DNA of 64,000 nt from a virus. Location of the stretch: the IMG/VR virus record IMGVR_UViG_3300032249_000574, positions 1-64,000 of that record, one strand, 5' to 3'. Position numbers and translations under genes: made by a program. Positions 1 to 64,000 of this stretch are shown one piece after another (the first letter of the stretch is position 1; every line of letters begins with the position of its first letter). A model generated the notes under the pieces. That model was given only the letters and a program-made list of their open reading frames with translations. It was not told where the DNA came from and did not search any database.

Positions 1-54
1 AACGACTTACAACCAAAACCCTAATCCACCACCCCGAAATAACCCACCACTTTT

Positions 55-288
55 TCAGTGCTTTATTTTCAACGACTTACGTTTGTTCCTACGTCTTGCC
101 TTCGTAACTCCCTTTGGTTCAACAGCTTTCCAAATTTTGCAGTCTACATCCAGCTTTAAGGACTCCTCCATGCAGAACTGATAGACCTTCCAAGACCAAG
201 GGTCCCACCCAAACCATGGGGTTCTGGATATAAGGTCACCGATCCAATAGTATAGATATGACACGGCGGATTGGAATCTCTTGATCAT
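55..288 (-). CDS. Small basic hypothetical protein (77 aa)
   Basis: Not recognised. The protein has an aromatic, Trp-rich N-terminal half (WIGD, TPWFGWDPWSW) and a strongly basic tail (KARRRNKRKSLKIKH). Its ATG overlaps the stop of the upstream FkbM-like gene as ATGA, so translation is probably coupled. It is the last gene of the leftward replication arm within the window. The basic tail would suit nucleic acid or membrane contact, but no function can be assigned. Confidence 0.6.
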   Translation of the reverse strand: MIKRFQSAVSYLYYWIGDLISRTPWFGWDPWSWKVYQFCMEESLKLDVDCKIWKAVEPKGVTKARRRNKRKSLKIKH

Positions 289-890
289 ACTCGCCTAGCC
301 AGAATGTTCTCTCTGGACTTATGTACCTGTTCGAATCCCTGCAGCCGGAGTTCCTCAATCGTCGCGTCGTAGCTTCGCTCTTGATTGTATTCGATGCAGA
401 TGAGACGTGTCGAATCCAAAGTCCCACGCATAGCTTTGAGGATTTCTAGATCGAACCCTTCCGTGTCTATGCTGATAAAGTCGTAGGTCTCTGTTAAGTC
501 CTTGGGGGTTATGGCGGATACCAAGTACGACATTGGGTACGGAGTTAGCGGGAACAGATCCTTCGCATTAGGTGCAATCGAAGAACAGTACTGTTCGTTC
601 GTCCCATCCAAGAAGAATCTGGTAAGCCCGGACTTATCCGACATTGCCGCGTTTATCAAAGTGAACCGCGAGTCCTTACCGTACATCTGCAACAAGCCCA
701 TAAACAACCTTGGGTTTGGTTCGACCAGCGTCCCCCACCAACCGGAGAGAGCGAGTGCTCGTGTATTGCTTAGCGTCTGCCCGTCGTAGGCTCCGATATC
801 CAAGAACTTCCCATTCGGGATGTCGGCCAGCTCCCGTAGGATGACCGGCTGTTCGTCGGTCTGGGTGAAGTGTTCCATTGACCCGAACAT
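285..890 (-). CDS. FkbM-family SAM-dependent methyltransferase
   Basis: Class I methyltransferase of the FkbM type (201 aa), a family that usually O-methylates sugars or natural products. Visible motifs are the SAM-binding FLDIGAYDGQTLSN loop near residue 30, the acidic VEPN strand end near residue 57, and SIDTEGFDLEIL near residue 140, the family's DxEG signature. The ATG at 890 has a weak ribosome site; a second Met lies four codons downstream. It is one of two FkbM-like proteins in the window; the other (18617-19270) lies between two glycosyltransferases. It ends by overlapping the next small gene as ATGA. The substrate is unknown; glycan O-methylation is the family expectation. Confidence 0.85.
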   Translation of the reverse strand: MFGSMEHFTQTDEQPVILRELADIPNGKFLDIGAYDGQTLSNTRALALSGWWGTLVEPNPRLFMGLLQMYGKDSRFTLINAAMSDKSGLTRFFLDGTNEQYCSSIAPNAKDLFPLTPYPMSYLVSAITPKDLTETYDFISIDTEGFDLEILKAMRGTLDSTRLICIEYNQERSYDATIEELRLQGFEQVHKSRENILARRV

Positions 891-956
891 AACCGAGGGG
901 TAAATCCGAGTCCAGAATGATTCTCCCAGCCTTCCTGATCTTACTCGGCTGCTGGG

Positions 957-1793
957 CTATCGCTTTAGTAATGACCCGATCCAAGCCTTAACGCACTTGT
1001 CTATCTCACCGTACTTGGCTGGATCGGTGAACCCCGAGCCTACCGAGTCGACAAGGTAGATCCCCAAACAGTTATTGATATCCCTGCTCTTGTGAATGAA
1101 GGAGCTAAGCTCCACCACCTTCTGCATAATCTCTTCGGTGCTATATGTAAAACTCGGAAGCAGACATCTGCCAATCGCCGTGAATACCCCCGGAGCCATC
1201 CTATCGATATCGTTCCTGAACTCCTGCCACTCCACAAACGTTCGTATCATCGAGCCCTTGGTGTAAAGGGTGCTAATTGTCTCCGCCCCGATCATCTTGA
1301 TCATCTCCTCAAGATCCTTGGCCTGAGGGTTGCGACATCCGAAGTAATCGTAGTCTATCGATAGGATCCACTTGGCATCGCTGGATACTGGCTTGGATAA
1401 GTCCGTGACAACCGTGAGGGCCAATTCCCTTGATGTGACCAGAGCGTTCCGCGGTGCATAATCCTCATTAATAAAGTAGAAGGGTACGGATAGCGATGAG
1501 CCCAACCGAAGTCCTTCCCCCACCCTACCGATTGCAAAGTTGTACGATCCGTCCATGAAGTCCATCGAGCCCTTGTCCTTAACCCACAATGCACGATCCA
1601 CCAATCCTAGATCCACCATCTTCGATATGAAGTTGCCGATGTCGAGTTGTCCGGTGAACATTGCCAAGTCGGAGTGGGCGTCGACATTCACAATCTCGAA
1701 TGGGCCTTGGAGTCCGTCATCGAGAACCTGCCAGAGCAATTCGTCATGCTCTTTGAGATGACTCACCTTCGGGATAGAACCTCCGGTGGTCAC
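957..1793 (-). CDS. UPF0489-like protein, arginase/deacetylase-like fold
   Basis: About 278 aa. The protein carries VNVDAHSDL near its N-terminus and SIDYDYFGC near the middle. These match the paired Asp/His metal-binding motifs (DxHxD and SxDxD) of arginase/deacetylase-like folds, in the arrangement seen in UPF0489 (C5orf22-like) proteins. The GTG at 1793 is preferred because AGAGG lies nine bases upstream and it clears the previous gene's stop; an in-frame ATG at 1811 is the alternative. It lies between the primase-helicase and the FkbM methyltransferase. The UPF0489 reaction is not known to me, so only the metal-binding fold is inferred. Confidence 0.6.
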   Translation of the reverse strand: MTTGGSIPKVSHLKEHDELLWQVLDDGLQGPFEIVNVDAHSDLAMFTGQLDIGNFISKMVDLGLVDRALWVKDKGSMDFMDGSYNFAIGRVGEGLRLGSSLSVPFYFINEDYAPRNALVTSRELALTVVTDLSKPVSSDAKWILSIDYDYFGCRNPQAKDLEEMIKMIGAETISTLYTKGSMIRTFVEWQEFRNDIDRMAPGVFTAIGRCLLPSFTYSTEEIMQKVVELSSFIHKSRDINNCLGIYLVDSVGSGFTDPAKYGEIDKCVKAWIGSLLKR

Positions 1794-1797
1794 GTGA

Positions 1798-3930
1798 CTA
1801 GACCTCTTCATTTGGTTTAAGACTGATCTTCCAGATCGTGGTACCACGCACGATCCTTCGTTTCAGTCGCTCATCCGTGGATGAGAGGTTCGCCAACATT
1901 CTTCCAAGTGCCCGAGCCCCGTGGATAAACATCTTCACGGAGTCGCGGAGACTTGCGTCGTTCTGGAAACCCAATAGTAGTTCCGTCGCCGTTCCAGACC
2001 ACTCCTCGTAATCGGGATGATCCTTGGCGTACTGTTTTAGATACAGGTCCAAGAACTCCGAAAACTCATGCGAGCCAGACGACGATCTAGATTCCTGTAA
2101 TAGTATCGGATGATGGTAGGACTTCACACCGTACCGTTCCGATCCTTTTGTTTCCGCCGGCGGGGTCCAACTTACCAACCATGCCGCAAAGTTGGGGATC
2201 TCCTGATTGAGGGTAGCTTCCAAGTCTGCGTGGCTGGGGAACTCAATGCCGTGATCCTTGAACTTGAATAGACTAATCTTATCCAAGATCGAACCATCGG
2301 TGTGGGGAATTGCTTGGATGGATTCGGGATCGTCATTCAACGTATCGATAATCCGCCCCATCCAGTCCACGGTCTGCGCATCATGGAACTTCCTGTGATA
2401 CGCATGGCGAGTATTGGCTACGCCCTTCTTGATCATCTGGCTAAATTTCTTGTGCGACTCGATGGAGTTCGCGGATGACGAATCATCCACGTTCCATACG
2501 GCTACTTCGAACAGTTCGGCGTTGAATGACGAACCATTGACGAGGTAATCCGATGCGTCGCTACCTCCCCCCATGAGGCTGGCTACAATGCGGGAACCGA
2601 AGAGAGTTTTACCTTTCCCGACTGGCCCGGCTATGAAAACTGCTTGACCGGGTACGAGGCGACCTTCGAGGGCGGAGCAGTAAAACCGCTTAAGCCAAGC
2701 CATTAGGAACGTAAGTGAATCATGGGGGTCTAGGGCACGGTCTAGGAAGTTGGCTATCCAAGGAAAGCCCTCTCCCCAAGCATGGTTACCCTCCGCTGGC
2801 TGTACAATGCGTAGGCGGGAGATGTTGAGCACCCTACGCCCGTTCTGCACCAAGACCTCTCTTGGGTCATAAAGACAAGGAATAGGGGCATCTATGATGC
2901 GAGAATCACGTATCCTGCGCATCGCCTCATCCGCTTGAGATAGGGTACCCCGTAGATCGGGGGCTCCGGATAGCCCAAAAGAGCCAATGATATCCTGCTT
3001 GGCCACCCCAGACTCCGTAGACCGCCACTTACCTTCCAGATCCCGACGCCAGTAATACTTGCCGTCAAACCAGAAACTGGAGATGGCACCACCGTATTGA
3101 TCCTCTTGGAACTCCCGTACCCAGTTGGAACCGAACAAGTCTGCCCAGTTGTAGAAGCTACGTTCCTGTGAGAAGGCAACCATGCCCGTCTCGGTAACGA
3201 TTGCTGCGGTTGGGTTGACGGATTCTGGATTCCAGAACGCAGGGCCTCGGGCTCCGACTTCAAAAGGTCCCATCCACTTCCCCGGATAGGTCGCTTGCAA
3301 TCTCTCGAATACTTTGTCGAGTGGGATTGCCGCTTCACCCTCACCGCGATACTTGCGGGCTTTCTCAACTGCTTGCCCAAGGATGTTGTGTATCGCTGTG
3401 GATTTGATCGGTGCTTCGCTGAATGGAATCGCCGGTGGCATCCAACAGTAATATTGTTCGGGACGACTAATGTTGTCGTCGAGTCCGGGAAAAAGATTTT
3501 TAGCATTGGTTTCTTTTATTAGTAATCCGAGGAACTCCTTCAACACTCCTGGAAGAATGGCGATGGGTTCTTCGAACATCCAAATCACACGGCAGTTTCC
3601 GCTGACAGTACGGTGCGCGAACATGGGTTTGAAACCCGTGCGTGTTCTCCGTGCAAGACCGTCAACAATTTCTTCGCGTGTGACGAGTGCGTCGTAGTCA
3701 GCGATCAGTCCGTGCATTTTCCACGGAGCGTTGGATTTGTTTACCCGACCATGAGGATTAACACCCTCATACGCAGAAACAAAATATCCTTCGGTTGTAT
3801 CAGCGGATACCCAGTCCTTGAATGCGTCTTTGCTTTTCGGAAACTCTGGCCAGTCCTTGATCTCCCAAGGTTTGACGGCAACGATGTTTCCGCTCGATAG
3901 GTTAGGGAGTGAGAAAAGAGTTGTCTTCAT
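1798..3930 (-). CDS. Primase-helicase fusion (AEP-like N-terminus, SF3-like helicase)
   Basis: A 710-aa replication protein. The N-terminal third has a primase-polymerase look (HGLIADYDALV near residue 75, the acidic hDhD pattern, then a GNCRVIWMFEEP segment). The C-terminal half is an NTPase with Walker A GPVGKGKT at ~435-442 and Walker B-like VWNVDDS at ~478-484, as in the D5/NrS-1-type helicases joined to phage primases. The ATG at 3930 overlaps the DNA polymerase stop as ATGA, so an upstream in-frame ATG at 3942 is not needed. No separate replicative helicase or primase is seen, so this protein probably supplies both activities at the fork. The helicase call is firm; the AEP call is weaker. 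Confidence 0.8.
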   Translation of the reverse strand: MKTTLFSLPNLSSGNIVAVKPWEIKDWPEFPKSKDAFKDWVSADTTEGYFVSAYEGVNPHGRVNKSNAPWKMHGLIADYDALVTREEIVDGLARRTRTGFKPMFAHRTVSGNCRVIWMFEEPIAILPGVLKEFLGLLIKETNAKNLFPGLDDNISRPEQYYCWMPPAIPFSEAPIKSTAIHNILGQAVEKARKYRGEGEAAIPLDKVFERLQATYPGKWMGPFEVGARGPAFWNPESVNPTAAIVTETGMVAFSQERSFYNWADLFGSNWVREFQEDQYGGAISSFWFDGKYYWRRDLEGKWRSTESGVAKQDIIGSFGLSGAPDLRGTLSQADEAMRRIRDSRIIDAPIPCLYDPREVLVQNGRRVLNISRLRIVQPAEGNHAWGEGFPWIANFLDRALDPHDSLTFLMAWLKRFYCSALEGRLVPGQAVFIAGPVGKGKTLFGSRIVASLMGGGSDASDYLVNGSSFNAELFEVAVWNVDDSSSANSIESHKKFSQMIKKGVANTRHAYHRKFHDAQTVDWMGRIIDTLNDDPESIQAIPHTDGSILDKISLFKFKDHGIEFPSHADLEATLNQEIPNFAAWLVSWTPPAETKGSERYGVKSYHHPILLQESRSSSGSHEFSEFLDLYLKQYAKDHPDYEEWSGTATELLLGFQNDASLRDSVKMFIHGARALGRMLANLSSTDERLKRRIVRGTTIWKISLKPNEEV

Positions 3931-5690
3931 TTCTCGTAACACTCCGCTTCTTTGGATTCGCTACCAATGGGACAGCCCGGTAGCCATTCTGGTGTGGTAC
4001 TCATAATGTGGTCTACGTCCTTACATTTCACGTCCTTATCAACTTCAAGGATAACTTCGTCGTGGACGTGAAACAGAACACGAAGCCCTTGGTTTTCTAG
4101 GCGCTGGACGCATTCTGCGAATACATCCCTCGCCGTTGCTTGAACTAGATTCTCACACAGCCGTCCGCCGTAAAGAGGATATTTTGGTCCTCCCAATTCC
4201 AGCGATGCTCTCCAGTCTGGTTTGCCATGTTTGCCCATTTGGGGCGTGACATCCCAATACTTTTGTGCCCGACCGGATGGAAGCTCGACGTGGTAGTCTT
4301 CGCCTTTGGATTCCCGAAGCCCTCGCTCCAGCTTGCTCCATAGCTCTACCACTTTAAAATTTTTACGACGATAGTCGTCTACCAAGTCCCTGCTCTTAGC
4401 CTCGGTGATTTCCAACCCCGCCATGAGCTTGGCGATGAGAACGAACTTCTTGGAACCGCAACCGTACCCCAGTCCCAAGACCTGAGCTTTGGCCAGAGCA
4501 TAGAGTTCCTTGGATTTCTTAAAGGTACCCTTCTCACCCTTCCACATCCCCGTGGATATTGCGAAGGCTTCATAGATGCCGTAGCCGTTCCGTACAGCCT
4601 CAAGGAGGGCGGTATTACCCGCCAGCCATGCCAGTACCCTTGGCTCGATCTGGGACAAGTCTGAGATGATGAACTTTTTCCCCGGCCTAGGGATGAGGCA
4701 AGCCCGTAGGTCTACCCCGAAGGATGGGTCTCTTGGGAGGTTCTGGAGGTTGAATTTACTGTCCCCTGACCACCTACCGGTATGGGCACCAAAGTACTTT
4801 AGCCCGAAAGGCATAGTCCCGTCGGGACGCCGGCGACGATACAGGATATGCATTTTCTGTAAGAGCATGTTGGCCTTACGCCAATCCCGCATGGCCCCGA
4901 CCCACGGGAACTTGTCCCCATAGGTTTCCTCCCATAGCTGACAGCCGGGGTCATCCTCGGAAGTGGATGGGGGTACCTCGATGCCAGCCTCACGGCAAGC
5001 CTTGGCCAGACCTGAGACGGACAGCACGTCGCTGGTGTAGTCTCCGTCGGTCTTCCACGGCATGTGCTCGATCGCCTTGATACGAATCCAATCCAAGGCG
5101 TTCAGTCCCTTGTCGACCATCTCGGTGTTAACATTGATGCCGTGCCACCCAGCCTCGATGGTGTGCTTTGATAAAAATTTTTCTACAACAGACATGCGGT
5201 TACCGAAAGTCTCGTAGAGATCCAAGCAATGCTTGGCATCTTTTGCCGCGTAGAGCTTAAACGCCGTACCCTGTTCGGTATCCTTAACCTCATTCCAAGT
5301 CTTGCCCTTCATAGCCGAGCGAGGATCTTTGGACATGTCTACCCCGAGGAGTTGCTTGGAAGCTCCAGCCAGATTACGTGGGGCGCCCATGTAGGCCGAT
5401 AGGTTAGCCGTACAAAAGAATTCCTTTGGCTTTGCCTTGGTAATCCCTAGTTCATGCAAACGCTCGATACACGATCCGTCGAATGCGTAGTTGTGTGCTA
5501 CCCAACGATGACCATCGATCTTGTCCCATGGTGCGTTCTTGGGATGCCCAACGTATTCGACTCCGGGTCCCTTGATTGCGACCATGTAAATGTCTGCTTT
5601 TTCATGGCGTAGATAATGCCAAGTGCCTAGCGTCGTAATCGACGTTTCCTTGTCGTAGTATGTTTCAAAATCTATGGCGTAGGTATTCAT
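3927..5690 (-). CDS. Family A DNA polymerase with 3'-5' exonuclease
   Basis: A 587-aa replicative polymerase. The N-terminal proofreading domain keeps D7 and E9 (AIDFET), D71 (NYAFDGS) and the YxxxD motif at 147-151. The polymerase domain shows motif A DLSQIEPR at ~344-351, a motif B-like KAQVLGLGYG around 401-410, and motif C HVHDEV at ~541-546. There is no 5'-nuclease domain, as is usual for phage enzymes. The gene starts by overlapping the upstream 96-aa gene as ATGA and ends by overlapping the primase-helicase the same way, so the two fork proteins should be made together. The catalytic residues look intact. Confidence 0.95.
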   Translation of the reverse strand: MNTYAIDFETYYDKETSITTLGTWHYLRHEKADIYMVAIKGPGVEYVGHPKNAPWDKIDGHRWVAHNYAFDGSCIERLHELGITKAKPKEFFCTANLSAYMGAPRNLAGASKQLLGVDMSKDPRSAMKGKTWNEVKDTEQGTAFKLYAAKDAKHCLDLYETFGNRMSVVEKFLSKHTIEAGWHGINVNTEMVDKGLNALDWIRIKAIEHMPWKTDGDYTSDVLSVSGLAKACREAGIEVPPSTSEDDPGCQLWEETYGDKFPWVGAMRDWRKANMLLQKMHILYRRRRPDGTMPFGLKYFGAHTGRWSGDSKFNLQNLPRDPSFGVDLRACLIPRPGKKFIISDLSQIEPRVLAWLAGNTALLEAVRNGYGIYEAFAISTGMWKGEKGTFKKSKELYALAKAQVLGLGYGCGSKKFVLIAKLMAGLEITEAKSRDLVDDYRRKNFKVVELWSKLERGLRESKGEDYHVELPSGRAQKYWDVTPQMGKHGKPDWRASLELGGPKYPLYGGRLCENLVQATARDVFAECVQRLENQGLRVLFHVHDEVILEVDKDVKCKDVDHIMSTTPEWLPGCPIGSESKEAECYEK

Positions 5691-5977
5691 TTTATTTTAA
5701 TAATGGTGATCCTATCTTCACCGATAATTGCTTTTGCCATCACTTCTTCTATGAATGCCATGACGCCCAAGCAAGCAGATATTCCTTGAATATCTGTTTT
5801 ATCTGCGGTTTCTAAAATTTTTCCCAAAGCCTTATGGGCTTTTACGTGGTTATCAATAACCTCAACTGGACCAAATTCCTCAACAATTAGTTTTGCCGCT
5901 TTCGCAGCTTCGTCTAAACGAGGGTCAGGGATTATTACAAATTCTTCTGCGAGTTGCTGTGATGTTTTGTGGTACAT
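5687..5977 (-). CDS. Hypothetical protein upstream of DNA polymerase (96 aa)
   Basis: Not recognised. It is a mostly helical, Ala/Ile-rich protein with no signal peptide and no motif I can name. The stop overlaps the polymerase start as ATGA, which ties its translation to replication genes. The ribosome site before the ATG is weak. A stretch of about 130 bases with little coding evidence precedes it (5978-6108). Confidence 0.7.
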   Translation of the reverse strand: MYHKTSQQLAEEFVIIPDPRLDEAAKAAKLIVEEFGPVEVIDNHVKAHKALGKILETADKTDIQGISACLGVMAFIEEVMAKAIIGEDRITIIKIK

Positions 5978-6016
5978 AAAATTTTGCCCGATTCATCTGT
6001 TCCGTCGTCGGGACCG

Positions 6017-6121
6017 CTACGGTAAAAGGTTGCCCCCTACTGATAGGGCTATGTCTCCAGGGGGCACCGCAGATGATACGGCCACAATGAGAAGACATAA
6101 CCCAAGTTTTATTTTTGCCAA
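6017..6121 (-). CDS. Possible secreted micropeptide (34 aa, TTG start)
   Basis: A short open frame starting with TTG at 6121, nine bases after an AAGG, and overlapping the end of the upstream 52-aa membrane protein in another frame. The peptide reads like a signal sequence (KIKLGLCLLIVAVSSA) followed by a short tail. A GC-rich inverted repeat lies inside its 3' half, which argues against it. It is listed because it could be a partner of the upstream membrane protein. It may equally be chance. Confidence 0.22.
   Translation of the reverse strand: MAKIKLGLCLLIVAVSSAVPPGDIALSVGGNLLP
6026..6066 (-). terminator. GC-rich inverted repeat, possible leftward terminator
   Basis: A perfect 8-bp inverted repeat (TGCCCCCT / AGGGGGCA at 6031-6038 and 6059-6066) with a 20-base loop that can itself fold. 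On the minus strand it is followed by CAACCTTTT, a short T run. It lies in the only sizeable gap between the small-gene block and the polymerase genes. It could be a partial terminator that lowers polymerase expression, or a regulatory hairpin. Confidence 0.4.
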
Positions 6122-6267
6122 AAAGCGTTGCCTTGAGACAGGTGTCTCAATTCTTCTTCCTGCCTGATCTGGCGTATCCAGCTATTTCTTTCTGCGTTGG
6201 TTCCTATGATGTAACCAACGATCCAGCCAATAACTGACGACCCAAGACCAACCAAGATGAATAGCAT
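6109..6267 (-). CDS. Small single-pass membrane protein (52 aa)
   Basis: The protein has an N-terminal membrane segment (LFILVGLGSSVIGWIVGYII) followed by a charged, helical tail (NAERNSWIRQIRQEEELRHL). This is the topology of a type II inner-membrane protein, or of a very short i-spanin. The ATG follows the upstream TAG by one base (TAGTATG), so the two genes are coupled. The role is unknown. Confidence 0.6.
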   Translation of the reverse strand: MLFILVGLGSSVIGWIVGYIIGTNAERNSWIRQIRQEEELRHLSQGNAFWQK

Positions 6268-6268
6268 A

Positions 6269-6529
6269 CTAGTCCAGCGTTACGATGGCGGGGCCACCGT
6301 CGAGAGAGGTTGCGATCTCACCTTCAGCAGGCTTGTCGACAATGGTGCCACCAAGTTTTTTGTTGGCGTCTTCCATACCGAGTTCGAGAGCCTTCTGAAC
6401 GTAGGGCAACAAGAACATCGCTGCGGACTTTTCCTCGTTACAAACGTTTTCGTCTTGGGACATACGGATCTCAAAATCCATTCCCTTACCTTCTTTGTCA
6501 TACTTGCATTGAATCATTACTGTTGTCAT
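6269..6529 (-). CDS. Hypothetical acidic protein (86 aa)
   Basis: Not recognised. A soluble, acidic small protein with no membrane segment. The start is supported by AAAGGA eight to nine bases upstream, and it overlaps the stop of the 92-aa gene before it. It is a member of the tightly packed small-gene block at 6.1-8.6 kb, where phages commonly encode host-takeover factors; that role is inferred from position only. Confidence 0.65.
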   Translation of the reverse strand: MTTVMIQCKYDKEGKGMDFEIRMSQDENVCNEEKSAAMFLLPYVQKALELGMEDANKKLGGTIVDKPAEGEIATSLDGGPAIVTLD

Positions 6530-6804
6530 TTGTTTTTTCCTTTCTTTGGTTTAACCGACTTCTTCATCCACTTCTTAAAGTGATTCTCGTCTACGTCCTG
6601 CAAACAGTGCAGAACATAAAAGCCGAAGATGACTGCCGACATTGTGCTATCTTTCGCTTGGTTGAGATACTTTTGATCTGGATACATGAAGGTTACCGAT
6701 TTGTCAGTATTAAATCGCAAACCTGTCTCCTCTTGGGTATCAATCGGCAGGAGATACAATCTCCCGCGCAATAGCAACTTTAGAGCTTTTACTACTTCAT
6801 TCAT
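6526..6804 (-). CDS. Hypothetical protein with basic tail (92 aa)
   Basis: Not recognised. The C-terminus is very Lys-rich (KKWMKKSVKPKKGKNK). AAAGGG precedes the ATG at a good distance. It overlaps both neighbours by four bases in the ATGA manner. The basic tail would suit binding to nucleic acid. Confidence 0.65.
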   Translation of the reverse strand: MNEVVKALKLLLRGRLYLLPIDTQEETGLRFNTDKSVTFMYPDQKYLNQAKDSTMSAVIFGFYVLHCLQDVDENHFKKWMKKSVKPKKGKNK

Positions 6805-7079
6805 TTTTTCTTTCCCTTTCGAGTTTTCAATGTTGGGCTCGGATCTTTTATCTGTCCAGCTTTTTCTTCAGCTGCTTGTCTACGTTTTTTAGCATGCTTA
6901 ACTTCGCTACCGATGATGCCTCGGAACCCATCTCCGTAGTGCATTCCTCGGCGTTTGAAGAAGTCATTCATGCCTTTGTTAAACTTGGCGATCTCCGCCA
7001 TGGTTAGTTCTCTGCTATGGCCAGAGACACCCATACGTACGCTTTCACGTTTTTGAGATGGGCCAAAGTCTTCGTTCAT
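6801..7079 (-). CDS. Hypothetical basic protein (92 aa)
   Basis: Not recognised. It is hydrophilic and highly basic at its end (TLKTRKGKKK), with a Lys/Arg-rich helix before it. The start at 7079 is chosen because its ATG overlaps the upstream TGA as ATGA; a longer in-frame form from 7121 would run 46 bases into the previous gene. Like its neighbour it looks suited to contact nucleic acid. Confidence 0.65.
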   Translation of the reverse strand: MNEDFGPSQKRESVRMGVSGHSRELTMAEIAKFNKGMNDFFKRRGMHYGDGFRGIIGSEVKHAKKRRQAAEEKAGQIKDPSPTLKTRKGKKK

Positions 7080-7381
7080 TGAAGTTTCCCTCTTTTCATT
7101 TTGAATAGTAGGAAAGCACAACGAACCAAGGCTCTCTCCATATGGGCTATCCGATCCTCCCCGAGAGCGTCCGGATTAGGCCGGTTACCATCGAGTTGCA
7201 TAAGTGACTGACATATGTGGGAAATTGCACGATCTGCGTTATAGCGAATGCTATCCTCGAAGAACCATTGGCCAAAAGTACTTTTGTCCGAACCTTTCTC
7301 CATGATGCGGGTGACGGTGCAAAAAGTTTCATTCGCGACCTCGTTAATACTTGGCGCTCTAAAATCATTTTGCTGGCTCAT
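7076..7381 (-). CDS. Hypothetical protein, weakly MazG/dATPase-like pattern (101 aa)
   Basis: An all-helical small protein. The spaced pattern ADRAISHICQ...EDRIAHMERALVRCAF resembles the phage family of small nucleotide pyrophosphohydrolase-like proteins, where His and acidic residues recur on two helices. That resemblance is weak and the usual N-terminal motif is not clear, so function is left open. AAGGA precedes the ATG, and the end overlaps the next gene as ATGA. Confidence 0.6.
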   Translation of the reverse strand: MSQQNDFRAPSINEVANETFCTVTRIMEKGSDKSTFGQWFFEDSIRYNADRAISHICQSLMQLDGNRPNPDALGEDRIAHMERALVRCAFLLFKMKRGKLQ

Positions 7382-7553
7382 CTTCTAGATCCTTCTGGAT
7401 ACATTTGGCCATGAGCTTCGCTGCATCGATCTGGCAAATGGTTGCCCTAAAGATTGCTGCGCCCGCATGCGTATCGCAATCGTCCCTTAGTTTAGCCAGC
7501 ATCGTCTTACTTCTCTCTAATGTTTCAATCATCCATTCTATATCGTATTTCAT
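7365..7553 (-). CDS. Hypothetical helical protein (62 aa)
   Basis: Not recognised. A single predicted helical bundle with three Cys residues. AGGAGAA lies just upstream of the ATG and the start overlaps the stop of the secreted 3D-domain gene as ATGA. It overlaps the next gene by 17 bases. Confidence 0.6.
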   Translation of the reverse strand: MKYDIEWMIETLERSKTMLAKLRDDCDTHAGAAIFRATICQIDAAKLMAKCIQKDLEDEPAK

Positions 7554-7984
7554 TTGTTCTCCTGTTTGCGGATTTCCACTTCGGCATATCTGCCTATCTT
7601 GGCGATCTCGCGTTCTGCTTCTTTCTGTGTTCTAAAGAAAAGATCGATGACGGGAAGTCTTTTTTTCTTAGGTTTTGACCATTCGCTTTTCCTGTTGACG
7701 ACTGCTGTACCGGTGTCTATTGCCCGCACAACTTTCCCAGTTTCCTTGATAGTCACATACGAACCGTACGGAATTACGTACGGGTCTACCGCACACGATT
7801 TGCCAGAGACAAGCCTGCGCCCAGTCGAGGACTGCATTTTGCTTGTCCATTGATCTTGACCACACCAGTAAGCAGTAATGCGTACAAGCATCACCCTTGG
7901 AGGTTCGACTTCCCACATTAAGTTGGTCGCGCTAACCGGCACCGACCAGATGATAAGGACTCCGAGTAAATGCCTCACACGCAC
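7550..7984 (-). CDS. Secreted 3D-domain protein (RlpA/MltA-like barrel)
   Basis: About 144 aa with a hydrophobic export segment (LLGVLIIWSVPVSA). The rest matches the 3D domain, a double-psi beta-barrel named for three conserved aspartates, here D67 (AVDPYVIPYGS), D90 (AIDTGTAV) and D114 (VIDLFF). Related domains occur in lytic transglycosylases and cell-wall proteins, so it likely acts on or binds peptidoglycan in the periplasm. GTG at 7984 has GAGG at good spacing; GTG at 7978 overlaps the upstream stop as GTGA and is the alternative. It is unusual in a replication arm, far from the other lysis genes, and could remodel the wall early or serve in superinfection control. Confidence 0.8.
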   Translation of the reverse strand: MRVRHLLGVLIIWSVPVSATNLMWEVEPPRVMLVRITAYWCGQDQWTSKMQSSTGRRLVSGKSCAVDPYVIPYGSYVTIKETGKVVRAIDTGTAVVNRKSEWSKPKKKRLPVIDLFFRTQKEAEREIAKIGRYAEVEIRKQENK

Positions 7985-8268
7985 AACTCATCCTCCACCT
8001 CGATCTCTTCCGCCTCCAGCGGTGGTTCCTCGATTTCCCTGAACCGTTCTTGGTTGAATCCTCGTTCAGGATATGGTGGTGTAGACGAGTTTGGGTTTGG
8101 CATGTCTTTCAAGTAAACAACAATTTCTGGTTGGCTGTTCCACCCCACCCCTATGCCAACATCCCGCACCATATATTGGGCATTCTTTACTGGCAGGTGG
8201 GTATAGAAATTAACTACTTCCTTTGGGAAGTTGTCGTCAATGCAAACTACTTTTGATCCTCTTCTCAT
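7975..8268 (-). CDS. Conserved phage hypothetical protein (97 aa)
   Basis: The layout CIDDNFP, then THLPVKNAQYMVRD, then YLKDMPNP and FNQERFREIEEP fits a small soluble family seen in many phages and some prophages, of unknown function. The tail is very acidic. The start at 8268 is set by an ATGA overlap with the small membrane protein before it; a longer reading from 8436 would swallow that gene in another frame. No catalytic motif is visible. Confidence 0.7.
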   Translation of the reverse strand: MRRGSKVVCIDDNFPKEVVNFYTHLPVKNAQYMVRDVGIGVGWNSQPEIVVYLKDMPNPNSSTPPYPERGFNQERFREIEEPPLEAEEIEVEDELCV

Positions 8269-8402
8269 TTGAATAGTCCTTGTATTTTTTCGATCAACCA
8301 TAGAACAAGAGCTCCTGTGAAGAACGCTAAGCAGAAACCCAACATTAAGGCCACACTTAGAAACATGATCTGGCCGATTAGATCTCCAAGCAACCTGATC
8401 AT
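8265..8402 (-). CDS. Small membrane protein (45 aa)
   Basis: Starts MIRLLGDLIGQ and is dominated by one long hydrophobic segment (SVALMLGFCLAFFTGALVLW), ending in a short charged tail. The ATG shares a base with the upstream stop (TGATG), and its own stop overlaps the next ATG as ATGA, so it is a well-framed link in the operon. It could be a small membrane-acting or holin-like peptide; there is no further evidence. Confidence 0.65.
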   Translation of the reverse strand: MIRLLGDLIGQIMFLSVALMLGFCLAFFTGALVLWLIEKIQGLFK

Positions 8403-8584
8403 CACTTAGTCTCCATTTCATTTTCGCTGTTGGCACATATCTTCATAACTTTGTCGATATCCGCGTTTTGGCTAGCAAAGATAACTATTTCCGTTTGGTG
8501 GCTATCTTTATCCATCCCCGTGATTCGATATGCAAACCACCGTTTGGAAACCCAGAGCCAGAGTTGATATAAAATAATGTCCAT
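8402..8584 (-). CDS. Hypothetical protein after the terminator (60 aa)
   Basis: Not recognised. It has an aromatic N-terminal segment (IILYQLWLWVSKRWF) and a polar remainder. The ATG lies directly after the T-run of a terminator, with no ribosome site, so the start is uncertain; a Met at about codon 24, after GGGG, is an alternative. The stop shares a base with the next start. Expression would need readthrough of the terminator or a promoter inside it. Confidence 0.45.
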   Translation of the reverse strand: MDIILYQLWLWVSKRWFAYRITGMDKDSHQTEIVIFASQNADIDKVMKICANSENEMETK

Positions 8585-8622
8585 AAAAAAGTGAGGGCAC
8601 CGGGCTATTACACCCGATGCCC
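8585..8622 (-). terminator. Rho-independent terminator after the 249-aa protein gene
   Basis: A 10-bp stem (8613-8622 with 8595-8604, one G-U pair) and an 8-base loop, followed on the minus strand by TCACTTTTTT. It sits ten bases after the stop of the 8632-9381 gene. It should end or reduce transcription of the resolvase, helicase, nuclease and 249-aa gene block before the small-gene block. Confidence 0.8.
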
Positions 8623-8631
8623 CCAATAAAG

Positions 8632-9381
8632 TTATCCGAAGATTGCTTTTAACTGCTCACAGTTTTCGGGGGAATGTTTTCCACCGATCTTGAGCTGGGG
8701 CACGAAGTACGAACCAGAGGGGCTCGTACGGATCTTGCTGGTCAGCTCATAGTAGGCTGTGTGGAGGCCGGACTTCAGGAACAACTGACTGTCCGTGAAG
8801 ACCTGCTTTCCGGCAGAGCGGTAGGCACTCTTGGCCATGAGCCATTGAGCCAAACCGTACTGCTTGTCACCGACGGCGAACGGGAACAAGGGGTTGTCCT
8901 TGTCAGGTGCCTCGATGGCGATGATGGTCTGGAGAGCTTCGCTGTACCGATCGGTATCAGCCTCGGCTTCCGGATCGTTGGCCAACGCACCACCTGCCGC
9001 ACGTACGTCGGACAGACGGTTGAAGGTCTTGGCGATCTGGTCAGAACCATAGACCACATCTTGGATGTAGATCTTCTGGAGACGCAGGAAGGTGATCTTC
9101 GCCGGCTTCTTGCCGTCGCCGATCACGACCTCACGGTTGTAAACGAATGAGCCAGGTTGGAACGTGTTGGACAGTTCGCCTGTTTTGGCCACTAGGTTCA
9201 AGCGCGGGACGGTAAAGTCCTTCGCCGAGAATTCTCCCTCGACTTGGCCAGCCAATGTGTTGACGGACAGCGAAGCCATTGGGGCCTCGATAATCGCGCC
9301 TTCCTCTTTCGATTCGTCGATTGCGGGTGCTGGTGTTGCGGTTGTTTTGGTTGCTTTTGATGGAGCAAATGATGTCTTCAT
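8632..9381 (-). CDS. Probable abundant DNA-metabolism protein (ssDNA-binding candidate)
   Basis: 249 aa with an Ala/Thr-rich N-terminal linker followed by a compact soluble domain starting near FTVPRLNLVAKTGE. I do not recognise the family. Position next to a RecB/Cas4-like nuclease and an SF2 helicase, together with its own terminator, makes an ssDNA-binding or annealing protein plausible, but no OB-fold or RecT motif is seen. The start at 9381 has no Shine-Dalgarno; it is preceded by AAACAAATATATG, the same leader as the scaffold-like gene at 16595. A longer in-frame reading to 9558 would overlap the nuclease gene heavily and is rejected. Confidence 0.65.
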   Translation of the reverse strand: MKTSFAPSKATKTTATPAPAIDESKEEGAIIEAPMASLSVNTLAGQVEGEFSAKDFTVPRLNLVAKTGELSNTFQPGSFVYNREVVIGDGKKPAKITFLRLQKIYIQDVVYGSDQIAKTFNRLSDVRAAGGALANDPEAEADTDRYSEALQTIIAIEAPDKDNPLFPFAVGDKQYGLAQWLMAKSAYRSAGKQVFTDSQLFLKSGLHTAYYELTSKIRTSPSGSYFVPQLKIGGKHSPENCEQLKAIFG

Positions 9382-9389
9382 ATATTTGT

Positions 9390-10481
9390 TTAGTTTGTTT
9401 CTTTTGTTTTTGCCAAGTAGGTAACCTCTCCTCCGCCTTTCAATAGATTGGCTTCGTTGAGCTTGTCCTCCAAGGCTTGTTTTGCTTGTTGTTTTTGGCC
9501 ACGTGGAAATGATTCCGCGTAGGCTTTCTCCAGCTTGCTCCACGATATCGTGGCACATGCTGAAAATTGTTCAGGTGTTAATTTATCTTTGATGATGTCG
9601 TACGTTTGCGTGGCGTCAACAATTTCTTTTTTCCCCGCACGAGTTTTGAGTTCATAGCCTGGGATGTCACCACCCGACATACGGAAGTCCATATTTGATT
9701 TCTTGACGCTGTCGCACCACCTTTCCATGACGCGACGGATGGATTCAGCCTGCGATCTCTGGTCAGGAGTCGCAAGAGTAAGCGGGTCTGCGAGTACCGG
9801 CAACTCTGCGTCTCGGAGCATGTCGTATCCCTTGCCGATGACGAGGGCTTTTGAATGTAGTGCTTTGCATGTGCCTTTGTTTCCACAGTAGAGACATCCT
9901 TTCTCCGTCGGGTTCAGCTCTGGTTCTGGTTGCTGAGCTCGAGCGATGATTGTTTCTACGCGGAGTCTAAGCCGATCGTAATCTTTGTCACGATTAAAAG
10001 TGTGTCTGCTGATCATGTTGATGCGGGGTTGTGCAAAGACCACCTCGACTTCGTCAACGTCTTTCCACTTTTCAAATACGCCTACGGCGTATGCCCAGCC
10101 TTGGATATTTTCTTCGGCGTCGTCTACGGCATGCCATCCAAACTTGGCGTCACCAATCTTGGCTTTATCTTTTCCGATCAAAACAATGTCGGCGGTTCCG
10201 AATGTCTTGCCATCGGCAATCTGCAACTGAACCTCTGGGAGATCCGCAACAATTTCGCCGAGTTCATTTTTCATTTCTTGAAAGACATCAGCCACCATCA
10301 ACACATTCTTTTTCTGCCATTCGTCCAGACCCTCGTAGTTCCCGGTCTCGAGAGCTTTATGCATCATGGTTCCCTCTAGAGCGGCGACAGACCCGCCTTC
10401 CGTTGGCTGTGGTTCGTTATCCCAGCCCGGGCAGATCTCCCGCCATTTTAGTGAACTTGGTCCGTATTTGTGGTGGCTCAT
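9390..10481 (-). CDS. Cas4/RecB-like PD-(D/E)XK nuclease (DUF2800-like)
   Basis: 363 aa. Motifs in order are a Cys at 17, the RecB-type HKALE at ~41-45, GTADIVLIG with D98, and GDAKFG giving D111-x-K113, the metal and catalytic core of PD-(D/E)XK enzymes. A later cluster CLYCGNKGTC near 196-205, with C17, could hold an iron-sulphur cluster or zinc as in Cas4-like nucleases. It probably processes DNA ends for recombination or replication with the adjacent helicase. AGGAGCAATACTATG is its start context, the same leader seen before two genes at 54.0 and 54.3 kb. It overlaps the helicase stop by four bases. Confidence 0.85.
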   Translation of the reverse strand: MSHHKYGPSSLKWREICPGWDNEPQPTEGGSVAALEGTMMHKALETGNYEGLDEWQKKNVLMVADVFQEMKNELGEIVADLPEVQLQIADGKTFGTADIVLIGKDKAKIGDAKFGWHAVDDAEENIQGWAYAVGVFEKWKDVDEVEVVFAQPRINMISRHTFNRDKDYDRLRLRVETIIARAQQPEPELNPTEKGCLYCGNKGTCKALHSKALVIGKGYDMLRDAELPVLADPLTLATPDQRSQAESIRRVMERWCDSVKKSNMDFRMSGGDIPGYELKTRAGKKEIVDATQTYDIIKDKLTPEQFSACATISWSKLEKAYAESFPRGQKQQAKQALEDKLNEANLLKGGGEVTYLAKTKETN

Positions 10482-11752
10482 AGTATTGCTCCTAATGTGT
10501 CCCCGTCCGAAAGTGTTTCGATGTTGTGAAGTTTTCGGCGGAGGCTCCTAGCGATTTGTGTTTCAACGGTTCCGTTTGCGAAAAGCAAGTATTGCCGACT
10601 GGCAGACAAAGCTCCTGCACGATGGATTCTTCCGAGAGCCTGCTTGGTATCGATCGCCGAGTAGGTTGGCGCGATAAGACTAATTCTTGGTACTCCTTGC
10701 AGGTCATGGAGCGACAATCCAACACCACCCGCTTGAATCATGCAAGCACATATTTTTACTTTGTTTGCTTGGAAGTCCGCGATATTTTGTACACGGTCTT
10801 CATCTTTTTGATCGCCAATGATTTCTGCCGATTCCTCTCTGACAAGCTTTCTATAGGCTTCAAGTGATTGTCGAAAGTTGAAGAAAGCAACGACAGCATT
10901 TCCTTCTGCGATTGCCTGTTCGGTAAGCTCGAGAAAGACAGGTACACGCATCAACTCCGCTTCTTGCCTCGCCCTGAGTTTAATCGTGAGCGGGTTATCG
11001 CTCGATCTTTTGGCTTTAAGTTCCGAGAGTTGCGCCTGCATTTTTTCGTAGATGACGTCAACGTCCCCCATGTCGTAGCACTCTGCGAACACAGAGTTGC
11101 TTGGGAAAGCGTCCCCGAGGTCGGCGATTCGGATGCGGTGTCCTTTCTCGGGAAAAATAGATCTGTGAATTTCTTGTAGCATTTTCTTTCCGCCCATGAA
11201 AGCCAGACCACGGCCCCATGGGGCAGGTCGACAACCCATTTTGTAATTCCACCGGTAAAAGTCGTGGTATTCATGGAGACCTAACATGAAGCCTGTCGCC
11301 CGCATGTCCAGCGGATTCTCTGCAGCTGTCGCCGATAGCATCAGTACTGGGTACTTCTTTGACCCTGTAAGTATCTTGGCATTAACACTTGTTGCTCCTT
11401 TGCATCGATGTACCTCGTCAAAAATTAAAAGTTTAGCCCCCCTAAAAGTCCACTCCCAACTCTTCGCGTCGTTCCATTTTCCGAGCTTTGTCTTTCCAGT
11501 CTTGAGCTTTTCGTAGTTGATTACTTCGTGTTTAACCTCGCCTCGATCGAGCCATTCACGCCACGATGGGATGACTGCTTTCGGGCAGACGACGATGACG
11601 TCTGCTCTTAATTGTTGAGCTAACCAGACCGCTTTAGCCGTCTTACCCGTGCCAGTATCGCTGGCGTCGAGGGCTATGTTATTTTTCTGAAGGCTTTGTA
11701 ATAACGCTTCCGCTCCCGGTTTCTGCCACTCGAACAATGTGATGTCTGCCAT
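10478..11752 (-). CDS. SF2 DNA helicase (SNF2/DEAD-like)
   Basis: 424 aa. Motif I DTGTGKT at 32-38, motif II FDEVH at ~111-115, motif III LSATA, and late motifs GGVGLSLHDL and QALGRIHRAG show a complete two-lobed superfamily 2 ATPase. It is short, with no accessory domain. Phages use such enzymes for recombination, origin melting or clearing proteins from DNA. It sits between the resolvase and the RecB-like nuclease. Its start lies 74 bases inside the resolvase gene and has no clear ribosome site, so coupling by termination-reinitiation is likely. Confidence 0.9.
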   Translation of the reverse strand: MADITLFEWQKPGAEALLQSLQKNNIALDASDTGTGKTAKAVWLAQQLRADVIVVCPKAVIPSWREWLDRGEVKHEVINYEKLKTGKTKLGKWNDAKSWEWTFRGAKLLIFDEVHRCKGATSVNAKILTGSKKYPVLMLSATAAENPLDMRATGFMLGLHEYHDFYRWNYKMGCRPAPWGRGLAFMGGKKMLQEIHRSIFPEKGHRIRIADLGDAFPSNSVFAECYDMGDVDVIYEKMQAQLSELKAKRSSDNPLTIKLRARQEAELMRVPVFLELTEQAIAEGNAVVAFFNFRQSLEAYRKLVREESAEIIGDQKDEDRVQNIADFQANKVKICACMIQAGGVGLSLHDLQGVPRISLIAPTYSAIDTKQALGRIHRAGALSASRQYLLFANGTVETQIARSLRRKLHNIETLSDGDTLGAIL

Positions 11753-12188
11753 ATTCGAGTATCAATAGTGCATCGGCCGTGGACAATGTCACGCTTAAAT
11801 TTGGAAATCTTCTTTGGGCTTCGGCTTTCAGTTTATTCTTCCACTCCGTCTTGCTAGCCATCCCCTTGCTATTCCCCAAGCTCAACGCCTTCTGCCACGC
11901 TTGCGGACGAACCATTTCGATTCTAAACCCTAGCGTCATCGATACACCTAAGATAAAACCGAATCCACGACCGAAATTAAACATTGCCGATCCGGGACTT
12001 CCCGCCCCACCTACGTACCCACCGACTTGTTCGATGACAATAACATCGTGATAAGTCCGCAAACTTTTTAGTTTACCCAGCACATCTCCTTCAGTCTCAG
12101 GCATCTTGATAGCATCGACCATACCGTTAACAGTTATAGATGCGATACCTCCGCTTGCTCCGGGATCAATAGCTACCATCCAGATCAT
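11679..12188 (-). CDS. RuvC-like Holliday junction resolvase
   Basis: 169 aa with an RNase H-like fold. The first strand has AIDPGASGG (Asp near residue 8), then VIEQVGG (Glu near 53) and STADALLILEY near the end (Asp), the acidic triad pattern of RuvC-type resolvases. It would cut branched DNA made by recombination or replication before packaging. The ATG at 12188 abuts an AAGAG; the ATG at 12179 has AAGAG at a better spacing and may be the real start. It is the first gene of the left leftward operon, facing terL across a very short divergent gap. Confidence 0.85.
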   Translation of the reverse strand: MIWMVAIDPGASGGIASITVNGMVDAIKMPETEGDVLGKLKSLRTYHDVIVIEQVGGYVGGAGSPGSAMFNFGRGFGFILGVSMTLGFRIEMVRPQAWQKALSLGNSKGMASKTEWKNKLKAEAQRRFPNLSVTLSTADALLILEYGRHHIVRVAETGSGSVITKPSEK

Positions 12189-12237
12189 CTCTTATAAAAA
12201 GAGTGGATTGCCAAGGGGATTCTGTTACCATCAGGTA
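12189..12237. promoter_or_regulatory. Divergent junction between replication and late operons
   Basis: Only 49 bases separate the two outermost start codons. The gap holds a perfect small inverted repeat, CTCTTATAAAAAGAG (12189-12203), with a TATAAA core on one strand and TTTATAAG on the other. No convincing -35 box accompanies either. The symmetric element could be a shared promoter core or an operator, or the true promoters may lie within the neighbouring coding sequences. Confidence 0.4.
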
Positions 12238-13935
12238 ATGTCCCAAATCGAGAAGTATGGCCGAATGTGGCCCGAAGGGGCTACAGCACTTACGATCGAG
12301 TTGTTGTCCTTTCGAGAAGGTCTGACCCCAGAGCAGGGAGGTCTTGGTAAAGAACAGCACTTTTGGAATGTGGTCGAGATGTTGTGGCCGTATCATCCCA
12401 AAAAGAATCCTCAAGGTTTTCAGCGTAATCCGTGGGCAGATGATCAGATCGTCGAGCTTTGCAAATGGAACTATCTCGGTATCTCCGGACCTAAGTCATC
12501 AGCTAAGACTGAGGTGGTTGGGTTGTGGGGGTTAGTTAATTGGTACTCTGCCCCATTCGACACGTTAGTCTTGGTCACCACTACGTCAGTTCGTGAGGCT
12601 CGTAAGCGTATGTGGGGTCGAGTCCGCGAACGCCACATGCAGGCAAAGGTGATGCCCGGAAAGCTGGTCGACTCAATGGGCAAGCTTGTGCTGGAAGAAG
12701 GTAGTAGTGATCGGTCTAGTATCACACTTGTTCCGTCTGCAAAGGATAAAGAAAAAGAAGCTTCCGAGAAGTTGCTTGGTCTAAAGAACAAACGAGTATT
12801 CCTTTTGATTGACGAGGCCACGGATGTATCCCCCGCCATCTTCGAAGCCACAGCCAATCTTTCAGCTAACCCCTTCTTCCAATGCGTGGCCTGCGGTAAC
12901 TTCAATTCGGCTTACGATCCCTTTGGCCAGTTCGTCACCCCTAAAGATGGGTGGCAGTCCATCACAGTCGACGAAGGTGGTTGGGAGACCAAAGACGGTT
13001 TTTGCTTACACTTGGATGGCGAGAAGACACCTAACCTAGATCACGACGATAAGTGGCCCTTCTTGCTTACGGGTAAGAAACTAGAAGAGGACAGAAAACG
13101 CCTCGGTGAGAATTCTCTGTCTTACTGGCGGTTTATCCGTTCGTTCCCCGCTCCCGCGGGTTCGGAGGAGAACATCTACAGCGAGGCCGACCTCCGTAAG
13201 TTCGAAGCCCATAAGCCAGCCATGTGGGTCGGGGCTAAACAACCCGTTGCTGTAGCTGGATTCGATCCTGGGTTTACTAGCGGTGGTGATAGGTCTGTTT
13301 TATTTCTCGGTAAGTACGGGGAGACCGACGCCGGCATGACAGTCCATTTCGACAAGTACGTGGAACTCCAAGAGAACTCCTCGCTAAAGGACAATCCTCG
13401 CAATTACCAGATTGCTCAGTTGTTAAAGCAAGAGTGCGAGAAGTATGGTGTTCTCCCTCGATACTTAGCGGTCGACGCTACGGGAGCGGGAGACCCCTTG
13501 TGCGATATCATATCGACTATATGGAGTCCATCTGTTCTTCGGGTTAAATTTTCGGAGAGGCCGAGCAATATGCCTGTTAGCAAAAGCTCTCGCATGAAGG
13601 CCGACGAATCGTATGGGAACAGGGTGTCCGAGCTTTGGTATGTAGGTAGGGAGTTCTTGCGGGCGGGGCAGATGAGGGGGGTAACTATTGATTTGGCCAG
13701 AGAACTTGTGGCTAGGCAGTATAGGACGGCTGAACGGGGCAAAATCTTTGTAGAGTCAAAGAGGGATATGAAGTCTAGGTTTGGTAGATCTCCCGATATA
13801 GCTGATGCAGCCTTTCTTATGCTAGACGCATGCCGTCAAAGGGCTAACGCCATAGCTGGGACTACTGTGGCTGGGGGTGGCAAGTATAAGGATTTCTTGG
13901 CCTTTACCAAAAAAGTGGATGCCTTATATTCTTGA
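12238..13935 (+). CDS. terL: Terminase large subunit
   Basis: 565 aa. The ATPase has Walker A GPKSSAKT at ~84-91 and Walker B VFLLIDEA at ~187-194. The RNase H-like nuclease has FDPG around 342-345, AVDATGAGDP around 411-420, and SPDIADAAF near the end, giving the acidic metal-binding residues. It is the motor and nuclease that packages DNA through the portal. The start at 12238 begins MSQIEKYGRMWPEG; an upstream in-frame ATG at 12106 would run antisense through the resolvase gene. It opens the late operon. The matching small subunit appears to be 51 kb away at the right edge, which is unusual unless the genome is read as circular. Confidence 0.95.
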   Translation: MSQIEKYGRMWPEGATALTIELLSFREGLTPEQGGLGKEQHFWNVVEMLWPYHPKKNPQGFQRNPWADDQIVELCKWNYLGISGPKSSAKTEVVGLWGLVNWYSAPFDTLVLVTTTSVREARKRMWGRVRERHMQAKVMPGKLVDSMGKLVLEEGSSDRSSITLVPSAKDKEKEASEKLLGLKNKRVFLLIDEATDVSPAIFEATANLSANPFFQCVACGNFNSAYDPFGQFVTPKDGWQSITVDEGGWETKDGFCLHLDGEKTPNLDHDDKWPFLLTGKKLEEDRKRLGENSLSYWRFIRSFPAPAGSEENIYSEADLRKFEAHKPAMWVGAKQPVAVAGFDPGFTSGGDRSVLFLGKYGETDAGMTVHFDKYVELQENSSLKDNPRNYQIAQLLKQECEKYGVLPRYLAVDATGAGDPLCDIISTIWSPSVLRVKFSERPSNMPVSKSSRMKADESYGNRVSELWYVGREFLRAGQMRGVTIDLARELVARQYRTAERGKIFVESKRDMKSRFGRSPDIADAAFLMLDACRQRANAIAGTTVAGGGKYKDFLAFTKKVDALYS

Positions 13936-13970
13936 CCCGAGGCAAGTAATTGAGTACGTAGGAGTTTAAC

Positions 13971-16262
13971 GTGGATCAGAACCTAGAGACAATCTCCCCA
14001 GAGGGTCGGCCACCCAAAACAAGGCTCAAAGATGCTCAATCAGCTTTTGCGATCTATACAAACCTTACTGACGCGGACGCTGAGAGTGCAGCGCAACGGG
14101 TGCGTGTTCAAGCGATGCTCGATGGTGAGCCACCGTACAATCCGTCCACTCTGCGGAATCTCGGCCAGTCTTATCGTTCGAATCTGAATTTCTTGGAAGC
14201 TTCGGCTGACTTGGAATACGCCCTCTCGGCCTATTCTGATTTGGTTAACGGCGTCCCGATGTTGGCTCAAGTGAAGACCAAGTTCGGCGACGCAACCCAA
14301 CGTGGCAATTACAGTCAGATTATTTCTGAAGAGTTTGACCGAGTTCTTCGCAAAGATTGGGACGAGTTCTTCTACAACCAGCAACGGCTAGCTCACGAGT
14401 TTGTGGCCTATGGCGTCGGCTTTGCCTTCTTTGACGATGACATCGATTGGCGTTGGAAGGTCGCAGGACTTAAGGATTTCTACCTACCCCGTGGTATCCC
14501 AGCTAGCGATAGTCGCATTGAGTTTTGTTGCGCCCGTCGTTCTTATTATGCCCACGAGCTTTACCAACATATTAAAGATCCTAAAGCTGCGAGAGCTGTC
14601 GGATGGGATATAGAAGAAACCCGTAGGGCGATCATCAACGCAGTTCCGGTTGACGTTTCTGGCACAAGGCTCGAATGGGAAGAGATTCAAGTAATGTTGA
14701 AAGACAACGATCTTTCGCTTTCTTTTGCCCGTTCTGCTGAGATCCAGACTGTTCACTATTATGTGTTGGAGTTCGACGGAAGGGTGACTCACGCAATCGG
14801 ACTCCGCGATGGTTCTAACCAGAATTTCCTTTTCCGCAAAGACAATCGTTTCGCTAACATCAACGAGGCTTTAGTGATGTTTACCTACGGTATTGGCACG
14901 AATGGCAACTTGCATTCAGTCCGGGGATTAGCCTACAAGATTTATCCGCACATCCAAGTTAATAACCGTTTGCGAAACGCTATCATCGACTCGACCTTGT
15001 TGTCGACTTCAGTAATGATTCAGCCACAGACGATGGATGACTTGCAGAATCTTACCATTGCTTACAACGGTCCTATGGCGATTCTCCCCCCGAATCTCAA
15101 CATTGTTGAGCGGACTTCTCCGAATCTTGCCAACAACGCTTTGCCGATCGCTCAAGAGCTTTCGACGATCCGCAGAAACAATACTGGGAGTTATGCTTCC
15201 CAAGTTGTAAGCTCCGCATCGCAAGAGCGCACCGCAACTGAAGTAAGCGCCCAGCTCGAGAAAGAAGCAGTACTCTCTACGCAGGCACAGAATTTCTATT
15301 ATGTCCCATGGGGTAAACTTCTCAAAGAACAGTTCCGCCGGCTTGCCTTGGGCAACTGGAGAGAAGCTCAACCTGGTGGTGATATTGCTATGCAGTTCCA
15401 CAGACGCCTACGCGAGCGAGGAGTTCCCATGCAGGCTCTCAAAGAAGTCTACGACGTGACTCCTATGAAGGCTGTTGGATACGGTAGTGCTCAAGCTCGA
15501 TTGCTTGCGTACAACGAATTTATGCAGATGTTGCCGATGCTCGATGAGACGGGTCGTGCGAATGTTATCCGTGACCGTATCGCCGTTCGTGTTGGATACG
15601 ATCAGGTTGATCGTTATGCTTCTCCGAGTGCCGTACCCCCGAGGTTGCCTGTGGACGCCAAGATTGCTGAGCTTGAGAACGACTCTATGCAGAGTGGCCG
15701 AAGTGTCACCGTCCAACCGGGCGAGAACCACGCAGTCCATTTACAGATCCACGCAATGGATTCTGTTCGATTCTTGCAAGCACTTCAGCAGAACGCCGTA
15801 CCGCAGGTAGAAGCCTTCAAATACCTTTCTCTTTCCGGACCGCATATGACCGCTCACCTTCAACAGATTTCTTCCGATGTAAGTCGTCAGGCTGCCGTCG
15901 GTCAGTACAAAGATATTATTAATAAGGTTAATCAAGCTGTCCAAAGGCTCGGAGAAAGTCTTGCCCGCGAACAGCGACAACAGCAGGAAGCCATGGTGCA
16001 GATGCAACAGAAGCAATTACAGGACGCTATGCAGATGCAGGTTGATGATGCTAAGGGCAAGTTACAGGCCGAATACGCAGTTAAGATTGCTAAAGTACAG
16101 GCAGACGCTGAGATTGATAAAGCCGCGTCGGATGCTAAGATTGCGATCAAGAGTGAAGAAGCTCGCCAGCGTATGGCTCTCCGAGACGCACAAACAGCTC
16201 AACGTTTGCGAGCTCAGTCTGAAAGAAATCGTTTGAACGCCGAAAAGAAAAGACTTGCTTAA
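13971..16262 (+). CDS. Portal protein
   Basis: 763 aa, starting at GTG with GGAG six bases upstream. Its size, its place right after terL, and the long Gln-rich coiled tail (residues ~650-763) fit the large portal proteins of podoviruses. The central part has the mixed helix/strand pattern expected of the wing and stem, with HIQVNNRLRNAIIDS typical of the stem region. It forms the twelve-part ring through which DNA enters and to which the tail attaches. The charged tail may form the internal barrel. Confidence 0.88.
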   Translation: MDQNLETISPEGRPPKTRLKDAQSAFAIYTNLTDADAESAAQRVRVQAMLDGEPPYNPSTLRNLGQSYRSNLNFLEASADLEYALSAYSDLVNGVPMLAQVKTKFGDATQRGNYSQIISEEFDRVLRKDWDEFFYNQQRLAHEFVAYGVGFAFFDDDIDWRWKVAGLKDFYLPRGIPASDSRIEFCCARRSYYAHELYQHIKDPKAARAVGWDIEETRRAIINAVPVDVSGTRLEWEEIQVMLKDNDLSLSFARSAEIQTVHYYVLEFDGRVTHAIGLRDGSNQNFLFRKDNRFANINEALVMFTYGIGTNGNLHSVRGLAYKIYPHIQVNNRLRNAIIDSTLLSTSVMIQPQTMDDLQNLTIAYNGPMAILPPNLNIVERTSPNLANNALPIAQELSTIRRNNTGSYASQVVSSASQERTATEVSAQLEKEAVLSTQAQNFYYVPWGKLLKEQFRRLALGNWREAQPGGDIAMQFHRRLRERGVPMQALKEVYDVTPMKAVGYGSAQARLLAYNEFMQMLPMLDETGRANVIRDRIAVRVGYDQVDRYASPSAVPPRLPVDAKIAELENDSMQSGRSVTVQPGENHAVHLQIHAMDSVRFLQALQQNAVPQVEAFKYLSLSGPHMTAHLQQISSDVSRQAAVGQYKDIINKVNQAVQRLGESLAREQRQQQEAMVQMQQKQLQDAMQMQVDDAKGKLQAEYAVKIAKVQADAEIDKAASDAKIAIKSEEARQRMALRDAQTAQRLRAQSERNRLNAEKKRLA

Positions 16263-16289
16263 TTTTCAGATTCTGCGACAAACATAGGA

Positions 16290-16577
16290 ATGACTTTCCA
16301 AGAGTGGAGTAAGCGCGACGACTACGTAAAGCTTTGGGAAAAGACGTGGCAGGAGCCACACATGCGGGCGGGCTTAACAGCTTTAATCCATCTCGGTATT
16401 CCTCAAGTTAGTATTTTGACCCCAGCGACAACTAATGGAGAGAGTATCAATATTCGAGCTCTTGCTCATTCGAGAACCGAAGGTTGGTTCGCTGCCGTGA
16501 AAGCAATTGAACTTCTCAAGACACCCAGTAATGAGCAACAAGAGTTGCCAGGACCTTGGGAAGACGCAACCAGATAA
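16290..16577 (+). CDS. Small hypothetical protein between portal and scaffold (95 aa)
   Basis: Not recognised. A soluble protein with three Trp in its N-terminal third and a Pro-rich end. It lies between portal and scaffold-like genes, where small head-assembly or accessory proteins are common. The ribosome site is poor (AGGA almost touching the ATG), so expression may depend on readthrough from the portal gene. Confidence 0.7.
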   Translation: MTFQEWSKRDDYVKLWEKTWQEPHMRAGLTALIHLGIPQVSILTPATTNGESINIRALAHSRTEGWFAAVKAIELLKTPSNEQQELPGPWEDATR

Positions 16578-16594
16578 AATAAGAAAACAAATAT

Positions 16595-17878
16595 ATGGCA
16601 ACAAATTCTGATATCGGATCTCTCGGAGAAGCTCTTAATTCAGCTCTCGGCAATTCGGAGGCACCCTTGGCTTCCGCTACTCCCCTTTCCCAAAACCCGG
16701 TTATCGAACCTGTTGCTACCCCAGCCCCTGCTACAGCTCCAGTTACCGAGACTAACACCGCTGTTACAGCTCCAGCAGAAGCCGTCAAAGAGACTGAGGC
16801 CAAGCCCGTTGAAACAGATTTGGCTAAAACCCCCGAAATCAAAACGCCTTCCAAACTGATTGACTCTTTACTTACTCCCGAATCGGAGAAAACCAAAACT
16901 GTTGCGAAGGCCGAAGGCGAACTTACTGAAGAAGAAAAACTTCCCGGAAAAGCAACTAACTCCGCTAACTCTGCTTTCGCCGCTAAAGCTCGGGCGTTGA
17001 AAGCTGCCGAGCAAGAGTTAGCCTCCCTTAAACAAGAGTTGGAAAAGTCTCGCAACGCTGGTAACGCAGAAGCCTCCTCAGAAGTTCAGAGCATTAAATC
17101 CGAATTGGAAGAAGCTCGCAAGTTAGTTTCGGATTACGAGAGTCAACTTTCTTTGGTAAGGGTGGAATCAACTCGTGAGTACAAACGCACCATCAGCGAA
17201 CCATTGGCTAAGGCCGAGAAGGGTTTGGCCGACTCCATAGCTGGTTACGAAGGTCTCAACGTAAAAGACGTATTGAAAGTGTTGGACATTAAAGATCCAG
17301 CCCAACGCAGGGCTGAATTTAAAGATGTGATGAACGGGGTAGACGCCATGGATGCTTGGGCAGTTAAGACTAAGTTGGATGAGATTGAACAGCTCCGCTC
17401 CAAAAAAGATGATATGCTCAAGACTGCTAATGATACTTTAGCTCAGATTGAGAGACAAGAAACGGCAGCCGAGCAAGAAGCTAGGTTGACTTTCGACAAG
17501 CAAGCCGACGTTGCTTTCGAGAATACTTGGGGTCAGTTCGAAGACTCTTTCCCAATCCTAAAGCGGGGGCAGACCCCAGAATGGGATAACACCATCAAGG
17601 CTCTTCGAGAGCAAGCTGTTTATCTGGATAAACAACCACTCGATCACCAACAACGTGCCACTCTCACGTACCAAGCCGTCTTGTTCCCCCTTGCCGTTCA
17701 GGTTGTCCGCGACCTTACAGAAAAGAGTAATGCGACTATCGCGGATCTTAAAGCTCAGTTGCAGAAGTTCCAAGCAGCTACTCCGGCAGCAGGGGCAGGC
17801 ACGAATAATTCTCAGTCTGCTGGGTTGCCTTCTACTGTTGGCTTCCTAGAAGCTCTCGAAAAATCGATGGGTCGCTAA
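16595..17878 (+). CDS. Scaffold-like head assembly protein
   Basis: 427 aa. It begins with a Pro/Ala/Thr-rich linker (residues ~20-110), then a long Glu/Lys/Ala-rich coiled coil (~110-330) and a short C-terminal helix (GFLEALEKSMGR), the usual form of a scaffolding protein that docks to the capsid by its C-terminus. The position between portal and major capsid protein agrees. It lacks a Shine-Dalgarno but has the A-rich leader AAACAAATATATG. The stop shares a base with the next ATG (TAATG). Confidence 0.8.
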   Translation: MATNSDIGSLGEALNSALGNSEAPLASATPLSQNPVIEPVATPAPATAPVTETNTAVTAPAEAVKETEAKPVETDLAKTPEIKTPSKLIDSLLTPESEKTKTVAKAEGELTEEEKLPGKATNSANSAFAAKARALKAAEQELASLKQELEKSRNAGNAEASSEVQSIKSELEEARKLVSDYESQLSLVRVESTREYKRTISEPLAKAEKGLADSIAGYEGLNVKDVLKVLDIKDPAQRRAEFKDVMNGVDAMDAWAVKTKLDEIEQLRSKKDDMLKTANDTLAQIERQETAAEQEARLTFDKQADVAFENTWGQFEDSFPILKRGQTPEWDNTIKALREQAVYLDKQPLDHQQRATLTYQAVLFPLAVQVVRDLTEKSNATIADLKAQLQKFQAATPAAGAGTNNSQSAGLPSTVGFLEALEKSMGR

Positions 17879-18636
17879 TGCTAGTCGTACTGCCAGTCGG
17901 TCCTCAGGATCGGGAGCAGGCGATTCGTTGGCTTAACTGGGTTGAAGAACTCGGTGGCATTGGTAGTCATCGCTTGATGGTTGCGTGTGCTCGTAGAGTT
18001 CCCAATCCTACCGAGCTTAGCCGTTCTTACGAATTGTACGTACCCCACGACGAAGACGAACGTGGCTGGCCTATGAGCCCTAACCATTTGTTTAAGCGGG
18101 TTGCCCAGCATATTACTTGGAGTCCGAATCCCGAAGCGTATTTCTGGTGCGAACCAGACTGTATCCCTTTGGTGTCGGGATGGCTCGATCTTCTAGATTC
18201 CGAGTATCGCACCTGCGGTCAATATTTCATGGGTGCTCAGGTCAATGTTCAAGGTACTCCGGAGCACATGAGCGGAAACGCTATCTACCCAAAGAATGTC
18301 ATGGAGCGGGCATTTAATTTGATTCATGCCGATCTTGCCGCTTTTGACGTTGTCGGTGCTGAGCAGATTGTTGGCCAAGCCCATTGGACGAAATCGATTC
18401 AGCATGTTTGGCGTAAAGACGAGGGGCGTAACTTCACCTTCCCCGATCAGGCCAGCGTTGATGCTATGGTCAGTAAAGAAGCTTTAGTTTTTCACCAGAA
18501 TAAGGACGGCACCTTGATTGAAAGGCTTCGTGAGAGACGCTCCCCGAAGAAGGCGGAGGTTCCCGAGGTAGTGGGAGCAAAGCCAAAGAAGAGACGGATG
18601 CGTAGGAAACCTGGAAGTGAAAATCCTACCGAATAA
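17878..18636 (+). CDS. Glycosyltransferase-like protein (GT-A type)
   Basis: 252 aa. The early LVVLPVGPQDREQAIRWL strand, the acidic YFWCEPDCIPL segment near residue 95 (a DxD-like metal/sugar-nucleotide site), and MSGNAIYPK downstream fit a compact GT-A glycosyltransferase. The last 30 residues are a Lys/Arg tail. TAATG coupling to the scaffold gene and overlap with the following FkbM methyltransferase place it in a three-gene sugar unit inside the head operon. The acceptor is unknown; a virion protein or host envelope glycan are both possible. Confidence 0.7.
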   Translation: MLVVLPVGPQDREQAIRWLNWVEELGGIGSHRLMVACARRVPNPTELSRSYELYVPHDEDERGWPMSPNHLFKRVAQHITWSPNPEAYFWCEPDCIPLVSGWLDLLDSEYRTCGQYFMGAQVNVQGTPEHMSGNAIYPKNVMERAFNLIHADLAAFDVVGAEQIVGQAHWTKSIQHVWRKDEGRNFTFPDQASVDAMVSKEALVFHQNKDGTLIERLRERRSPKKAEVPEVVGAKPKKRRMRRKPGSENPTE

Positions 18637-19270
18637 CGTCGCTGTACTGGAGAACGACTCACATATTTCCCGCTGGGTCGAAGAGACTGGGAAGTTGGAT
18701 CACGACGAGTACTCTCTGCCGATTATCTTAGAGCATATTGAGGATGGCGATTACGTTGTCGACGCTGGGGCTTTCATTGGTGACCACACCGTTGCTTACG
18801 TTAAGGCTGTGGGTTCTACTGGAAGAGTCTACGCCTTCGAACCCAACATCTCTGCCTACGAGTGTTTGGTTTATAACTGTCCTTCGGCCATAACGGTCAA
18901 AGCTGGGCTTAGCGATAAACCAAGTAGTCAGTTCTTTTCCGTAGCTGATAACGCTGGTTCTAGTCGTATAACTGATTCCGGGGATAGAGTTGTATTCGTT
19001 GTAACTTTGGACTCGTACGACCTACCTCGGCTGGATTTCTTTAAACTGGACGTGGAGGGATTTGAGGTGTCTGCCTTGAAAGGCGCCAAGAAAACTATCA
19101 CTAAGCACCGTCCAGTCATGTGGATTGAGGTCAACGAACACGCCTTACAGCAACGCGGAGAGTCCCCCATCTCGTTAATTACTTATCTACGTTCTGAACT
19201 TGGGTACGGATTGGAATCATTTCCGCCCGAAGAAGGACCCCAATACGATCTTTTATGCAAGCCTCTGTAG
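18617..19270 (+). CDS. FkbM-family methyltransferase in the head operon
   Basis: 217 aa, GTG start with AGGA eight to nine bases upstream. SAM-binding YVVDAGAFIGDHTVAY near residue 48, YAFEPN near 75, and FFKLDVEGFEVSALKG near 140 are the FkbM signatures. It overlaps the glycosyltransferases on both sides, so the three are probably made as a unit to build a methylated sugar. Compared with the 285-890 copy it is longer at the front and only distantly similar. Confidence 0.88.
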   Translation: MKILPNNVAVLENDSHISRWVEETGKLDHDEYSLPIILEHIEDGDYVVDAGAFIGDHTVAYVKAVGSTGRVYAFEPNISAYECLVYNCPSAITVKAGLSDKPSSQFFSVADNAGSSRITDSGDRVVFVVTLDSYDLPRLDFFKLDVEGFEVSALKGAKKTITKHRPVMWIEVNEHALQQRGESPISLITYLRSELGYGLESFPPEEGPQYDLLCKPL

Positions 19271-19950
19271 ACCTATTCATCCGTAGCTACAAGAAAGATT
19301 TCGAGTGGCTCTCGTATTGCCTGAAGTCTTGCGCTAAGTCAGCCAAGGGTTTCCGCCAGATCCATATTGTCGTACCTCATGGTGACCAGCACGAGTTGAA
19401 CCACCTGACTTTGGAGAAAGTACATATCTGTCCTAGGTACGCAGAGGATTATTTGGGCCAGCAAGTAACCAAGCTAAACGCTGATCTCTACTCTGACGCC
19501 GACTTCATATGCCATATCGATTCCGATACTGTCTGGTTGCACGACGTATCCCCGAAGAATTTCATCCACAATGGCAAAGCCATCCTGTACTACGAACCCT
19601 ACGATAGGATTGGAGAATGCCCTTGGCAACCCATTGTCGAGGAGGCAATTGGGTGGAAACCCGAGTTTGAGTTTATGCGTAGGCCACCACATACGTTCCC
19701 TAGGTGGCTGTACAAGGAGATGAGGGATTTTCTTCAGACTACCCATAAAGTGCCTTTTGACACTTTCGTTGCTACTCGACCAGATCGTAGGTTTAGCGAG
19801 TATAACACGTTGGGAGCATACGCTTGGAAGCACCATAGGGATAAGTTCGAATGGAGAGATCCTAAACAGGATAAGGATACTGTCAGGCAGTTTTGGTCTT
19901 GGGGTGGCATCGATGCTAATCGCCAAGAACTGGAAAAACTCCTAGAGTAG
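19255..19950 (+). CDS. Glycosyltransferase (GT-A, DxD)
   Basis: 231 aa. It opens DLFIRSYKKDFEWLSYCL, a typical GT-A first strand and helix, and has FICHIDSDTVWL near residue 85, a clear DxD motif that binds metal and sugar nucleotide. The remainder fits the DUF6492-like group of bacterial glycosyltransferases. It overlaps the methyltransferase by 16 bases. Together with 17878-18636 it suggests at least two sugar transfers. The ribosome site is distant, so coupling is likely. Confidence 0.8.
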   Translation: MQASVDLFIRSYKKDFEWLSYCLKSCAKSAKGFRQIHIVVPHGDQHELNHLTLEKVHICPRYAEDYLGQQVTKLNADLYSDADFICHIDSDTVWLHDVSPKNFIHNGKAILYYEPYDRIGECPWQPIVEEAIGWKPEFEFMRRPPHTFPRWLYKEMRDFLQTTHKVPFDTFVATRPDRRFSEYNTLGAYAWKHHRDKFEWRDPKQDKDTVRQFWSWGGIDANRQELEKLLE

Positions 19951-19988
19951 GTCATTGACCTGCACCCCCATTCAGTTACCTTCAGCCT

Positions 19989-21293
19989 GTGCCAGCATAC
20001 TTTCCTGAGAATAACAACCCGCTTCCATTAGATACGGAAGTTCGGTCGCTACAAAAGATCAATGATTTGCTAAGAGGTGGAATCGGTCTTTCTCTCACCA
20101 ACAGTGGTCTTGGCTCAGATGCTTTTGGACGTCTTCGTGTATCCGAGCCATTTACTCTTTTTGATTCCAGTCATCGGTATCGAGACAATGGGTTGTGGAA
20201 TTCGTCTGTAGCTACAGGTGGTGCTGTATCTTTTAACGCCAATCAAGGATTGATAGATCTTACTGTTACGGCTGCCTCTGGTTCTAAAGTCCTACGGGAA
20301 ACAACTAAGGTTTTTTCTTATCAGCCCGGTAAGTCTTTACTAATTCTTAACACTTTTGTTTTTGCTGAAGCTAAGACAAACCTAAGGCAAAGGGCTGGGT
20401 ATTTCGGTACAGACAATGGTCTATATCTTCAACTTGATGGATCCACCTTAAGCTTCGTTGAGAGGAGTTTATCTACTGGAACTACAACTACTGTTAACCA
20501 AGCCGATTGGAATGGTGATAAGTTAAATGGCTCTGGTCCTTCTGGTCTTACCCTTGATATCTCTAAAGCCCAGATCATGTGGATGGATATCGAATGGCTT
20601 GGTCTTGGCACAGTTCGTCTTGGTTTCGTGATTAATGGCCAGTTTATCACTTGCCACTCTTTCCATCATGCCAATTTAATTACTTCTACTTATATCACTA
20701 CAGCGAGTCTCCCCCTCCGTCTTGAGATTGAGAATACAGGGGCCACATCAGGTTCAAGTACTATGAAACAGGTTTGCTCGAGTGTTATTTCAGAAGGGGG
20801 TTACCAATTAAACGGGGCGCAACAAGCAGCCTTTACCCCAATTTTAGATCCTTATACGCTCGTTACCGCTGGGACATATTATCCGATCGTATCGATAAGA
20901 CTTAAGAGTACGAGACTGGATGCTATAGCTGTTTTGACAGCACTTTCTTTTTTGCCGACCGAGGCTAATGATTACAACTGGCAAGTGAGAGCTGGATGTA
21001 CAACGGCTAACGGATCTTGGGGCAATGTAGATGCTAATAGTGCTGTCGAATATAATCTTACTGGGACTAGTGTAAGCGATGGTAGGATCTTGGCTTCTGG
21101 GTTTGTTAAATCCACAGCTACTGTCGGTCCGAGTATCGACATATTAAAAGAGGCCCTTTTCCGTTTCCAGTTAGAGCGAAATACTTTCACAACCACCCCG
21201 TCTGAACTTTCTTTTGTTGTAGCGACTTCTGGGTCTGGGACGGTAAGCAAAGATGTCTTTGCCTCAATGGATTGGGAAGAGATTTCTCGGTAG
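19989..21293 (+). CDS. Virion structural protein (PLPLD N-terminal module)
   Basis: 434 aa from a GTG without a good ribosome site. The N-terminus (NPLPLDTEVRSLQKINDLL, then SDAFGRLRVSEPFTLFDS) is a pattern I associate with phage virion proteins. The rest is Ser/Thr/Gly-rich beta structure. A shorter version of the N-terminal module recurs in the 105-aa gene at 24384 (APLPMDDVQRAANKANELS). It lies just before the capsid gene and after the sugar genes, so it could be a capsid decoration or fibre and might be their glycosylation target; that link is only positional. Confidence 0.7.
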   Translation: MPAYFPENNNPLPLDTEVRSLQKINDLLRGGIGLSLTNSGLGSDAFGRLRVSEPFTLFDSSHRYRDNGLWNSSVATGGAVSFNANQGLIDLTVTAASGSKVLRETTKVFSYQPGKSLLILNTFVFAEAKTNLRQRAGYFGTDNGLYLQLDGSTLSFVERSLSTGTTTTVNQADWNGDKLNGSGPSGLTLDISKAQIMWMDIEWLGLGTVRLGFVINGQFITCHSFHHANLITSTYITTASLPLRLEIENTGATSGSSTMKQVCSSVISEGGYQLNGAQQAAFTPILDPYTLVTAGTYYPIVSIRLKSTRLDAIAVLTALSFLPTEANDYNWQVRAGCTTANGSWGNVDANSAVEYNLTGTSVSDGRILASGFVKSTATVGPSIDILKEALFRFQLERNTFTTTPSELSFVVATSGSGTVSKDVFASMDWEEISR

Positions 21294-21543
21294 GGTCTTG
21301 ACACCCTACATCAACTAGTTACATCGTATCTCAGTTCTTTGGCAGAGGTGTCGATGCGATGGGGCTAACTCGCCTGCGCCCTACAGGCTACGCTTAAATG
21401 ACACCGACGCGGTATCCGACGGCTAACGGGTACCCAACTAACTTCTAGGGCTTGCCGGCTCTTAAACTAAGAAACGACAAAGAGACACGCTCATCGTGTG
21501 ATGAGAAGTCTTCAGTCATTACTTTAACAAAGGAGATACTAAT
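21294..21543 (+). promoter_or_regulatory. Capsid gene leader with hairpins and possible promoter
   Basis: A 250-base gap before the capsid gene, the largest in the late operon. It begins with TTGACA at 21298 but the matching -10 is weak (TACATC at 16-bp spacing). It contains a GCCTG/CAGGC hairpin and a perfect CTCATC-GTGT-GATGAG stem-loop at 21490-21505. It ends with AAGGAG eight bases from the capsid ATG, one of the best ribosome sites in the window. It is likely a leader that boosts capsid synthesis or stabilises its mRNA. The promoter call is tentative. Confidence 0.5.
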
Positions 21544-22767
21544 ATGCCTTGTACGAATATTGAGAATCTTCTGATTACTGAGTCCGGCCGTATCGGTGCG
21601 GATATCTATCGGAAGACTTTGAACACGTCCCCGTGGACGACTCTGGTTAAGCAAGAAGCTTGGCCGGATGAGATGGGCACAACTGTTAACGTTCTGATCT
21701 ATGAGCGGACCCTGCCGGCTTCCGGCGCTGGGATTACGTTCACGGACGTTGCGTATAACGGTGTCGGCACTCAAGTCATCGGCGCTACCCCTACCGGTTC
21801 TAACACCGGACCCGGAACCTGCGCTGTGGCTGGTAACGACCTCGGCTTCGCCCAGACTCTGCGAACCTATAACCTCCAGCAGGCTGCAATCAACTCGCCT
21901 GATATCTGCTTGAACGACCTTCGCTTCCCCGTGAAGCGGCAGGAACAGCTCCGCAATATCATGTCGGTTCTGTCTGAAAACACGCAGTATGCTTGGGAAA
22001 ACCGTTACCGTGACGAATACGTTCGTCTCGCTAACTACAACGTCAACGCTAACCAGACCGAACTTTTGGCGGCTTCCGGCCAGACCAAAGGTTCGTTCAG
22101 CACGAGCAATCTGCCTACGAGCCGGTTGACCCAGGGCATCCTGCGGTACTTCTACTCTCGGTTGATCCGTGACGGCGCTGGTCAGAATGCATACGGCAAA
22201 GAAAACGGTGCTCCCGTGTTCTTGCTCGTCACCTCCCCCGAGGCTTCTGACGACCTAATCAAGCTCAATGCGGACATCCGTCAGGATCTCCGTTTTGCGA
22301 AACCCAGCGAACTGATCCAGCCTCTCGGCGTCGAACGTAGCTATGCTGGTTTCTACCACTTGGTAGACACCATGACTCCTCGCTACGACTTCGTCGGCGG
22401 AGCTTGGGTTCGTCGCTATCCGTATGCCACAGATGCTAACGCATCGAAGGGCACTCGGTTCATCCCGAATCCCGCGTACTTCACGGCGGAATACGAAGAT
22501 TCCATTATCTTCCATCCCGACGTGTTCACCTCGCTGGTCGCGAAGCCCATCAGCTCCACCGGAGCTATGGCATTCGACCCGCAGAGCTACCGCGGTGACT
22601 TCCGCTGGCGGAATATCCCCAGCCGGGATTGTAACCCTGACGGCACGATCGGATTCTTCCGGGCTATCTTTAGCTCCGGTTCGAAACCCGTTCGTCCTGA
22701 GCTCGGTGTGGTTATTCGCCACAAGCGCTGCGCGGCCGACTTCGGCCTCGTTGGTTGCTACTCGTAA
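21544..22767 (+). CDS. Major capsid protein
   Basis: 407 aa. The gene order (portal, scaffold, this gene), the very strong ribosome site, the dedicated leader, the following terminator and a more GC-rich codon use than its neighbours all point to the most abundant virion protein. The sequence is mixed alpha/beta without signal peptide or membrane segments, consistent with an HK97-like capsid fold. No N-terminal delta-like coiled region is seen, which suits a separate scaffold. Fold assignment needs structure prediction, but the role is well supported by context. Confidence 0.88.
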   Translation: MPCTNIENLLITESGRIGADIYRKTLNTSPWTTLVKQEAWPDEMGTTVNVLIYERTLPASGAGITFTDVAYNGVGTQVIGATPTGSNTGPGTCAVAGNDLGFAQTLRTYNLQQAAINSPDICLNDLRFPVKRQEQLRNIMSVLSENTQYAWENRYRDEYVRLANYNVNANQTELLAASGQTKGSFSTSNLPTSRLTQGILRYFYSRLIRDGAGQNAYGKENGAPVFLLVTSPEASDDLIKLNADIRQDLRFAKPSELIQPLGVERSYAGFYHLVDTMTPRYDFVGGAWVRRYPYATDANASKGTRFIPNPAYFTAEYEDSIIFHPDVFTSLVAKPISSTGAMAFDPQSYRGDFRWRNIPSRDCNPDGTIGFFRAIFSSGSKPVRPELGVVIRHKRCAADFGLVGCYS

Positions 22768-22783
22768 TCTGAGTAATTGAATT

Positions 22784-22825
22784 GAAGGGGGGCGTAGGTT
22801 ACATCCCTGCGCCTCCCTTCTTTTT
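22784..22825 (+). terminator. Rho-independent terminator after the capsid gene
   Basis: An approximately 15-bp GC-rich stem (22784-22798 with 22805-22820, one G-U pair and a small bulge), a six-base loop, and TTTTT. It lies 17 bases after the capsid stop. Because essential tail genes follow on the same strand, it probably works as an attenuator that keeps capsid mRNA in excess. Confidence 0.85.
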
Positions 22826-22831
22826 ATAAAT

Positions 22832-23170
22832 ATGAGTTGTGGATGCAACGAGTGTATGGCGAAACGCGGTCGTGGTCCTACCATGGTCGTAATTGCTATC
22901 GCTCCTAAAAAAGGAGAGAAGAATATGAAGATTGCTACGTTTGCAGTCCCGAAGGGTTTCACTCCGCCCGAAGGCGTCGTCGAGGGAGACACGTTCGAAG
23001 CTATGGCCACGTTTAAACACGGTGGCAAATCTTTGGATTTGGTTTCTATCGAAGGAGCCGAAGCGGAAATGCCCGAGATGGAAAAGGAAGAGACCAGCAA
23101 AGCCCCCGCTGAAGCTGGATTCGCCGAAGCTATCGAAATGGCAGCTGCCCCCGAAGGAAAGATGGCTTAA
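22832..23170 (+). CDS. Small protein after the capsid gene, two possible starts
   Basis: From 22832 the product is 112 aa and begins MSCGCNECMAKRG, a CxCxxC zinc-ribbon-like start, but that ATG directly follows the terminator T-run and has no ribosome site. An internal ATG at 22925 has AAAGGAG at good spacing and gives an 80-aa acidic protein (MKIATFAVPKGFTPPEG). Codon use between the two starts looks coding, so both forms may be made. The end is Ala/Glu-rich. The family is not recognised; a capsid accessory protein is possible from position. Confidence 0.6.
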   Translation: MSCGCNECMAKRGRGPTMVVIAIAPKKGEKNMKIATFAVPKGFTPPEGVVEGDTFEAMATFKHGGKSLDLVSIEGAEAEMPEMEKEETSKAPAEAGFAEAIEMAAAPEGKMA

Positions 23171-23485
23171 GTGAAGCGTGAGGTGAAGGGCGAAGGCTGG
23201 AGAGAGTTCGTCTGCGCGATTGTCGAGCAGGGACTTCACGATCTAGACTTCGCCCTCACCGCACCTATTGGCCGTAAGCTTGACCCGAAAAATTCTTTCA
23301 CCGCATTACATTTTGATTTGTTTTTCGATCAAGTTCCCGGTCTTTGTGAAGCTGCCAATATCCGTGTATCGGCAGAAGCTATCGAAAGAAAAGTTCGGGG
23401 AAAGATTGACAAACTACGAACTATCAGGAATAGAAGGAGGGAGAAACTATGTCAGAACCAACTCAAGCAAACATCGAGTTCGTAA
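23171..23485 (+). CDS. Hypothetical basic protein (104 aa)
   Basis: Not recognised. It starts at GTG right after the previous stop and is helical with a very basic C-terminal half (RKVRGKIDKLRTIRNRRREK). It overlaps the next gene by 37 bases. The basic helix could bind DNA inside the head or the RNA of a packaging complex, but nothing specific is seen. Confidence 0.6.
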   Translation: MKREVKGEGWREFVCAIVEQGLHDLDFALTAPIGRKLDPKNSFTALHFDLFFDQVPGLCEAANIRVSAEAIERKVRGKIDKLRTIRNRRREKLCQNQLKQTSSS

Positions 23486-23763
23486 GCCAACTCCGAAGGG
23501 CTTTACTATTCGGGCAAATTACCCGCGATCAGTTGCGCGGTACTTCCGGAGAAAATCTCCAAGGAAGTAGCATGTACCCAGCTTCGGCTGAATTTGTTCG
23601 TAATTTCCAACGTGCTGTTGGTTCCGGTCAGGTTACCAATGCTCAAATCGCAAACCCAAGTTTGATTCAATCCGTTGATACCTACGCTCGTGCCAATAAC
23701 GATTTTGTTTTACAATGTAATAGGGCAGGTGCTGCTGGCCAGCTCGTAACAACCGTAACTTAA
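23449..23763 (+). CDS. Virion protein with three FVxxxxRAxxxGQ repeats (104 aa)
   Basis: The protein is built from three copies of a short motif: EFVSQLRRALLFGQITRDQL, EFVRNFQRAVGSGQVTNAQI and DFVLQCNRAGAAGQLVTTVT. A fourth copy (EWVDQYNRAIAFGQINVDSL) opens the next gene. GGAGG precedes the start. Such modules could be helical docking units that set a protein on a virion surface. The family is not named, but the repeat is clear by eye. Confidence 0.7.
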   Translation: MSEPTQANIEFVSQLRRALLFGQITRDQLRGTSGENLQGSSMYPASAEFVRNFQRAVGSGQVTNAQIANPSLIQSVDTYARANNDFVLQCNRAGAAGQLVTTVT

Positions 23764-23773
23764 GGAGATATAC

Positions 23774-24370
23774 ATGCAAACAAACGCACCTGCTGGTGGA
23801 GAATGGGTTGATCAATATAATCGGGCAATTGCTTTCGGGCAGATCAATGTTGATTCGCTTGCTAATTTGCCTAAACACGCTTCGACCCATGCGACTGGTG
23901 GTTCTGATGTTATTACTCCAGCCTCGATTGGTGCTGTTTCGTTAGTTACAAATAATCCTACTACAGTTCCACAATCAGTTTCTTTGAGAGTCGACGGGGT
24001 AAACCTTTTAGCTGCGGGTAACACAAACACTCTTTTGTACACCGTTCCCGCTGGTTCTACTTTCACAGCAAATTCTGTCAAGGTGATCATCACAAGTAGC
24101 AACCAGAGTGTAGGATTTGGTACAGCTCCAGAATTTGAAATCCAGAACGGTTCTGGTATAAAGACATGTAACGTTTTGGCACTTGCTATCGCCCCTCGAC
24201 TTTTCTCGGTCGGTGACGTGATTCTATCTGGCGGTAGTTTTGGTGGCGGAAGTACTTCCAGAAGAATATCAACCGACACCGTTAATTTTAAAGTAGTCAC
24301 AGCCGCATCTGGTGGCACAGGGGGTACTATGCTGGCTACAGTTTTTGTACAAGGCGAATTGTATTCTTAA
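23774..24370 (+). CDS. Fibre-type virion protein with HASTHATGG motif (198 aa)
   Basis: The N-terminal unit EWVDQYNRAIAFGQINVDSL continues the repeat of the previous gene. Next comes KHASTHATGGSDVITPASIG, a segment widespread in phage tail fibre and appendage proteins. The rest is a Ser/Thr/Gly-rich beta domain. AAGGAGATATACAT before the ATG is an excellent ribosome site. The likely role is a capsid- or tail-attached fibre that carries a surface-exposed domain. Confidence 0.75.
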   Translation: MQTNAPAGGEWVDQYNRAIAFGQINVDSLANLPKHASTHATGGSDVITPASIGAVSLVTNNPTTVPQSVSLRVDGVNLLAAGNTNTLLYTVPAGSTFTANSVKVIITSSNQSVGFGTAPEFEIQNGSGIKTCNVLALAIAPRLFSVGDVILSGGSFGGGSTSRRISTDTVNFKVVTAASGGTGGTMLATVFVQGELYS

Positions 24371-24383
24371 TACGGACTGACTT

Positions 24384-24701
24384 ATGGCACTATATCCCGA
24401 AGGCACAGCACCGCTACCCATGGACGATGTCCAGAGGGCAGCCAATAAAGCGAATGAATTGAGCCGTCAGACTTTGGGTCTAGGTGGATCTACTGTTCTC
24501 TCCGGAACTGGCACGGCTTCTAATGGTCCTTTCGTTACGATTCAACTTTTGAAAGACACGGCTATTAGCGCTATCACAGCTCCTGGGATTACTGGGTCAG
24601 CCTCTTTAGCTACGTCACTTACTGCTGGAACCGTCATCTATGGCGATATTCGTTCTGTGACGATTTCTAGTGGTCTTCTTATCGCCTACAAGGCAGGATA
24701 A
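24384..24701 (+). CDS. Small virion protein with PLPMDD N-terminal module (105 aa)
   Basis: The first 35 residues (EGTAPLPMDDVQRAANKANE) match the pattern at the start of the 434-aa protein at 19989. The remainder is a short beta-rich domain. The shared front end suggests that both attach to the same virion site. It has no strong ribosome site. It may be a shortened paralogue or a decoration protein. Confidence 0.65.
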   Translation: MALYPEGTAPLPMDDVQRAANKANELSRQTLGLGGSTVLSGTGTASNGPFVTIQLLKDTAISAITAPGITGSASLATSLTAGTVIYGDIRSVTISSGLLIAYKAG

Positions 24702-24707
24702 ACTGCC

Positions 24708-26201
24708 ATGCCGAAACTCGGCCTTGGCCTCGGCCTAAATTTTTTGTCAGGCGCAATAGACACTTTCGGAACTGGTTTTTGGAAAGTTTCTCCAGTATCG
24801 ATTCCTTTAACGCTTTCGGGTTTTCAAGTAAATGCTTTAGCCGGAATTCCCAACGTTGTAGTAGATTGGATAGATGCGACTACTCAAGCACTGTCGTTGA
24901 ATACTCCCGTTAACAAAACTTTTAACACCTATTCTAGGGATATTATTTCCCTGCTTCCCGCAGCAACTGTGACGGGCGTTACCTGCGGCACAAGTTCCCC
25001 AAAGTTAAGGGGAAATATTAATCTTTCGATTTTTCCAAATTTACAAACATTTCGATGTGATAATAATGATATTGTTAAAATTATTGGGTATGAAAATAAC
25101 AGTAATATAACAAGTGTTAGATTTTTGAACAACAAAGTGACAGGATCTATTCCAAATCTAAATGCACTTACTAATCTTCAAACATATATTTGTCATACTA
25201 ACTTACTAATAGGAAATATACCGAGCTTATCGAGCAATGTTAATCTTGTTACTTTCGAGTGTAACAACAACCAACTCACAGGATCGATTCCAAGTTTAAG
25301 TGGATTAACTGATTTGCAAAATTTTTATTGTTATTCAAATCAACTCACAGGATCGATTCCAAGTTTAAGTGGATTGATTAGATTACAAAATTTTGTTTGT
25401 CACTCAAATCAACTCACAGGATCGATTCCAAGTTTAAGTGGATTGAACGATTTGATAAATTTTTCTTGCCTCCAAAACCAACTCACAGGATCGATTCCAA
25501 GTTTAAGTGGATTGGGTAATTTACAAATTTTTTATTGCTACTCAAACCAACTAACAGGATCGATTCCAATTTTAAGTGGATTGAATAGTCTGAGAGATTT
25601 TGCTTGTTATTCAAACCAGCTCACAGGAACAATTCCAGGTTTAAGTTTATTAACTAATTTGCGGATATTCCGTTGCAACAATAATCAACTCACAGGAACA
25701 ATTCCAAATTTAAGTGGATTGAATAATTTACAAGTCTTTTATTGCTATTCAAACCAACTCACAGGATCAATTCCGAATTTAAGCCAAACAACTGATTTGA
25801 TAGATTTTCGTTGCAACAACAACCAACTCACAGGATCGATTCCAAGTTTAAACGGATTGTTTTTTTTACAAAATTTTGTTTGTTACTCAAATCAGCTTAC
25901 AGGATCAATTCCAAATTTAAGTGGGTTGGGTAATCTTCGGTCGTTTTACTGCTACTCAAATCAATTAACAGGCTTTGCAGGCGGCTCTATTCCTAATACT
26001 CTGGGTGATTTTAGAGCGGAAAATAATCTTTTAACATCTAGCGCAGTAAACGCAATCTTGGCAGCTTTTGTTACAGCAAACAAAACAACTGGTACTAGAA
26101 TTTTGAATTTGGGTGGAACAGGAAATGCTGCGCCTACTGGCCAAGGAATAACAGATAAAGCTACTCTTATCTCTAGAGGCTGGACAGTAACAACAAATTA
26201 A
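24708..26201 (+). CDS. Leucine-rich-repeat adhesin-like protein
   Basis: 497 aa. After a roughly 90-residue N-terminal domain come about fourteen 23-residue leucine-rich repeats of the form GSIPSLSGLxxLQNFYCYSNQLT, the 'plant-type' LxGxIP class. Most carry a Cys at the same place in the repeat. A short C-terminal cap (residues ~430-497) ends in ITDKATLISRGWTVTTN, a segment also known from bacterial surface LRR/BspA-like proteins. Such repeats form a curved binding surface, so host receptor or matrix binding is the natural guess. No signal peptide is seen, consistent with a virion part. The gene is AT-rich relative to neighbours, suggesting recent acquisition. Confidence 0.85.
   Translation: MPKLGLGLGLNFLSGAIDTFGTGFWKVSPVSIPLTLSGFQVNALAGIPNVVVDWIDATTQALSLNTPVNKTFNTYSRDIISLLPAATVTGVTCGTSSPKLRGNINLSIFPNLQTFRCDNNDIVKIIGYENNSNITSVRFLNNKVTGSIPNLNALTNLQTYICHTNLLIGNIPSLSSNVNLVTFECNNNQLTGSIPSLSGLTDLQNFYCYSNQLTGSIPSLSGLIRLQNFVCHSNQLTGSIPSLSGLNDLINFSCLQNQLTGSIPSLSGLGNLQIFYCYSNQLTGSIPILSGLNSLRDFACYSNQLTGTIPGLSLLTNLRIFRCNNNQLTGTIPNLSGLNNLQVFYCYSNQLTGSIPNLSQTTDLIDFRCNNNQLTGSIPSLNGLFFLQNFVCYSNQLTGSIPNLSGLGNLRSFYCYSNQLTGFAGGSIPNTLGDFRAENNLLTSSAVNAILAAFVTANKTTGTRILNLGGTGNAAPTGQGITDKATLISRGWTVTTN
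25137..25985 (+). repeat. Tandem 69-bp LRR-coding repeats
   Basis: Twelve consecutive units of 69 bases, each with a core close to CACAGGATCGATTCCAAG. Several neighbours (from 25275, 25344, 25413 and 25482) are almost identical across the first half of the unit, while the second half varies. Whole-unit spacing keeps the reading frame. The pattern allows gain or loss of repeats by recombination or slippage without frameshift. Confidence 0.9.
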
Positions 26202-26202
26202 T

Positions 26203-26442
26203 ATGAAAATTTATTCTAATCAAAATATAAACGCTGAACATGTAATTCCCTTTCCAGATGAGGTGCATACTACAGAACAAGAATGGTGGATGATTTATAA
26301 TGCTGACACTAAAGTAATTGTAATAGAACCATTGCAATGCTCTGGGTATACATCTAGCCCATTCACAATGGTTATCGCAGACACAAAAGAAGAATTAGAT
26401 CAGTATATTGCAGACCATGGGTTGATTATCCAAACGAATTAA
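26203..26442 (+). CDS. Small acidic protein after the LRR gene (79 aa)
   Basis: Not recognised. It starts two bases after the LRR stop and shares its AT-rich composition, so the two genes may have arrived together. The end (IADTKEELDQYIADHGLI) looks like a small alpha/beta domain. By position it could be a fibre chaperone for the LRR protein, as small acidic proteins after phage fibre genes often are; this is inference. Confidence 0.6.
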   Translation: MKIYSNQNINAEHVIPFPDEVHTTEQEWWMIYNADTKVIVIEPLQCSGYTSSPFTMVIADTKEELDQYIADHGLIIQTN

Positions 26443-26461
26443 CTTAAGCCACAGTATATTG

Positions 26462-26587
26462 ATGAACCCAACCCCCAAAGAAGAAGACCTCTTAGCCTGC
26501 ATCAAATACCTTTGTGACGAGGGGTTCATTACTATCTACCAAGACGAAAACGACGAGTGGTTTGTCAAAATCGCAGAAAACGTGTAA
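26462..26587 (+). CDS. Very small acidic hypothetical protein (41 aa)
   Basis: An ATG frame giving MNPTPKEEDLLACIKYLCDE and then an acidic, Trp-containing end. It is fully contained between two genes with no overlap. There is no clear ribosome site. The composition is that of a real soluble mini-protein rather than noise, but the call rests on this alone. Confidence 0.45.
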   Translation: MNPTPKEEDLLACIKYLCDEGFITIYQDENDEWFVKIAENV

Positions 26588-26596
26588 GGTAAGTGT

Positions 26597-26794
26597 ATGG
26601 CACCGAAGGATAACGAAAGACTAGCCCGAATCGAAACAAAGCTCGACGCCACCTTGGCCCACCTCAATGACCACGAGGATCGGATTCGTAAGGTAGAGCA
26701 AGCTTGGTGGAAGCAGTCGGCTGTCATCGGTGCTCTAATTGCTTGTGTATCTTGGTTTGGGCCAGTCATTCGGAAACACTTTTTTGGTTCGTAA
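26597..26794 (+). CDS. XhlA-like holin or membrane-anchored coiled coil (65 aa)
   Basis: An N-terminal charged coiled coil (RLARIETKLDATLAHLNDHE) is followed by one C-terminal membrane segment (SAVIGALIACVSWFGPVI) and a short basic end. This is the form of XhlA-type hemolysin/holin accessory proteins. AAGG precedes the start. It stands first in a run of membrane and wall-acting genes (26.6-28.1 kb), so a role in lysis is likely. Confidence 0.65.
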   Translation: MAPKDNERLARIETKLDATLAHLNDHEDRIRKVEQAWWKQSAVIGALIACVSWFGPVIRKHFFGS

Positions 26795-26822
26795 TTCTTA
26801 CGCATGGAGCTATATTAAGCCC

Positions 26823-27209
26823 ATGAAATTACTAATCCTCCCGTTATTGTTATTGGTCGGTTGTTCCACAATTAAACCCAAAGGCTCTCCAGAATTTGGT
26901 GGGGTTACTCGGAGGGTCGATGCTGTCGAACAAGCGGTCAATGCAGGCAACCTTCCCGCCATCAAGAAGGAGTTCGGTAGCCTTAAGTCTCAACTATCTT
27001 CCGCCCAAGCCGCCTGCGAAGCCCAAGCTGGGGATTACGAACGTATGGCGAAAGAAGCCAACGACTGGAAAGCTAAACAGAGGAAAGCCTTGAAAGAACT
27101 ATGGATCTATCGTGGTGCTCTTATCGCGTTAGCTCTATGGATCTTTAGGGGCTTTATCTTCGGTGGTATCATGTTCGTAGCTAGGAAGTTCGTGGGGATT
27201 CCTTGGTGA
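26823..27209 (+). CDS. Candidate one-piece spanin (u-spanin)
   Basis: 128 aa. It begins MKLLILPLLLLVGCSTI, a classic lipoprotein signal with lipobox LVGC, and ends with a membrane segment (GALIALALWIFRGFIFGGIM) and a basic tail. An outer-membrane lipid anchor plus an inner-membrane C-terminal segment is the defining layout of the phage T1-type u-spanin, which joins and fuses the two membranes at lysis. The middle is mainly helical (~35-95), whereas T1 gp11 is beta-rich, so a separate origin is possible. A longer reading from 26739 overlaps the previous gene and hides the signal. The next gene starts inside its last codons. Confidence 0.7.
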   Translation: MKLLILPLLLLVGCSTIKPKGSPEFGGVTRRVDAVEQAVNAGNLPAIKKEFGSLKSQLSSAQAACEAQAGDYERMAKEANDWKAKQRKALKELWIYRGALIALALWIFRGFIFGGIMFVARKFVGIPW

Positions 27210-27550
27210 ACTTCCTTAAGACCAACGTACAGGGCCTAATAGCCCTTGTGGTAGCCCTTGGGCTGTTCTTCGGGCTGGGACCCCTCCTTCAGCATATCGA
27301 CCCCACAGCGGGGGTTATAGACATCGGAGCCCTACATTTACTGGTGTTCGGGTCAGTCAAGTTTTTGCTAGGGGTGTTCATGGTGTGGCTCGTCATCGCC
27401 TTCGACTGGAAGCCCTTCGACAAGTATCTGGACACCGAGGCTTTTGCTGACGACTTCCGTGACTTGCACCCAGAGACGAAAGCCAAGCTACTAGTCTATC
27501 TCTCCATCGGTCTTTTGATTACATTCGCGCTGTGTACCCGAGGTTCCTAA
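27206..27550 (+). CDS. Multi-pass membrane protein, holin candidate (114 aa)
   Basis: Three hydrophobic segments are visible: LIALVVALGLFFGLGPLL, LLVFGSVKFLLGVFMVWLVIA, and LLVYLSIGLLITFALC. A hydrophilic stretch with many acidic residues (residues ~70-92) separates the second and third. GTG at 27206 overlaps the spanin stop as GTGA; TTG at 27203 is an alternative. Size, topology and position between spanin and CHAP endolysin favour a holin. Confidence 0.65.
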   Translation: MNFLKTNVQGLIALVVALGLFFGLGPLLQHIDPTAGVIDIGALHLLVFGSVKFLLGVFMVWLVIAFDWKPFDKYLDTEAFADDFRDLHPETKAKLLVYLSIGLLITFALCTRGS

Positions 27551-28089
27551 ATGTTCCGATCCTTCCAGCTCTGGGCTTTGCGACGTTGGTTCTCTCTGGA
27601 GGATTTGGAATGGGAAGTCCTGACCCGCAAGGTAGTGCTCGCGGAAAGATCATATCATTTGCGAAATCAACAATCGGAATCAAAGAAGCAACAGGAAGAA
27701 ACGACGGGAAAGAAGTCGAAGAAATCCTCAAAAGCGTTGGGCTCGAAAAGTCGGGCGCCCCGTGGTGTGCAGCCTACGTCGTCTGGGTTGGCGACTCTGC
27801 CCTCGGGCGAGATCGTAATCCCTACCCGAGAAGTGCGTGGTCTCCAGATTTCGTCAAAAAACCTAACTGGGATCGAGGGCGTGGTCGACTACCCACCGAA
27901 GCAGATACCTTCGGGATCTATTTTCAAAGCCTTAAAAGAGTGGGGCACACGGGATTAATCGAGAGGGTATCAGGCGATTTCGCCATAACGATTGAAGGCA
28001 ACACCAACAACGGGGGCAGTAGAGACGGAGATGGCGTGTATCGACGCCGGCGTCTCTTGAGTTCCCTGTTAGCAAAGGATTGGTTATGA
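27532..28089 (+). CDS. CHAP-domain endolysin with possible two starts
   Basis: 185 aa from GTG at 27532. The enzyme core has the CHAP cysteine in GAPWCAAYVVW (C79), the histidine in RVGHTGLIE (H139) and IEGNTN near 154-159, the catalytic triad order of NlpC/P60-CHAP amidases and endopeptidases. From the GTG the product has a hydrophobic N-terminus (LPALGFATLVLSGGFG) that could be a signal or signal-arrest sequence. An internal ATG at 27610 has a perfect GGAGG at seven-base spacing and would give a soluble enzyme. It should cut peptidoglycan at lysis together with the adjacent membrane proteins. Confidence 0.8.
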   Translation: MYPRFLNVPILPALGFATLVLSGGFGMGSPDPQGSARGKIISFAKSTIGIKEATGRNDGKEVEEILKSVGLEKSGAPWCAAYVVWVGDSALGRDRNPYPRSAWSPDFVKKPNWDRGRGRLPTEADTFGIYFQSLKRVGHTGLIERVSGDFAITIEGNTNNGGSRDGDGVYRRRRLLSSLLAKDWL

Positions 28090-28499
28090 GTTTAAGAATC
28101 GGTGCCGTTGGAGTACAGAGAGTTTCGGCCAAACTATTGGAACATGGTTTCCTAGTTAATCTTCCAGTATTCGATTCTGGGTATGACTTGGTATCGGACT
28201 GGGGAGGTAAACTGCACCGAATCCAAGTTAAGTCGACCATCGGGAACGAAGACCACCAACGTAGAAGAAAGATTAAGTTTTTAGCAGTTAAGGGACCAGG
28301 ATATGGTTGGGCGGCAAAGATGAATGCACATAAAGCTAAAAGTATCTATAGTCGTAGCGATTGCGACACTTTTATATTCTATCACATTGGGCAGGACGCC
28401 CTGTTTATTATGCCTCGATCTAAGATGCCTAAGACCAAGTCTATCTATTTGGAACCCAATTCGAAATGGCGTGATAACTGGGCTGTTATCAAAGACTAG
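28086..28499 (+). CDS. Small PD-(D/E)XK nuclease-like protein (137 aa)
   Basis: The sequence LPVFDSGYDLVSDWGGKLHRIQVKST near residues 30-53 fits the PD-(D/E)XK core (Asp, then Q-x-K) in the arrangement of Holliday-resolvase-like and group I intron-linked endonucleases; it is split here by other residues. The start at 28086 overlaps the endolysin stop as ATGA and has AAGGA upstream. Its place between lysis and tail genes suggests a free-standing homing-type or packaging-related nuclease. Confidence 0.65.
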   Translation: MSLRIGAVGVQRVSAKLLEHGFLVNLPVFDSGYDLVSDWGGKLHRIQVKSTIGNEDHQRRRKIKFLAVKGPGYGWAAKMNAHKAKSIYSRSDCDTFIFYHIGQDALFIMPRSKMPKTKSIYLEPNSKWRDNWAVIKD

Positions 28500-28535
28500 T
28501 TGCCGTCCGTTTGAGAATACGATACATACGATTCT

Positions 28536-31055
28536 ATGGCTATAGCTGATTCCACGTTACTCCTTGAGGGACAACGTGATTTCTCAGGCGGGATGGATTC
28601 GAGCAGAGCTCCCAACCTGATTTCAGACAACGCTGTTTCGCGAGCAGTTAACGTTACATTCAGAGGTGGGACTCCCATTACTCGTCCCGGATTCCGCCAG
28701 TTGGTTTTGGCTAACGCGAGTGTCGAAGCAAATGGTGGTTTAGATTCTTTCGTTAACGGCCTCTTCCAAGGCGGGTATTATTACCAAGATCGTAGAGCCG
28801 ACAAAAATCCATGTGTGTTTTCGGTGATGAGTGGGTTTGTTATTAAAATTGATTTAGGAACCTACGAAGTTCAAAGAGTATACCCAGTAGTAGAAGCCAC
28901 CAATATTATTGCTGGAGAGTCTTATATAATTAAGACTGTCGGAACTACCACTTGGACTTCTTACGGTGCGTCTAGCAATAACATTGGTGAACAGTTTGTT
29001 TCCAATAGTTCTTCCGGGGCTGGCACCGGAACGGCTTACTCTATTAACCCAATGGACATATACGCTGACTGCTATTTCGTGCAGGCCGAGAATTATCTTA
29101 TCATCCAAGACGGAAGTAGCGCTCCTCGTATTTGGGACGGGGACAATCTTTGGATAAGCGGTTTTGGCCCCGCTGGTTCTACTGGCAAGATTTCCCAAGT
29201 GCCGATCGGAACTGTGATGGCTTATGGGCAAGGGCGATTGTTTGTCGCCAATACGGAGCGGACTTCTGGGACGGCTGGCGATTTGGCGTACGGCGGCAGC
29301 ACCGATCAAGTGACCATAGTTTCTGGTGCTGGGGCTTCTGGAACGGCGACCTATGAAATAACTACGTCTGGGAACCATGGGTACTCTACTGGAGATTACG
29401 TGACTATTTCTGGTCATTCGTCCAGTAACGGGAGTAACGGAACTTGGCAAATAACAAAGACCAGTAATACACAATTCACGATAGACATAGCTAATCCAAG
29501 TTCAGCCACAGCAGGAACCGGTGGGTTTGCAGCAAAAGCGAATGCTGGAGCCGCTTCTGATCTACTTCGTTTTACAGAAACCACCTATTTAAACGAGGGC
29601 GGTGCTTTGCAAGTTCCTGGTTTCCTCGGGAAAATCACGGGGATGATCTTTATGCCTGTCCAAGATGCCGGTGCTGGGCAGGGAGATCTTCTCATATTTT
29701 GCGAGACTGGGGTTATCTCCCTCTCTGTAGCTGTTCCAAGAACAGAGTGGAAAAACACATCTGGGTTCCAGCGTATCGCGCTAGCCTCGATTGGTTCAAC
29801 TGGGCAAGAGTCATTGACCACGGCTAATGGCGACGTGTTTTTCCGTTCGTTTGACGGACTCCGTACCTATCGTAATGCTAGAGCCGAGTTCAATTCTTTC
29901 GGTCGAGTTCCGATGTCCGCAGAGATGAACGCGGTACTAAATTATGATACGAAGAACATGCTTAAAAATTGTAGTTGTATCGTGTTCGATAATCGTTTTC
30001 TTTTAACCGCCACCCCTAAAATTGACTTTAGAGGTGTTCCATCAACCACTCTGAGAAAAAGACCTATTACCTTCTCTTCAATTGTAGCACTTGATTTCAC
30101 AACTTTAGCCTCGGTCGGGGCCCAGAGAGCTTCTTGCTATGATGGATTTTGGAGGGGTTTGGATGTCACCAAACTAATTTCTGGTGTTGTCGACGGTAAA
30201 CCTAGAGCTTTTGCTTTCTGTGTCGATTATGAAGTTAACGCAACCAATACAGTCTGGGAGCTTACTTCGGACATCTACGCCGACGAACCAGTCAATGCGA
30301 CGCCTATCCCAATTACGTCCATCTTGGAGACACGAAGTTTCCAGCTTGGCTCTCCATCCGAAGTAAAGAAACTTATCCGAGCCGATCTATGGTTGGGGTC
30401 TTTACGGGGTAACACAGATTTCAAAGTATATTGGAGACCAGATGAGTATGCTTGTTGGCGGGAGTGGCATGAATTCTCCCGATGTGCCACAGTAGAAAAT
30501 TGCGTGGAGACTGGTGTAGGGACTGAGTTCAATCTTGCTTCTCAATCGGTGACAATTGGATTTTCTACGTCCACCATAAAGTGGTATAGGCTGTCTGTTC
30601 CAGCGGCAGGCGGTTCTATTTATACCGAACCCCTACAGTTCGTAGAGTCAAACCCCGTCGCCGACGTTTTGCTCATGTCCAACGCCCTTACCGCAGCGGG
30701 GATTAATTTTACTAACGTAACCAGAACAGGAGCCTTCCCAAACTATATCTATACTATCACGGGGGTTGGGACTGACTTTACAGTTATTCCAGTCAAGACT
30801 CCCGGACCTAACGGGACAGCCAGTTGCGAAGATATGTTTGCCCCAAAGAACTTCCAACCCCAGTACCGCCCACAGATTCGCATGCCGACGCCCCCAGCAG
30901 ATTCTGATCCGATTGTCGGACGGCCTTATTATTTCGGTAACGATTTCCAATTCCGTATCGAATGGGTTGGCCACGCCCAGCTCACCCGCTTCCTTGTTCT
31001 TGGTCAGCGCCAACTTGAACAGTATCAGGGAACCGATTATGTGGAGGTTGTCTAA
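28536..31055 (+). CDS. Large tail protein, nozzle-like
   Basis: 839 aa. The N-terminus (FSGGMDSSRAPNLISDNAVS, then ITRPGFRQL) is typical of the large propeller-like tail proteins that form the nozzle in podoviruses (T7 gp12-type). Residues ~120-170 contain a GTTTWTSYGASSNNIGEQF module, a small beta domain common in phage tail proteins, and 250-320 another inserted Ig-like domain. The rest is beta-rich with several conserved Cys near 640-670. It would close the tail tube until ejection. It shares TAATG coupling with the next gene. Confidence 0.7.
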   Translation: MAIADSTLLLEGQRDFSGGMDSSRAPNLISDNAVSRAVNVTFRGGTPITRPGFRQLVLANASVEANGGLDSFVNGLFQGGYYYQDRRADKNPCVFSVMSGFVIKIDLGTYEVQRVYPVVEATNIIAGESYIIKTVGTTTWTSYGASSNNIGEQFVSNSSSGAGTGTAYSINPMDIYADCYFVQAENYLIIQDGSSAPRIWDGDNLWISGFGPAGSTGKISQVPIGTVMAYGQGRLFVANTERTSGTAGDLAYGGSTDQVTIVSGAGASGTATYEITTSGNHGYSTGDYVTISGHSSSNGSNGTWQITKTSNTQFTIDIANPSSATAGTGGFAAKANAGAASDLLRFTETTYLNEGGALQVPGFLGKITGMIFMPVQDAGAGQGDLLIFCETGVISLSVAVPRTEWKNTSGFQRIALASIGSTGQESLTTANGDVFFRSFDGLRTYRNARAEFNSFGRVPMSAEMNAVLNYDTKNMLKNCSCIVFDNRFLLTATPKIDFRGVPSTTLRKRPITFSSIVALDFTTLASVGAQRASCYDGFWRGLDVTKLISGVVDGKPRAFAFCVDYEVNATNTVWELTSDIYADEPVNATPIPITSILETRSFQLGSPSEVKKLIRADLWLGSLRGNTDFKVYWRPDEYACWREWHEFSRCATVENCVETGVGTEFNLASQSVTIGFSTSTIKWYRLSVPAAGGSIYTEPLQFVESNPVADVLLMSNALTAAGINFTNVTRTGAFPNYIYTITGVGTDFTVIPVKTPGPNGTASCEDMFAPKNFQPQYRPQIRMPTPPADSDPIVGRPYYFGNDFQFRIEWVGHAQLTRFLVLGQRQLEQYQGTDYVEVV

Positions 31056-31753
31056 TGCCTGAAGATACATGCGAAGAATTGAATTGTTGCCCTCCGGGAT
31101 TTACTGTCCCCCCGCTAGGTGGTGTTCTATCTATCGCTGGTGAGGATAGCGTAAACAACGACCCCAACATCGCGGACGGTGAGCTCGTGTTGGCCGAGGA
31201 AGCCGAATGGGTGAATTGCAATATTGGTAGCGCTGGGAGTGCCACTTTAAGCGCATCTTCTACTGCTCCCGTACCGCCCCTGACAGTAACTGATTTCCAA
31301 AACGTAAAGGTAGGGTATTTCGCGTACGCCGTAGCTATTGTAAAAACATTTACTGCTACTTCAGGTTCTCCCACAATCACCATTACCAATGGTGGCGTTA
31401 CTGATGGAATCTCGGTCGGAGATATTATTGAACTCGTTACCGACTATTTCACTTACGGAACTACTGTTCTAAGTATCTCAGCCCCAAACGTAACCCTTTC
31501 GACCAACGCCTTAGGTTCCACTCCCGCTGGTGTCACCGATACGCTTATGTCTTTTAGACCAACAACCGGACAGGTTAAAATTGGGGGTTCTCCATTGATA
31601 CCCGCTAGCACTACCGTTAGTAGTTTGACCTTAAGCTCGGCAGTCCTATCCAACGCAACGATAGCCCCTTCGGCTCTGACCCGTGTTGTGGTAGCCTTTT
31701 TCCCAGCAGAACTCGATCCGAACGTGACGGACGAGGACGAGCTATTCACTTGA
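31055..31753 (+). CDS. Beta-rich virion protein with Cys N-terminus (232 aa)
   Basis: The start is unusual, MPEDTCEELNCCPPGFTVPP, with three Cys in twelve residues. The rest is Thr/Ser/Val-rich beta structure with an acidic end (DPNVTDEDELFT). It is translationally coupled to the nozzle gene (TAATG). Likely a tail or fibre-base component. The family is not recognised. Confidence 0.6.
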   Translation: MPEDTCEELNCCPPGFTVPPLGGVLSIAGEDSVNNDPNIADGELVLAEEAEWVNCNIGSAGSATLSASSTAPVPPLTVTDFQNVKVGYFAYAVAIVKTFTATSGSPTITITNGGVTDGISVGDIIELVTDYFTYGTTVLSISAPNVTLSTNALGSTPAGVTDTLMSFRPTTGQVKIGGSPLIPASTTVSSLTLSSAVLSNATIAPSALTRVVVAFFPAELDPNVTDEDELFT

Positions 31754-31785
31754 CTTGGAAATACTTTTACAGGAGATAGATTTCA

Positions 31786-32091
31786 ATGGCTGGCGTAAAG
31801 ATCTCAAACCTAACGGAGCTTACGACTACCCCTCCAGACACGGCCATCCTCCCCATTGTCGCAGGCGGTATCACCCAGAAGGTCACCATCGCCAACATCA
31901 AGACCCTCATCCCTCCGGGATCGGGTGCAAAGGGTGGGGCGGGCAATCTAGCTTTTTGGGAGAACCCCACAAATATTACGGTGGATTATTCAATTTCAGC
32001 CGGGGCTAACGCTGGGTCTTTCGGCCCCATCACCATCAATAATTTGGTTACGGTTACCGTCCCAACTGGCTCAACCTGGAGTATAGTCTAA
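31786..32091 (+). CDS. Tail fibre base-type protein (101 aa)
   Basis: Starts MAGVKISNLTELTTTPPDTA and continues to a short beta tail. The front portion is a widespread attachment segment at the start of phage fibre proteins ('ISxLTELTTPxxxDxxxIV'). AGGAGATAG precedes the ATG. As it stands the protein is only the attachment module, so it may act as an adaptor for the following fibres. Confidence 0.75.
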   Translation: MAGVKISNLTELTTTPPDTAILPIVAGGITQKVTIANIKTLIPPGSGAKGGAGNLAFWENPTNITVDYSISAGANAGSFGPITINNLVTVTVPTGSTWSIV

Positions 32092-32663
32092 TGGCTCTTT
32101 CTCTTAGCGGAACGACTGGGATCGTTACTGGCAACATTGGCAATAGCCAAGTAACTTCCGGTAAATTAGCCAGCGGTGCGGCTCGGGCAAACTTTGGTGC
32201 TGGTGCTGTTTTGCAAGTAGTGCAAGGTGTTCAATCGACAGTTCAAAATAGTTTAACCAGTACTTCTTTTGACGATATACCTGGATTATCTGCTTCTATT
32301 ACTCCGGCTAGCACGAGCAATAAAATCTTAGTGACCGCACATATGCATGGTTGTAGCACGTCTAATGTTGGTGTTAGGTTGATGCGTGATTCTACGCCGA
32401 TAGGTGTCAATACAAGCGGTTCTCCGTCGAATAGAAAAGTTTGCACAGCCGCAGAATTTTACGCGAATAATTTGAATACTGGAGAAACAGTTACAATTAA
32501 TTTTCTGGACAGCCCATCTTCAGTATCCGCTATTACCTATAAAATCCAATACATAGCGCCCAACGGGGGTGTCTTCTGTTTGAACTCGGGTTATTTTGAC
32601 GCCGATAACACATTTACCCTTAGGACAATTTCTACTATCACTCTCATGGAGATCGCAGGATGA
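32091..32663 (+). CDS. Tail fibre/appendage protein, C1q/TNF-like end (190 aa)
   Basis: The N-terminus (MALSLSGTTGIVTGNIGNSQ) resembles collagen-free phage fibre shafts. The C-terminal ~120 residues form a jelly-roll-like pattern ending TISTITLMEIAG, as in C1q/TNF-type heads of fibres. TAATG coupling upstream, ATGA downstream. It probably forms trimers that contact the cell surface. Confidence 0.7.
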   Translation: MALSLSGTTGIVTGNIGNSQVTSGKLASGAARANFGAGAVLQVVQGVQSTVQNSLTSTSFDDIPGLSASITPASTSNKILVTAHMHGCSTSNVGVRLMRDSTPIGVNTSGSPSNRKVCTAAEFYANNLNTGETVTINFLDSPSSVSAITYKIQYIAPNGGVFCLNSGYFDADNTFTLRTISTITLMEIAG

Positions 32664-33601
32664 GCATAGCAATTTCAGGATCCTCCATCACGTTCCCAGA
32701 CCAGACCCAGATGTCGACGGCTGTGGGTGGTTCGTTTAGAAATCGCATTATCAATGGGGATATGCGGATAAGACAAAGAGGTGATAGCGGAACACTTACT
32801 GGATCTGTTTCATACTTAACAATAGATAGATGGGCGGCAAGATATACAGGTGCATCAGGTGGCGTGTTTAATGGTGGAATAACAAGCGCACCAGCAGGAT
32901 TTCAATACTCTCTTCAAATAGGAAGAGGATCTGGTACAACTGCAACAGGCGTAATTGAATTGCTTTACGCAATGGAAACAACTGATTCAATCCCACTTCA
33001 AGGGAAAACAGTAACAATTTCATTTTATGCGAAGTCTGGATCAAACTTTTCATCATCTGGGAATGGATTGAACCTTGCAATGTTTTGTGCAAAGGGAACA
33101 GATCAATCCGCATCATCAATGGGGGCTTGGACAAGTTTGACAACCCCAATTTCACAGACGCAGGCCATAACTACATCATGGGTAAAATACTCATTCAGTG
33201 GTACAGTTCCATCGGATTGTACTCAAATTGGTTTATATTTTTATTATACAACAACTGGAACTGCTGGCGCAGACGACAAATTCTATATTACAGGAGTACA
33301 ATTAGAGGAAGGCTCAGCCGCAACCGGGTTTGAGCACAGGCCGATTGGGACGGAGTTGGCGTTGTGTCAGAGGTATTATGAGGTAATAATTAGCCAATTA
33401 TGTCACAATACGGCTTGGGCAACTTCATATAATCAAGGTTTCTGGAAAGTAACAAAAAGATCCGCACCAATTATTTCGCTTGCAAATAATAGCGGAGGGA
33501 GCGGAGCAGCTTTTGCGGCTCTATCGATAAATAGCGTATATCAATCAGCAGCAAATTCAGGAGTTGGAACAATAGATGTTCGTGGGGATGCTGAACTATG
33601 A
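32660..33601 (+). CDS. Tail fibre with carbohydrate-binding-like module (313 aa)
   Basis: Residues 25-45 (RNRIINGDMRIRQRG) and ~205-225 (VQLEEGSAATGFEHRPIGTE) bracket a beta-sandwich commonly seen in phage fibres and resembling carbohydrate-binding modules. The N-terminus (MSIAISGSSITFPDQTQ) matches the fibre-front pattern of its neighbours. From about 32740 to 33320 the codons switch to an A-rich style (ACA, GCA, TCA), unlike both flanks. This looks like a swapped-in module. The last ~80 residues are a further variable domain. Confidence 0.8.
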   Translation: MSIAISGSSITFPDQTQMSTAVGGSFRNRIINGDMRIRQRGDSGTLTGSVSYLTIDRWAARYTGASGGVFNGGITSAPAGFQYSLQIGRGSGTTATGVIELLYAMETTDSIPLQGKTVTISFYAKSGSNFSSSGNGLNLAMFCAKGTDQSASSMGAWTSLTTPISQTQAITTSWVKYSFSGTVPSDCTQIGLYFYYTTTGTAGADDKFYITGVQLEEGSAATGFEHRPIGTELALCQRYYEVIISQLCHNTAWATSYNQGFWKVTKRSAPIISLANNSGGSGAAFAALSINSVYQSAANSGVGTIDVRGDAEL

Positions 33602-34116
33602 GCATGGGATTTAGAGCAGAATCTACGAACACCAGCGGGGTGATCACCGTCGCAGGTGTGGACCAAGTCGTCATCAACAATGCCGGCGATGTGGCAGCCA
33701 CCACCTTCACGGGTGCTCTGGTTGGGAATGCTGCTACGGCTACCAAACTGTCTACCGCAACGGGTACTGCTCCGTCTTTCGGTGCTAGAGCTTGGGTGAG
33801 TTTTTCAGGAACCCTAGATAGTACGGGAGCCGTCAGCTCAGCTAACACAAATAGATTTATCAATGGGAGCGGAAATGTTACAAATGTTTTGAGACAAGCG
33901 ACTGGGCAATATTATATTTTTTTCGCTACACCAATGCCTGATGCTGGTTATGCCTTTTCTATTTCCGCCCATCATTTAACTGGATCGACACCATCTATTG
34001 GGTGTTCAGCCTTTAGCTACCAAGCTGATTCAATAGGTATTTTTACTTATCTTTCGTACGCTAATAACGCACAAGTGGATTTACCAGCCGCTATTTCTGT
34101 AGTAATTTATAGATAG
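33598..34116 (+). CDS. Tail fibre protein (172 aa)
   Basis: Residues ~1-60 (GFRAESTNTSGVITVAGVDQ, then AATTFTGALVGNAATATKLS) are a fibre shaft segment known from many phage tail fibres. The C-terminal ~100 residues are a variable beta head with aromatic clusters. ATGA overlap with the previous gene. It probably continues the fibre set as a separate chain. Confidence 0.75.
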   Translation: MSMGFRAESTNTSGVITVAGVDQVVINNAGDVAATTFTGALVGNAATATKLSTATGTAPSFGARAWVSFSGTLDSTGAVSSANTNRFINGSGNVTNVLRQATGQYYIFFATPMPDAGYAFSISAHHLTGSTPSIGCSAFSYQADSIGIFTYLSYANNAQVDLPAAISVVIYR

Positions 34117-34125
34117 GATACACAA

Positions 34126-34950
34126 ATGGCCCTAATCCCAGGAACCCTTCCCAACGACACCTGCTACGGTACACCGCAGGATCTCCTAGAACTGTTTGCA
34201 CAGTACTTGGACGTCCCCGCTTTTGCCCTGAGTAGCAAGGTTGTGTTCTCCACCACCAACACAGGATTCACATCGGACATCGTATGGTTCGACACAACAT
34301 CGGCGACTCGTCCGATTATGAAGATCACGGTGAGTTCCAGCGGATTTCTAGACTATGTTAAGAACTATATTACCGCTGCTCCTGTCGTGACCATAGTGGG
34401 CGCGGATAGCGTTCTCATATTGGATGCAAGTGATTCGAGCAACACCAAGCGTGGGTTGGTTTCTGATATTGTTTCTCTTGTACCATCGGTTGCGAACAGA
34501 GCTTTCTTTTTTGCGAAGAGCTCGGATCAAACGGTAACAACTAATACTACAACAAAATGTACTTTTGATACTACTGTGTTTAACCAAAGCTCAATCATTA
34601 CTTTATCCTCAAGCACATTTACTCCCACAGTCTCTGGGTATTACCAAATAACTGCTCAAATCCATGCTTTAGATGGAGGTTCTGGGGCTGGGTCGGCGAT
34701 TGCTATCTATAAGAACGGTTCTGCTACAAATGGTATACATGGAATCACTCAAGTCACCGGTCCTGCTACTGGGGCTACGGCCATGACTTCTGTTACCGGT
34801 ATTATGAACTTTAACGGGACTACAGATACATTTGAAATTTATGGTAGGACGTATTCAGTTACTTGGAAGGTTGGTTCCGCACTTGCTAATCAGGCCATAC
34901 CAAGTTTAACATACGCGACCTATGTACAAGGATTTTATCTAGGAGCTTAA
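34126..34950 (+). CDS. Fibre/appendage protein with jelly-roll head (274 aa)
   Basis: The first ~130 residues form a virion-attachment domain (MALIPGTLPNDTCYGTPQDL). The last ~140 (from about AFFFAKSSDQTVTTNTTTKC) have a C1q/TNF-like jelly-roll pattern ending YATYVQGFYLGA. AGGATACACAA precedes the ATG. Likely a receptor-contacting trimer. Exact host target unknown. Confidence 0.7.
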   Translation: MALIPGTLPNDTCYGTPQDLLELFAQYLDVPAFALSSKVVFSTTNTGFTSDIVWFDTTSATRPIMKITVSSSGFLDYVKNYITAAPVVTIVGADSVLILDASDSSNTKRGLVSDIVSLVPSVANRAFFFAKSSDQTVTTNTTTKCTFDTTVFNQSSIITLSSSTFTPTVSGYYQITAQIHALDGGSGAGSAIAIYKNGSATNGIHGITQVTGPATGATAMTSVTGIMNFNGTTDTFEIYGRTYSVTWKVGSALANQAIPSLTYATYVQGFYLGA

Positions 34951-34951
34951 T

Positions 34952-35311
34952 ATGGTTATTATCCCAGCCCTTATCTCTTACATCTATCCCGAAATCATTT
35001 TTGGTTCTGACTATAATATTATTGACCAAGCAGATGGTAACGGACCTCAACTTGTTGATTGGTCTTACTCTCAACCCCAGCCAACCGAAGCCGAACTAGA
35101 AGCAGCTTGGCCGAATGTGGAGGATGATTATATCTGGGCATCCACACGGAACACTAGGGACTGGAAGCTTCAGCAGTCGGATTGGACACAATTGTCTGAT
35201 GTCTCTATCCCAAACAAAGCGGATTGGGTAACCTATCGCCAAGAGCTTCGTGACGTAACCAAGGATTTCCCAACACCACAAGACGTAATCTGGCCAGTAC
35301 CACCAGCGTAA
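34952..35311 (+). CDS. Tail fibre assembly/XkdW-like protein (119 aa)
   Basis: The C-terminal half (RDWKLQQSDWTQLSDVS, then KADWVTYRQELRDVTKDFP) is the signature of a small phage family annotated as tail assembly chaperone or XkdW-like. AGGAGCTTAAT gives a good start. It directly follows the fibre genes and probably aids their folding or forms the fibre tip partner. Confidence 0.8.
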   Translation: MVIIPALISYIYPEIIFGSDYNIIDQADGNGPQLVDWSYSQPQPTEAELEAAWPNVEDDYIWASTRNTRDWKLQQSDWTQLSDVSIPNKADWVTYRQELRDVTKDFPTPQDVIWPVPPA

Positions 35312-35314
35312 GCC

Positions 35315-36661
35315 ATGGCTATTACCCTAGCAGAAGCCAAGGCTACGCTTTCTGTATACGTCGACAACGGCGTGTACCAAGATGACTCGCGTGTCACCGC
35401 CCGCATTAACGAGGCGCAGAGACGTCTCTATGCGGTGCGTTCTTGGTTGGGTGTTCTCGCCAAATATGTTGTGCAGGTGAACGCAGGACTGTTCGTCCTT
35501 CCTGACTATACGGGTAGCATCAGCCAAGCCACGGGGTTCGGTGGTTTCGGCATCAATACAATTTTACGGGTCACTAGCTCTGCAATCCCAATTTCTCCAG
35601 TCGGTGCCCAGAGCATGTTCCTAACAAATAGTGAGCAGGCTTTCTTGGCCGATGGACAATCCATCGTGAAGGTCAGCCGTGATCCGAGTTCCTCGAATTA
35701 TCGTACTTACCGAGTTTCTGGGAATGCCTCGCTTGTCGAAATCACCGGAAAGCTTCAGTTCCAACCAGCTGCCGCCGACACCGATCTTCTCATCATCCAA
35801 GACCTAGATGCCCTCCGTCTTATGCTTCTCGCTCTTTGGCGGGAACAGAATGGACAGCTCGATCTAGCCCAGACATTCGAGGCTAAAGCTGTTGAACGCT
35901 TGTCTGTAGTGTTAGACAAGACACTCGAGGGTGCTCGCCGATTAAACTATCAGTCCATCATCACAAGCTCTTCACCCGGAACCATGGGTTACATGAGGGC
36001 TCGTATGGCTCTCGATCTCAAGGACGGTCTCCACACGGACGACGCAGTCCTCTTCTACGCAATCGACAGAGCCGAAGAGCATCTGATGACCAAGGGCAAG
36101 TGGTTCGGGACGATCGACCAGTATACAGTAAGCGTACCTACCAACGGGGATATCTATCTACCCAACGAGGTAGATTCGGTTTTGTTCGTGGCCTACGATA
36201 ACCAGAGAATGGATTTGTTCGCTCGGGAGTATGACTTCCACGAGAACGGACCGGGGTACAGGACGGTAAACAATGATTCAGTCTACACCGTAGTTGATCG
36301 TGGTGAGGGTTATGTTCTGAACAATTCTACCGGTTTGTACGAATCCAAACGACGTTATTTTGTGAACCGACCAGACTGCGGGTGCGCGGTTCCAAACACC
36401 GATATCGTTATTCTAGCCAAGAAGCGGTTTGTTCCGAAGACCAACGACTCCTCTGAGATGGCGATCAAGAACTACCCTGCTATGGTAGAGATGGTCACCG
36501 CCTTGATGCAGATTGAAAAACCAGATTTCTTTACCTTCCACGAAAACAAGGCTATCGAACTCCTCCGTGCTGAGCTTCTCGAGAAGAGGGGTGGGGCCAG
36601 ACTCAACATGCAAGTTCAGGGTTTGGGCTTCGCCATGGGCGATATACCCCATATCCTGTAA
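35315..36661 (+). CDS. Head-tail connector-like protein with internal duplication
   Basis: 448 aa made of two similar halves. Each begins with a helical segment rich in Arg/Glu (RVTARINEAQRRLYAVRSWL; later DDAVLFYAIDRAEEHLMTKG), then a beta portion (YVVQVNAGLFVLPDY; YTVSVPTNGDIYLPNEV), and ends with a long helix (EAKAVERLSVVLDKTLEGAR; ENKAIELLRAELLEKRGGAR). The helix bundle plus small beta domain is the plan of podovirus adaptors between portal and nozzle. An internally duplicated adaptor would alter the ring's subunit count. The role is inferred from plan and position. Confidence 0.65.
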   Translation: MAITLAEAKATLSVYVDNGVYQDDSRVTARINEAQRRLYAVRSWLGVLAKYVVQVNAGLFVLPDYTGSISQATGFGGFGINTILRVTSSAIPISPVGAQSMFLTNSEQAFLADGQSIVKVSRDPSSSNYRTYRVSGNASLVEITGKLQFQPAAADTDLLIIQDLDALRLMLLALWREQNGQLDLAQTFEAKAVERLSVVLDKTLEGARRLNYQSIITSSSPGTMGYMRARMALDLKDGLHTDDAVLFYAIDRAEEHLMTKGKWFGTIDQYTVSVPTNGDIYLPNEVDSVLFVAYDNQRMDLFAREYDFHENGPGYRTVNNDSVYTVVDRGEGYVLNNSTGLYESKRRYFVNRPDCGCAVPNTDIVILAKKRFVPKTNDSSEMAIKNYPAMVEMVTALMQIEKPDFFTFHENKAIELLRAELLEKRGGARLNMQVQGLGFAMGDIPHIL

Positions 36662-36690
36662 CGCAAGCAATTATTGACGAACGGCTTAAA

Positions 36691-37083
36691 ATGAAAGATA
36701 TCAATGGTCAAGTGACAACCTACGTCGAAAAGAAAATTCCCTTCTATCGGCATTGGAACCGGAAGGATTTGAAGGGCATGATCCAATTCTTTGCTGACCT
36801 CGGGCAACTCATTGTTCACCAAGATGCTAAGGGAAAAGTGGATGGTGTCTTGGCCTTGCAGTTTGTGGATAAGCCTTCAGAGATTAGCGAGTGGAAGAAT
36901 GACTTTAGTTCCCAAGGAGTGGCGATTGTCGTTTTGGCTTCCGATGACAAAACGATAAGGGGAGAACTTGTTCGGAATGCAATGGCTGTCTCCGGTGTTC
37001 GGTCGTGGATCTGTTTTGAGAGGGGTAAATACGATGACCGTATGCGAGTTTTGCCTTGGGCTTTAGCGGAGAGGATGGCCTAA
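36691..37083 (+). CDS. GNAT-like small virion-operon protein (130 aa)
   Basis: An alpha/beta protein with the feel of an acetyltransferase-like fold (GVLALQFVDKPSEISEW in the middle, then GVRSWICFERGKYDDRMRVL). T7 gp13-type proteins, which lie just before ejection proteins, have a similar look. No acetyl-CoA loop is convincing, so an enzyme activity is not claimed. It ends one base before the next start. Confidence 0.5.
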   Translation: MKDINGQVTTYVEKKIPFYRHWNRKDLKGMIQFFADLGQLIVHQDAKGKVDGVLALQFVDKPSEISEWKNDFSSQGVAIVVLASDDKTIRGELVRNAMAVSGVRSWICFERGKYDDRMRVLPWALAERMA

Positions 37084-37084
37084 T

Positions 37085-38074
37085 ATGGGGGGTAGACGCT
37101 CAGCACCAGCACCCCCACAATTGCAGGCACCAAGAGAAGTACCTCTCTCGGAGACGTTCACAAAATTCTTGGGGCAAGAAGCACAATTCCCAGCTCTCTC
37201 ATCGTTTGCCTCTAACGTAAATAGGCAGTTCCGGCAGGAACTTGAGACGGGTTTGCCCGGAACGCTAGGGGCAACGACCCAGATCAGTACGCTCGTCAAT
37301 CAGTTGCTTCAAGGGGCTGTGCCCGCCGATGTTCAAGCCCAAGTGCAAAGACAAGGGGCTGAACAGGCTATGGCAGTCGGCTTGCCCGCAACTAGTGAAA
37401 TAGCTCGTAATCTTCAAGCTCGTGATTTCGGTTTGACTACGATGGAGCTGATGCAACAGGGGGCAGCTTATACTCCAGGACTTGTAGAGTTATCTAACTT
37501 TTTATCCCCCCAGCAGACACAAAACTATTTGTTCTCGACTGGCCAGTTGCGTGGTGAAGATTTAAAAGCGGCCCAAGATCAAGCTAATGTGGCTAACCAA
37601 AACGCGATTAATAGATACAACTACGATGTGGCGAAAGCTAGAAGTAGCGGTGGTCTATTCGGGACAATCGGTGGTGCTCTCGGTGGAATTGCTGGGTTTG
37701 CTTTGGGTGGGCCTGCTGGTGCTGGCATAGGCTCGGCCTTGGGCGGGAGCATAGGGAGTTTTGCAAGTGGTGGTGGTTTTGCCCCTACCTCAGGAGCCGG
37801 AGCTTTCGGTGGTTTAATCGGCAACGCGGGGTCTGCCATAATGGGCCAAGGTTTTAGTGGTCTACTAGGGGGCGGTGGTCTTTCTGGAGGGGGACAATCA
37901 CTTAGCCCTACGGCTTTTAGTTCTTTAGGCCAAGCTTACACGATGCCAACAGCTTCATTTTTCACGCCTTCAACCCCTTCCGTGTTGAACCCACTTAATA
38001 ATTTCCTTGTCCCGCAATCCAGAGGATCTTACGGAGGTATAGCCCCAATAACTGTAGGAGGTGTCCAATTCTAA
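37085..38074 (+). CDS. Internal virion (ejection) protein with glycine zippers
   Basis: 329 aa. Residues ~1-190 are helical and Gln/Ala-rich. Residues ~195-275 are glycine zippers (GGLFGTIGGALGGIAGFALG) able to insert in membranes. This is the plan of T7 gp14-like ejection proteins that form a pore across the outer membrane. GAGG precedes the ATG. It is the first of three successive ejection-type genes. Confidence 0.75.
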   Translation: MGGRRSAPAPPQLQAPREVPLSETFTKFLGQEAQFPALSSFASNVNRQFRQELETGLPGTLGATTQISTLVNQLLQGAVPADVQAQVQRQGAEQAMAVGLPATSEIARNLQARDFGLTTMELMQQGAAYTPGLVELSNFLSPQQTQNYLFSTGQLRGEDLKAAQDQANVANQNAINRYNYDVAKARSSGGLFGTIGGALGGIAGFALGGPAGAGIGSALGGSIGSFASGGGFAPTSGAGAFGGLIGNAGSAIMGQGFSGLLGGGGLSGGGQSLSPTAFSSLGQAYTMPTASFFTPSTPSVLNPLNNFLVPQSRGSYGGIAPITVGGVQF

Positions 38075-38075
38075 T

Positions 38076-39668
38076 ATGGCCGAGCAATACCAATTACCAC
38101 CACAGTTCCAAGCCCCAAGCATGGCCGAGATTTCCTATCAGTCTGGGGATACTCAAGCCGTGGACAACGCGAACTTTAAAATGTTCACGGATCAGGTTAA
38201 TGCGTACACCAACATTGAGAACGCCAATCGAGCTCAGTCACTTAGGGAAAAACAATTTCAACAACTGGTCGTTCAGAACGACAGAGACTTCGACCTCAGA
38301 CGAGAGAGGCAAGACCAAGATATCCGCAATGGTGATATTACTTACGAGATCAATAAATTTAACTTTGACCGCAACCGAGAGGCTTATAATCAATTGCAAG
38401 AGGCGTGGGCAGAAAGAGATAAATGGACGGGCGCTCTTGATACTTTGATGCCAGATGGGGGGAATAGTCCGACTTATCTTAGAGATAAAGCGAAAGCTTT
38501 CAGACTTTTCGCTAAGAACCCGTCTTCATACGCAGTTCTAAACGAGATATTCAAACCCTATGATGACCAATACAGGGTTTACCAAGCCAATAAGTCTTTA
38601 GAAGACGAGGCAGAAGTTCAGTCTGCTTTTGAGACGGGTCTGCTTGATGGTGAGAAAATAGGAGACCAAGACGCGACTACTTATTTTCGAGACATTATTT
38701 TAAACCGAGAAGCAGACCCAGTCTCGTACGCTGCCGGAATGCGAAATCTCAAACGTATAGCGGGTATAGCGCAAGAAGATGTTGCTCGGCGTCGCCAAGT
38801 TTTGCTTGATGCGGAAACAAGAGGACGATTTGAGGCCGAAGCTTTTGGCGCAGGCGCTACCGATGTCGAATTAAAGATGGAGGGTGGTAAGATTGTTCGT
38901 ACAGCTAAAACTCCTAGACCTCTTTATGGTAGGTCTGGTGTTTCCGGCCCTAACGTTTCGCAAATATCACAAGCCTCCAAAGACTATATTGATGCCGCTG
39001 GAAAAATCGGGGAACAGATAACTGCGCTTGAGAGCGATGCCGCAGGGATGCCGGAAGGGATTGAGAAAACTGCGGCGGAGGCAAAAATCGCAGGATTGCA
39101 AAGACAACAAGAATTTTATTACAGCAAAGCTAAACAAGTTTCTGACTCGGGTGGTTCGACAGCCCCGAGCGGTGCGCCTGTTGAGGCTGGCGCTCGAGGA
39201 GTTTTTGGCGCCCCGAGCTTAAAGGATGTGAAGAAATCAGCTCCGCAGGGAACGCCTCCAACGGTACCCCCTGCAAAAACTTCAGCTCCAACGCCGGCGC
39301 CAGGAGCTTCCCCCCTTGAGTCTACACTTTCTCCTGGGGCTAGGGCAGCACTCGGAGTTGGTGAGGGGGCAGTCGAAGTTGTAGGGGGCGTAGCAGAAAC
39401 AGCAATGAAGAGTATTCCTGGTGTAGCACCCGCTCTTTTAGCAGCAAAAACAATTAAACCCGGCCTAGAGTTTGCAGAGTCTGCTGGGTCGGTAGCCCGA
39501 GAGCTAGCCCAATACTCCAAGAATGTTAATCGAGCGGAGAAAGCGGCAAGGGAGAGAGCTAAAAAAGGTGAAAATTTCCAAGCTGCATTGCTTGATGAGC
39601 AGAGAAAAATTATAGAAGAACTAAGTCAAGGTAAAGAGTCGAATTCACAGGTAACCTCTAAACTCTAA
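38076..39668 (+). CDS. Second internal virion (ejection) protein
   Basis: 530 aa. A long helical, charged N-terminal portion (residues ~20-330, many Gln/Asp/Arg) leads into a Pro/Ala/Gly linker (~370-430) and a last helical segment with a short hydrophobic stretch (~430-465). The start at 38076 follows the previous stop by one base; a GTG at 38061 is less likely. T7 gp15-like proteins have similar helical plans and form the periplasmic tube. No enzyme motif is seen. Confidence 0.65.
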   Translation: MAEQYQLPPQFQAPSMAEISYQSGDTQAVDNANFKMFTDQVNAYTNIENANRAQSLREKQFQQLVVQNDRDFDLRRERQDQDIRNGDITYEINKFNFDRNREAYNQLQEAWAERDKWTGALDTLMPDGGNSPTYLRDKAKAFRLFAKNPSSYAVLNEIFKPYDDQYRVYQANKSLEDEAEVQSAFETGLLDGEKIGDQDATTYFRDIILNREADPVSYAAGMRNLKRIAGIAQEDVARRRQVLLDAETRGRFEAEAFGAGATDVELKMEGGKIVRTAKTPRPLYGRSGVSGPNVSQISQASKDYIDAAGKIGEQITALESDAAGMPEGIEKTAAEAKIAGLQRQQEFYYSKAKQVSDSGGSTAPSGAPVEAGARGVFGAPSLKDVKKSAPQGTPPTVPPAKTSAPTPAPGASPLESTLSPGARAALGVGEGAVEVVGGVAETAMKSIPGVAPALLAAKTIKPGLEFAESAGSVARELAQYSKNVNRAEKAARERAKKGENFQAALLDEQRKIIEELSQGKESNSQVTSKL

Positions 39669-39706
39669 CATTGCCGGACTACAAAAGTTTTGGTATTTAG
39701 ATCTTT

Positions 39707-42700
39707 ATGGCTGCGATCAACGAGGAAGATCTGCAAGAATACCTCGAAGAACAACGGGCACTTGCCGAAGCCCCCACAGAATTAGATATTCCAGTAGCTC
39801 GAGTTGAGGAGCCTGTAGTAGCAGAAGAGACTCCGGCGCAAAGTTTTACAAACTGGGATTCTTACACCTCGGATCCTGAATACCAGACCCTCGACTCAGC
39901 GGAAAAGCAGGAGTTGTACGACCGGTGGCGTCAATATGCCACAAATTACTTAGCATCAACGGGAAATCTGACTACCAAGGACGATCTGGAATTTACCAAA
40001 AGCTATTTTTCGGGCATTGCAAAACAAGAAGGGCTAAAAGGAGCGGACTACGAACCACCAAGTTATGCTGAACAGTTGATTCAACAAGGCCAGTCTGGTT
40101 ATAGGTCGTTGGAATCTGGTGTTGCGGGATACGGTGCGTTGATTGGTGTAGCAGATACCGAGAGCGCAGCCAATGCAATCGCGGAAAGAAAGCGGCAAGA
40201 GCAGGAAAAATATCTGAGTCCTGAATTCCAAGAGTATAGCAATAAACAACTTGGATTTTTTGGAGCTGTAAAAGAAATCGTAACGAACCCGTTTGATCTA
40301 GCGCTACCTTTTTTAGCGCAGAGCATGGGATCGAACCTTCCAGCTTTGGCCAGTTCACTTGGTATCGCCGGGATAGGTGGAGCGGTTGCTGGGCCAGCAG
40401 GTGCGGCAAGTGCTGGTCTGTATTCCAGCGCTGTCTTGGGTGGGGCAACCGATGCTTTGGTAACCGTTGATCAGTTGATCACGGAAGAAGTTGAAAAGCG
40501 TGGGCTTAGTCCTACGGATCCGAAAGCGATTGCTTCAGTATTAGCTGACCCAGAATTTAAAGCGTACGCCATCAAGTACGCCAATGCCCGTGGCTTGGCG
40601 ATCGGAGCGACTGGACTGGCTGCCTTCGGGCTTGGAAATATTTTAGCCGCCCCCGCCCGTGAAATTGCAAAAGCCGGTGTGCGTGGCGTTGCCAAAGAGG
40701 TTGGGAAACAAATCGGAATTCAAGTTGTCTCAGAACCGGTTGGTGAGGTTGCAGCTCAAGCCGGAGCTCAAGTAGCGACTAGTCAGCCTATTGATATTAA
40801 GGGACGAGAGGTAGCTGAAGAGTTAGTCATTGGCTTACCTATGTCTGGAGTTGAAGCTGCCACGCTGACCTACAAAAATTTGGTTGAAAATAGTGCGCCA
40901 GCCTCCGCAGACCAAGTTCTTTTGGACCAGATTTCAGAACAGAACAGGACAGAATTACAAGGGGCGGCAACAAGAAACGAGGCAGATATTTTTTATAGAA
41001 ATCTTTCGATTGACGAGAAAGTAAAGGTGCTAGAACTTGCCCCCAATGCAATCTTATCCGAAGAACAAAATGTTTTTGACACCTTAACACCCGAAGAAAA
41101 ACAGAGGGTTGATAACGCTCTTAGGGCTACTCAACAGATAACGCAACCTCCGGTGCTTGCTCGGGAGGAAACCCCAGCACCAGCGGGGGAACAACCTCCG
41201 GTGCTTGTTCCTAAAGCGGAGGAGGCTCCAACTGCGGGTGAGCCACCTGTTCTTATCCCCACTCCAACTGCTCCCCCAGCCCCAACCTTGGCTGAAGCTG
41301 AGGCGGAAGCCGCTCAAGTATTTGCCGAACCAATCCCAACTCCTTCGGTTGTTGAGGCAGAGGTTACACCGCAAGAAGTCGTCAGAGAAGTCGGGGCAGA
41401 GGCTGGTTTTCCGGCTCCTGCGCCAGAGACTACGGCTCCGATTTCGGAAGCAGTTCAAGTTCCGCTTGAGCAGGTAGCTCCGGCTACAGCTCAGGTTGTC
41501 GCACAAGAAGAGATTCAAGCTCTAGCTCCCGTGGTTGAGACACTTGCTCCTGCTCCCGTTCCAGTAGCTGAAGCACCAGCTCCGACTCCTGTTGCTGAGA
41601 CACCTGCTCCAAAAACTGAAGCTAAGAATCTGGATCAAAAAATTAAAGAAGCAGCAGATAGCCAAAGAGGGAAGCCAGAAACTACGATGATGGACGTGAC
41701 TATGAAGCTGAAAGAAGAAACAGCATCATCTCCGACATTGATAGATTTATTAGAACATATCGGAGATCTTTCAAATAGAGCTCAGAAAGAAAACGCTATT
41801 GGGAATGTGGATGAGAAGATAGCGAAAGTTGAAAAGTATAGGAAAAATAATTGGGGAACAGTAAAAAGCTCGATTGAACAAGGGTACCGAGAAAATGCAG
41901 AGTACCGAACATTAAAATCTATCCCAGAATTAGTGAGATTGAGTGACAATGTTGGTAAACCAGGTGGGCCGAAAGGATTGTTTGAGGTTTACGAAAAGTT
42001 ACGAAAAGAACATGGGGATAAGATTGAGGCAGAGATTAAGAGGTCAAAAGAAATCGCAAAACAAGAACTTAGAAAGTATGTGGAAGCCCACGAAAAATTT
42101 AATAAGCCAGTAACTAAATTGGGAAAACTAGGGAAGGATGCGGCAATTGCTTTGGGAAACCAAAACTTCAATCAATTGGAAAAGATTGTTTCGGAAATGC
42201 GAGCGTGGGTTGACGAATATAATAACGCCACACCCCAGAGAAGACAAGAAATGTTCCGAGAGCTGGCAGAAAAGCCAACTGCGCCGGTCGTCGAAACCCC
42301 TACTCCCGCACCCGTAACCCCGGCAGTTCAGAAACTTCCTCCTACAAAGAAACAAGTTACAGCTCTTACTAAACTGGGGTATTTACCTGCGGACATCGAA
42401 GGGCTAGATAGAACCCAAGCGAAGGATATTGTTGCCAAACAAACTCCGAAGACCCCAACAGTTGAAGCACCGAAAGAAACAGCACCAGAAGTCGCAGCAG
42501 GAGCCCCAGCTCCCGAAGCTCCCGCCGTCCCGCCAGCCCCAGTCAGCGAACCTACCGCTCCCAAAGCGGAGGAGCGACCGGCTGGAGAAGTTGGTGCACC
42601 TGTGGCACCTCCAGCAGGCGAGCCGACCGCCCCGCAGACCGCAGACGAGAGACTAGCGCAGGCAGAAGAACAATTCAGCAGGGTTGCTGAAACTTTACAA

Positions 42701-45700
42701 ACCAATCTGGCAGGAACCAACATCAAACTAGATGGGGAATCAGTCGCTAGTTTCTTAGGACCTAACCCCAACCCCGAAGTTCAAGCAAGACTGGGAAGGT
42801 TATTAAAGATTCTTAACACCGCACTCGCTAATGTGAAGCGGGAGATTGAAAAGAAAGGTTCTCTGGGTCGCGGTCGCAATCTTAAAGAAGCGTTTACAAA
42901 TATCGAAAGTATTGTCGTCGATCCCAACGCTCGTGGGGGTGGTGGTCTTTATGCCGATCCGAGAAATCCTTATGTGGCTGGCGTTCTTTTCTTAAACCCA
43001 AACCAACTGGCGAGAGTTTTGATGTCGAGCGCTACTACAAATCCTGGTGACTTCTTGGTCAAGATGTTGGAGGAAGAAATTCTGCACATCAGCGACGGCA
43101 AGGCCATGCTTTCGGCTTTCATCCAGAAGTTCCCGAGGGCTAGTAACCCAGAAATCTACGCAAATCCAGAATCTATTCGCAAAGCATTCGAGGAATTCTA
43201 TGACCAAAGCAACAGAGAGATTGAACAAAGTCTTTCAGTTTCCCAGATCAAACAGGTGCTTGGCCCCTATGCCCAGTCTTTAGGCATCGATCTGGAAGGC
43301 AAGTCCAAGGAACAGATTATTGGGGAATTTAATCGTGGCAGACCAGGACGGTTGGCCGAGGAGTATGTTCGAGCGGTTATCCAGTTAAACAACTCCGGCT
43401 CAATCACGGAAGATACGATCAAGTCTCTTGTCACCAAGCCGATTCTCCGGCTCCTCGGGGCTCTCCGCACTTATTTAAAGAGGTTGGTCGGAGATCTTGG
43501 GACTGGTGTCAAAAGTCGCAAAACCATTTTTGATAATAGATACGATGCCATCCAAGACATCTTGGCTAATAAAACTTCCCCCCGTCTGATTAGGGAAGCT
43601 ATCGGCGAGGTAGCTACTGTGCCAAGTAATTTGCTGGCTAGTAGCGCAGACCCAATAGCTCAAGAAGAAGCTAGATTACAACAGCAAAACAATAAAGATT
43701 TGTTCGAAAAGATTGACTACGAGTTTGATGACAGGGTGCGCCTAACCGACAAAGAGATCGAAGACGCGGCGACGGGTAAAAAAGAAAGACGAGGAAGATC
43801 ACGGGCTGCTGTCGAAGCCTCTCTTTCCCGCTCGTTCCCAACTATTCGGGACAGAGATGAAGTGCGGATGGCGGTCAACGACGCTTTGATGGAAGCTATC
43901 GGATCCTATAACGACCAAAAAGGATCTGCGCTTCCAACGTATGTGTATCGTCTGGCTGCTAATAGACTTCTACGGGCCAAGCAGAAAATAGTTAGGGAAA
44001 GGGCGAGAACTCCCTACAGCTTTGATGCTCCTGGATTTTTTAGCGTATCTCCTGAACTTCGTAGTGTGGAGGCTGGGGCTGCGGAAGTTGAACGCCTGAC
44101 TTCGGGTGTTGGCTGGGAACAGATTGAAACAGCCCCGGCAAAACGCAGAAGCCTAACCCCAGAACAAAAAGAAGCCCAGCGTCAAGCGTTGCTTGCCCGT
44201 CCTACCGGGGAAGAAGCAACTAGAGCTGAGATCGCAAAGGAAGAAACTGCCCTTGCTGGACTTGAACAAGCCGTGGAGATCAAGCCCCAAGTCACTTCCT
44301 ACGACGAACCTTTAGAAATGGTAACTCAAACCTTGGCAGACGGGGAAAAAATCTCTGCTGCCGACGCGAAAGTTGCGAATAAAATTACTTCGGACATGCT
44401 GGCTAGCCAGAATGAGTTGACCCAAAAACTTGGGGATGCTCTCGTTAAACTACAGGATAGGACGAACATAAAGAATACAGCTCGCGATGCCGAAATTATC
44501 CAGTATGTGTCAGGGGCTTCGAACAAAACGAGGGCTGAAATATCTGAGCAATACGGGCTGACCAACGACCAGTTCACCAAGATCCGAGACGACCTAATGA
44601 TCAAGCTACGAGACCTCCTTGTTCAAGACGGAATCTCCCGACGGGATGTTCCTGGCAATATCGTCTACGCTTCCTCGATTGACCCGACATACAGCCAAGC
44701 CTTAAACCGAGCCATCTCAACGATCCCGAGAGACATTGCTCTGCGAAAGGCGCTAACGACCCGAGTCATCGAGTCTTATGTGGAAGACGAAGTGATGCGT
44801 AAAGCAAACGCTTTCGTAGATGCCAACTCTCCGGGTAATGATGTTATGTACGCCAAGCGAGTGTTGGATGGGAACAAGGGTATTCCGTTTGAAGAACGCC
44901 TTGTGACCCTTGGTGTTATCGGACGCAGACTGCGGGATGCTGTTCAGCTTATCGACGACAGAATTCTTTTGGACCAGACAACCAAGGGGGGTACTACTCC
45001 GGAGAATCTTGCCCTTCGGGATTATCTAGCCAACAACTTGGGTGAAGCCCTGTCAGCCGGGCAGGAGTTGGCTTCACGGGCAGGACAAGATTTGCGGGCG
45101 ACTCGGATTCTTGCCAACATGTTCCTCCCTTACGCAATCGTAAAGCAGTACACCGGTCCGATTTTTAATCAGCAAAAGGAAGTCCTCGATGCCAAAGAAG
45201 AGATCCGGCGTCTGCGTGAGGATCTGGCCGCACTCCAAGCGGAGTTAGCTGGCACATCATCCAACGGCAGTTTCACGGTTCTACCACCGACCACCCCAGA
45301 TGAAGGACCTAGGATTGTAATTGGCGAGCGCAAGCCTGATCAGCCAGCACCTGAAGGTGAAAGCTTCTACCAGCTCTTAGCTGCTTTCGGAGACATGGCA
45401 CCAACGGCTGACGAAAACTTCTATGAGTATCTTATCCGACTCGGGATTCCGTACGAGGAGTTGGTGGCGAGCATCGAGGGGGTCAAAGCCTCTGCTGCTA
45501 CACCCACCGGACCGAGCAGGGTTCTGCCAGAGGGCTTGCAAAATCTTCCAGCCAGCGAAGCTATCCAGAAATTGCTAGCTATCGATAAAAATTTGTTAAG
45601 CAAACTGATCTCTTTGCGAATCAAGAGTGGGAAAGTTGCTACCAACCAAGATTTGGAAGCCAGCTTCGAGCGTCGCAAGATCGATACGAAAGCCTTGCAA

Positions 45701-48700
45701 GCCAGACCCAATGAGCTCCAGACAGTATTTGATTTCTTTAACTCAACGCTGAGTGAGAAGCCAACCGATCCACAACCAATCGAGAAAGACCCATTACCTC
45801 CGCTTGTTAGGTTGGCCAAGTATGCGGCTGATGCCGTCACGGGGAGAGTCTTAAGATCGCTGGGTGCGGACCAAGCAGGGAAGACCAAGGAACAGCAGAC
45901 TGCGTTTGCTAAACTGGAGAGCGAGGTTCGCAAGCTGGTCAACGCTCAGTTCAAGCAAGAAACAAATCCGACACAGGTTTCGGCGGAGGATACCCGTTCA
46001 GTTGAGCAACGACTGCTGGATGTAGTAAAGCGGGTAGAGCTCTCAGAACAAGTCTTCAACCAGGTTCAGGGTAATCTTCGATCCCAGCTTGCCGAGGATA
46101 CCAGACGGCGTGAAGCCAAGGCTGAAGGCCAGTTGACTAGCGGAGAGAGAAAACGTTTGGAAGAAATAGCTGCAAAGACATTTAACGCCAATGCTGTTCG
46201 GTCGTTGGACAGTTTGCTACGCCAAGTTGTCGACTTTAAGGCCGAGGCTCGCAAACATTTGACCCAACGGGGTGCAAGCGTTCTGTCGTTAACTAACATC
46301 GTCAAGGAGAAGTTTACGAACTTCACCGAGAAACAAGCTGAATCGCTAGCCAAACTAATCGCCGTAAGATACGGCGACTTGGTCAAGAAAGCCGGTGAAC
46401 GTCAACTTGCTAACATTGTTAGGAGAGTCGGGGATAAGGGAGAGCAGGCGCCCAAGAAAAGTATTGATCAGATGCTTGAGCTTATCAACCTCGGAGCATT
46501 TGATGACGAAAAATTTTATAATGTAATCGCTGAGCGCTATACGGATCTTCCATCTTGGGACCCCGAAGTTGTGGCAGAGATCAAAAAACGGGCTGACAAA
46601 ATTCAAAGACTGACCCCCGACTCTGACCAAGCAGCAACTGAGTCAATTTCTTTGCAAACGTACATTGCTAACGAGATGTATAAACAACAGAAGGGCTGGG
46701 ACAAACTTGGTCGGCAACTGGATGTTGCGTCGGCTCTATGGAAAGCTGGGGTTTTATCGGGTCCTCCGACTCAGATTGTAAACTTGGGAGCTACCCACCT
46801 CAACGTATTGATGGAGCTATTTACCGACGCCAATGCTTACGCTAAGGCATCAAAGAAGAAAGGTCTCGAAGGAAAGTTTGGGGACTACTTGGCGACAGCC
46901 CTCTCCGCATACCTCGAAGCTGCTGGTCGGATGGGTGTGGAACAAGCGGGTGACGCAGTAGCGACTGGGCTTAGCCGATTCAGAAACGAAAAGAAAATCG
47001 AACTCAACCCCTTGGAAACTTTCAAGTTTGACAGCAACAAGCCGTGGTCTATCAACAACTACATTGCGGCTTGGAAGCTCGTTGGTCGAGCTATGGCTGC
47101 GGCTGACACGTACAACTCGGTCGTTGCGAACGAGGCAAAAACCCGCATGGCTGCTAGGTACTCTTTACTACAGCAAGGGCTGACCGCGGAACAAACCACT
47201 AAGAAAGCAGAAGATATCTTTAACAAATCGAACCCCGAAATAATTAACATTAGGCAACAGGTGGCGCAGGAAGAAGCTAAGGGAGAGTTCGGGAGTCTCG
47301 CGGGTCTCCAACCTAAGACTCAGTCCTACCGAGAAATGAACCGCAAGATTGAGGCTGGCAAACGTCGTCGGTTTAACCAGCTTCGGGACAAGTTCATCGA
47401 GAAAGAAGCTGGATTTGCGAAAGGCCAGATGGACGACATCCGAGAGTTTTCCCAGTTTGCAACATTCAACAACACCCCTACCGGTTTAATTGGGTATTTG
47501 GGAGGGGCGGTCATAGGCGGAATCGCTGGGAAAACTAAGTTACTCACACCATTTGTAGCGTTCCCTCGCACAATTGCCAACATCATCAACTCCGGTTTGA
47601 ACTACACTCCGTATGGTTGGTTGCGGGCCAACGGATTCTCCTTGGGGAATATCAGCGGAGCAATTAGAGATTCGGAATACCGGTTCAAAAAACCTGAACC
47701 AGGTAGCGTCGAGTACTATCAGTTACAGACTAAAGCTTTTTACGGATCGCTCGTTGCCTTCACCTTAATTGGGCTTGCCATGAAAGACATCGACAAGGAC
47801 TGGGACGAGGCTTTCTTTGCTGTAACGGGTCGAGGCCCGACAGACCAGAATCAAAAAGAGCAGTTGATGCAAGCAGGATGGCGAGAGAACTCGGTTAAAA
47901 TCGGACCATTGAAGTTCCGTCATACAGATTTCCCAGGACTTAACACAATTTTTGGGGCGATGGCTTTGGTGTCTGACCAATACCGGTACGGCAAACTGAG
48001 TGAGAAAGACTTTATTACTTTGGCATCTACTGCTGCTTTGTCTGTCGCAAATTCAATCTTCGATAAGCAATTGTTGTCTGGCATGAAGACGTTGTTCGAC
48101 GCCGTCTCTGATAGGGGGGATGCATCTGATAAAGCTAAGAAGATTATTCAAAGCTATTCGGCTGGGTTCCTTAACCCCGGTATTGCTCGTTGGACAACCC
48201 GTACTTTCGACATCGGTCCGGACGGTAAGGTCGGCGTAACCGATTATAAAGAACTTAACGCAACCTCTGGGGGGTTCTTGATCGGGCTAACCCCATTAGC
48301 AGTAGTGGCGGGTAAACCAAAACTCAATCGGCTTGGTGAAGAGATTAGAGAATATCCTTGGGCAGCGACTGAAAAACGGTTCGGTGTATTGCCGACCATG
48401 GCACCCCACCCTGTCTTTACCCCGTTGGTTCGCGGTGGTTTATTTGTGCCAGGAGCCAGTATCAATCTGAAGATCAACGCAAGAGAGAACGGCAAACCCA
48501 TCCAACGTAAGATGGATAGGGAAGAGTATTACAACTACTCTAAGTATAACGGAGAATACCTCAAGCGAATCCTTACCCCTGCTAGGGCTGAGTCCCTTGC
48601 TAGACTGGCTAGAACCAATCAAGATGCTGCGCAGAAACAGTTGGAAAAAATGGCGGACCGAGCCAAGGACTACGCTAAAATCCGCATCGAAGCTGAGATC

Positions 48701-48715
48701 AGACGCAAGCGGTGA
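39707..48715 (+). CDS. Giant ejection protein (3002 aa) with sigma-70-like region 2 and 4 domains
   Basis: Domains in order: a membrane-active helical part at ~190-400 (SLGIAGIGGAVAGPAGAASA); Pro/Ala-rich linkers at ~480-690 and ~855-985; a zincin-like domain near 1020-1135 whose HExxH position reads EEILH (1123-1127), so the first His is lost; a sigma region 2-like block at ~1367-1440 (DRDEVRMAVNDALMEAIGSY, then TYVYRLAANRLL and SFDAP); SYDEPLE at 1531-1537; a region 4-like block with helix-turn-helix at ~1608-1635 (TRAEISEQYGLTNDQFTKIR); long coiled coils to ~2250; and a C-terminal domain as in large phage polyvalent proteins. It lacks T7/N4 RNA polymerase motifs. By place and size it is a gp16-like protein ejected into the host. 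Delivery of a sigma activity is my inference. Confidence 0.75.
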   Translation: MAAINEEDLQEYLEEQRALAEAPTELDIPVARVEEPVVAEETPAQSFTNWDSYTSDPEYQTLDSAEKQELYDRWRQYATNYLASTGNLTTKDDLEFTKSYFSGIAKQEGLKGADYEPPSYAEQLIQQGQSGYRSLESGVAGYGALIGVADTESAANAIAERKRQEQEKYLSPEFQEYSNKQLGFFGAVKEIVTNPFDLALPFLAQSMGSNLPALASSLGIAGIGGAVAGPAGAASAGLYSSAVLGGATDALVTVDQLITEEVEKRGLSPTDPKAIASVLADPEFKAYAIKYANARGLAIGATGLAAFGLGNILAAPAREIAKAGVRGVAKEVGKQIGIQVVSEPVGEVAAQAGAQVATSQPIDIKGREVAEELVIGLPMSGVEAATLTYKNLVENSAPASADQVLLDQISEQNRTELQGAATRNEADIFYRNLSIDEKVKVLELAPNAILSEEQNVFDTLTPEEKQRVDNALRATQQITQPPVLAREETPAPAGEQPPVLVPKAEEAPTAGEPPVLIPTPTAPPAPTLAEAEAEAAQVFAEPIPTPSVVEAEVTPQEVVREVGAEAGFPAPAPETTAPISEAVQVPLEQVAPATAQVVAQEEIQALAPVVETLAPAPVPVAEAPAPTPVAETPAPKTEAKNLDQKIKEAADSQRGKPETTMMDVTMKLKEETASSPTLIDLLEHIGDLSNRAQKENAIGNVDEKIAKVEKYRKNNWGTVKSSIEQGYRENAEYRTLKSIPELVRLSDNVGKPGGPKGLFEVYEKLRKEHGDKIEAEIKRSKEIAKQELRKYVEAHEKFNKPVTKLGKLGKDAAIALGNQNFNQLEKIVSEMRAWVDEYNNATPQRRQEMFRELAEKPTAPVVETPTPAPVTPAVQKLPPTKKQVTALTKLGYLPADIEGLDRTQAKDIVAKQTPKTPTVEAPKETAPEVAAGAPAPEAPAVPPAPVSEPTAPKAEERPAGEVGAPVAPPAGEPTAPQTADERLAQAEEQFSRVAETLQTNLAGTNIKLDGESVASFLGPNPNPEVQARLGRLLKILNTALANVKREIEKKGSLGRGRNLKEAFTNIESIVVDPNARGGGGLYADPRNPYVAGVLFLNPNQLARVLMSSATTNPGDFLVKMLEEEILHISDGKAMLSAFIQKFPRASNPEIYANPESIRKAFEEFYDQSNREIEQSLSVSQIKQVLGPYAQSLGIDLEGKSKEQIIGEFNRGRPGRLAEEYVRAVIQLNNSGSITEDTIKSLVTKPILRLLGALRTYLKRLVGDLGTGVKSRKTIFDNRYDAIQDILANKTSPRLIREAIGEVATVPSNLLASSADPIAQEEARLQQQNNKDLFEKIDYEFDDRVRLTDKEIEDAATGKKERRGRSRAAVEASLSRSFPTIRDRDEVRMAVNDALMEAIGSYNDQKGSALPTYVYRLAANRLLRAKQKIVRERARTPYSFDAPGFFSVSPELRSVEAGAAEVERLTSGVGWEQIETAPAKRRSLTPEQKEAQRQALLARPTGEEATRAEIAKEETALAGLEQAVEIKPQVTSYDEPLEMVTQTLADGEKISAADAKVANKITSDMLASQNELTQKLGDALVKLQDRTNIKNTARDAEIIQYVSGASNKTRAEISEQYGLTNDQFTKIRDDLMIKLRDLLVQDGISRRDVPGNIVYASSIDPTYSQALNRAISTIPRDIALRKALTTRVIESYVEDEVMRKANAFVDANSPGNDVMYAKRVLDGNKGIPFEERLVTLGVIGRRLRDAVQLIDDRILLDQTTKGGTTPENLALRDYLANNLGEALSAGQELASRAGQDLRATRILANMFLPYAIVKQYTGPIFNQQKEVLDAKEEIRRLREDLAALQAELAGTSSNGSFTVLPPTTPDEGPRIVIGERKPDQPAPEGESFYQLLAAFGDMAPTADENFYEYLIRLGIPYEELVASIEGVKASAATPTGPSRVLPEGLQNLPASEAIQKLLAIDKNLLSKLISLRIKSGKVATNQDLEASFERRKIDTKALQARPNELQTVFDFFNSTLSEKPTDPQPIEKDPLPPLVRLAKYAADAVTGRVLRSLGADQAGKTKEQQTAFAKLESEVRKLVNAQFKQETNPTQVSAEDTRSVEQRLLDVVKRVELSEQVFNQVQGNLRSQLAEDTRRREAKAEGQLTSGERKRLEEIAAKTFNANAVRSLDSLLRQVVDFKAEARKHLTQRGASVLSLTNIVKEKFTNFTEKQAESLAKLIAVRYGDLVKKAGERQLANIVRRVGDKGEQAPKKSIDQMLELINLGAFDDEKFYNVIAERYTDLPSWDPEVVAEIKKRADKIQRLTPDSDQAATESISLQTYIANEMYKQQKGWDKLGRQLDVASALWKAGVLSGPPTQIVNLGATHLNVLMELFTDANAYAKASKKKGLEGKFGDYLATALSAYLEAAGRMGVEQAGDAVATGLSRFRNEKKIELNPLETFKFDSNKPWSINNYIAAWKLVGRAMAAADTYNSVVANEAKTRMAARYSLLQQGLTAEQTTKKAEDIFNKSNPEIINIRQQVAQEEAKGEFGSLAGLQPKTQSYREMNRKIEAGKRRRFNQLRDKFIEKEAGFAKGQMDDIREFSQFATFNNTPTGLIGYLGGAVIGGIAGKTKLLTPFVAFPRTIANIINSGLNYTPYGWLRANGFSLGNISGAIRDSEYRFKKPEPGSVEYYQLQTKAFYGSLVAFTLIGLAMKDIDKDWDEAFFAVTGRGPTDQNQKEQLMQAGWRENSVKIGPLKFRHTDFPGLNTIFGAMALVSDQYRYGKLSEKDFITLASTAALSVANSIFDKQLLSGMKTLFDAVSDRGDASDKAKKIIQSYSAGFLNPGIARWTTRTFDIGPDGKVGVTDYKELNATSGGFLIGLTPLAVVAGKPKLNRLGEEIREYPWAATEKRFGVLPTMAPHPVFTPLVRGGLFVPGASINLKINARENGKPIQRKMDREEYYNYSKYNGEYLKRILTPARAESLARLARTNQDAAQKQLEKMADRAKDYAKIRIEAEIRRKR

Positions 48716-48929
48716 AGAACAAAGACCAGATAAGCTTGGGTGTAACAGAGAAGAGCAATGCAGTACCGAAATAGTATAACATGGGAGCCGCAATGAAGCA
48801 CACAAAACATATCCAGAATGTAGGGGAGCCAGCCTCCGACTTGAGTTCTGGGATTAAATTCTTTGCCGAGGCTTTAAGGGCATCGCCCATAAACACCACA
48901 TCAGTTGGTTCTTTTCGTTTTCTTTTCAT
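48699..48929 (-). CDS. Antisense-placed small membrane protein (76 aa)
   Basis: A basic N-terminus (MKRKRKEP), an amphipathic stretch, then two hydrophobic segments (FWICFVCFIAAPMLYYFGTA and LIWSLFFTACV). AAGGA lies seven bases before the ATG. The 15 bases CCTAACAAAAAAGGA before it are identical to those before rIIA, which supports a real gene. It lies alone on the minus strand between late genes and overlaps the giant gene's last 17 bases. A plus-strand frame across the same DNA is the competing reading. Confidence 0.5.
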   Translation of the reverse strand: MKRKRKEPTDVVFMGDALKASAKNLIPELKSEAGSPTFWICFVCFIAAPMLYYFGTALLFSVTPKLIWSLFFTACV

Positions 48930-48957
48930 ACTAGTTCCTTTTTTGTTAGGGGTTTGG

Positions 48958-48979
48958 GACTGGACTGTCCAGTCTTTTT
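48958..48979 (+). terminator. Rho-independent terminator after the giant gene
   Basis: A perfect 7-bp stem GACTGGA / TCCAGTC with a 3-base loop, followed by TTTTT. It lies about 240 bases after the stop of the 3002-aa gene and just before the small basic protein cluster. It may end the long morphogenesis transcript, with partial readthrough for the downstream genes. The near-perfect dyad could also be an operator. Confidence 0.7.
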
Positions 48980-48996
48980 GTAGGAGATAAGAAGGT

Positions 48997-49143
48997 ATGC
49001 CTTTAGGTAGAAAAACTAAACCGAAAGACGCTTGCTATAACAAGGTCAAGGCTCGGTATAAGGTCTGGCCGTCAGCTTACGCTAGCGGGGCATTGGTTCA
49101 ATGCCGTAAGGTCGGGGCGAAGAACTGGGGTAAATCCAAATGA
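48997..49143 (+). CDS. Small basic Cys protein (48 aa)
   Basis: Sequence pattern ACYNKVKARYKVWPSAYASG and then CRKVGAKNWG. This is a tiny, highly conserved, strongly basic family that I know from marine phages and some large algal viruses. GGAG and AAGG precede the ATG. Two Cys and many Lys/Arg suggest nucleic acid binding, perhaps as a DNA-condensing virion protein. Function not established. Confidence 0.8.
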   Translation: MPLGRKTKPKDACYNKVKARYKVWPSAYASGALVQCRKVGAKNWGKSK

Positions 49144-49292
49144 AATGGTGGTGGTCGATCCTTATCCCAGCGATTGCTTTAGGTATGAGCGGATGTTGGG
49201 AGTTTGAGGAAGATGGTTGGTCAGATTGGAATTCGAATGAGCCGACGCTACAACACGCACAGGATGCGATGAAGGACAAGCATGAGCTTTGA
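49140..49292 (+). CDS. Small lipoprotein (50 aa)
   Basis: Starts MKWWWSILIPAIALGMSGC, a short lipoprotein signal ending in a lipobox-like MSGC. The mature part is an acidic ~30-residue peptide with several Trp. The ATG overlaps the previous stop as ATGA. Candidates are an outer-membrane superinfection-exclusion lipoprotein (Cor-like) or an o-spanin remnant. It lies beside the GH24 lysozyme. Confidence 0.7.
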   Translation: MKWWWSILIPAIALGMSGCWEFEEDGWSDWNSNEPTLQHAQDAMKDKHEL

Positions 49293-49509
49293 ACTCGAGA
49301 AAAAGTATGGTCTTCGCGGATGGTTTAAGCGGAACAACGGCAAGGGATGGATCAACTGCAAGACCGGAGGACCTTGTGGTCGTTCGGATTCTAGTAAGGG
49401 AAGCTATCCCGCATGCCGTCCCACAAAGTCTATGTGTACGGCGGCCTCTAAAAGGAAAACGGGGCCAGAGAGAATTAGTTGGAAAGGTTTAGGGAGAGGA
49501 AAAAAATAA
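49282..49509 (+). CDS. Small conserved Cys/Gly-rich basic protein (75 aa)
   Basis: The core GWINCKTGGPCGR, then GSYPACRP and SMCTAASKRKTGPERISW, belongs to a conserved small viral family of unknown function, with four Cys that could bind zinc. It overlaps the lipoprotein gene by 11 bases. Together with 48997, 50440, 50780 and 51002 it forms a cluster of very small basic proteins around the lysozyme. Confidence 0.8.
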   Translation: MSFELEKKYGLRGWFKRNNGKGWINCKTGGPCGRSDSSKGSYPACRPTKSMCTAASKRKTGPERISWKGLGRGKK

Positions 49510-49510
49510 T

Positions 49511-50440
49511 ATGGCTGATACATTCACAGACGCAATTGATGCACGATCAGAGGGACGTCCGGTGTTTTCGCAGGAAGGTCTTGATATTCTCAGGACGTTC
49601 GAAGGCTTTCGGCCAGACGCTTACTATGACTTAGATAACAAGAAGAAAAAAGGAAAGCTCACCGTGGGTTATGGGTTCACGGACAACGATATCCCAGACT
49701 TGCGTCCGGGCTATACGATTGACAGAGGGAGAGCGGAACAAATGTTGCCAGATCTTATCAACAGGAAGTACGGGCCGAGCGTTCTGGATAGCGTTAAAGT
49801 TCCATTGAATGACCAGCAATACAGCGCACTTACAAGTCTCGTCTACAACATCGGGCCAACAAACTTTGGGAAAAGCACGTTACTCAAGAAACTTAACTCC
49901 GGAGACTTTGAGGGAGCGGCCGAACAATTTAAAGTATGGAACAAAGCAGGCGGTAAAACTTTAGAGGGTTTAGTCAAAAGACGTGGGGCAGAAGAAGCCT
50001 TGTTCAAGGGAGATACCCAAACTTTAGGGGCGATACTAGAGCAACAGAAATTTGGAACGCCTAGACTAGGTAAAGACTTATCGGAAGCTGCAACACCTAT
50101 GCCTGACTTCCCAGCGATGACTCCCGAAGAGACAGGAGCCGCAGCGGCTGAGAAGATAGCCCAAGAAGCTGGGATGACACCAGAAGAACGTGGAGTTGCA
50201 GCGGCAGAGAAGATCGCTAAAGGTATCGAACAAACGGCTACGGAAAAAACAGTTGAGGATCTTAAACCTGACCAGTTTGATATGGAACAATTCACAAAAC
50301 TGTTGGGCGGTGCTAAGAGCAAGAAAGACGAAGAGGAACAGACGATACCATTCGCAAGTAGCGTAAGCTTTGGTGGTAATCTCCCGAGTCTCCCATCGGG
50401 TCTACCTAGAAACTCGGGGCTTGGGCGGAGGACTAGCTGA
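49511..50440 (+). CDS. GH24 lysozyme with C-terminal repeat extension
   Basis: 309 aa. The N-terminal ~165 residues are a T4-type muramidase: catalytic Glu in TFEGFRPDAY (E31), Asp near 40, and LTVGYG with Thr near 51. The rest is an extension with two copies of a helix repeat (MTPEETGAAAAEKIA and MTPEERGVAAAEKIA at ~205-240) and a Ser/Gly/Pro end. No signal peptide is seen. Because it follows the ejection genes and carries a long tail, a virion-mounted lysozyme that opens the wall at entry is as likely as an endolysin. AGG lies upstream; its stop shares a base with the next ATG. Confidence 0.9.
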   Translation: MADTFTDAIDARSEGRPVFSQEGLDILRTFEGFRPDAYYDLDNKKKKGKLTVGYGFTDNDIPDLRPGYTIDRGRAEQMLPDLINRKYGPSVLDSVKVPLNDQQYSALTSLVYNIGPTNFGKSTLLKKLNSGDFEGAAEQFKVWNKAGGKTLEGLVKRRGAEEALFKGDTQTLGAILEQQKFGTPRLGKDLSEAATPMPDFPAMTPEETGAAAAEKIAQEAGMTPEERGVAAAEKIAKGIEQTATEKTVEDLKPDQFDMEQFTKLLGGAKSKKDEEEQTIPFASSVSFGGNLPSLPSGLPRNSGLGRRTS

Positions 50441-50742
50441 TGCCAATCGGAAGACCAAGCAAAGAGAATATGGCATGTAATAGGCCACGGCCTTCGTGGA
50501 TTGCAGGCAAGAAGCGTGTAGTCAAAGCATGCCAAGATGGCAAGGAAAAGATCGTACACTTTGGAGCTAAAGGCTATGGCCATAACTATTCTCCAGCAGC
50601 TCGTAAGTCCTTTAGGGCTAGGCACAACTGCGCTAATCCAGGAACCAAATTAAGTGCTAGGTACTGGGCTTGTAAGAATCTTTGGGCTGGTCCGGGAGGG
50701 TCAACTCAAGCTAGTCCGTCGAACCGACGAGGAAAATACTAG
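50440..50742 (+). CDS. Small basic conserved protein (100 aa)
   Basis: The pattern VHFGAKGYGHNYSPAARKSF, then RARHNC and LSARYWACKNLW, marks a small family shared by aquatic phages and large eukaryotic viruses. It is strongly basic and has four Cys. TGATG coupling to the lysozyme. A role in DNA condensation or head interior is plausible but unproven. Confidence 0.8.
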   Translation: MPIGRPSKENMACNRPRPSWIAGKKRVVKACQDGKEKIVHFGAKGYGHNYSPAARKSFRARHNCANPGTKLSARYWACKNLWAGPGGSTQASPSNRRGKY

Positions 50743-50779
50743 GTTGCCAAACCAAGGTTAAACCAGTAGATACAAATTT

Positions 50780-50992
50780 ATGTACGGAGTAAAAGGAGAT
50801 AAGAATCTAGCCCCGATGAAACAGATAAAGGGGTCTGGTTTGGGAAGACGGGGATATGCTACGAAGCTTCAGAAAGGGCCGAAGAGCATGAGCGCACAAC
50901 CGATACGACCCGCATCGCTAAAGATGAAAACGGGGAAAGCATCGGAGAAAATTTTGGTTCCGAAACAGGAATTAAAAAGTATTGGAATCTAA
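50780..50992 (+). CDS. Small basic hypothetical protein (70 aa)
   Basis: Not recognised. It is Lys/Gly-rich throughout with few hydrophobic residues (IKGSGLGRRGYATKLQKGPK), so it is probably disordered and nucleic acid-binding. The start has no strong ribosome site. Part of the basic protein cluster. Confidence 0.65.
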   Translation: MYGVKGDKNLAPMKQIKGSGLGRRGYATKLQKGPKSMSAQPIRPASLKMKTGKASEKILVPKQELKSIGI

Positions 50993-51001
50993 GGAGAACA
51001 T

Positions 51002-51157
51002 ATGCCATTAGGACGTAACGTATCGAAGAACATCAGCGAACTGTATGCTGATAACAAGAAGAGCGGGAAAGCAAAGGGCGCAATGGGAAAGCCACGAAGC
51101 AAAGCCCAGATCATTGCGATCGCCCTGTCAGCAGCTGGTAAGTCGAAGAAGAAATGA
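51002..51157 (+). CDS. Small basic helical protein (51 aa)
   Basis: Starts MPLGRNVSKNISELYADN, then a Lys/Gly linker and a helix AQIIAIALSAAGKSKKK. The end resembles the DUF6496-type phage proteins in which a short 'QxIAIALSxAGxS' helix is conserved. AAGGAGAACAT before the ATG is a strong ribosome site, so this tiny protein should be made in quantity. The first five residues (MPLGR) match those of the 48997 product. Confidence 0.75.
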   Translation: MPLGRNVSKNISELYADNKKSGKAKGAMGKPRSKAQIIAIALSAAGKSKKK

Positions 51158-51528
51158 GCGAACAATATTACATGCGGGATACGACTATCCATCCCGCTTC
51201 TGGATTTGTTTACAAGGACGCTGACACTCAGCAAGTAATTAATGCTGGTAGTTTTGCGGATCTGATTGCGGCCGTTGTCCAGCATCGAAGGAATAATCAT
51301 CTCGAAGTGGATGCCAAGATTGTTGACGCGATTCATGCTTATCTCTGTGCGATGAACAACAACGGGCCGTGCGCTAAAGGAACCCGTGGCCTCGGGGATC
51401 TGGTTCACACAGTAGCTCAGCCGATTGCGTGGGTAATTGACAAAGCTTTCGGGACAAATGTTCAGGGTTGTTGGTCTTGTGGTGGTCGTCGTGACGCCTT
51501 GAACAAAGCGGTCCCATTCAATAAATAA
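51154..51528 (+). CDS. Conserved hypothetical with C-terminal CxxC (124 aa)
   Basis: The front (RDTTIHPASGFVYKDADTQQ) and middle (HRRNNHLEVDAKIVDAIHAY) are seen in small phage proteins of unknown role. The C-terminus has CWSCGGRRDALN, which with an upstream LC and C could bind zinc. ATGA overlap with the previous gene. Possibly a virion or late regulatory protein. Confidence 0.7.
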   Translation: MSEQYYMRDTTIHPASGFVYKDADTQQVINAGSFADLIAAVVQHRRNNHLEVDAKIVDAIHAYLCAMNNNGPCAKGTRGLGDLVHTVAQPIAWVIDKAFGTNVQGCWSCGGRRDALNKAVPFNK

Positions 51529-51533
51529 TTTCT

Positions 51534-51560
51534 TGGTTGGCTACTAGCCAACTAAGTTTT
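51534..51560 (+). terminator. Stem-loop with short T run in the late operon
   Basis: A stem of about 10 bp (TTGGTTGGCT / AGCCAACTAA, one G-U) with loop ACT, followed by GTTTT. It sits six bases after the stop of the CxxC protein and just before the last late gene. The T run is short, so it may only weaken transcription or protect mRNA ends. Confidence 0.45.
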
Positions 51561-51564
51561 CTAT

Positions 51565-51852
51565 ATGAATATTGAGGGCGTGAAAAAACCCGTGAAGTAT
51601 TCCGCTTGGTTTAAGAAAGAAGTCTCTAAACTTTCTAAGCTACGCAAAGACGTGGACGGGTTAAAGGTTGAGCACCAAGCTGTAATGCAAGACATTGAGG
51701 ATGGCGAGGAGTACGCCAAGGATTTAGAAGAAGCGATTGTCCAGTTGGACAAGCAGGTCACAGCAACGAGGCGGGAGCTGGCCCGCAGGTTTACAACCTA
51801 CGATGCCAACTTCCGCCACGATGCCATGTTAGACCCTAGCCTTTTGGACTAG
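51565..51852 (+). CDS. Coiled-coil protein, last late gene (95 aa)
   Basis: Almost entirely a charged coiled coil (KEVSKLSKLRKDVDGLKVEH, then EEAIVQLDKQVTATRRELAR). No membrane segment. There is no clear ribosome site before its ATG. It converges with the rightmost early gene, overlapping its end by 17 bases; a CCCTAG/CTAGGG inverted repeat lies across the two stops. The function is unknown. Confidence 0.65.
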   Translation: MNIEGVKKPVKYSAWFKKEVSKLSKLRKDVDGLKVEHQAVMQDIEDGEEYAKDLEEAIVQLDKQVTATRRELARRFTTYDANFRHDAMLDPSLLD

Positions 51853-52036
51853 GGTATTTGAATACTTGCTTCTTGCCGGGCTTGGCAGTTGCTTTCTTCT
51901 TGCCCCAATCAATAGACTGATAGTTCTTATAGAACCTATCAGACATGTTCCGAGGGGAATCGCCTTTACCGTTTTGCATAGACTCGAATGTAACATCGCC
52001 CCGTTGCCGAAGCGAGTCATAACTAATGTTACTCAT
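51836..52036 (-). CDS. Hypothetical basic protein (66 aa)
   Basis: Not recognised. Hydrophilic, with a Lys-rich second half (WGKKKATAKPGKKQVFKYPS). It is the last gene of the right leftward arm. Its ATG overlaps the previous stop as ATGA. A competing frame on the same strand (51829-52020) lacks such coupling. Confidence 0.6.
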   Translation of the reverse strand: MSNISYDSLRQRGDVTFESMQNGKGDSPRNMSDRFYKNYQSIDWGKKKATAKPGKKQVFKYPSPKG

Positions 52037-52629
52037 GCGGACTCCTCACTTACTACGCTGTCGAATGGTTGCTCTTCAGCGTGATGGGTTTGGGTTTGCA
52101 CTCGTAGCCACGAAGGCTTCTGTAGGGTTGCCTTGGTGAAGGAGACTTCTTCCCAGAGAATGTTATTGCCTGGGACGCAAGTGATCCTACCACAGTCTAG
52201 AGCGATGAAGTGATGGCTCTTGGTTTGACTTGGTTCCAAGCTATAGCCGTCGCCATAAGGCTCACAAGTAAACATGTAGCTACCTGTTAACCATTTCTGA
52301 CGTGAAGCTATCCACACGGAACAATCAAGCTCCCGTAAGTAATCATATTCGATACCCGTTGCGTCGTAACCGAAGCAGTCCCAACGCTGGGCATCACGAA
52401 GTTCCCATGGGAATGTCTGACCAGCTTCATCGTGGCACAACGCCGAGAGGGGCAGGCCACGATAAAGAGCACCACACTTTAACAATACGGTGCAACCCCA
52501 AGCTCGATGGGGGACAGTCGTCAGACCAAACCAAACGGCTTCCTCCCAACCTTGAACTTGGCCTTGGCTCATCACGGATTTATCAACAGTTACGTAGTGG
52601 TGACGAGGAATATTAAGGGCGTGTTTCAT
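52033..52629 (-). CDS. Hypothetical protein, Cys/Trp/His-rich (198 aa)
   Basis: Not recognised. It is rich in Cys, Trp and His with a beta-strand look (WGCTVLLKCGALYRGLPLSA; CGRITCVPGNNILWEEV). No signal sequence. Overlaps the next gene as ATGA. The composition may reflect a metal-binding or barrel-like fold; nothing more can be said. Confidence 0.7.
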   Translation of the reverse strand: MKHALNIPRHHYVTVDKSVMSQGQVQGWEEAVWFGLTTVPHRAWGCTVLLKCGALYRGLPLSALCHDEAGQTFPWELRDAQRWDCFGYDATGIEYDYLRELDCSVWIASRQKWLTGSYMFTCEPYGDGYSLEPSQTKSHHFIALDCGRITCVPGNNILWEEVSFTKATLQKPSWLRVQTQTHHAEEQPFDSVVSEESA

Positions 52630-53077
52630 ATTCGAATACGTCTTCCTTTATAAGAGCCTTCAGCTCAGACGACTGGGAGTCGTAGATCTTAGGACCGACG
52701 GTTGAGAAGTTATCATTGAGACTACCTATGCAAGCCTCTTCTCTATCAGAGAAGGGGATCTGAACATAGATCGACTCGTTGAATATCGAGTGGGTGTTCG
52801 TATCTTCTGTGCTCAAGGTTCCCAGTATCTCACCGCTAGTTGATACAACAACAGGACCATCGTTGATCCATTGTGCATTCTCTGTCACGGAACTTAGGAG
52901 GGAGACCGTTGAGAAGTCTCCCGTCTTGGTTCCGGATTCGTTACTGACCGAATCAATCAATGCTTCGTTGGCGTTAAGGATACCGAGGTATCCATCTCCA
53001 TCTTCCGCATAGCATGAGGCCCATGCGAAAGAACCAAGTATCAATCCCCTAATAAGTCTGCCGGTTGTAGTTGCCAT
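52613..53077 (-). CDS. Predicted exported protein (154 aa)
   Basis: The N-terminus (RLIRGLILGSFAWASCYA) is a signal peptide with a likely cleavage at CYA-ED; it might also be read as a lipoprotein with the Cys at about 22. The mature part is acidic and beta-rich. An early exported phage protein could act in the periplasm against superinfection or on the envelope. The family is not recognised. It overlaps both neighbours by 17 and 37 bases. Confidence 0.65.
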   Translation of the reverse strand: MATTTGRLIRGLILGSFAWASCYAEDGDGYLGILNANEALIDSVSNESGTKTGDFSTVSLLSSVTENAQWINDGPVVVSTSGEILGTLSTEDTNTHSIFNESIYVQIPFSDREEACIGSLNDNFSTVGPKIYDSQSSELKALIKEDVFEYETRP

Positions 53078-53358
53078 ATTTCTTCATCTCCATTTGTATC
53101 CTCGAAGTCTTGGAACTCGTTAAGAGCATTGCTCAAGACATCAAGGGCTTCGTTGAATTTATTATCAGGACGATCTTCGTCCAAGATAATTCCCTCTGGG
53201 TCGTTAAGAACAGCGCATCGAACGCCGCTCTCTCGTTCCAGTTCTTCCAAAGCCGGGACCAAACACTTTTCATTGTAGGTCTCGGACTCTCTGATCGCCT
53301 GTTGTTTGGCAAGCGTGATGGCTGCCATCGCGATCTCAATGGCCTCGGTCGTTGTCAC
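53041..53358 (-). CDS. Hypothetical helical acidic protein (105 aa)
   Basis: Not recognised. A helical N-terminus (AIEIAMAAITLAKQQAIRES) and a very acidic second half (EDRPDNKFNEALDVL, FQDFEDTNGDEE). Strongly acidic small phage proteins are sometimes DNA mimics; that is only a possibility here. It starts by overlapping the upstream stop. Confidence 0.65.
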   Translation of the reverse strand: MTTTEAIEIAMAAITLAKQQAIRESETYNEKCLVPALEELERESGVRCAVLNDPEGIILDEDRPDNKFNEALDVLSNALNEFQDFEDTNGDEEIWQLQPADLLGD

Positions 53359-53546
53359 GCCTTGGCCTCCCGCATGATTGCCTCGTGAACCTCGCTGGCC
53401 AACGGAGCCTGCATGGCTTCCATCAACGCAGTCGGGGCGTCATACTCCATGTTAACTACAATGTTATCTCGCACGGTTCCGTTGTAAGGAACGATGTACG
53501 AGTCGTCTGCAAACACATATAACAATTCACCTTTAACTTCTTTCAT
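53355..53546 (-). CDS. Hypothetical protein (63 aa)
   Basis: Not recognised. The ATG at 53546 is chosen because GGAGG lies eight bases upstream and the ATG shares a base with the previous stop (TAATG); a GTG at 53561 would place the start before that site. It has a small beta front (VKGELLYVFADDSYIVPYNG) and a helical Ala/Glu end. Confidence 0.65.
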   Translation of the reverse strand: MKEVKGELLYVFADDSYIVPYNGTVRDNIVVNMEYDAPTALMEAMQAPLASEVHEAIMREAKA

Positions 53547-53761
53547 TAGCATGTCCTCCACATTCCGATCACAGCCCCGTCCCTTGCGGTCACCAGACCT
53601 TTCGAGTTGAACGTGATCTTTCTTCGGTTAGTTGTCCGCCCAGTCTTGATGCTGGTCATCTTGTTGAACCAGTCATACGCGACCTCAAGGCTTTTGAATT
53701 TGAAGACCTTGTGTTCTTTCGACCAAGGGTCTTGTAGATATGTTACAAAGTTATACTTCAT
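53546..53761 (-). CDS. Hypothetical small alpha/beta protein (71 aa)
   Basis: Not recognised. It reads as a compact domain (FKFKSLEVAYDWFNKMTSIK, then RRKITFNSKGLVTARDG). AAAGGA gives a good start and the ATG overlaps the previous stop as ATGA. Similar small 'F.S...A..WF' domains recur in this arm (for example 55532-55786 and 63528-63671), which may hint at a common origin. Confidence 0.65.
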   Translation of the reverse strand: MKYNFVTYLQDPWSKEHKVFKFKSLEVAYDWFNKMTSIKTGRTTNRRKITFNSKGLVTARDGAVIGMWRTC

Positions 53762-53997
53762 TCTTGTCCTTTCTGTTCCGGTCCAAGCTCAGTCCATAGC
53801 GGGAACAGCTCGCGCTGTTTACCTGCTGGCCAAGGATGGGCGACGACTATCCCGCTGACCTGTCGAGCTTCCTTGAAGACGTCTTCCGATTCCGTGTAGC
53901 CACGGATGTTATCGGCTTTCAGTCCAGGCATTAGCTCTGTCCAAGTCTCGTCGACTGTTAAGTACAAACCGTCCGAACGTTTGATTGCATATGTCAT
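53758..53997 (-). CDS. Hypothetical protein (79 aa)
   Basis: Not recognised. Sequence MTYAIKRSDGLYLTVDETWT suggests a beta front. It is preceded by AGGAGCAACACTATG, the same 5' leader as its upstream neighbour at 54287 and the RecB-like nuclease at 10481. Confidence 0.65.
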   Translation of the reverse strand: MTYAIKRSDGLYLTVDETWTELMPGLKADNIRGYTESEDVFKEARQVSGIVVAHPWPAGKQRELFPLWTELGPEQKGQE

Positions 53998-54014
53998 AGT
54001 GTTGCTCCTTTCAA

Positions 54015-54287
54015 TTATAGTACGAGTAAGTATCGCTTCATTACTTTGAAGTGGTCTTCAGATACTCTCTGATATGACCCAGCGTAAGTTATAACTTCAC
54101 CGTTATGCCAGAAGCCACCATCTTCTTCGGTTTTCGATGAGTCTTCACCGTACCAATCTCGAGCGACTTTCTTGGCGTATTCTTCTGGGCTTCCTAGAGT
54201 TTTGAATAAATACTTTTGATTGTATTCATACTCTCCGTTGTGTTCTTCAACTTCCCCTAAGTAATAATGTATCTTGGGTTTCTTCAT
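54015..54287 (-). CDS. Hypothetical acidic protein (90 aa)
   Basis: Not recognised. Glu/Tyr-rich (YYLGEVEEHNGEYEYNQKYL), soluble, beta-strand look. The start carries the shared AGGAGCAACACTATG leader. It overlaps the preceding gene's stop by four bases. Confidence 0.65.
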   Translation of the reverse strand: MKKPKIHYYLGEVEEHNGEYEYNQKYLFKTLGSPEEYAKKVARDWYGEDSSKTEEDGGFWHNGEVITYAGSYQRVSEDHFKVMKRYLLVL

Positions 54288-54502
54288 AGTGTTGCTCCTG
54301 TCTTGTGTTCGTATACCATTGCGTTGAGGAGACCAATCACCTTGGCCTCGAAGGTGTCGATGAATTCACCGCTCACCCTAGATGGTGGAGCTTTCAATGG
54401 GGCAATGCCCATCTCCATCCTCGTCTTGTTACGCTCCTTGAACTTAGCACTAGCCAAGTCCAACGCCGATCGTTTGACCGCAGCTTTGTTAAGTAGACTC
54501 AT
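54284..54502 (-). CDS. Hypothetical helical protein (72 aa)
   Basis: Not recognised. The start at 54502 is fixed by an ATGA overlap with the methyltransferase-like gene and by AAGGA upstream; an in-frame Met at 54535 lies inside that gene and is not used. It is helical with a basic front (KAAVKRSALDLASAKFKERN). Confidence 0.6.
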   Translation of the reverse strand: MSLLNKAAVKRSALDLASAKFKERNKTRMEMGIAPLKAPPSRVSGEFIDTFEAKVIGLLNAMVYEHKTGATL

Positions 54503-55104
54503 GCCGTTATCCTTTCTGGTTGTAAGGCTCCCCATTGGGAAGCCATTGCTTTTGCTATACCATCGAAGGTCTTTGCTCTGTTCTTCTGTCTGTCCTTGCC
54601 ACCCTTGTTAAACCAGTTGCCAGGAATCTTGCTACTCTGTGGGTTCTTAACAGTCCGTGTCGGCTTCAGCGGTGGCAGACCTTTGAGCCATAGGCATGTC
54701 CGTTTCTGCACGGGATGCCCGAACTGGTAGGGTTGAATAACTTGGGTGTTGGGTAGCAGATGGAAGATCTTGGATGGCGTAGGGTTCTCGATGGCGATCA
54801 TAGGAATGTCAGCATTCCATAGAGTCATAAAGAACGCACGTCCTTCCATGCCCAGCTTGAGTCTAGCCTTGTTCAGCTTGCCCTTTGGATACAGGAACCT
54901 AGCCCCTGCGTTGGACAAGTAGGTACAAGGTGGATGGGCAATCATTAAGTCCCATCCGTTATCAAGCACATCCCTCACGTCCCCTTGATAGTGGGGGCCG
55001 GGGACATCCGTGGGTAGGATGTCACAGCTCATGGCCTCGTGGCCCCGAGCAATGAAAGCGTCACGGACTGTACCGGAGTACTCGCAAGCTACTAATACTT
55101 TCAT
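54499..55104 (-). CDS. Cytosine-methyltransferase-like protein, copy A
   Basis: 201 aa. LVACEYSGTVRDAFIARGHE is a SAM-binding motif I-like start, AHPPCTYLSNAG matches the catalytic PPC/PC motif IV of C5-cytosine methyltransferases, and AIENPTP fits the ENV-type motif VI. It is much shorter than a full C5 enzyme and lacks an obvious target recognition domain, so activity is uncertain. A paralogue lies 0.7 kb upstream (55783-56439), separated by three small genes. It could modify phage DNA against restriction, or be a degenerate relative. Confidence 0.75.
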   Translation of the reverse strand: MKVLVACEYSGTVRDAFIARGHEAMSCDILPTDVPGPHYQGDVRDVLDNGWDLMIAHPPCTYLSNAGARFLYPKGKLNKARLKLGMEGRAFFMTLWNADIPMIAIENPTPSKIFHLLPNTQVIQPYQFGHPVQKRTCLWLKGLPPLKPTRTVKNPQSSKIPGNWFNKGGKDRQKNRAKTFDGIAKAMASQWGALQPERITA

Positions 55105-55310
55105 GCTCTGTACCACCCAGCAAATTTACTGAGGTAAGTTGCATCATTTGCGACGTGGCCATTAGCCTTCTTCTTCATCCAAACTCTTGCCCTACACTCC
55201 TCTCCATTCTCTTTCGCAGAGTCTAGATCAACAACGTAGAGCGTTGTTCCTTTGGGTAGTTTATACCCGCTGACTATTCCGTCTTCAATATAAACAATCA
55301 ATGGTTTCAT
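55101..55310 (-). CDS. Hypothetical protein between the methyltransferase-like genes (69 aa)
   Basis: Not recognised. A beta front (PLIVYIEDGIVSGYKLPKGT) and a basic middle (RARVWMKKKANGHV). AAGGAGAACACAAG gives an excellent ribosome site. Its stop overlaps the start of copy A as ATGA. Confidence 0.65.
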   Translation of the reverse strand: MKPLIVYIEDGIVSGYKLPKGTTLYVVDLDSAKENGEECRARVWMKKKANGHVANDATYLSKFAGWYRA

Positions 55311-55322
55311 CTTGTGTTCTCC

Positions 55323-55535
55323 TTAAGTAATGATCGCTCGGTTGTCTTGGATGACGATGCTACGGGCATCGCCCCATACAACGGCACGAGGTTGTGCCTT
55401 GCGTTTGCGATCGTGTGTTGCGACACGACAATCGAACCCTTGAATCGGAACGCATTGACCTTGGTAGTGGATTGTCCACCACACATCCTTGCGTCGCTGA
55501 GACAAGGGTTTGTTGAAGTGATAAAAGAATCTCAT
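55323..55535 (-). CDS. Hypothetical basic protein (70 aa)
   Basis: Not recognised. Rich in Arg, Trp and Gln (RRKDVWWTIHYQGQCVPIQG) with a beta look. AAAGGA lies at good distance from the ATG, which overlaps the previous stop. No motif. Confidence 0.6.
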   Translation of the reverse strand: MRFFYHFNKPLSQRRKDVWWTIHYQGQCVPIQGFDCRVATHDRKRKAQPRAVVWGDARSIVIQDNRAIIT

Positions 55536-55786
55536 TGGATTAGTCCTTTCGGGTAATAGGTTTTAGCTTCGTCAATCGAATCGAAGTGGCCAAGGAACTC
55601 TCGGTTCCCATAGCTTGTGATGTCTGTGCCTTGCTTTGCCTTGGAGTGATACTTGTAAACATCACAGCCTTTATACTCGAGCCGTTCGTATGCTGGCTCA
55701 CCTGAAGAATCGGGTGGGCGAACATCCCATTGCGGTTCGATGGCTGTGTATGTTCTCTGTGCGAATACCTTGAAGTTTCTTTTCAT
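55532..55786 (-). CDS. Hypothetical protein with FDSIDEAKTYY end (84 aa)
   Basis: Not recognised. The C-terminus (LGHFDSIDEAKTYYPKGLIQ) resembles a short alpha/beta domain that recurs in phage mini-proteins. The ATG overlaps the copy B methyltransferase stop as ATGA. Confidence 0.6.
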   Translation of the reverse strand: MKRNFKVFAQRTYTAIEPQWDVRPPDSSGEPAYERLEYKGCDVYKYHSKAKQGTDITSYGNREFLGHFDSIDEAKTYYPKGLIQ

Positions 55787-56439
55787 GGTCTACCATCCTG
55801 TCCTACCCAGCCCATGCCGGCGTAGTCGTTCTGATCTTCGTACTCTTCAAGGTCACCCCATTGCTTTGCCATAGCCTTGGCAATTCCCTTGAAGGTTGTA
55901 CTCCGAATCTTCCAACGATCTTTCCCCGGCGCTTGCCAATGAATCCGTTGCTGGACTTCGATGGGCAACGCATCGGTCTCATCCTTGAGATCGGTGGTTG
56001 GCACAAGCTTGGGCAATCCCTTGAGCCACAAGCCAGTAGCTTTCTTTTCTTTGTGGCCGAACATCCAAGGCTGGATGATCTGGTCGGGGCCACGACCAAT
56101 GATGGTCTTGGCATACTTGTGCATGATGGGGTTCTCGACGGCGATGTAGGGGATGTCGGCCTCAAGCAACTGCTTGAAGAACTCGGCACCAGCTTTCATC
56201 TGGTCTCGTCGTCCCTCTTTCTTATCCAACCAGCACACACCCGAGTTGCATAGGTAAGTGCAGGGCGGATGAGCAACCATCAAGTCCCATCCTTGGTCAA
56301 TAATATCGAACACACTACCTTGGTAGTGCGGTCCTTTCTTATCGGTCGGGAGAAGATCGCACGACGTAGCGTCGTGTCCTCTTGCGATGAACGCATCCCG
56401 AACCGTACCAGAATACTCGCAAGCGATAAGTACTTTCAT
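55783..56439 (-). CDS. Cytosine-methyltransferase-like protein, copy B
   Basis: 218 aa. Same motifs as copy A at the same places: LIACEYSGTVRDAFIARGHD, AHPPCTYLCNSG, AVENPIM, and TGLWLKGLPKL near residue 140. Residue identity to copy A is high in the first 60 residues and falls later, so the duplication is not recent. GGAAG precedes the ATG. Divergence in the second half could reflect different targets. Confidence 0.75.
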   Translation of the reverse strand: MKVLIACEYSGTVRDAFIARGHDATSCDLLPTDKKGPHYQGSVFDIIDQGWDLMVAHPPCTYLCNSGVCWLDKKEGRRDQMKAGAEFFKQLLEADIPYIAVENPIMHKYAKTIIGRGPDQIIQPWMFGHKEKKATGLWLKGLPKLVPTTDLKDETDALPIEVQQRIHWQAPGKDRWKIRSTTFKGIAKAMAKQWGDLEEYEDQNDYAGMGWVGQDGRP

Positions 56440-56441
56440 TG

Positions 56442-57158
56442 TTAGCTTCCTTTCTTATTCTTTTTGTTGTAACCCGTCCAGCCTAATTTTCGTAGGGCTG
56501 ACAAGGCTTTTGATGCATAGCTCCCCGCGGGTTGTACACCGTGGATGAGGAGAGCGAACGACTTGCCAGACTTGTAAGCGTGGCTGTCATCGTGATCGAT
56601 CTCTAGCCCCTTCTCCTTTGCTTCCTCGTGACTGAACACAACCTCGGCAGACTTGAGATTGTGGGCGTCGATCAGCCAGTCGTGGATACCACCACGGCTA
56701 GCATTGAGGGCGAAGTTCTTGGGTATCTTGCCGAACTTGGCAATCCATAGATGGATGCTCTTGGTGTAGGCATAGAAGGTACGCAACGGATTCTTCCGTG
56801 CGACTTCCATCCAAGCATCGAAGTAGGACTCGTTGAAGAAGTCACCCGATACGTGGACACGAATGATGTTGGCCTTCTTAGGAAGACTGGCCTCGATCAG
56901 TTGTGTCATCTGCTCCGTCGTCTTGCCCTTGAGCAAGTCGAAGTTGTACCAGCGTTGCTCACGGACATTCTTGTATTGGACTTCGTCCGATGCGGCAAAG
57001 CATCTGAACTTGGTTTCCAATCCGTCTTGGATTCCGCTTCCATTGCGACCAGCTCGGGACAAACATTCCCTAGCGCCGGGGCAGGCGTAACCTGCTGGCA
57101 GACTGAAGGTGAAGATGTCGTTGCCGAGTTTGGCATTACCTCTGTTGAACTTAAGCAT
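56442..57158 (-). CDS. GP88-family protein
   Basis: 238 aa. The pattern SLPAGYACPGARECLSRA, then RCFAASDEVQY, RVHVSGDFFNESYFDAWMEV and TFYAYTKSI identifies the 'gene product 88' family of actinophages and many other phages. Its conserved Cys residues and SGDFF motif suggest metal binding or catalysis, but the activity is unknown to me. The start at 57158 has AAAGG upstream; a longer frame to 57284 lies inside the neighbouring gene. It overlaps the previous gene by eight bases. Confidence 0.85.
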   Translation of the reverse strand: MLKFNRGNAKLGNDIFTFSLPAGYACPGARECLSRAGRNGSGIQDGLETKFRCFAASDEVQYKNVREQRWYNFDLLKGKTTEQMTQLIEASLPKKANIIRVHVSGDFFNESYFDAWMEVARKNPLRTFYAYTKSIHLWIAKFGKIPKNFALNASRGGIHDWLIDAHNLKSAEVVFSHEEAKEKGLEIDHDDSHAYKSGKSFALLIHGVQPAGSYASKALSALRKLGWTGYNKKNKKGS

Positions 57159-57579
57159 TGATGAACCTTTCTTTCCATTGCTGGAATGTTGGGGGTGTGA
57201 TGTTCTCTGCGATACTACGGATAACTTCGGACAAATACTGAGTCGTGCCGATGTAGTTAGCGTAATCTTCGAAGGGTAGGGCACCCTCGCATAAGGCTGG
57301 CGCCATTCTCCATCCGGTCTCCTTGTGAGTAATGTCCGTGTGCCACTTCCTTATCGAGTCGTAGGTGTCTCCAGGTCCGTATACGATTTTCTTCACCGTC
57401 TTGTAGGTGAGGCGAACGGACTTGTAGTTTGGTTGCCACGCTTGCTGACGGACAGTCACCCTGTTGTTAGGGAAATCTTCCGTCGCTGTATTGGAAGGCA
57501 GGACTTGGTCAACGATGATGTGGTTGTTGAGGAGCTTCGCCAACGCTCCAGATTTAACGGCGATGGGTAATAGTTTCAT
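57151..57579 (-). CDS. Hypothetical protein (142 aa)
   Basis: Not recognised. The product has a beta front and a helical end that is aromatic-rich (PFEDYANYIGTTQYLSEVIR). The start at 57579 follows AAGGAATACCA; an upstream Met at 57612 would lie in the terminator region and is rejected. It is the first gene after the rIIB terminator. Confidence 0.65.
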   Translation of the reverse strand: MKLLPIAVKSGALAKLLNNHIIVDQVLPSNTATEDFPNNRVTVRQQAWQPNYKSVRLTYKTVKKIVYGPGDTYDSIRKWHTDITHKETGWRMAPALCEGALPFEDYANYIGTTQYLSEVIRSIAENITPPTFQQWKERFINA

Positions 57580-57603
57580 TGGTATTCCTTTCAAGAATAT
57601 GAA

Positions 57604-57633
57604 CCCCGCCACAGGGATGAACCTATGACGGGG
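57604..57633 (-). terminator. Stem-loop terminator after rIIB
   Basis: A 12-bp stem with two G-U pairs (57622-57633 with 57604-57616) and a TTCAT loop. On the minus strand it is followed by TTCATATTCTT, a broken T run. It lies just after the rIIB stop and before the next ribosome site. It probably separates rIIA-rIIB expression from the genes downstream. Confidence 0.65.
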
Positions 57634-57644
57634 CTCGGGTTATG

Positions 57645-58490
57645 TTATCGGTTAGCGAGGTCGAACAAGATGTTGCGGATACCCTCGAGGGCTTCCTCGA
57701 TCTTGTCGTTGTTAGTTACGGAGACGGAATCACCGTTACCGTATTCGTCTTCGTCGTTGTACAAGTTGCCATCGTTGGCCATGGTATTCCGGAGAGCACC
57801 ATTGAACTCATCGACGACCTCGTACTGACAGGTGCGAAGCTTCTGACATTCGCAATCTGTCGGGACGCTGACGACATCAGCGGGGTTGATCTTGACGATC
57901 ACGATGCGTTTGTCCCCACTGCCGAAGGACTGAGCGTACTCGAGCGAGCCAGCGTGGAAGCCGTAAGAGCATCCGATGCCAGCGTCGTCGCATACCTTGC
58001 GTCGCTCCATCCGTAGGGTTGAGCCTACTCGGTTGGAGAACTTGCCCGTGTGATGATCTGTATAGTCACCACGCAAGGACTTGTATGCCAAGAAGCACCC
58101 GTCTGGGGTGATCGGCATATGCCCGTGGGCAAGGAATGTGTACAGCTCGGTACGGGCACGACGACTGTCGTTCCGTTCCAAGTTCTCGAAGAACCGAAGC
58201 AACGGGTCGAGTGGCAATCCGTTGCGATGGCATTCGAGGATACGCTGAACAAGTACGCCGTGTACTTCTTCGCCGTTGTACTTCACCGAGTTCTCGGACA
58301 CTTCGAACGCACCACCAAGATACTTGGTCAATGCGATGCGAGGGTTGATCAGCTCGATGACTTCTGCTTCGGGAGCACCTGCCCGAATCGCATCCAAGAC
58401 AGCGTTGAAGTTGCCGTGGGTTGCGGATAGAGTATACGACTGGCCGTTGGCGACCACCGTGATACTCTCGTTAGTGATGATGTATGTCAT
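57645..58490 (-). CDS. rIIB: rIIB-like protein
   Basis: 281 aa. The middle (GCFLAYKSLRGDYTDHHTGK, then RMERRKVCDD, GFHAGSLEYAQSF, VVSVPTDCECQKLRTCQYEV) is the typical rIIB signature region. It lies directly after rIIA, with GAGG before its ATG, as in T4. In T4 the rII proteins guard infected cells against RexAB exclusion. Homologues with this pairing occur in many unrelated phages; their role outside T4 is not settled. Confidence 0.9.
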   Translation of the reverse strand: MTYIITNESITVVANGQSYTLSATHGNFNAVLDAIRAGAPEAEVIELINPRIALTKYLGGAFEVSENSVKYNGEEVHGVLVQRILECHRNGLPLDPLLRFFENLERNDSRRARTELYTFLAHGHMPITPDGCFLAYKSLRGDYTDHHTGKFSNRVGSTLRMERRKVCDDAGIGCSYGFHAGSLEYAQSFGSGDKRIVIVKINPADVVSVPTDCECQKLRTCQYEVVDEFNGALRNTMANDGNLYNDEDEYGNGDSVSVTNNDKIEEALEGIRNILFDLANR

Positions 58491-58509
58491 TGTCTATCCT
58501 CTCTTTCTT

Positions 58510-60765
58510 TTATTTGTTTCTCTGAATGATCCCCAGATAGGAGATCAAAGTTTCTGTGGGTGAAGACTTATACTTCTTCGTCCATTGAGTATCGTTGTTC
58601 CAATGGCTACGGCTAAGCGTAGCCCAACGAACCATCGGCCAACCTCGCAACAAGACATCGGAGTGATGCTTGACTGTGAGTTCGTCGTCTGGTTTGTACG
58701 AGTCGATTGTCTTCTTACTCATTAGCTCTTTCAGTCCATACCTTTCGGGTTGCTGGATGAGATGAGCTAGGCTGATCACTTGGCTCGTATACTTGAAGCC
58801 CAACAACTCAACCATCTTCTTGGCTGGATGTTGGTCTGGAAGATTGGAGACACGGATTGCTGTATGCATCACGCCACCGGGTTTCCAATGGTCGTCATTC
58901 ATCGAGCCGTAGCCGTCGAAGATGGCTCGCTCCTCACCGTTGCACAAGTTGAACTCGAGCCGACGCCAGACTAGTTCGCCCAAGGCTTGGTTGTCCTTGA
59001 ACATACGGGTCATAGCATTCTGCAACGAGGTCTCGAACCAAGAGCCATCGTCGGGTAGCTCCTCGCCTTTCTTCTTGGCTAGAATCCTACCCTTGAATAG
59101 CTTGGCTAGTGTCAACTCCTGTACCAACTTCTTAAGCTGGCGGTTATCTAGGACAGGAGTTGTCGGCTCGAACTTCTCGATCTCAATCCACCAATCATCA
59201 TCGGTGTACTCTCCATCGACTAGCTTCCAATGATCGGACGATTTGCTGGCGTGTCCAGTCAAGTCCATATCCAACTCGAATGTCTTGCCCTTGGTGTGCT
59301 TGGCATTCTTGTCGTAGGACTGACCGCCACCGACCGTATTGGCTGGAGGCTCGGGCAATGTGTTGTAGTCCACATACTTGATCTTGGCTAGCTCCTTGTG
59401 GGTCTTGCACAGATCATCCCAATCCTTCTTGGTCGTGATCACATAGACGGTTGCGTTCTCCTTGATGTGGCCGTTGGCATACGCAAACTTGAGTCTGCCA
59501 GTACGGAAGTGCTTCTTGTCGGGGACAAGGTAGACTTCGACATATCGGTTGACCATAATGGAGTGAGGAGATTCCTGGCGGAGTCTGTTCTTACCCCAGT
59601 TACGCCAACCACATAGCGTCACGGACAAGTCGGGGTGTACAACCTTCGACCCATCCCTCGTCACCATTGGCAGTTCGACGATGCCGTCTACCTTCTGGCC
59701 TTTCCATAGCACCTTGTTCTTGATCTTCTTGAGCAAGTTCTCCATCCGACTATCGTGATGGTAGCTCCGACTCTTGAAGATGTTGGCTTCGATGCAAGCA
59801 TCCCACCAAGTTGGTGCGGACTGGATACGACTCTCGACTACCCGTGCCAAGCTATCGACCACCTTCTTAACCTCGGCGGTCAATCGCTTGACGGTCATCG
59901 GAGTGTACATCAGAGCCTCACGGCTTGGTGCAACTTGTAATCCACCAACCTCGATGTCGAAGGTGATGCCAAGATTAGTGGCTACTCCAAGATCATCGGG
60001 CAACTTGAAGGAGTTGTAGTTGATCGGGTATCTGACATCGCCCATCACAACAAAGGAGTGTGTGTCCTCGTTGGGGTCTGTCATCTGCCAGTTATCTTCC
60101 TTGAGTACTACATGCTCGGGTGCTTGGTTGATGTCCTTGTACTCGTCGGCTGTTGCATTGCTCACCGTGGGTTTGACACGGAAGACATTGAACACCTCGA
60201 CTGCTGTACTTCTGAACCGCTCCACATCGTTGGCCTTGACGGGTAGCTTGACCTCGACGCCGTTGGGTTCGTCCGTCTCGGACTCTTCCAAGGTATCGAA
60301 GGACGGCACACCGAACTCGTCCTTGAAGCATACCAGTACCCACTTCTTACCACCCTTGATGCAGGTGATAGTCCATTGGTCGGTATAGGCTGCGGGGGCT
60401 TTACAGCCCAAGCCGAAGCCACCCGTGTACTCGTTGCTCGTGGACTTGTATTCACCCGACGAGCCATAGCTTGCCATCAGCTTGCCGAACTCGTCGATGT
60501 CTAAGCCTAGTCCCTCATCCTTGATAATGAAGGTCGGCCCAGAAGTGCTTGGAAATGTCACCTTGATTGGCGACTTGTTTCCGCTTGCCTTGTGGGACTC
60601 GTTGGCGTTCACGGACAGCTCTCTTATAACCGCCTTGATTGGGTCTGCATACAGACCCGACAAGATGCCCATTATGTGGGCTCGGTTTGCCAGATTGACT
60701 GTGAACTGTGCCCTCTTGCCCAGAGTCTTGGCCACAGGGTTGAATCTTGACTGCGTTGTGATCAT
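58510..60765 (-). CDS. rIIA: rIIA-like protein with GHKL ATPase domain
   Basis: 751 aa. The front has the GHKL (histidine kinase/Hsp90-type) ATP site: VIRELSVNANESHKA (N box) near 47-61, DEGLGLDIDEFG (G1) near 83-94, and GGFGLGCKAPAAY (G2) near 116-128. This matches rIIA proteins, which carry an Hsp90-like ATPase and a long C-terminal part. AAGGAGAAAATAA is a strong ribosome site. The 15 bases CCTAACAAAAAAGGA before it also precede the lone minus-strand gene at 48.9 kb. The full ATP site suggests an active protein. Confidence 0.92.
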   Translation of the reverse strand: MITTQSRFNPVAKTLGKRAQFTVNLANRAHIMGILSGLYADPIKAVIRELSVNANESHKASGNKSPIKVTFPSTSGPTFIIKDEGLGLDIDEFGKLMASYGSSGEYKSTSNEYTGGFGLGCKAPAAYTDQWTITCIKGGKKWVLVCFKDEFGVPSFDTLEESETDEPNGVEVKLPVKANDVERFRSTAVEVFNVFRVKPTVSNATADEYKDINQAPEHVVLKEDNWQMTDPNEDTHSFVVMGDVRYPINYNSFKLPDDLGVATNLGITFDIEVGGLQVAPSREALMYTPMTVKRLTAEVKKVVDSLARVVESRIQSAPTWWDACIEANIFKSRSYHHDSRMENLLKKIKNKVLWKGQKVDGIVELPMVTRDGSKVVHPDLSVTLCGWRNWGKNRLRQESPHSIMVNRYVEVYLVPDKKHFRTGRLKFAYANGHIKENATVYVITTKKDWDDLCKTHKELAKIKYVDYNTLPEPPANTVGGGQSYDKNAKHTKGKTFELDMDLTGHASKSSDHWKLVDGEYTDDDWWIEIEKFEPTTPVLDNRQLKKLVQELTLAKLFKGRILAKKKGEELPDDGSWFETSLQNAMTRMFKDNQALGELVWRRLEFNLCNGEERAIFDGYGSMNDDHWKPGGVMHTAIRVSNLPDQHPAKKMVELLGFKYTSQVISLAHLIQQPERYGLKELMSKKTIDSYKPDDELTVKHHSDVLLRGWPMVRWATLSRSHWNNDTQWTKKYKSSPTETLISYLGIIQRNK

Positions 60766-60946
60766 TTATTTTCTCCTTTTTTGTTAGGGTGACAGACCAA
60801 ACTGTATGGTCGTCGTAGAAGGCTGTGTCTAATGCTTCTTGTAAGTTGTGGTAGAAAAGCCGACCGACTAGCACATTGTCTTTGTCGAACAATGCGTAGC
60901 AGTCCCAGTCCTTAATACCAGCGTGTACCTTTACTCCCTCGCTCAT
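60515..60946 (-). CDS. Hypothetical protein overlapping the rIIA start (143 aa)
   Basis: The first ~60 residues (AGIKDWDCYALFDKDNVLVG, then YHNLQEALDTAFYDD) look like a real small alpha/beta domain and start with an ATGA overlap. The frame then runs 251 bases into rIIA in another frame, where it becomes Arg/Gln-rich and shadow-like. Either the stop has been lost or the overlap is genuine. The N-terminal portion is credible; the rest is doubtful. Confidence 0.5.
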   Translation of the reverse strand: MSEGVKVHAGIKDWDCYALFDKDNVLVGRLFYHNLQEALDTAFYDDHTVWSVTLTKKEKINDHNAVKIQPCGQDSGQEGTVHSQSGKPSPHNGHLVGSVCRPNQGGYKRAVRERQRVPQGKRKQVANQGDISKHFWADLHYQG

Positions 60947-61263
60947 CCGAGTGTTGGGAGTAGGCTGGATAAGAACTTGGGGAAGGACTTCTCCACCTTA
61001 CAGTTGCTCACCAAGGACTCTGCATCGTGGATACCACGAGCCTTGAGTTCCCCGATCAGCTTGGTCATTGAGATGTCAGACCTCGAGCCTTGGCTGGCCG
61101 TGATCTGCCACTTGATTCCCTGGAAGTGTGTCACTCCCCGTTCCTCAAGTGCCGTCTTGAACACGGGGATGATGCTCTCTCGGAGCTTCTCCGCGTTCAA
61201 CTTGGTCTGGTTGTATTCGCCGAACAAGTCTACTTGTTCCGCTGTATATATTAGTTTGCTCAT
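60943..61263 (-). CDS. Hypothetical helical protein (106 aa)
   Basis: Not recognised. Mostly helical, with Lys/Ser-rich end. GGAGG lies at ideal distance before the ATG. The leader CAACCAATAAAAG recurs before the gene at 63436. A CTATGTG-TTAC-CACATAG hairpin at 61286-61303 precedes it. Confidence 0.7.
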   Translation of the reverse strand: MSKLIYTAEQVDLFGEYNQTKLNAEKLRESIIPVFKTALEERGVTHFQGIKWQITASQGSRSDISMTKLIGELKARGIHDAESLVSNCKVEKSFPKFLSSLLPTLG

Positions 61264-61285
61264 TGTGTCCTCCTTTTATTGGTTG

Positions 61286-61303
61286 CTATGTGTTACCACA
61301 TAG
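61286..61303 (-). promoter_or_regulatory. Perfect 7-bp hairpin across a stop codon
   Basis: CTATGTG and CACATAG with a four-base loop. The loop holds the stop of the 61293-61559 gene. There is no T run, so it is unlikely to terminate. It could block or pace the ribosome before the next GGAGG site, or protect the mRNA. Confidence 0.45.
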
Positions 61304-61559
61304 ATTCTTCAGCCCGCATAGACGCCACCTCACCGATGACTTCTTCAGCGGTTCGTTTCAAATCCTCGGGGATAACCTCGAGGTCACCCACCATAAGATT
61401 CTTAAACTCTACATCGTCGGTCACATAGGAATAAACATGATCGCTGTATCCACTCGGCCCGATGTCTTGCTTCGACATCGTGACGGTCACATCAGCGGAT
61501 GCACAATACTCCTGATCGTTGTGAGTGAACTCGACTTCTACATTATTTTCCCAAGTCAT
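61293..61559 (-). CDS. Hypothetical acidic protein (88 aa)
   Basis: Not recognised. An acidic beta-sheet-like protein (VEVEFTHNDQEYCASADVTV). The ATG at 61559 follows GAGGAAGAAATT and overlaps the previous stop as ATGA. A longer frame from 61697 would overlap two other genes and is rejected. Confidence 0.65.
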   Translation of the reverse strand: MTWENNVEVEFTHNDQEYCASADVTVTMSKQDIGPSGYSDHVYSYVTDDVEFKNLMVGDLEVIPEDLKRTAEEVIGEVASMRAEESMW

Positions 61560-61663
61560 AATTTCTTCCTCTTTCTTTGTTGTTTCTTTGCGAGTTGAAC
61601 TAGAATCTCGCCGAGAGTATCCAAGATATCTCGACTGAGCCGTCGCTGTTTGGCCTTGGTCAT
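61556..61663 (-). CDS. Very small basic helical peptide (35 aa)
   Basis: MTKAKQRRLSRDILDTLGEI and a Lys/Arg-rich end (KKQQRKRKKL). It joins its neighbours by ATGA overlaps at both ends, the main argument that it is real. A short amphipathic basic helix like this could bind a host protein or nucleic acid. Confidence 0.6.
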   Translation of the reverse strand: MTKAKQRRLSRDILDTLGEILVQLAKKQQRKRKKL

Positions 61664-61911
61664 ATATCAAACTCCATCTGCTGGGCGACTGGTTCAATCT
61701 GATAGCCGTATGCCCAGTTGCCAGACGCTAGGTCGAACACGCACCCACCCTTCTCGGCCACGGGTATGGATTCCACGGGGTCACCATACTTGCCGCCGTC
61801 CGGGCACTTGTCGATGTTCACCACCTTGGTCTGCTTCCAGCCATCAGTTCCGAACGAACCCCGCCACCAGACGAGGTCACCTTTTCGGATTGTCATTGGT
61901 TTGAGTGTCAT
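61660..61911 (-). CDS. Hypothetical protein with Trp-rich beta fold (83 aa)
   Basis: Not recognised. The front (IRKGDLVWWRGSFGTDGWKQ) suggests a small beta-barrel of the SH3/KOW type. The start at 61911 overlaps the upstream stop as ATGA; a Met at 61941 would lie inside the previous gene. Confidence 0.65.
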   Translation of the reverse strand: MTLKPMTIRKGDLVWWRGSFGTDGWKQTKVVNIDKCPDGGKYGDPVESIPVAEKGGCVFDLASGNWAYGYQIEPVAQQMEFDI

Positions 61912-62096
61912 TTCACCTCCACAAACTCGGCAATCCCGCAACGGTTTCCGTTAAGGTCGACGAGTTTTTCGGGGACGAACCCAGAGGCCATCGAGTCGGA
62001 TACTTCACCGAGGATTCTGGATATCTCGGCAAACATTCCGTTCTCCTCAAAGGCTTGGTTGCCCGTCTGAATTTCGATCTTGAACTTGTGTTTCAT
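61908..62096 (-). CDS. Small protein, paralogue A (62 aa)
   Basis: FKIEIQTGNQAF, then EISRILGEVSDSMASGF and LVDLNGNRCGIAEF. The same order of strand, helix and 'DxNGNxxGxxxF' is found in the gene at 62187-62420, so the two are tandem paralogues. AAGGAGGATAACA is a strong ribosome site. Such strand-helix-strand mini-domains recur in phage early regions without known roles. Confidence 0.7.
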   Translation of the reverse strand: MKHKFKIEIQTGNQAFEENGMFAEISRILGEVSDSMASGFVPEKLVDLNGNRCGIAEFVEVK

Positions 62097-62190
62097 TGTT
62101 ATCCTCCTTTTGGTATTCGACCAGCACGGAGTATAGAACCTCCTGCCAGTCGTCGATTGCTTTGTCCATCTTTGATTTGGGGTGCTTCAC
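62047..62190 (-). CDS. Possible small protein from GTG (47 aa)
   Basis: GTG overlaps the upstream stop as GTGA and gives MKHPKSKMDKAIDDWQEVLY with a polar end; an internal ATG at residue 8 is a second option. It fills the gap between the two paralogues, then runs 50 bases into the next gene in another frame. The helix reads well, but the overlap weakens the case. Confidence 0.4.
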   Translation of the reverse strand: MKHPKSKMDKAIDDWQEVLYSVLVEYQKEDNNETQVQDRNSDGQPSL

Positions 62191-62420
62191 CGCTTGGCCT
62201 TCTTCTTAGGCACAGTCACGATGCGTTGTTCAATTCCAGCGTCGATAAAGTCGGTTGCCCCGACTGTATTTCCGTTGCTGTCCTTGAGCGTCACGCACAC
62301 AAACTCTTTGTGCATATCGTTGACGAGCCCTTGGAATATCCTAGCCAACTCTGGCCAAGGTGTGGGCTGGAAAGCATCGCCTCCCACCTTCACCTCGACT
62401 TTGAATACTGCTTCACTCAT
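62187..62420 (-). CDS. Small protein, paralogue B (77 aa)
   Basis: FKVEVKVGGDAF, then ELARIFQGLVNDMHKEF and LKDSNGNTVGATDF align with the 62-aa paralogue downstream. This copy has an extra basic tail (RIVTVPKKKAKR). AAGGAGGAGTTGACCT precedes its ATG, which overlaps the previous stop. Tail gain and sequence drift suggest separate roles. Confidence 0.7.
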   Translation of the reverse strand: MSEAVFKVEVKVGGDAFQPTPWPELARIFQGLVNDMHKEFVCVTLKDSNGNTVGATDFIDAGIEQRIVTVPKKKAKR

Positions 62421-62542
62421 AGGTCAACTCCTCCTTTCTTTAATAGCCAAACTGCTCCGAAGCTAAGTAGGATGCACGGCACGAGCCATTGGCCGATCTT
62501 CCAGAACACGAGTGCCAGGAATACGGCGTTCTCGACTGTCAT
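62417..62542 (-). CDS. Very small membrane protein (41 aa)
   Basis: MTVENAVFLALVFWKIGQWL then VPCILLSFGAVWLLKKGGVDL: one or two short hydrophobic segments ending in a basic patch. ATGA overlaps at both ends support it. Its size and form resemble small phage membrane effectors; the target is unknown. Confidence 0.6.
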   Translation of the reverse strand: MTVENAVFLALVFWKIGQWLVPCILLSFGAVWLLKKGGVDL

Positions 62543-62769
62543 TTACGCCTACCTACTTGGATGTTGGAGTTGCGGTTCTCGAACCTCGTCCGATGGTACC
62601 GCTTCTCCACGACTGCTTCGATGATGGCTTCGCAAGCACGATGAAACCTCTTGGACTTCCGTGCCACATCGCCTCGGACGCATCGCACGTCCACGCTGTC
62701 CCGTCTGCCCGTTAGTTTGTCCCAATCTTGGGGACGCTCCATTGGATTCAATATGATGTCGTCTTGCAT
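62539..62769 (-). CDS. Hypothetical basic protein (76 aa)
   Basis: Not recognised. Arg-rich (VRGDVARKSKRFHRACEAII) and mostly helical, so DNA or RNA binding is possible. It overlaps the previous gene by 22 bases and the next by four. Confidence 0.6.
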   Translation of the reverse strand: MQDDIILNPMERPQDWDKLTGRRDSVDVRCVRGDVARKSKRFHRACEAIIEAVVEKRYHRTRFENRNSNIQVGRRK

Positions 62770-62960
62770 ATACCTCCCATTTCTTCATAGGTCTCGCCTG
62801 CCAGAGCCAAGAAGTCATCCGACCTCTTTCTTGTTAGCTTGCAAGCCAGACCCAGAGCTTGTTGAGTAGCATCTGACTCGTCCTTGGCGTGGACACACAC
62901 GGCCATACGACCGAATGGATTTTTCCACGACCAGACGAATACTCTGTATTCTTTTTGCAT
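62748..62960 (-). CDS. Hypothetical small alpha/beta protein (70 aa)
   Basis: Not recognised. YRVFVWSWKNPFGRMAVCVH followed by a helix with ESDATQQALGLACKLT. This beta-hairpin then helix plan ('...DEDATxxALxxA') is frequent in phage early proteins. No catalytic residues stand out. Confidence 0.65.
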   Translation of the reverse strand: MQKEYRVFVWSWKNPFGRMAVCVHAKDESDATQQALGLACKLTRKRSDDFLALAGETYEEMGGICKTTSY

Positions 62961-62969
62961 ATAGGCTTT

Positions 62970-63209
62970 CTATACAGCCCGCCCGCCTGCGAAAAGAACA
63001 TTCCGCAGGATGGATTGCTGACCTTTACGATTGGTAATCTTCTTGTGTCTCTCGAAGTCTTCTGGATTCCGAAAGATTTGAATAGTCCCGCCCGTCTTGT
63101 GGTCGAAGACCAGCGAACCCCGATAACGTGGGGTTTCCACGCTACGGGGAACGCTGACCTTCCTACCGATTGGAAACGGGGGGATTCTGCTTACGACTGA
63201 GGCTTCCAC
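62970..63209 (-). CDS. Hypothetical basic protein (79 aa)
   Basis: Not recognised. Pro/Arg-rich front (RIPPFPIGRKVSVPRSVETP) and a charged middle (FRNPEDFERHKKITNRKGQQ). It overlaps the upstream gene by 19 bases. Function unknown. Confidence 0.6.
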   Translation of the reverse strand: MEASVVSRIPPFPIGRKVSVPRSVETPRYRGSLVFDHKTGGTIQIFRNPEDFERHKKITNRKGQQSILRNVLFAGGRAV

Positions 63210-63436
63210 GTCACCGAGAGCTTATCCAGCTCGGCTTGGGAAACATCCTCGTATCGAATCTTCACTCCGAAGTCCGAGGCACGGGCATTGACCATCCGCA
63301 GGTCAGCGTTGAACTCCCGCTTGGCCTGCTCGATGGCGAACTTGGGGTTGCGGTTGGCAGAACCTACATAGCCAGACTTGTTGAGTCTCGCAGAGTATGT
63401 TCCATTGGAATTGCATATGATAGTATGCTCTTTCAT
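63191..63436 (-). CDS. Hypothetical small protein (81 aa)
   Basis: Not recognised. It reads strand-helix-strand (FAIEQAKREFNADLRMVNAR, then IRYEDVSQAELDKL). The ATG at 63436 has GAGG at good spacing; a GTG two codons earlier overlaps that site. The CAACCAATAAAAG leader is shared with the 61263 gene. Confidence 0.65.
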   Translation of the reverse strand: MKEHTIICNSNGTYSARLNKSGYVGSANRNPKFAIEQAKREFNADLRMVNARASDFGVKIRYEDVSQAELDKLSVTWKPQS

Positions 63437-63497
63437 TGTCACCTCTTTCTTTTATTGGTTGTTGTATGTTATCCCATCATCATCCGATGAAGGGTGG

Positions 63498-63520
63498 ATA
63501 GTCCTAGGATGTAGGACTAT
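63498..63520. promoter_or_regulatory. 8-bp perfect inverted repeat between early genes
   Basis: ATAGTCCT and AGGACTAT with a seven-base loop, in the 90-base gap between two leftward genes. There is no T run on either strand. It may be an operator or an mRNA stability hairpin rather than a terminator. Confidence 0.45.
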
Positions 63521-63527
63521 GCACCGT

Positions 63528-63671
63528 TCACCGATCATATCGGACTATGGACGCATCGTCTCGGTCTTCGCTCCACCCCTTCTCACGAAGGAATGATTCA
63601 GCTCGTTCGAGATTCTCGAACCTACCGACTATGTATCCCTTGCGAACCACGAACCATATTCGTTTATGCAT
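63528..63671 (-). CDS. Small protein, first gene of the right early arm (47 aa)
   Basis: MHKRIWFVVRKGYIVGRFEN, then LERAESFLREKGW and a short strand. AAAGGAAAACACA gives a good start. It is the first leftward gene after the divergent junction, so it should be among the earliest transcripts. The 'F.N...A..FL..KGW' core is like other mini-domains in this arm. Confidence 0.65.
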   Translation of the reverse strand: MHKRIWFVVRKGYIVGRFENLERAESFLREKGWSEDRDDASIVRYDR

Positions 63672-63704
63672 TGTGTTTTCCTTTCATTGGGTTATATACT
63701 GCTT
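63672..63704. promoter_or_regulatory. Divergent junction before the terS-like gene
   Basis: Only 33 bases lie between the two starts. On the plus strand TTGTGT (63671-63676) and TATACT (63695-63700) are 18 bases apart, a plausible but very close promoter for the terminase small subunit-like gene. On the minus strand TATATAACC lies close to the early gene. As at 12.2 kb, the AT-rich core is tiny and shared. Confidence 0.4.
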
Positions 63705-64000
63705 GTGCCTAAGAAGTTAGACATCGACTGGAAAGCTATTGAGGGGATGTATATGATGGGGATGCAACCCGAAGTTATATGTTCTACATATAGGATTAAC
63801 AACCATACACTTACATCGAAGATTGTGAGGGGTGGATGGAAAGGCAAAAAGGATGCATTACTTGCACGAAAAGAAGTCGTGGTGCAAGAGGCTCGCACTC
63901 GAATGGTCGCTAATGCGGGGACTGCGTACCAAGAGAGGCTGACAAAGCATGTCGAGGCTGGGCTCGCCGTTCTCGACGAGAATCTGCCCACCACCCGCCC
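63705..64000 (+). CDS. terS: Terminase small subunit-like protein, cut by the window end
   Basis: The visible 98 residues begin KKLDIDWKAIEGMYMMGMQP then EVICSTYRINNHTLTSKIV, a helix-turn-helix of the type at the front of terminase small subunits, and continue into a charged helix (RKEVVVQEARTRMVANAGTA) that would form the ring. The GTG at 63705 has no ribosome site; an ATG at about codon 15, after GAGGGG, is possible but would break the DNA-binding helices. It runs off the right edge. Small terminases bind the packaging site, which may therefore be close. A different phage DNA-binding protein is not excluded. Confidence 0.6.
   Translation, partial: MPKKLDIDWKAIEGMYMMGMQPEVICSTYRINNHTLTSKIVRGGWKGKKDALLARKEVVVQEARTRMVANAGTAYQERLTKHVEAGLAVLDENLPTTR

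Follow-up and report, generated by a model that had tools for sequence, protein, structure and literature searches.

N4-type phages (Schitoviridae) carry the means of starting transcription in a giant ejection protein of ~3500 residues, with which they inject an RNA polymerase (PMC12633501). A transcription component is likewise fused to a giant virion protein in the Thermus phage P23-45, where a polymerase is located on the tape measure protein of a siphovirus (PMC10770324). Polyvalent proteins are giant multidomain proteins which are encoded among virion genes and contain swappable effectors, including the ADP-ribosyltransferase domain ART-PolyVal, and peptidase-like motifs; processing by a peptidase and a jump-start of transcription were proposed for them (Iyer et al. 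2017, PMC5512222). Bacterial sigma factors direct RNA polymerase to the sites at which transcription starts. The phage sigma factors SPO1 gp2.21 (231 aa) and Dp-1 gp69 (204 aa) are small proteins encoded by ordinary standalone genes.

The module described here resembles these two sigma factors in having region 2 before region 4 and in the loss of the QE pair of region 2.2, and SPO1- and Dp-1-type sigma factors are its nearest sequence relatives in phage genomes. In contrast to them, it is buried in an ejection protein of ~3000 aa. It was found in the window, by which we mean the whole stretch of 64,000 nucleotides that was analysed (positions 1 to 64,000 of the IMG/VR record IMGVR_UViG_3300032249_000574). 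The initial annotation had proposed that sigma-70 regions 2 and 4 are contained in a 3002-aa protein, and the Pfam matches to region 2 in seven genomes, tblastn, hhalign and Foldseek now agree on a relationship to sigma factors. Whereas N4 injects the polymerase itself, only a homologue of the specificity subunit and no polymerase domain (PF00940) was found in this phage, and the carrier is a podovirus ejection protein, unlike the siphovirus tape measure of P23-45. The word sigma is absent from the main text of the paper on polyvalent proteins (PMC5512222), to whose domain list the module is an addition, and the term sigma factor is absent from a review of ejection proteins (PMC8954989). A virion-borne sigma factor, of which the initial annotation was not aware, was likewise not found in a targeted search confined to open-access literature. 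The kind of arrangement, a virion-delivered transcription component within a giant ejection protein, is known, but the sigma module as this component appears to be new. The LASSIDP borders and the swapped cargo beside the module in the relatives are new as well.

The giant protein and its relatives

The open reading frame of the carrier (39707..48715, plus strand) encodes a giant polyvalent-type ejection protein of 3002 aa with the sigma module. Its homologs of 2905-3312 aa were found in six relatives from IMG/VR, and the member set thus comprised seven genomes (the window, L110, L111, L116, L115, L108 and L109/L096). The giant protein of L110 has 2905 aa and is 59% identical to that of the window. 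When only the module of the window served as the query, IMG/VR and phage genomes yielded no match, and the relatives were reached through the neighbouring virion protein phrog_1645 and then via alignments of the C-terminal region of the carrier. The phrog_1645 protein of the window is 63% identical to its counterpart in Puniceispirillum phage HMO-2011. This virion structural protein (19989-21293) shares 63-70% identity with proteins of cyanomyoviruses and of the podovirus HMO-2011, and such an exchange across morphotypes is striking. A further HMO-2011 match (E 0.0014) was discarded because it falls on an annotated DnaB-type helicase. The sibling genome G045 (65,938 bases) has a nearly identical terminal repeat of ~154 bases. 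Genomes of this group are therefore about 65.8 kb long, and the 64,073-base record of the window is probably close to complete.

Residues 2614-2816 of the carrier gave a profile match to phrog_6651 (internal virion protein, E 1.5e-12). They lie within a conserved C-terminal ejection region (residues 1661-2990; 44687..48676, plus strand), which in a tblastn search led to AP013539 and its 'internal core protein' and had no relative in the bacterial genomes searched. The gene order is tail-fibre genes, giant open reading frame, endolysin; the endolysin gene (49511..50440, plus strand; phrog_7, E 7.4e-47) is located just downstream of the carrier and marks the virion/lysis block. Two open reading frames directly upstream (37085-38074 and 38061-39668, both on the plus strand), which had no family match above noise, are candidates for companion ejection proteins by their position only. 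The phrog_6651 homology and the gene position support the assignment of the carrier of this uncultured phage as an ejected internal virion protein, which had been suggested in the initial annotation. The protein would be packaged and would then enter the host with the DNA.

Homology to sigma-70 factors

The region 2 homolog comprises residues 1363-1444 (43793..44038, plus strand). PF04542 (Sigma70_r2) gave exactly one match per genome in all seven genomes, always within the giant open reading frame. The match exceeded the curated cut-off in three genomes, all of them relatives (best E 5.8e-8 for one genome), whereas the window's own copy remained below it (E 1.4e-4 with this genome alone searched). 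The match in the window covers residues 1393-1427; its E was 0.14 when the entire protein was searched and 0.017 when a cropped piece of it was used. An alignment of the module profile by hhalign with seven genuine sigma factors (RpoD, FliA, RpoS, RpoH, RpoE, SPO1 gp2.21 and Dp-1 gp69) gave a probability of 97.8 and a score of 66 for region 2, compared with a mean of 9.9 and a maximum of 16.6 for 100 column shuffles. The Pfam assignment of region 2 thus holds for the three relatives and is backed by hhalign, but it is not reached by the window's copy on its own. The helices of the AF2 model in this region are formed by residues 1364-1376, 1383-1400 and 1409-1434, and the peptides first noticed in region 2 were confirmed at positions 1365 (SRAAVEASL), 1382 (DRDEVRM), 1406 (GSALPTYVY) and 1438 (SFDAP).

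A variable linker with an acidic stretch follows (residues 1445-1584; 44039..44458, plus strand). Its conservation in the alignment is low and so is most of its pLDDT, and its final helix (1551-1585) runs into region 4. The order expected of a sigma factor, region 2 before region 4, was confirmed; the sigma-like spacing was not, since the two regions are separated by a long stretch that varies in length (roughly 100-150 residues) and region 3 is not recognisable. The peptide SYDEPLE (1531), which had been listed with region 4, is not conserved among the relatives.

The region 4-like helix-turn-helix comprises residues 1585-1643 (44459..44635, plus strand), in which the peptides TRAEISEQ (1608) and DLMIKLRDLL (1629) were located. 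Its hhalign score against the seven sigma factors was 29.1 (probability 80.5), and 200 shuffles gave a mean of 9.0 and a maximum of 15.7; one outlier occurred among the shuffles with gap-rich columns kept and none on a repeat without those columns. The AF2 helices are 1592-1601, 1609-1616 and 1620-1640. Residues ~1556-1644 of the window were aligned weakly with region 4 of RpoS by phmmer (E 0.58). The assignment of region 4 is supported by the hhalign comparison with shuffles but not by the Pfam region 4 model PF04545, which had no match in any of the seven genomes with positive controls.

The L111 module retrieved 15 tblastn hits from 50,697 phage records (best E 1e-4), all 15 on phage sigma-factor genes or their unannotated SPO1-type counterparts, in SPO1-type Bacillus phages and the Streptococcus phages Dp-1 and MS1. 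Nine of the 11 hits of the seven-member profile among PDB sequences were sigma factors, among them WhiG (0.0034), FliA (0.023) and SigB, in which region 2 and region 4 were aligned in the expected succession. The DNA-binding domain of AdeR, which ranked second, matches region 4 about equally well. The AF2 model built from the seven-member alignment is of modest confidence (mean pLDDT 59.6), and its best helices (pLDDT ~70-86) are those of both sigma regions and those preceding region 2. Each of the best 50 Foldseek matches listed from the PDB was the sigma chain of an RNA polymerase complex, with alignments covering most of the sigma chain; the best match had E 6.6e-3 and a probability of 0.93, and no hit reached E 0.001. 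The 47 best Foldseek rows obtained with a four-sequence AF2 model were likewise sigma chains, and the top two viral matches bore the annotations of a polymerase subunit and of a sigma subunit, respectively. The TM-scores were low and the rmsd high, which a long flexible linker would lead one to expect. Sigma-family matches were thus obtained by both hhalign and, among the best 50 listed, Foldseek, the kinds of profile and structure comparison suggested in the initial annotation.

At the level of sequence comparison, the signal of the window alone was confirmed to be real but weak and unconvincing by itself, and the homology is settled by the relatives. Residues ~1363-1643 are almost certainly homologous to sigma-70 factors, with region 2, a long linker and a region 4-like helix-turn-helix. 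That a helical, charged stretch of a giant protein rich in coiled coils mimics the pattern by chance, with no kinship to sigma factors, could be argued from the weak scores of the window (Pfam E 0.017-0.14, phmmer E 0.58). This explanation is highly improbable and was effectively refuted by the concurrence of seven genomes, tblastn, profile-profile comparisons with shuffles and the structure search.

Core-contact residues and selection

For the residue register, the sequences were aligned without gaps, and the conserved glycine (RpoD G424, G1406 in the window) served as the anchor. The positions D403, Q406, E407, N409 and M413 (RpoD numbering), which we take to be the core-binding positions of region 2.2, correspond to E1385, M1388, A1389, N1391 and M1395. 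Of the core-binding residues, N409 and M413 are therefore kept and D403 is replaced by E, but Q406 and E407 are lost. The threonine and tyrosine at T429 and Y430 are found as T1411 and Y1412, and W433/W434 correspond to R1415/L1416; neither the QE pair nor the WW pair of region 2.3 is thus conserved in the window. The core-contact positions read E-V-E-S-L in L110 and L111. The loss which might speak against core binding is shared by genuine phage sigma factors, as the QE pair is also absent from SPO1 gp2.21 (E-F-Y-S-V) and Dp-1 gp69 (D-I-E-S-I).

The comparison of L111 with L116 gave dN/dS of 0.026 for region 4 and 0.37 for the swapped insert, and dN of 0.10 with saturated dS for region 2. The dN/dS values for L108 and L109 were 0.08 (region 2) and 0.035 (region 4), and that of the domain preceding the module was 0.03 in two pairs of relatives. 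The module is under purifying selection about as strong as that on the neighbouring domains. This maintenance argues for a function.

Border motifs and swapped cargo

A LASSIDP-type motif flanks the module on both sides in the window, L111, L116, L110, L115, L108 and L109. The copies in the window are LASSADP on the N-terminal side (residues 1310-1316; 43634..43654, plus strand), a candidate processing site or hinge, and YASSIDP on the C-terminal side (residues 1654-1660; 44666..44686, plus strand), which is the insertion point of cargo in the relatives. Where an insert follows the module, an additional copy is found past that insert. The motif was confined to the module borders in the three genomes searched (2/2, 2/2 and 3/3 occurrences in ~52,000-57,000 six-frame residues each). 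The copies use differing codons and are therefore kept at the protein level; the differing codons also make DNA-level duplication an unlikely source. The motif may be a release site, perhaps cut by a virion or polyvalent peptidase, or a hinge.

The cargo at the C-terminal border differs among the members. The insert of L109 is ART-PolyVal (ADP-ribosyltransferase, E 1.3e-15), those of L108 and L115 are segments bearing HExxH, and L111 and L116 have other segments inserted; the window and L110 have no insert. The conserved domain before the module (residues ~1013-1295; 42743..43591, plus strand) contains an EExxH motif (residue 1123; 43073-43087) in all seven members. It had no hit in a Pfam search, and the motif provides a zincin-like lead. 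Gene context and differing cargo show the hallmark of polyvalent proteins, a giant multidomain protein of the virion block with swappable effectors. By its build (border motifs, swapped cargo beside the module and peptidase-like motifs), the carrier is therefore a polyvalent-type protein.

Transcription context

A T7-type RNA polymerase was absent from all seven records according to PF00940, the only Pfam model used, which detected the control AP013539 at 1.3e-67. The initial statement that no phage RNA polymerase is visible in the window therefore holds for the T7-type model. No second Sigma70_r2 gene was detected by the PF04542 search in any of the seven records. Matches to sigma-70-like promoters at both ends of the window were fewer than in shuffles and are only suggestive, and a dyad/9-mer search for the phages' own promoter motif in three genomes yielded nothing above shuffles. 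Phage DSL-LC04 carries an 85-aa gene annotated as 'RNA polymerase sigma-G factor' which adjoins primase (L086:31404-31661).

Proposed role of the module

Judging from homology, gene position and selection, a working sigma module is probably delivered from the virion. The giant ejection protein would be packaged and would enter the host along with the DNA, and the module would either stay attached to the ejection apparatus at its cytoplasmic end or be released by a cut in or close to the LASSIDP borders. It would then bind the core of the host RNA polymerase, with region 2 on the β′ clamp helices and region 4 on the β flap, and the polymerase bound by it would be steered to phage promoters on the first-entering DNA. 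The phage would in this way achieve with the host enzyme what N4 achieves with an injected one. The T7 genome is pulled in by the host polymerase, and tethering could let the recruited polymerase pull in the genome in a T7-like manner. Delivery from the virion, core binding and promoter recognition by the module and its cleavage are what we infer here. The unconserved Q406/E407 and W433/W434 positions, the negative PF04545 result and the AdeR match in region 4, the long linker, the modest AF2 and Foldseek values and the negative search for a promoter motif speak against this role. We propose only tentatively that the virion-delivered sigma, displayed or cut out at the LASSIDP borders, might reprogram the host RNA polymerase to transcribe the incoming phage genome without any newly made phage protein.

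Two other roles compatible with sigma kinship have to be considered. A sigma factor captured long ago may now only bind DNA or serve as a scaffold within the ejection apparatus, with no polymerase binding or promoter choice. Such reuse would agree with the position of the module inside an ejection protein, with the loss of the region 2.2 QE pair and the region 2.3 WW pair and with gp16, an ejection protein of T7 that is reported to bind DNA independently of sequence (PMC8954989). We nevertheless consider it rather unlikely because all seven members have retained region 2 and region 4 in this order, with low dN/dS, and because the QE pair is missing from SPO1 gp2.21 and Dp-1 gp69 too. It is still less probable that the module is a decoy or remodeller which binds the host core, displaces the host sigma factor and shuts down host transcription. 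In favour of this role, polyvalent proteins bear host-modifying cargo, and the module of the relative L109 is adjoined by an ADP-ribosyltransferase, an activity that T4 Alt directs at RNA polymerase (PMC5512222). The core-binding part alone would suffice for a decoy, however, and the region 4-like, DNA-reading helix-turn-helix is retained.

If the delivery of a working sigma module is true, it would represent a third solution beside the injected polymerase (N4) and the polymerase-modifying enzyme (T4 Alt), in which only the specificity subunit is supplied. This would explain how a podovirus that lacks an RNA polymerase can enforce the use of its promoters as soon as infection begins. The promoter question is directly testable with a fragment of ~35-40 kDa, and the border motifs may release cargo from polyvalent proteins.

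Other features of the genome and its distant relatives

A degenerate sigma module was also considered in the distant relatives L097-L107 but was dropped because profile tests gave no support. The ejection proteins of L097, L098 and L099 (and L100-L107) have up to 4181 aa and contain a helicase-like segment (GPGTGKT, DEQH), another unusual virion cargo, together with an EExxH/HExxH motif. The window itself carries two neighbouring homologs of the phrog_757 DNA methyltransferase on the minus strand (54499-55116 and 55783-56439), and homologs of both RIIA and RIIB are encoded at 57645-60765 in this podovirus of about 65 kb.
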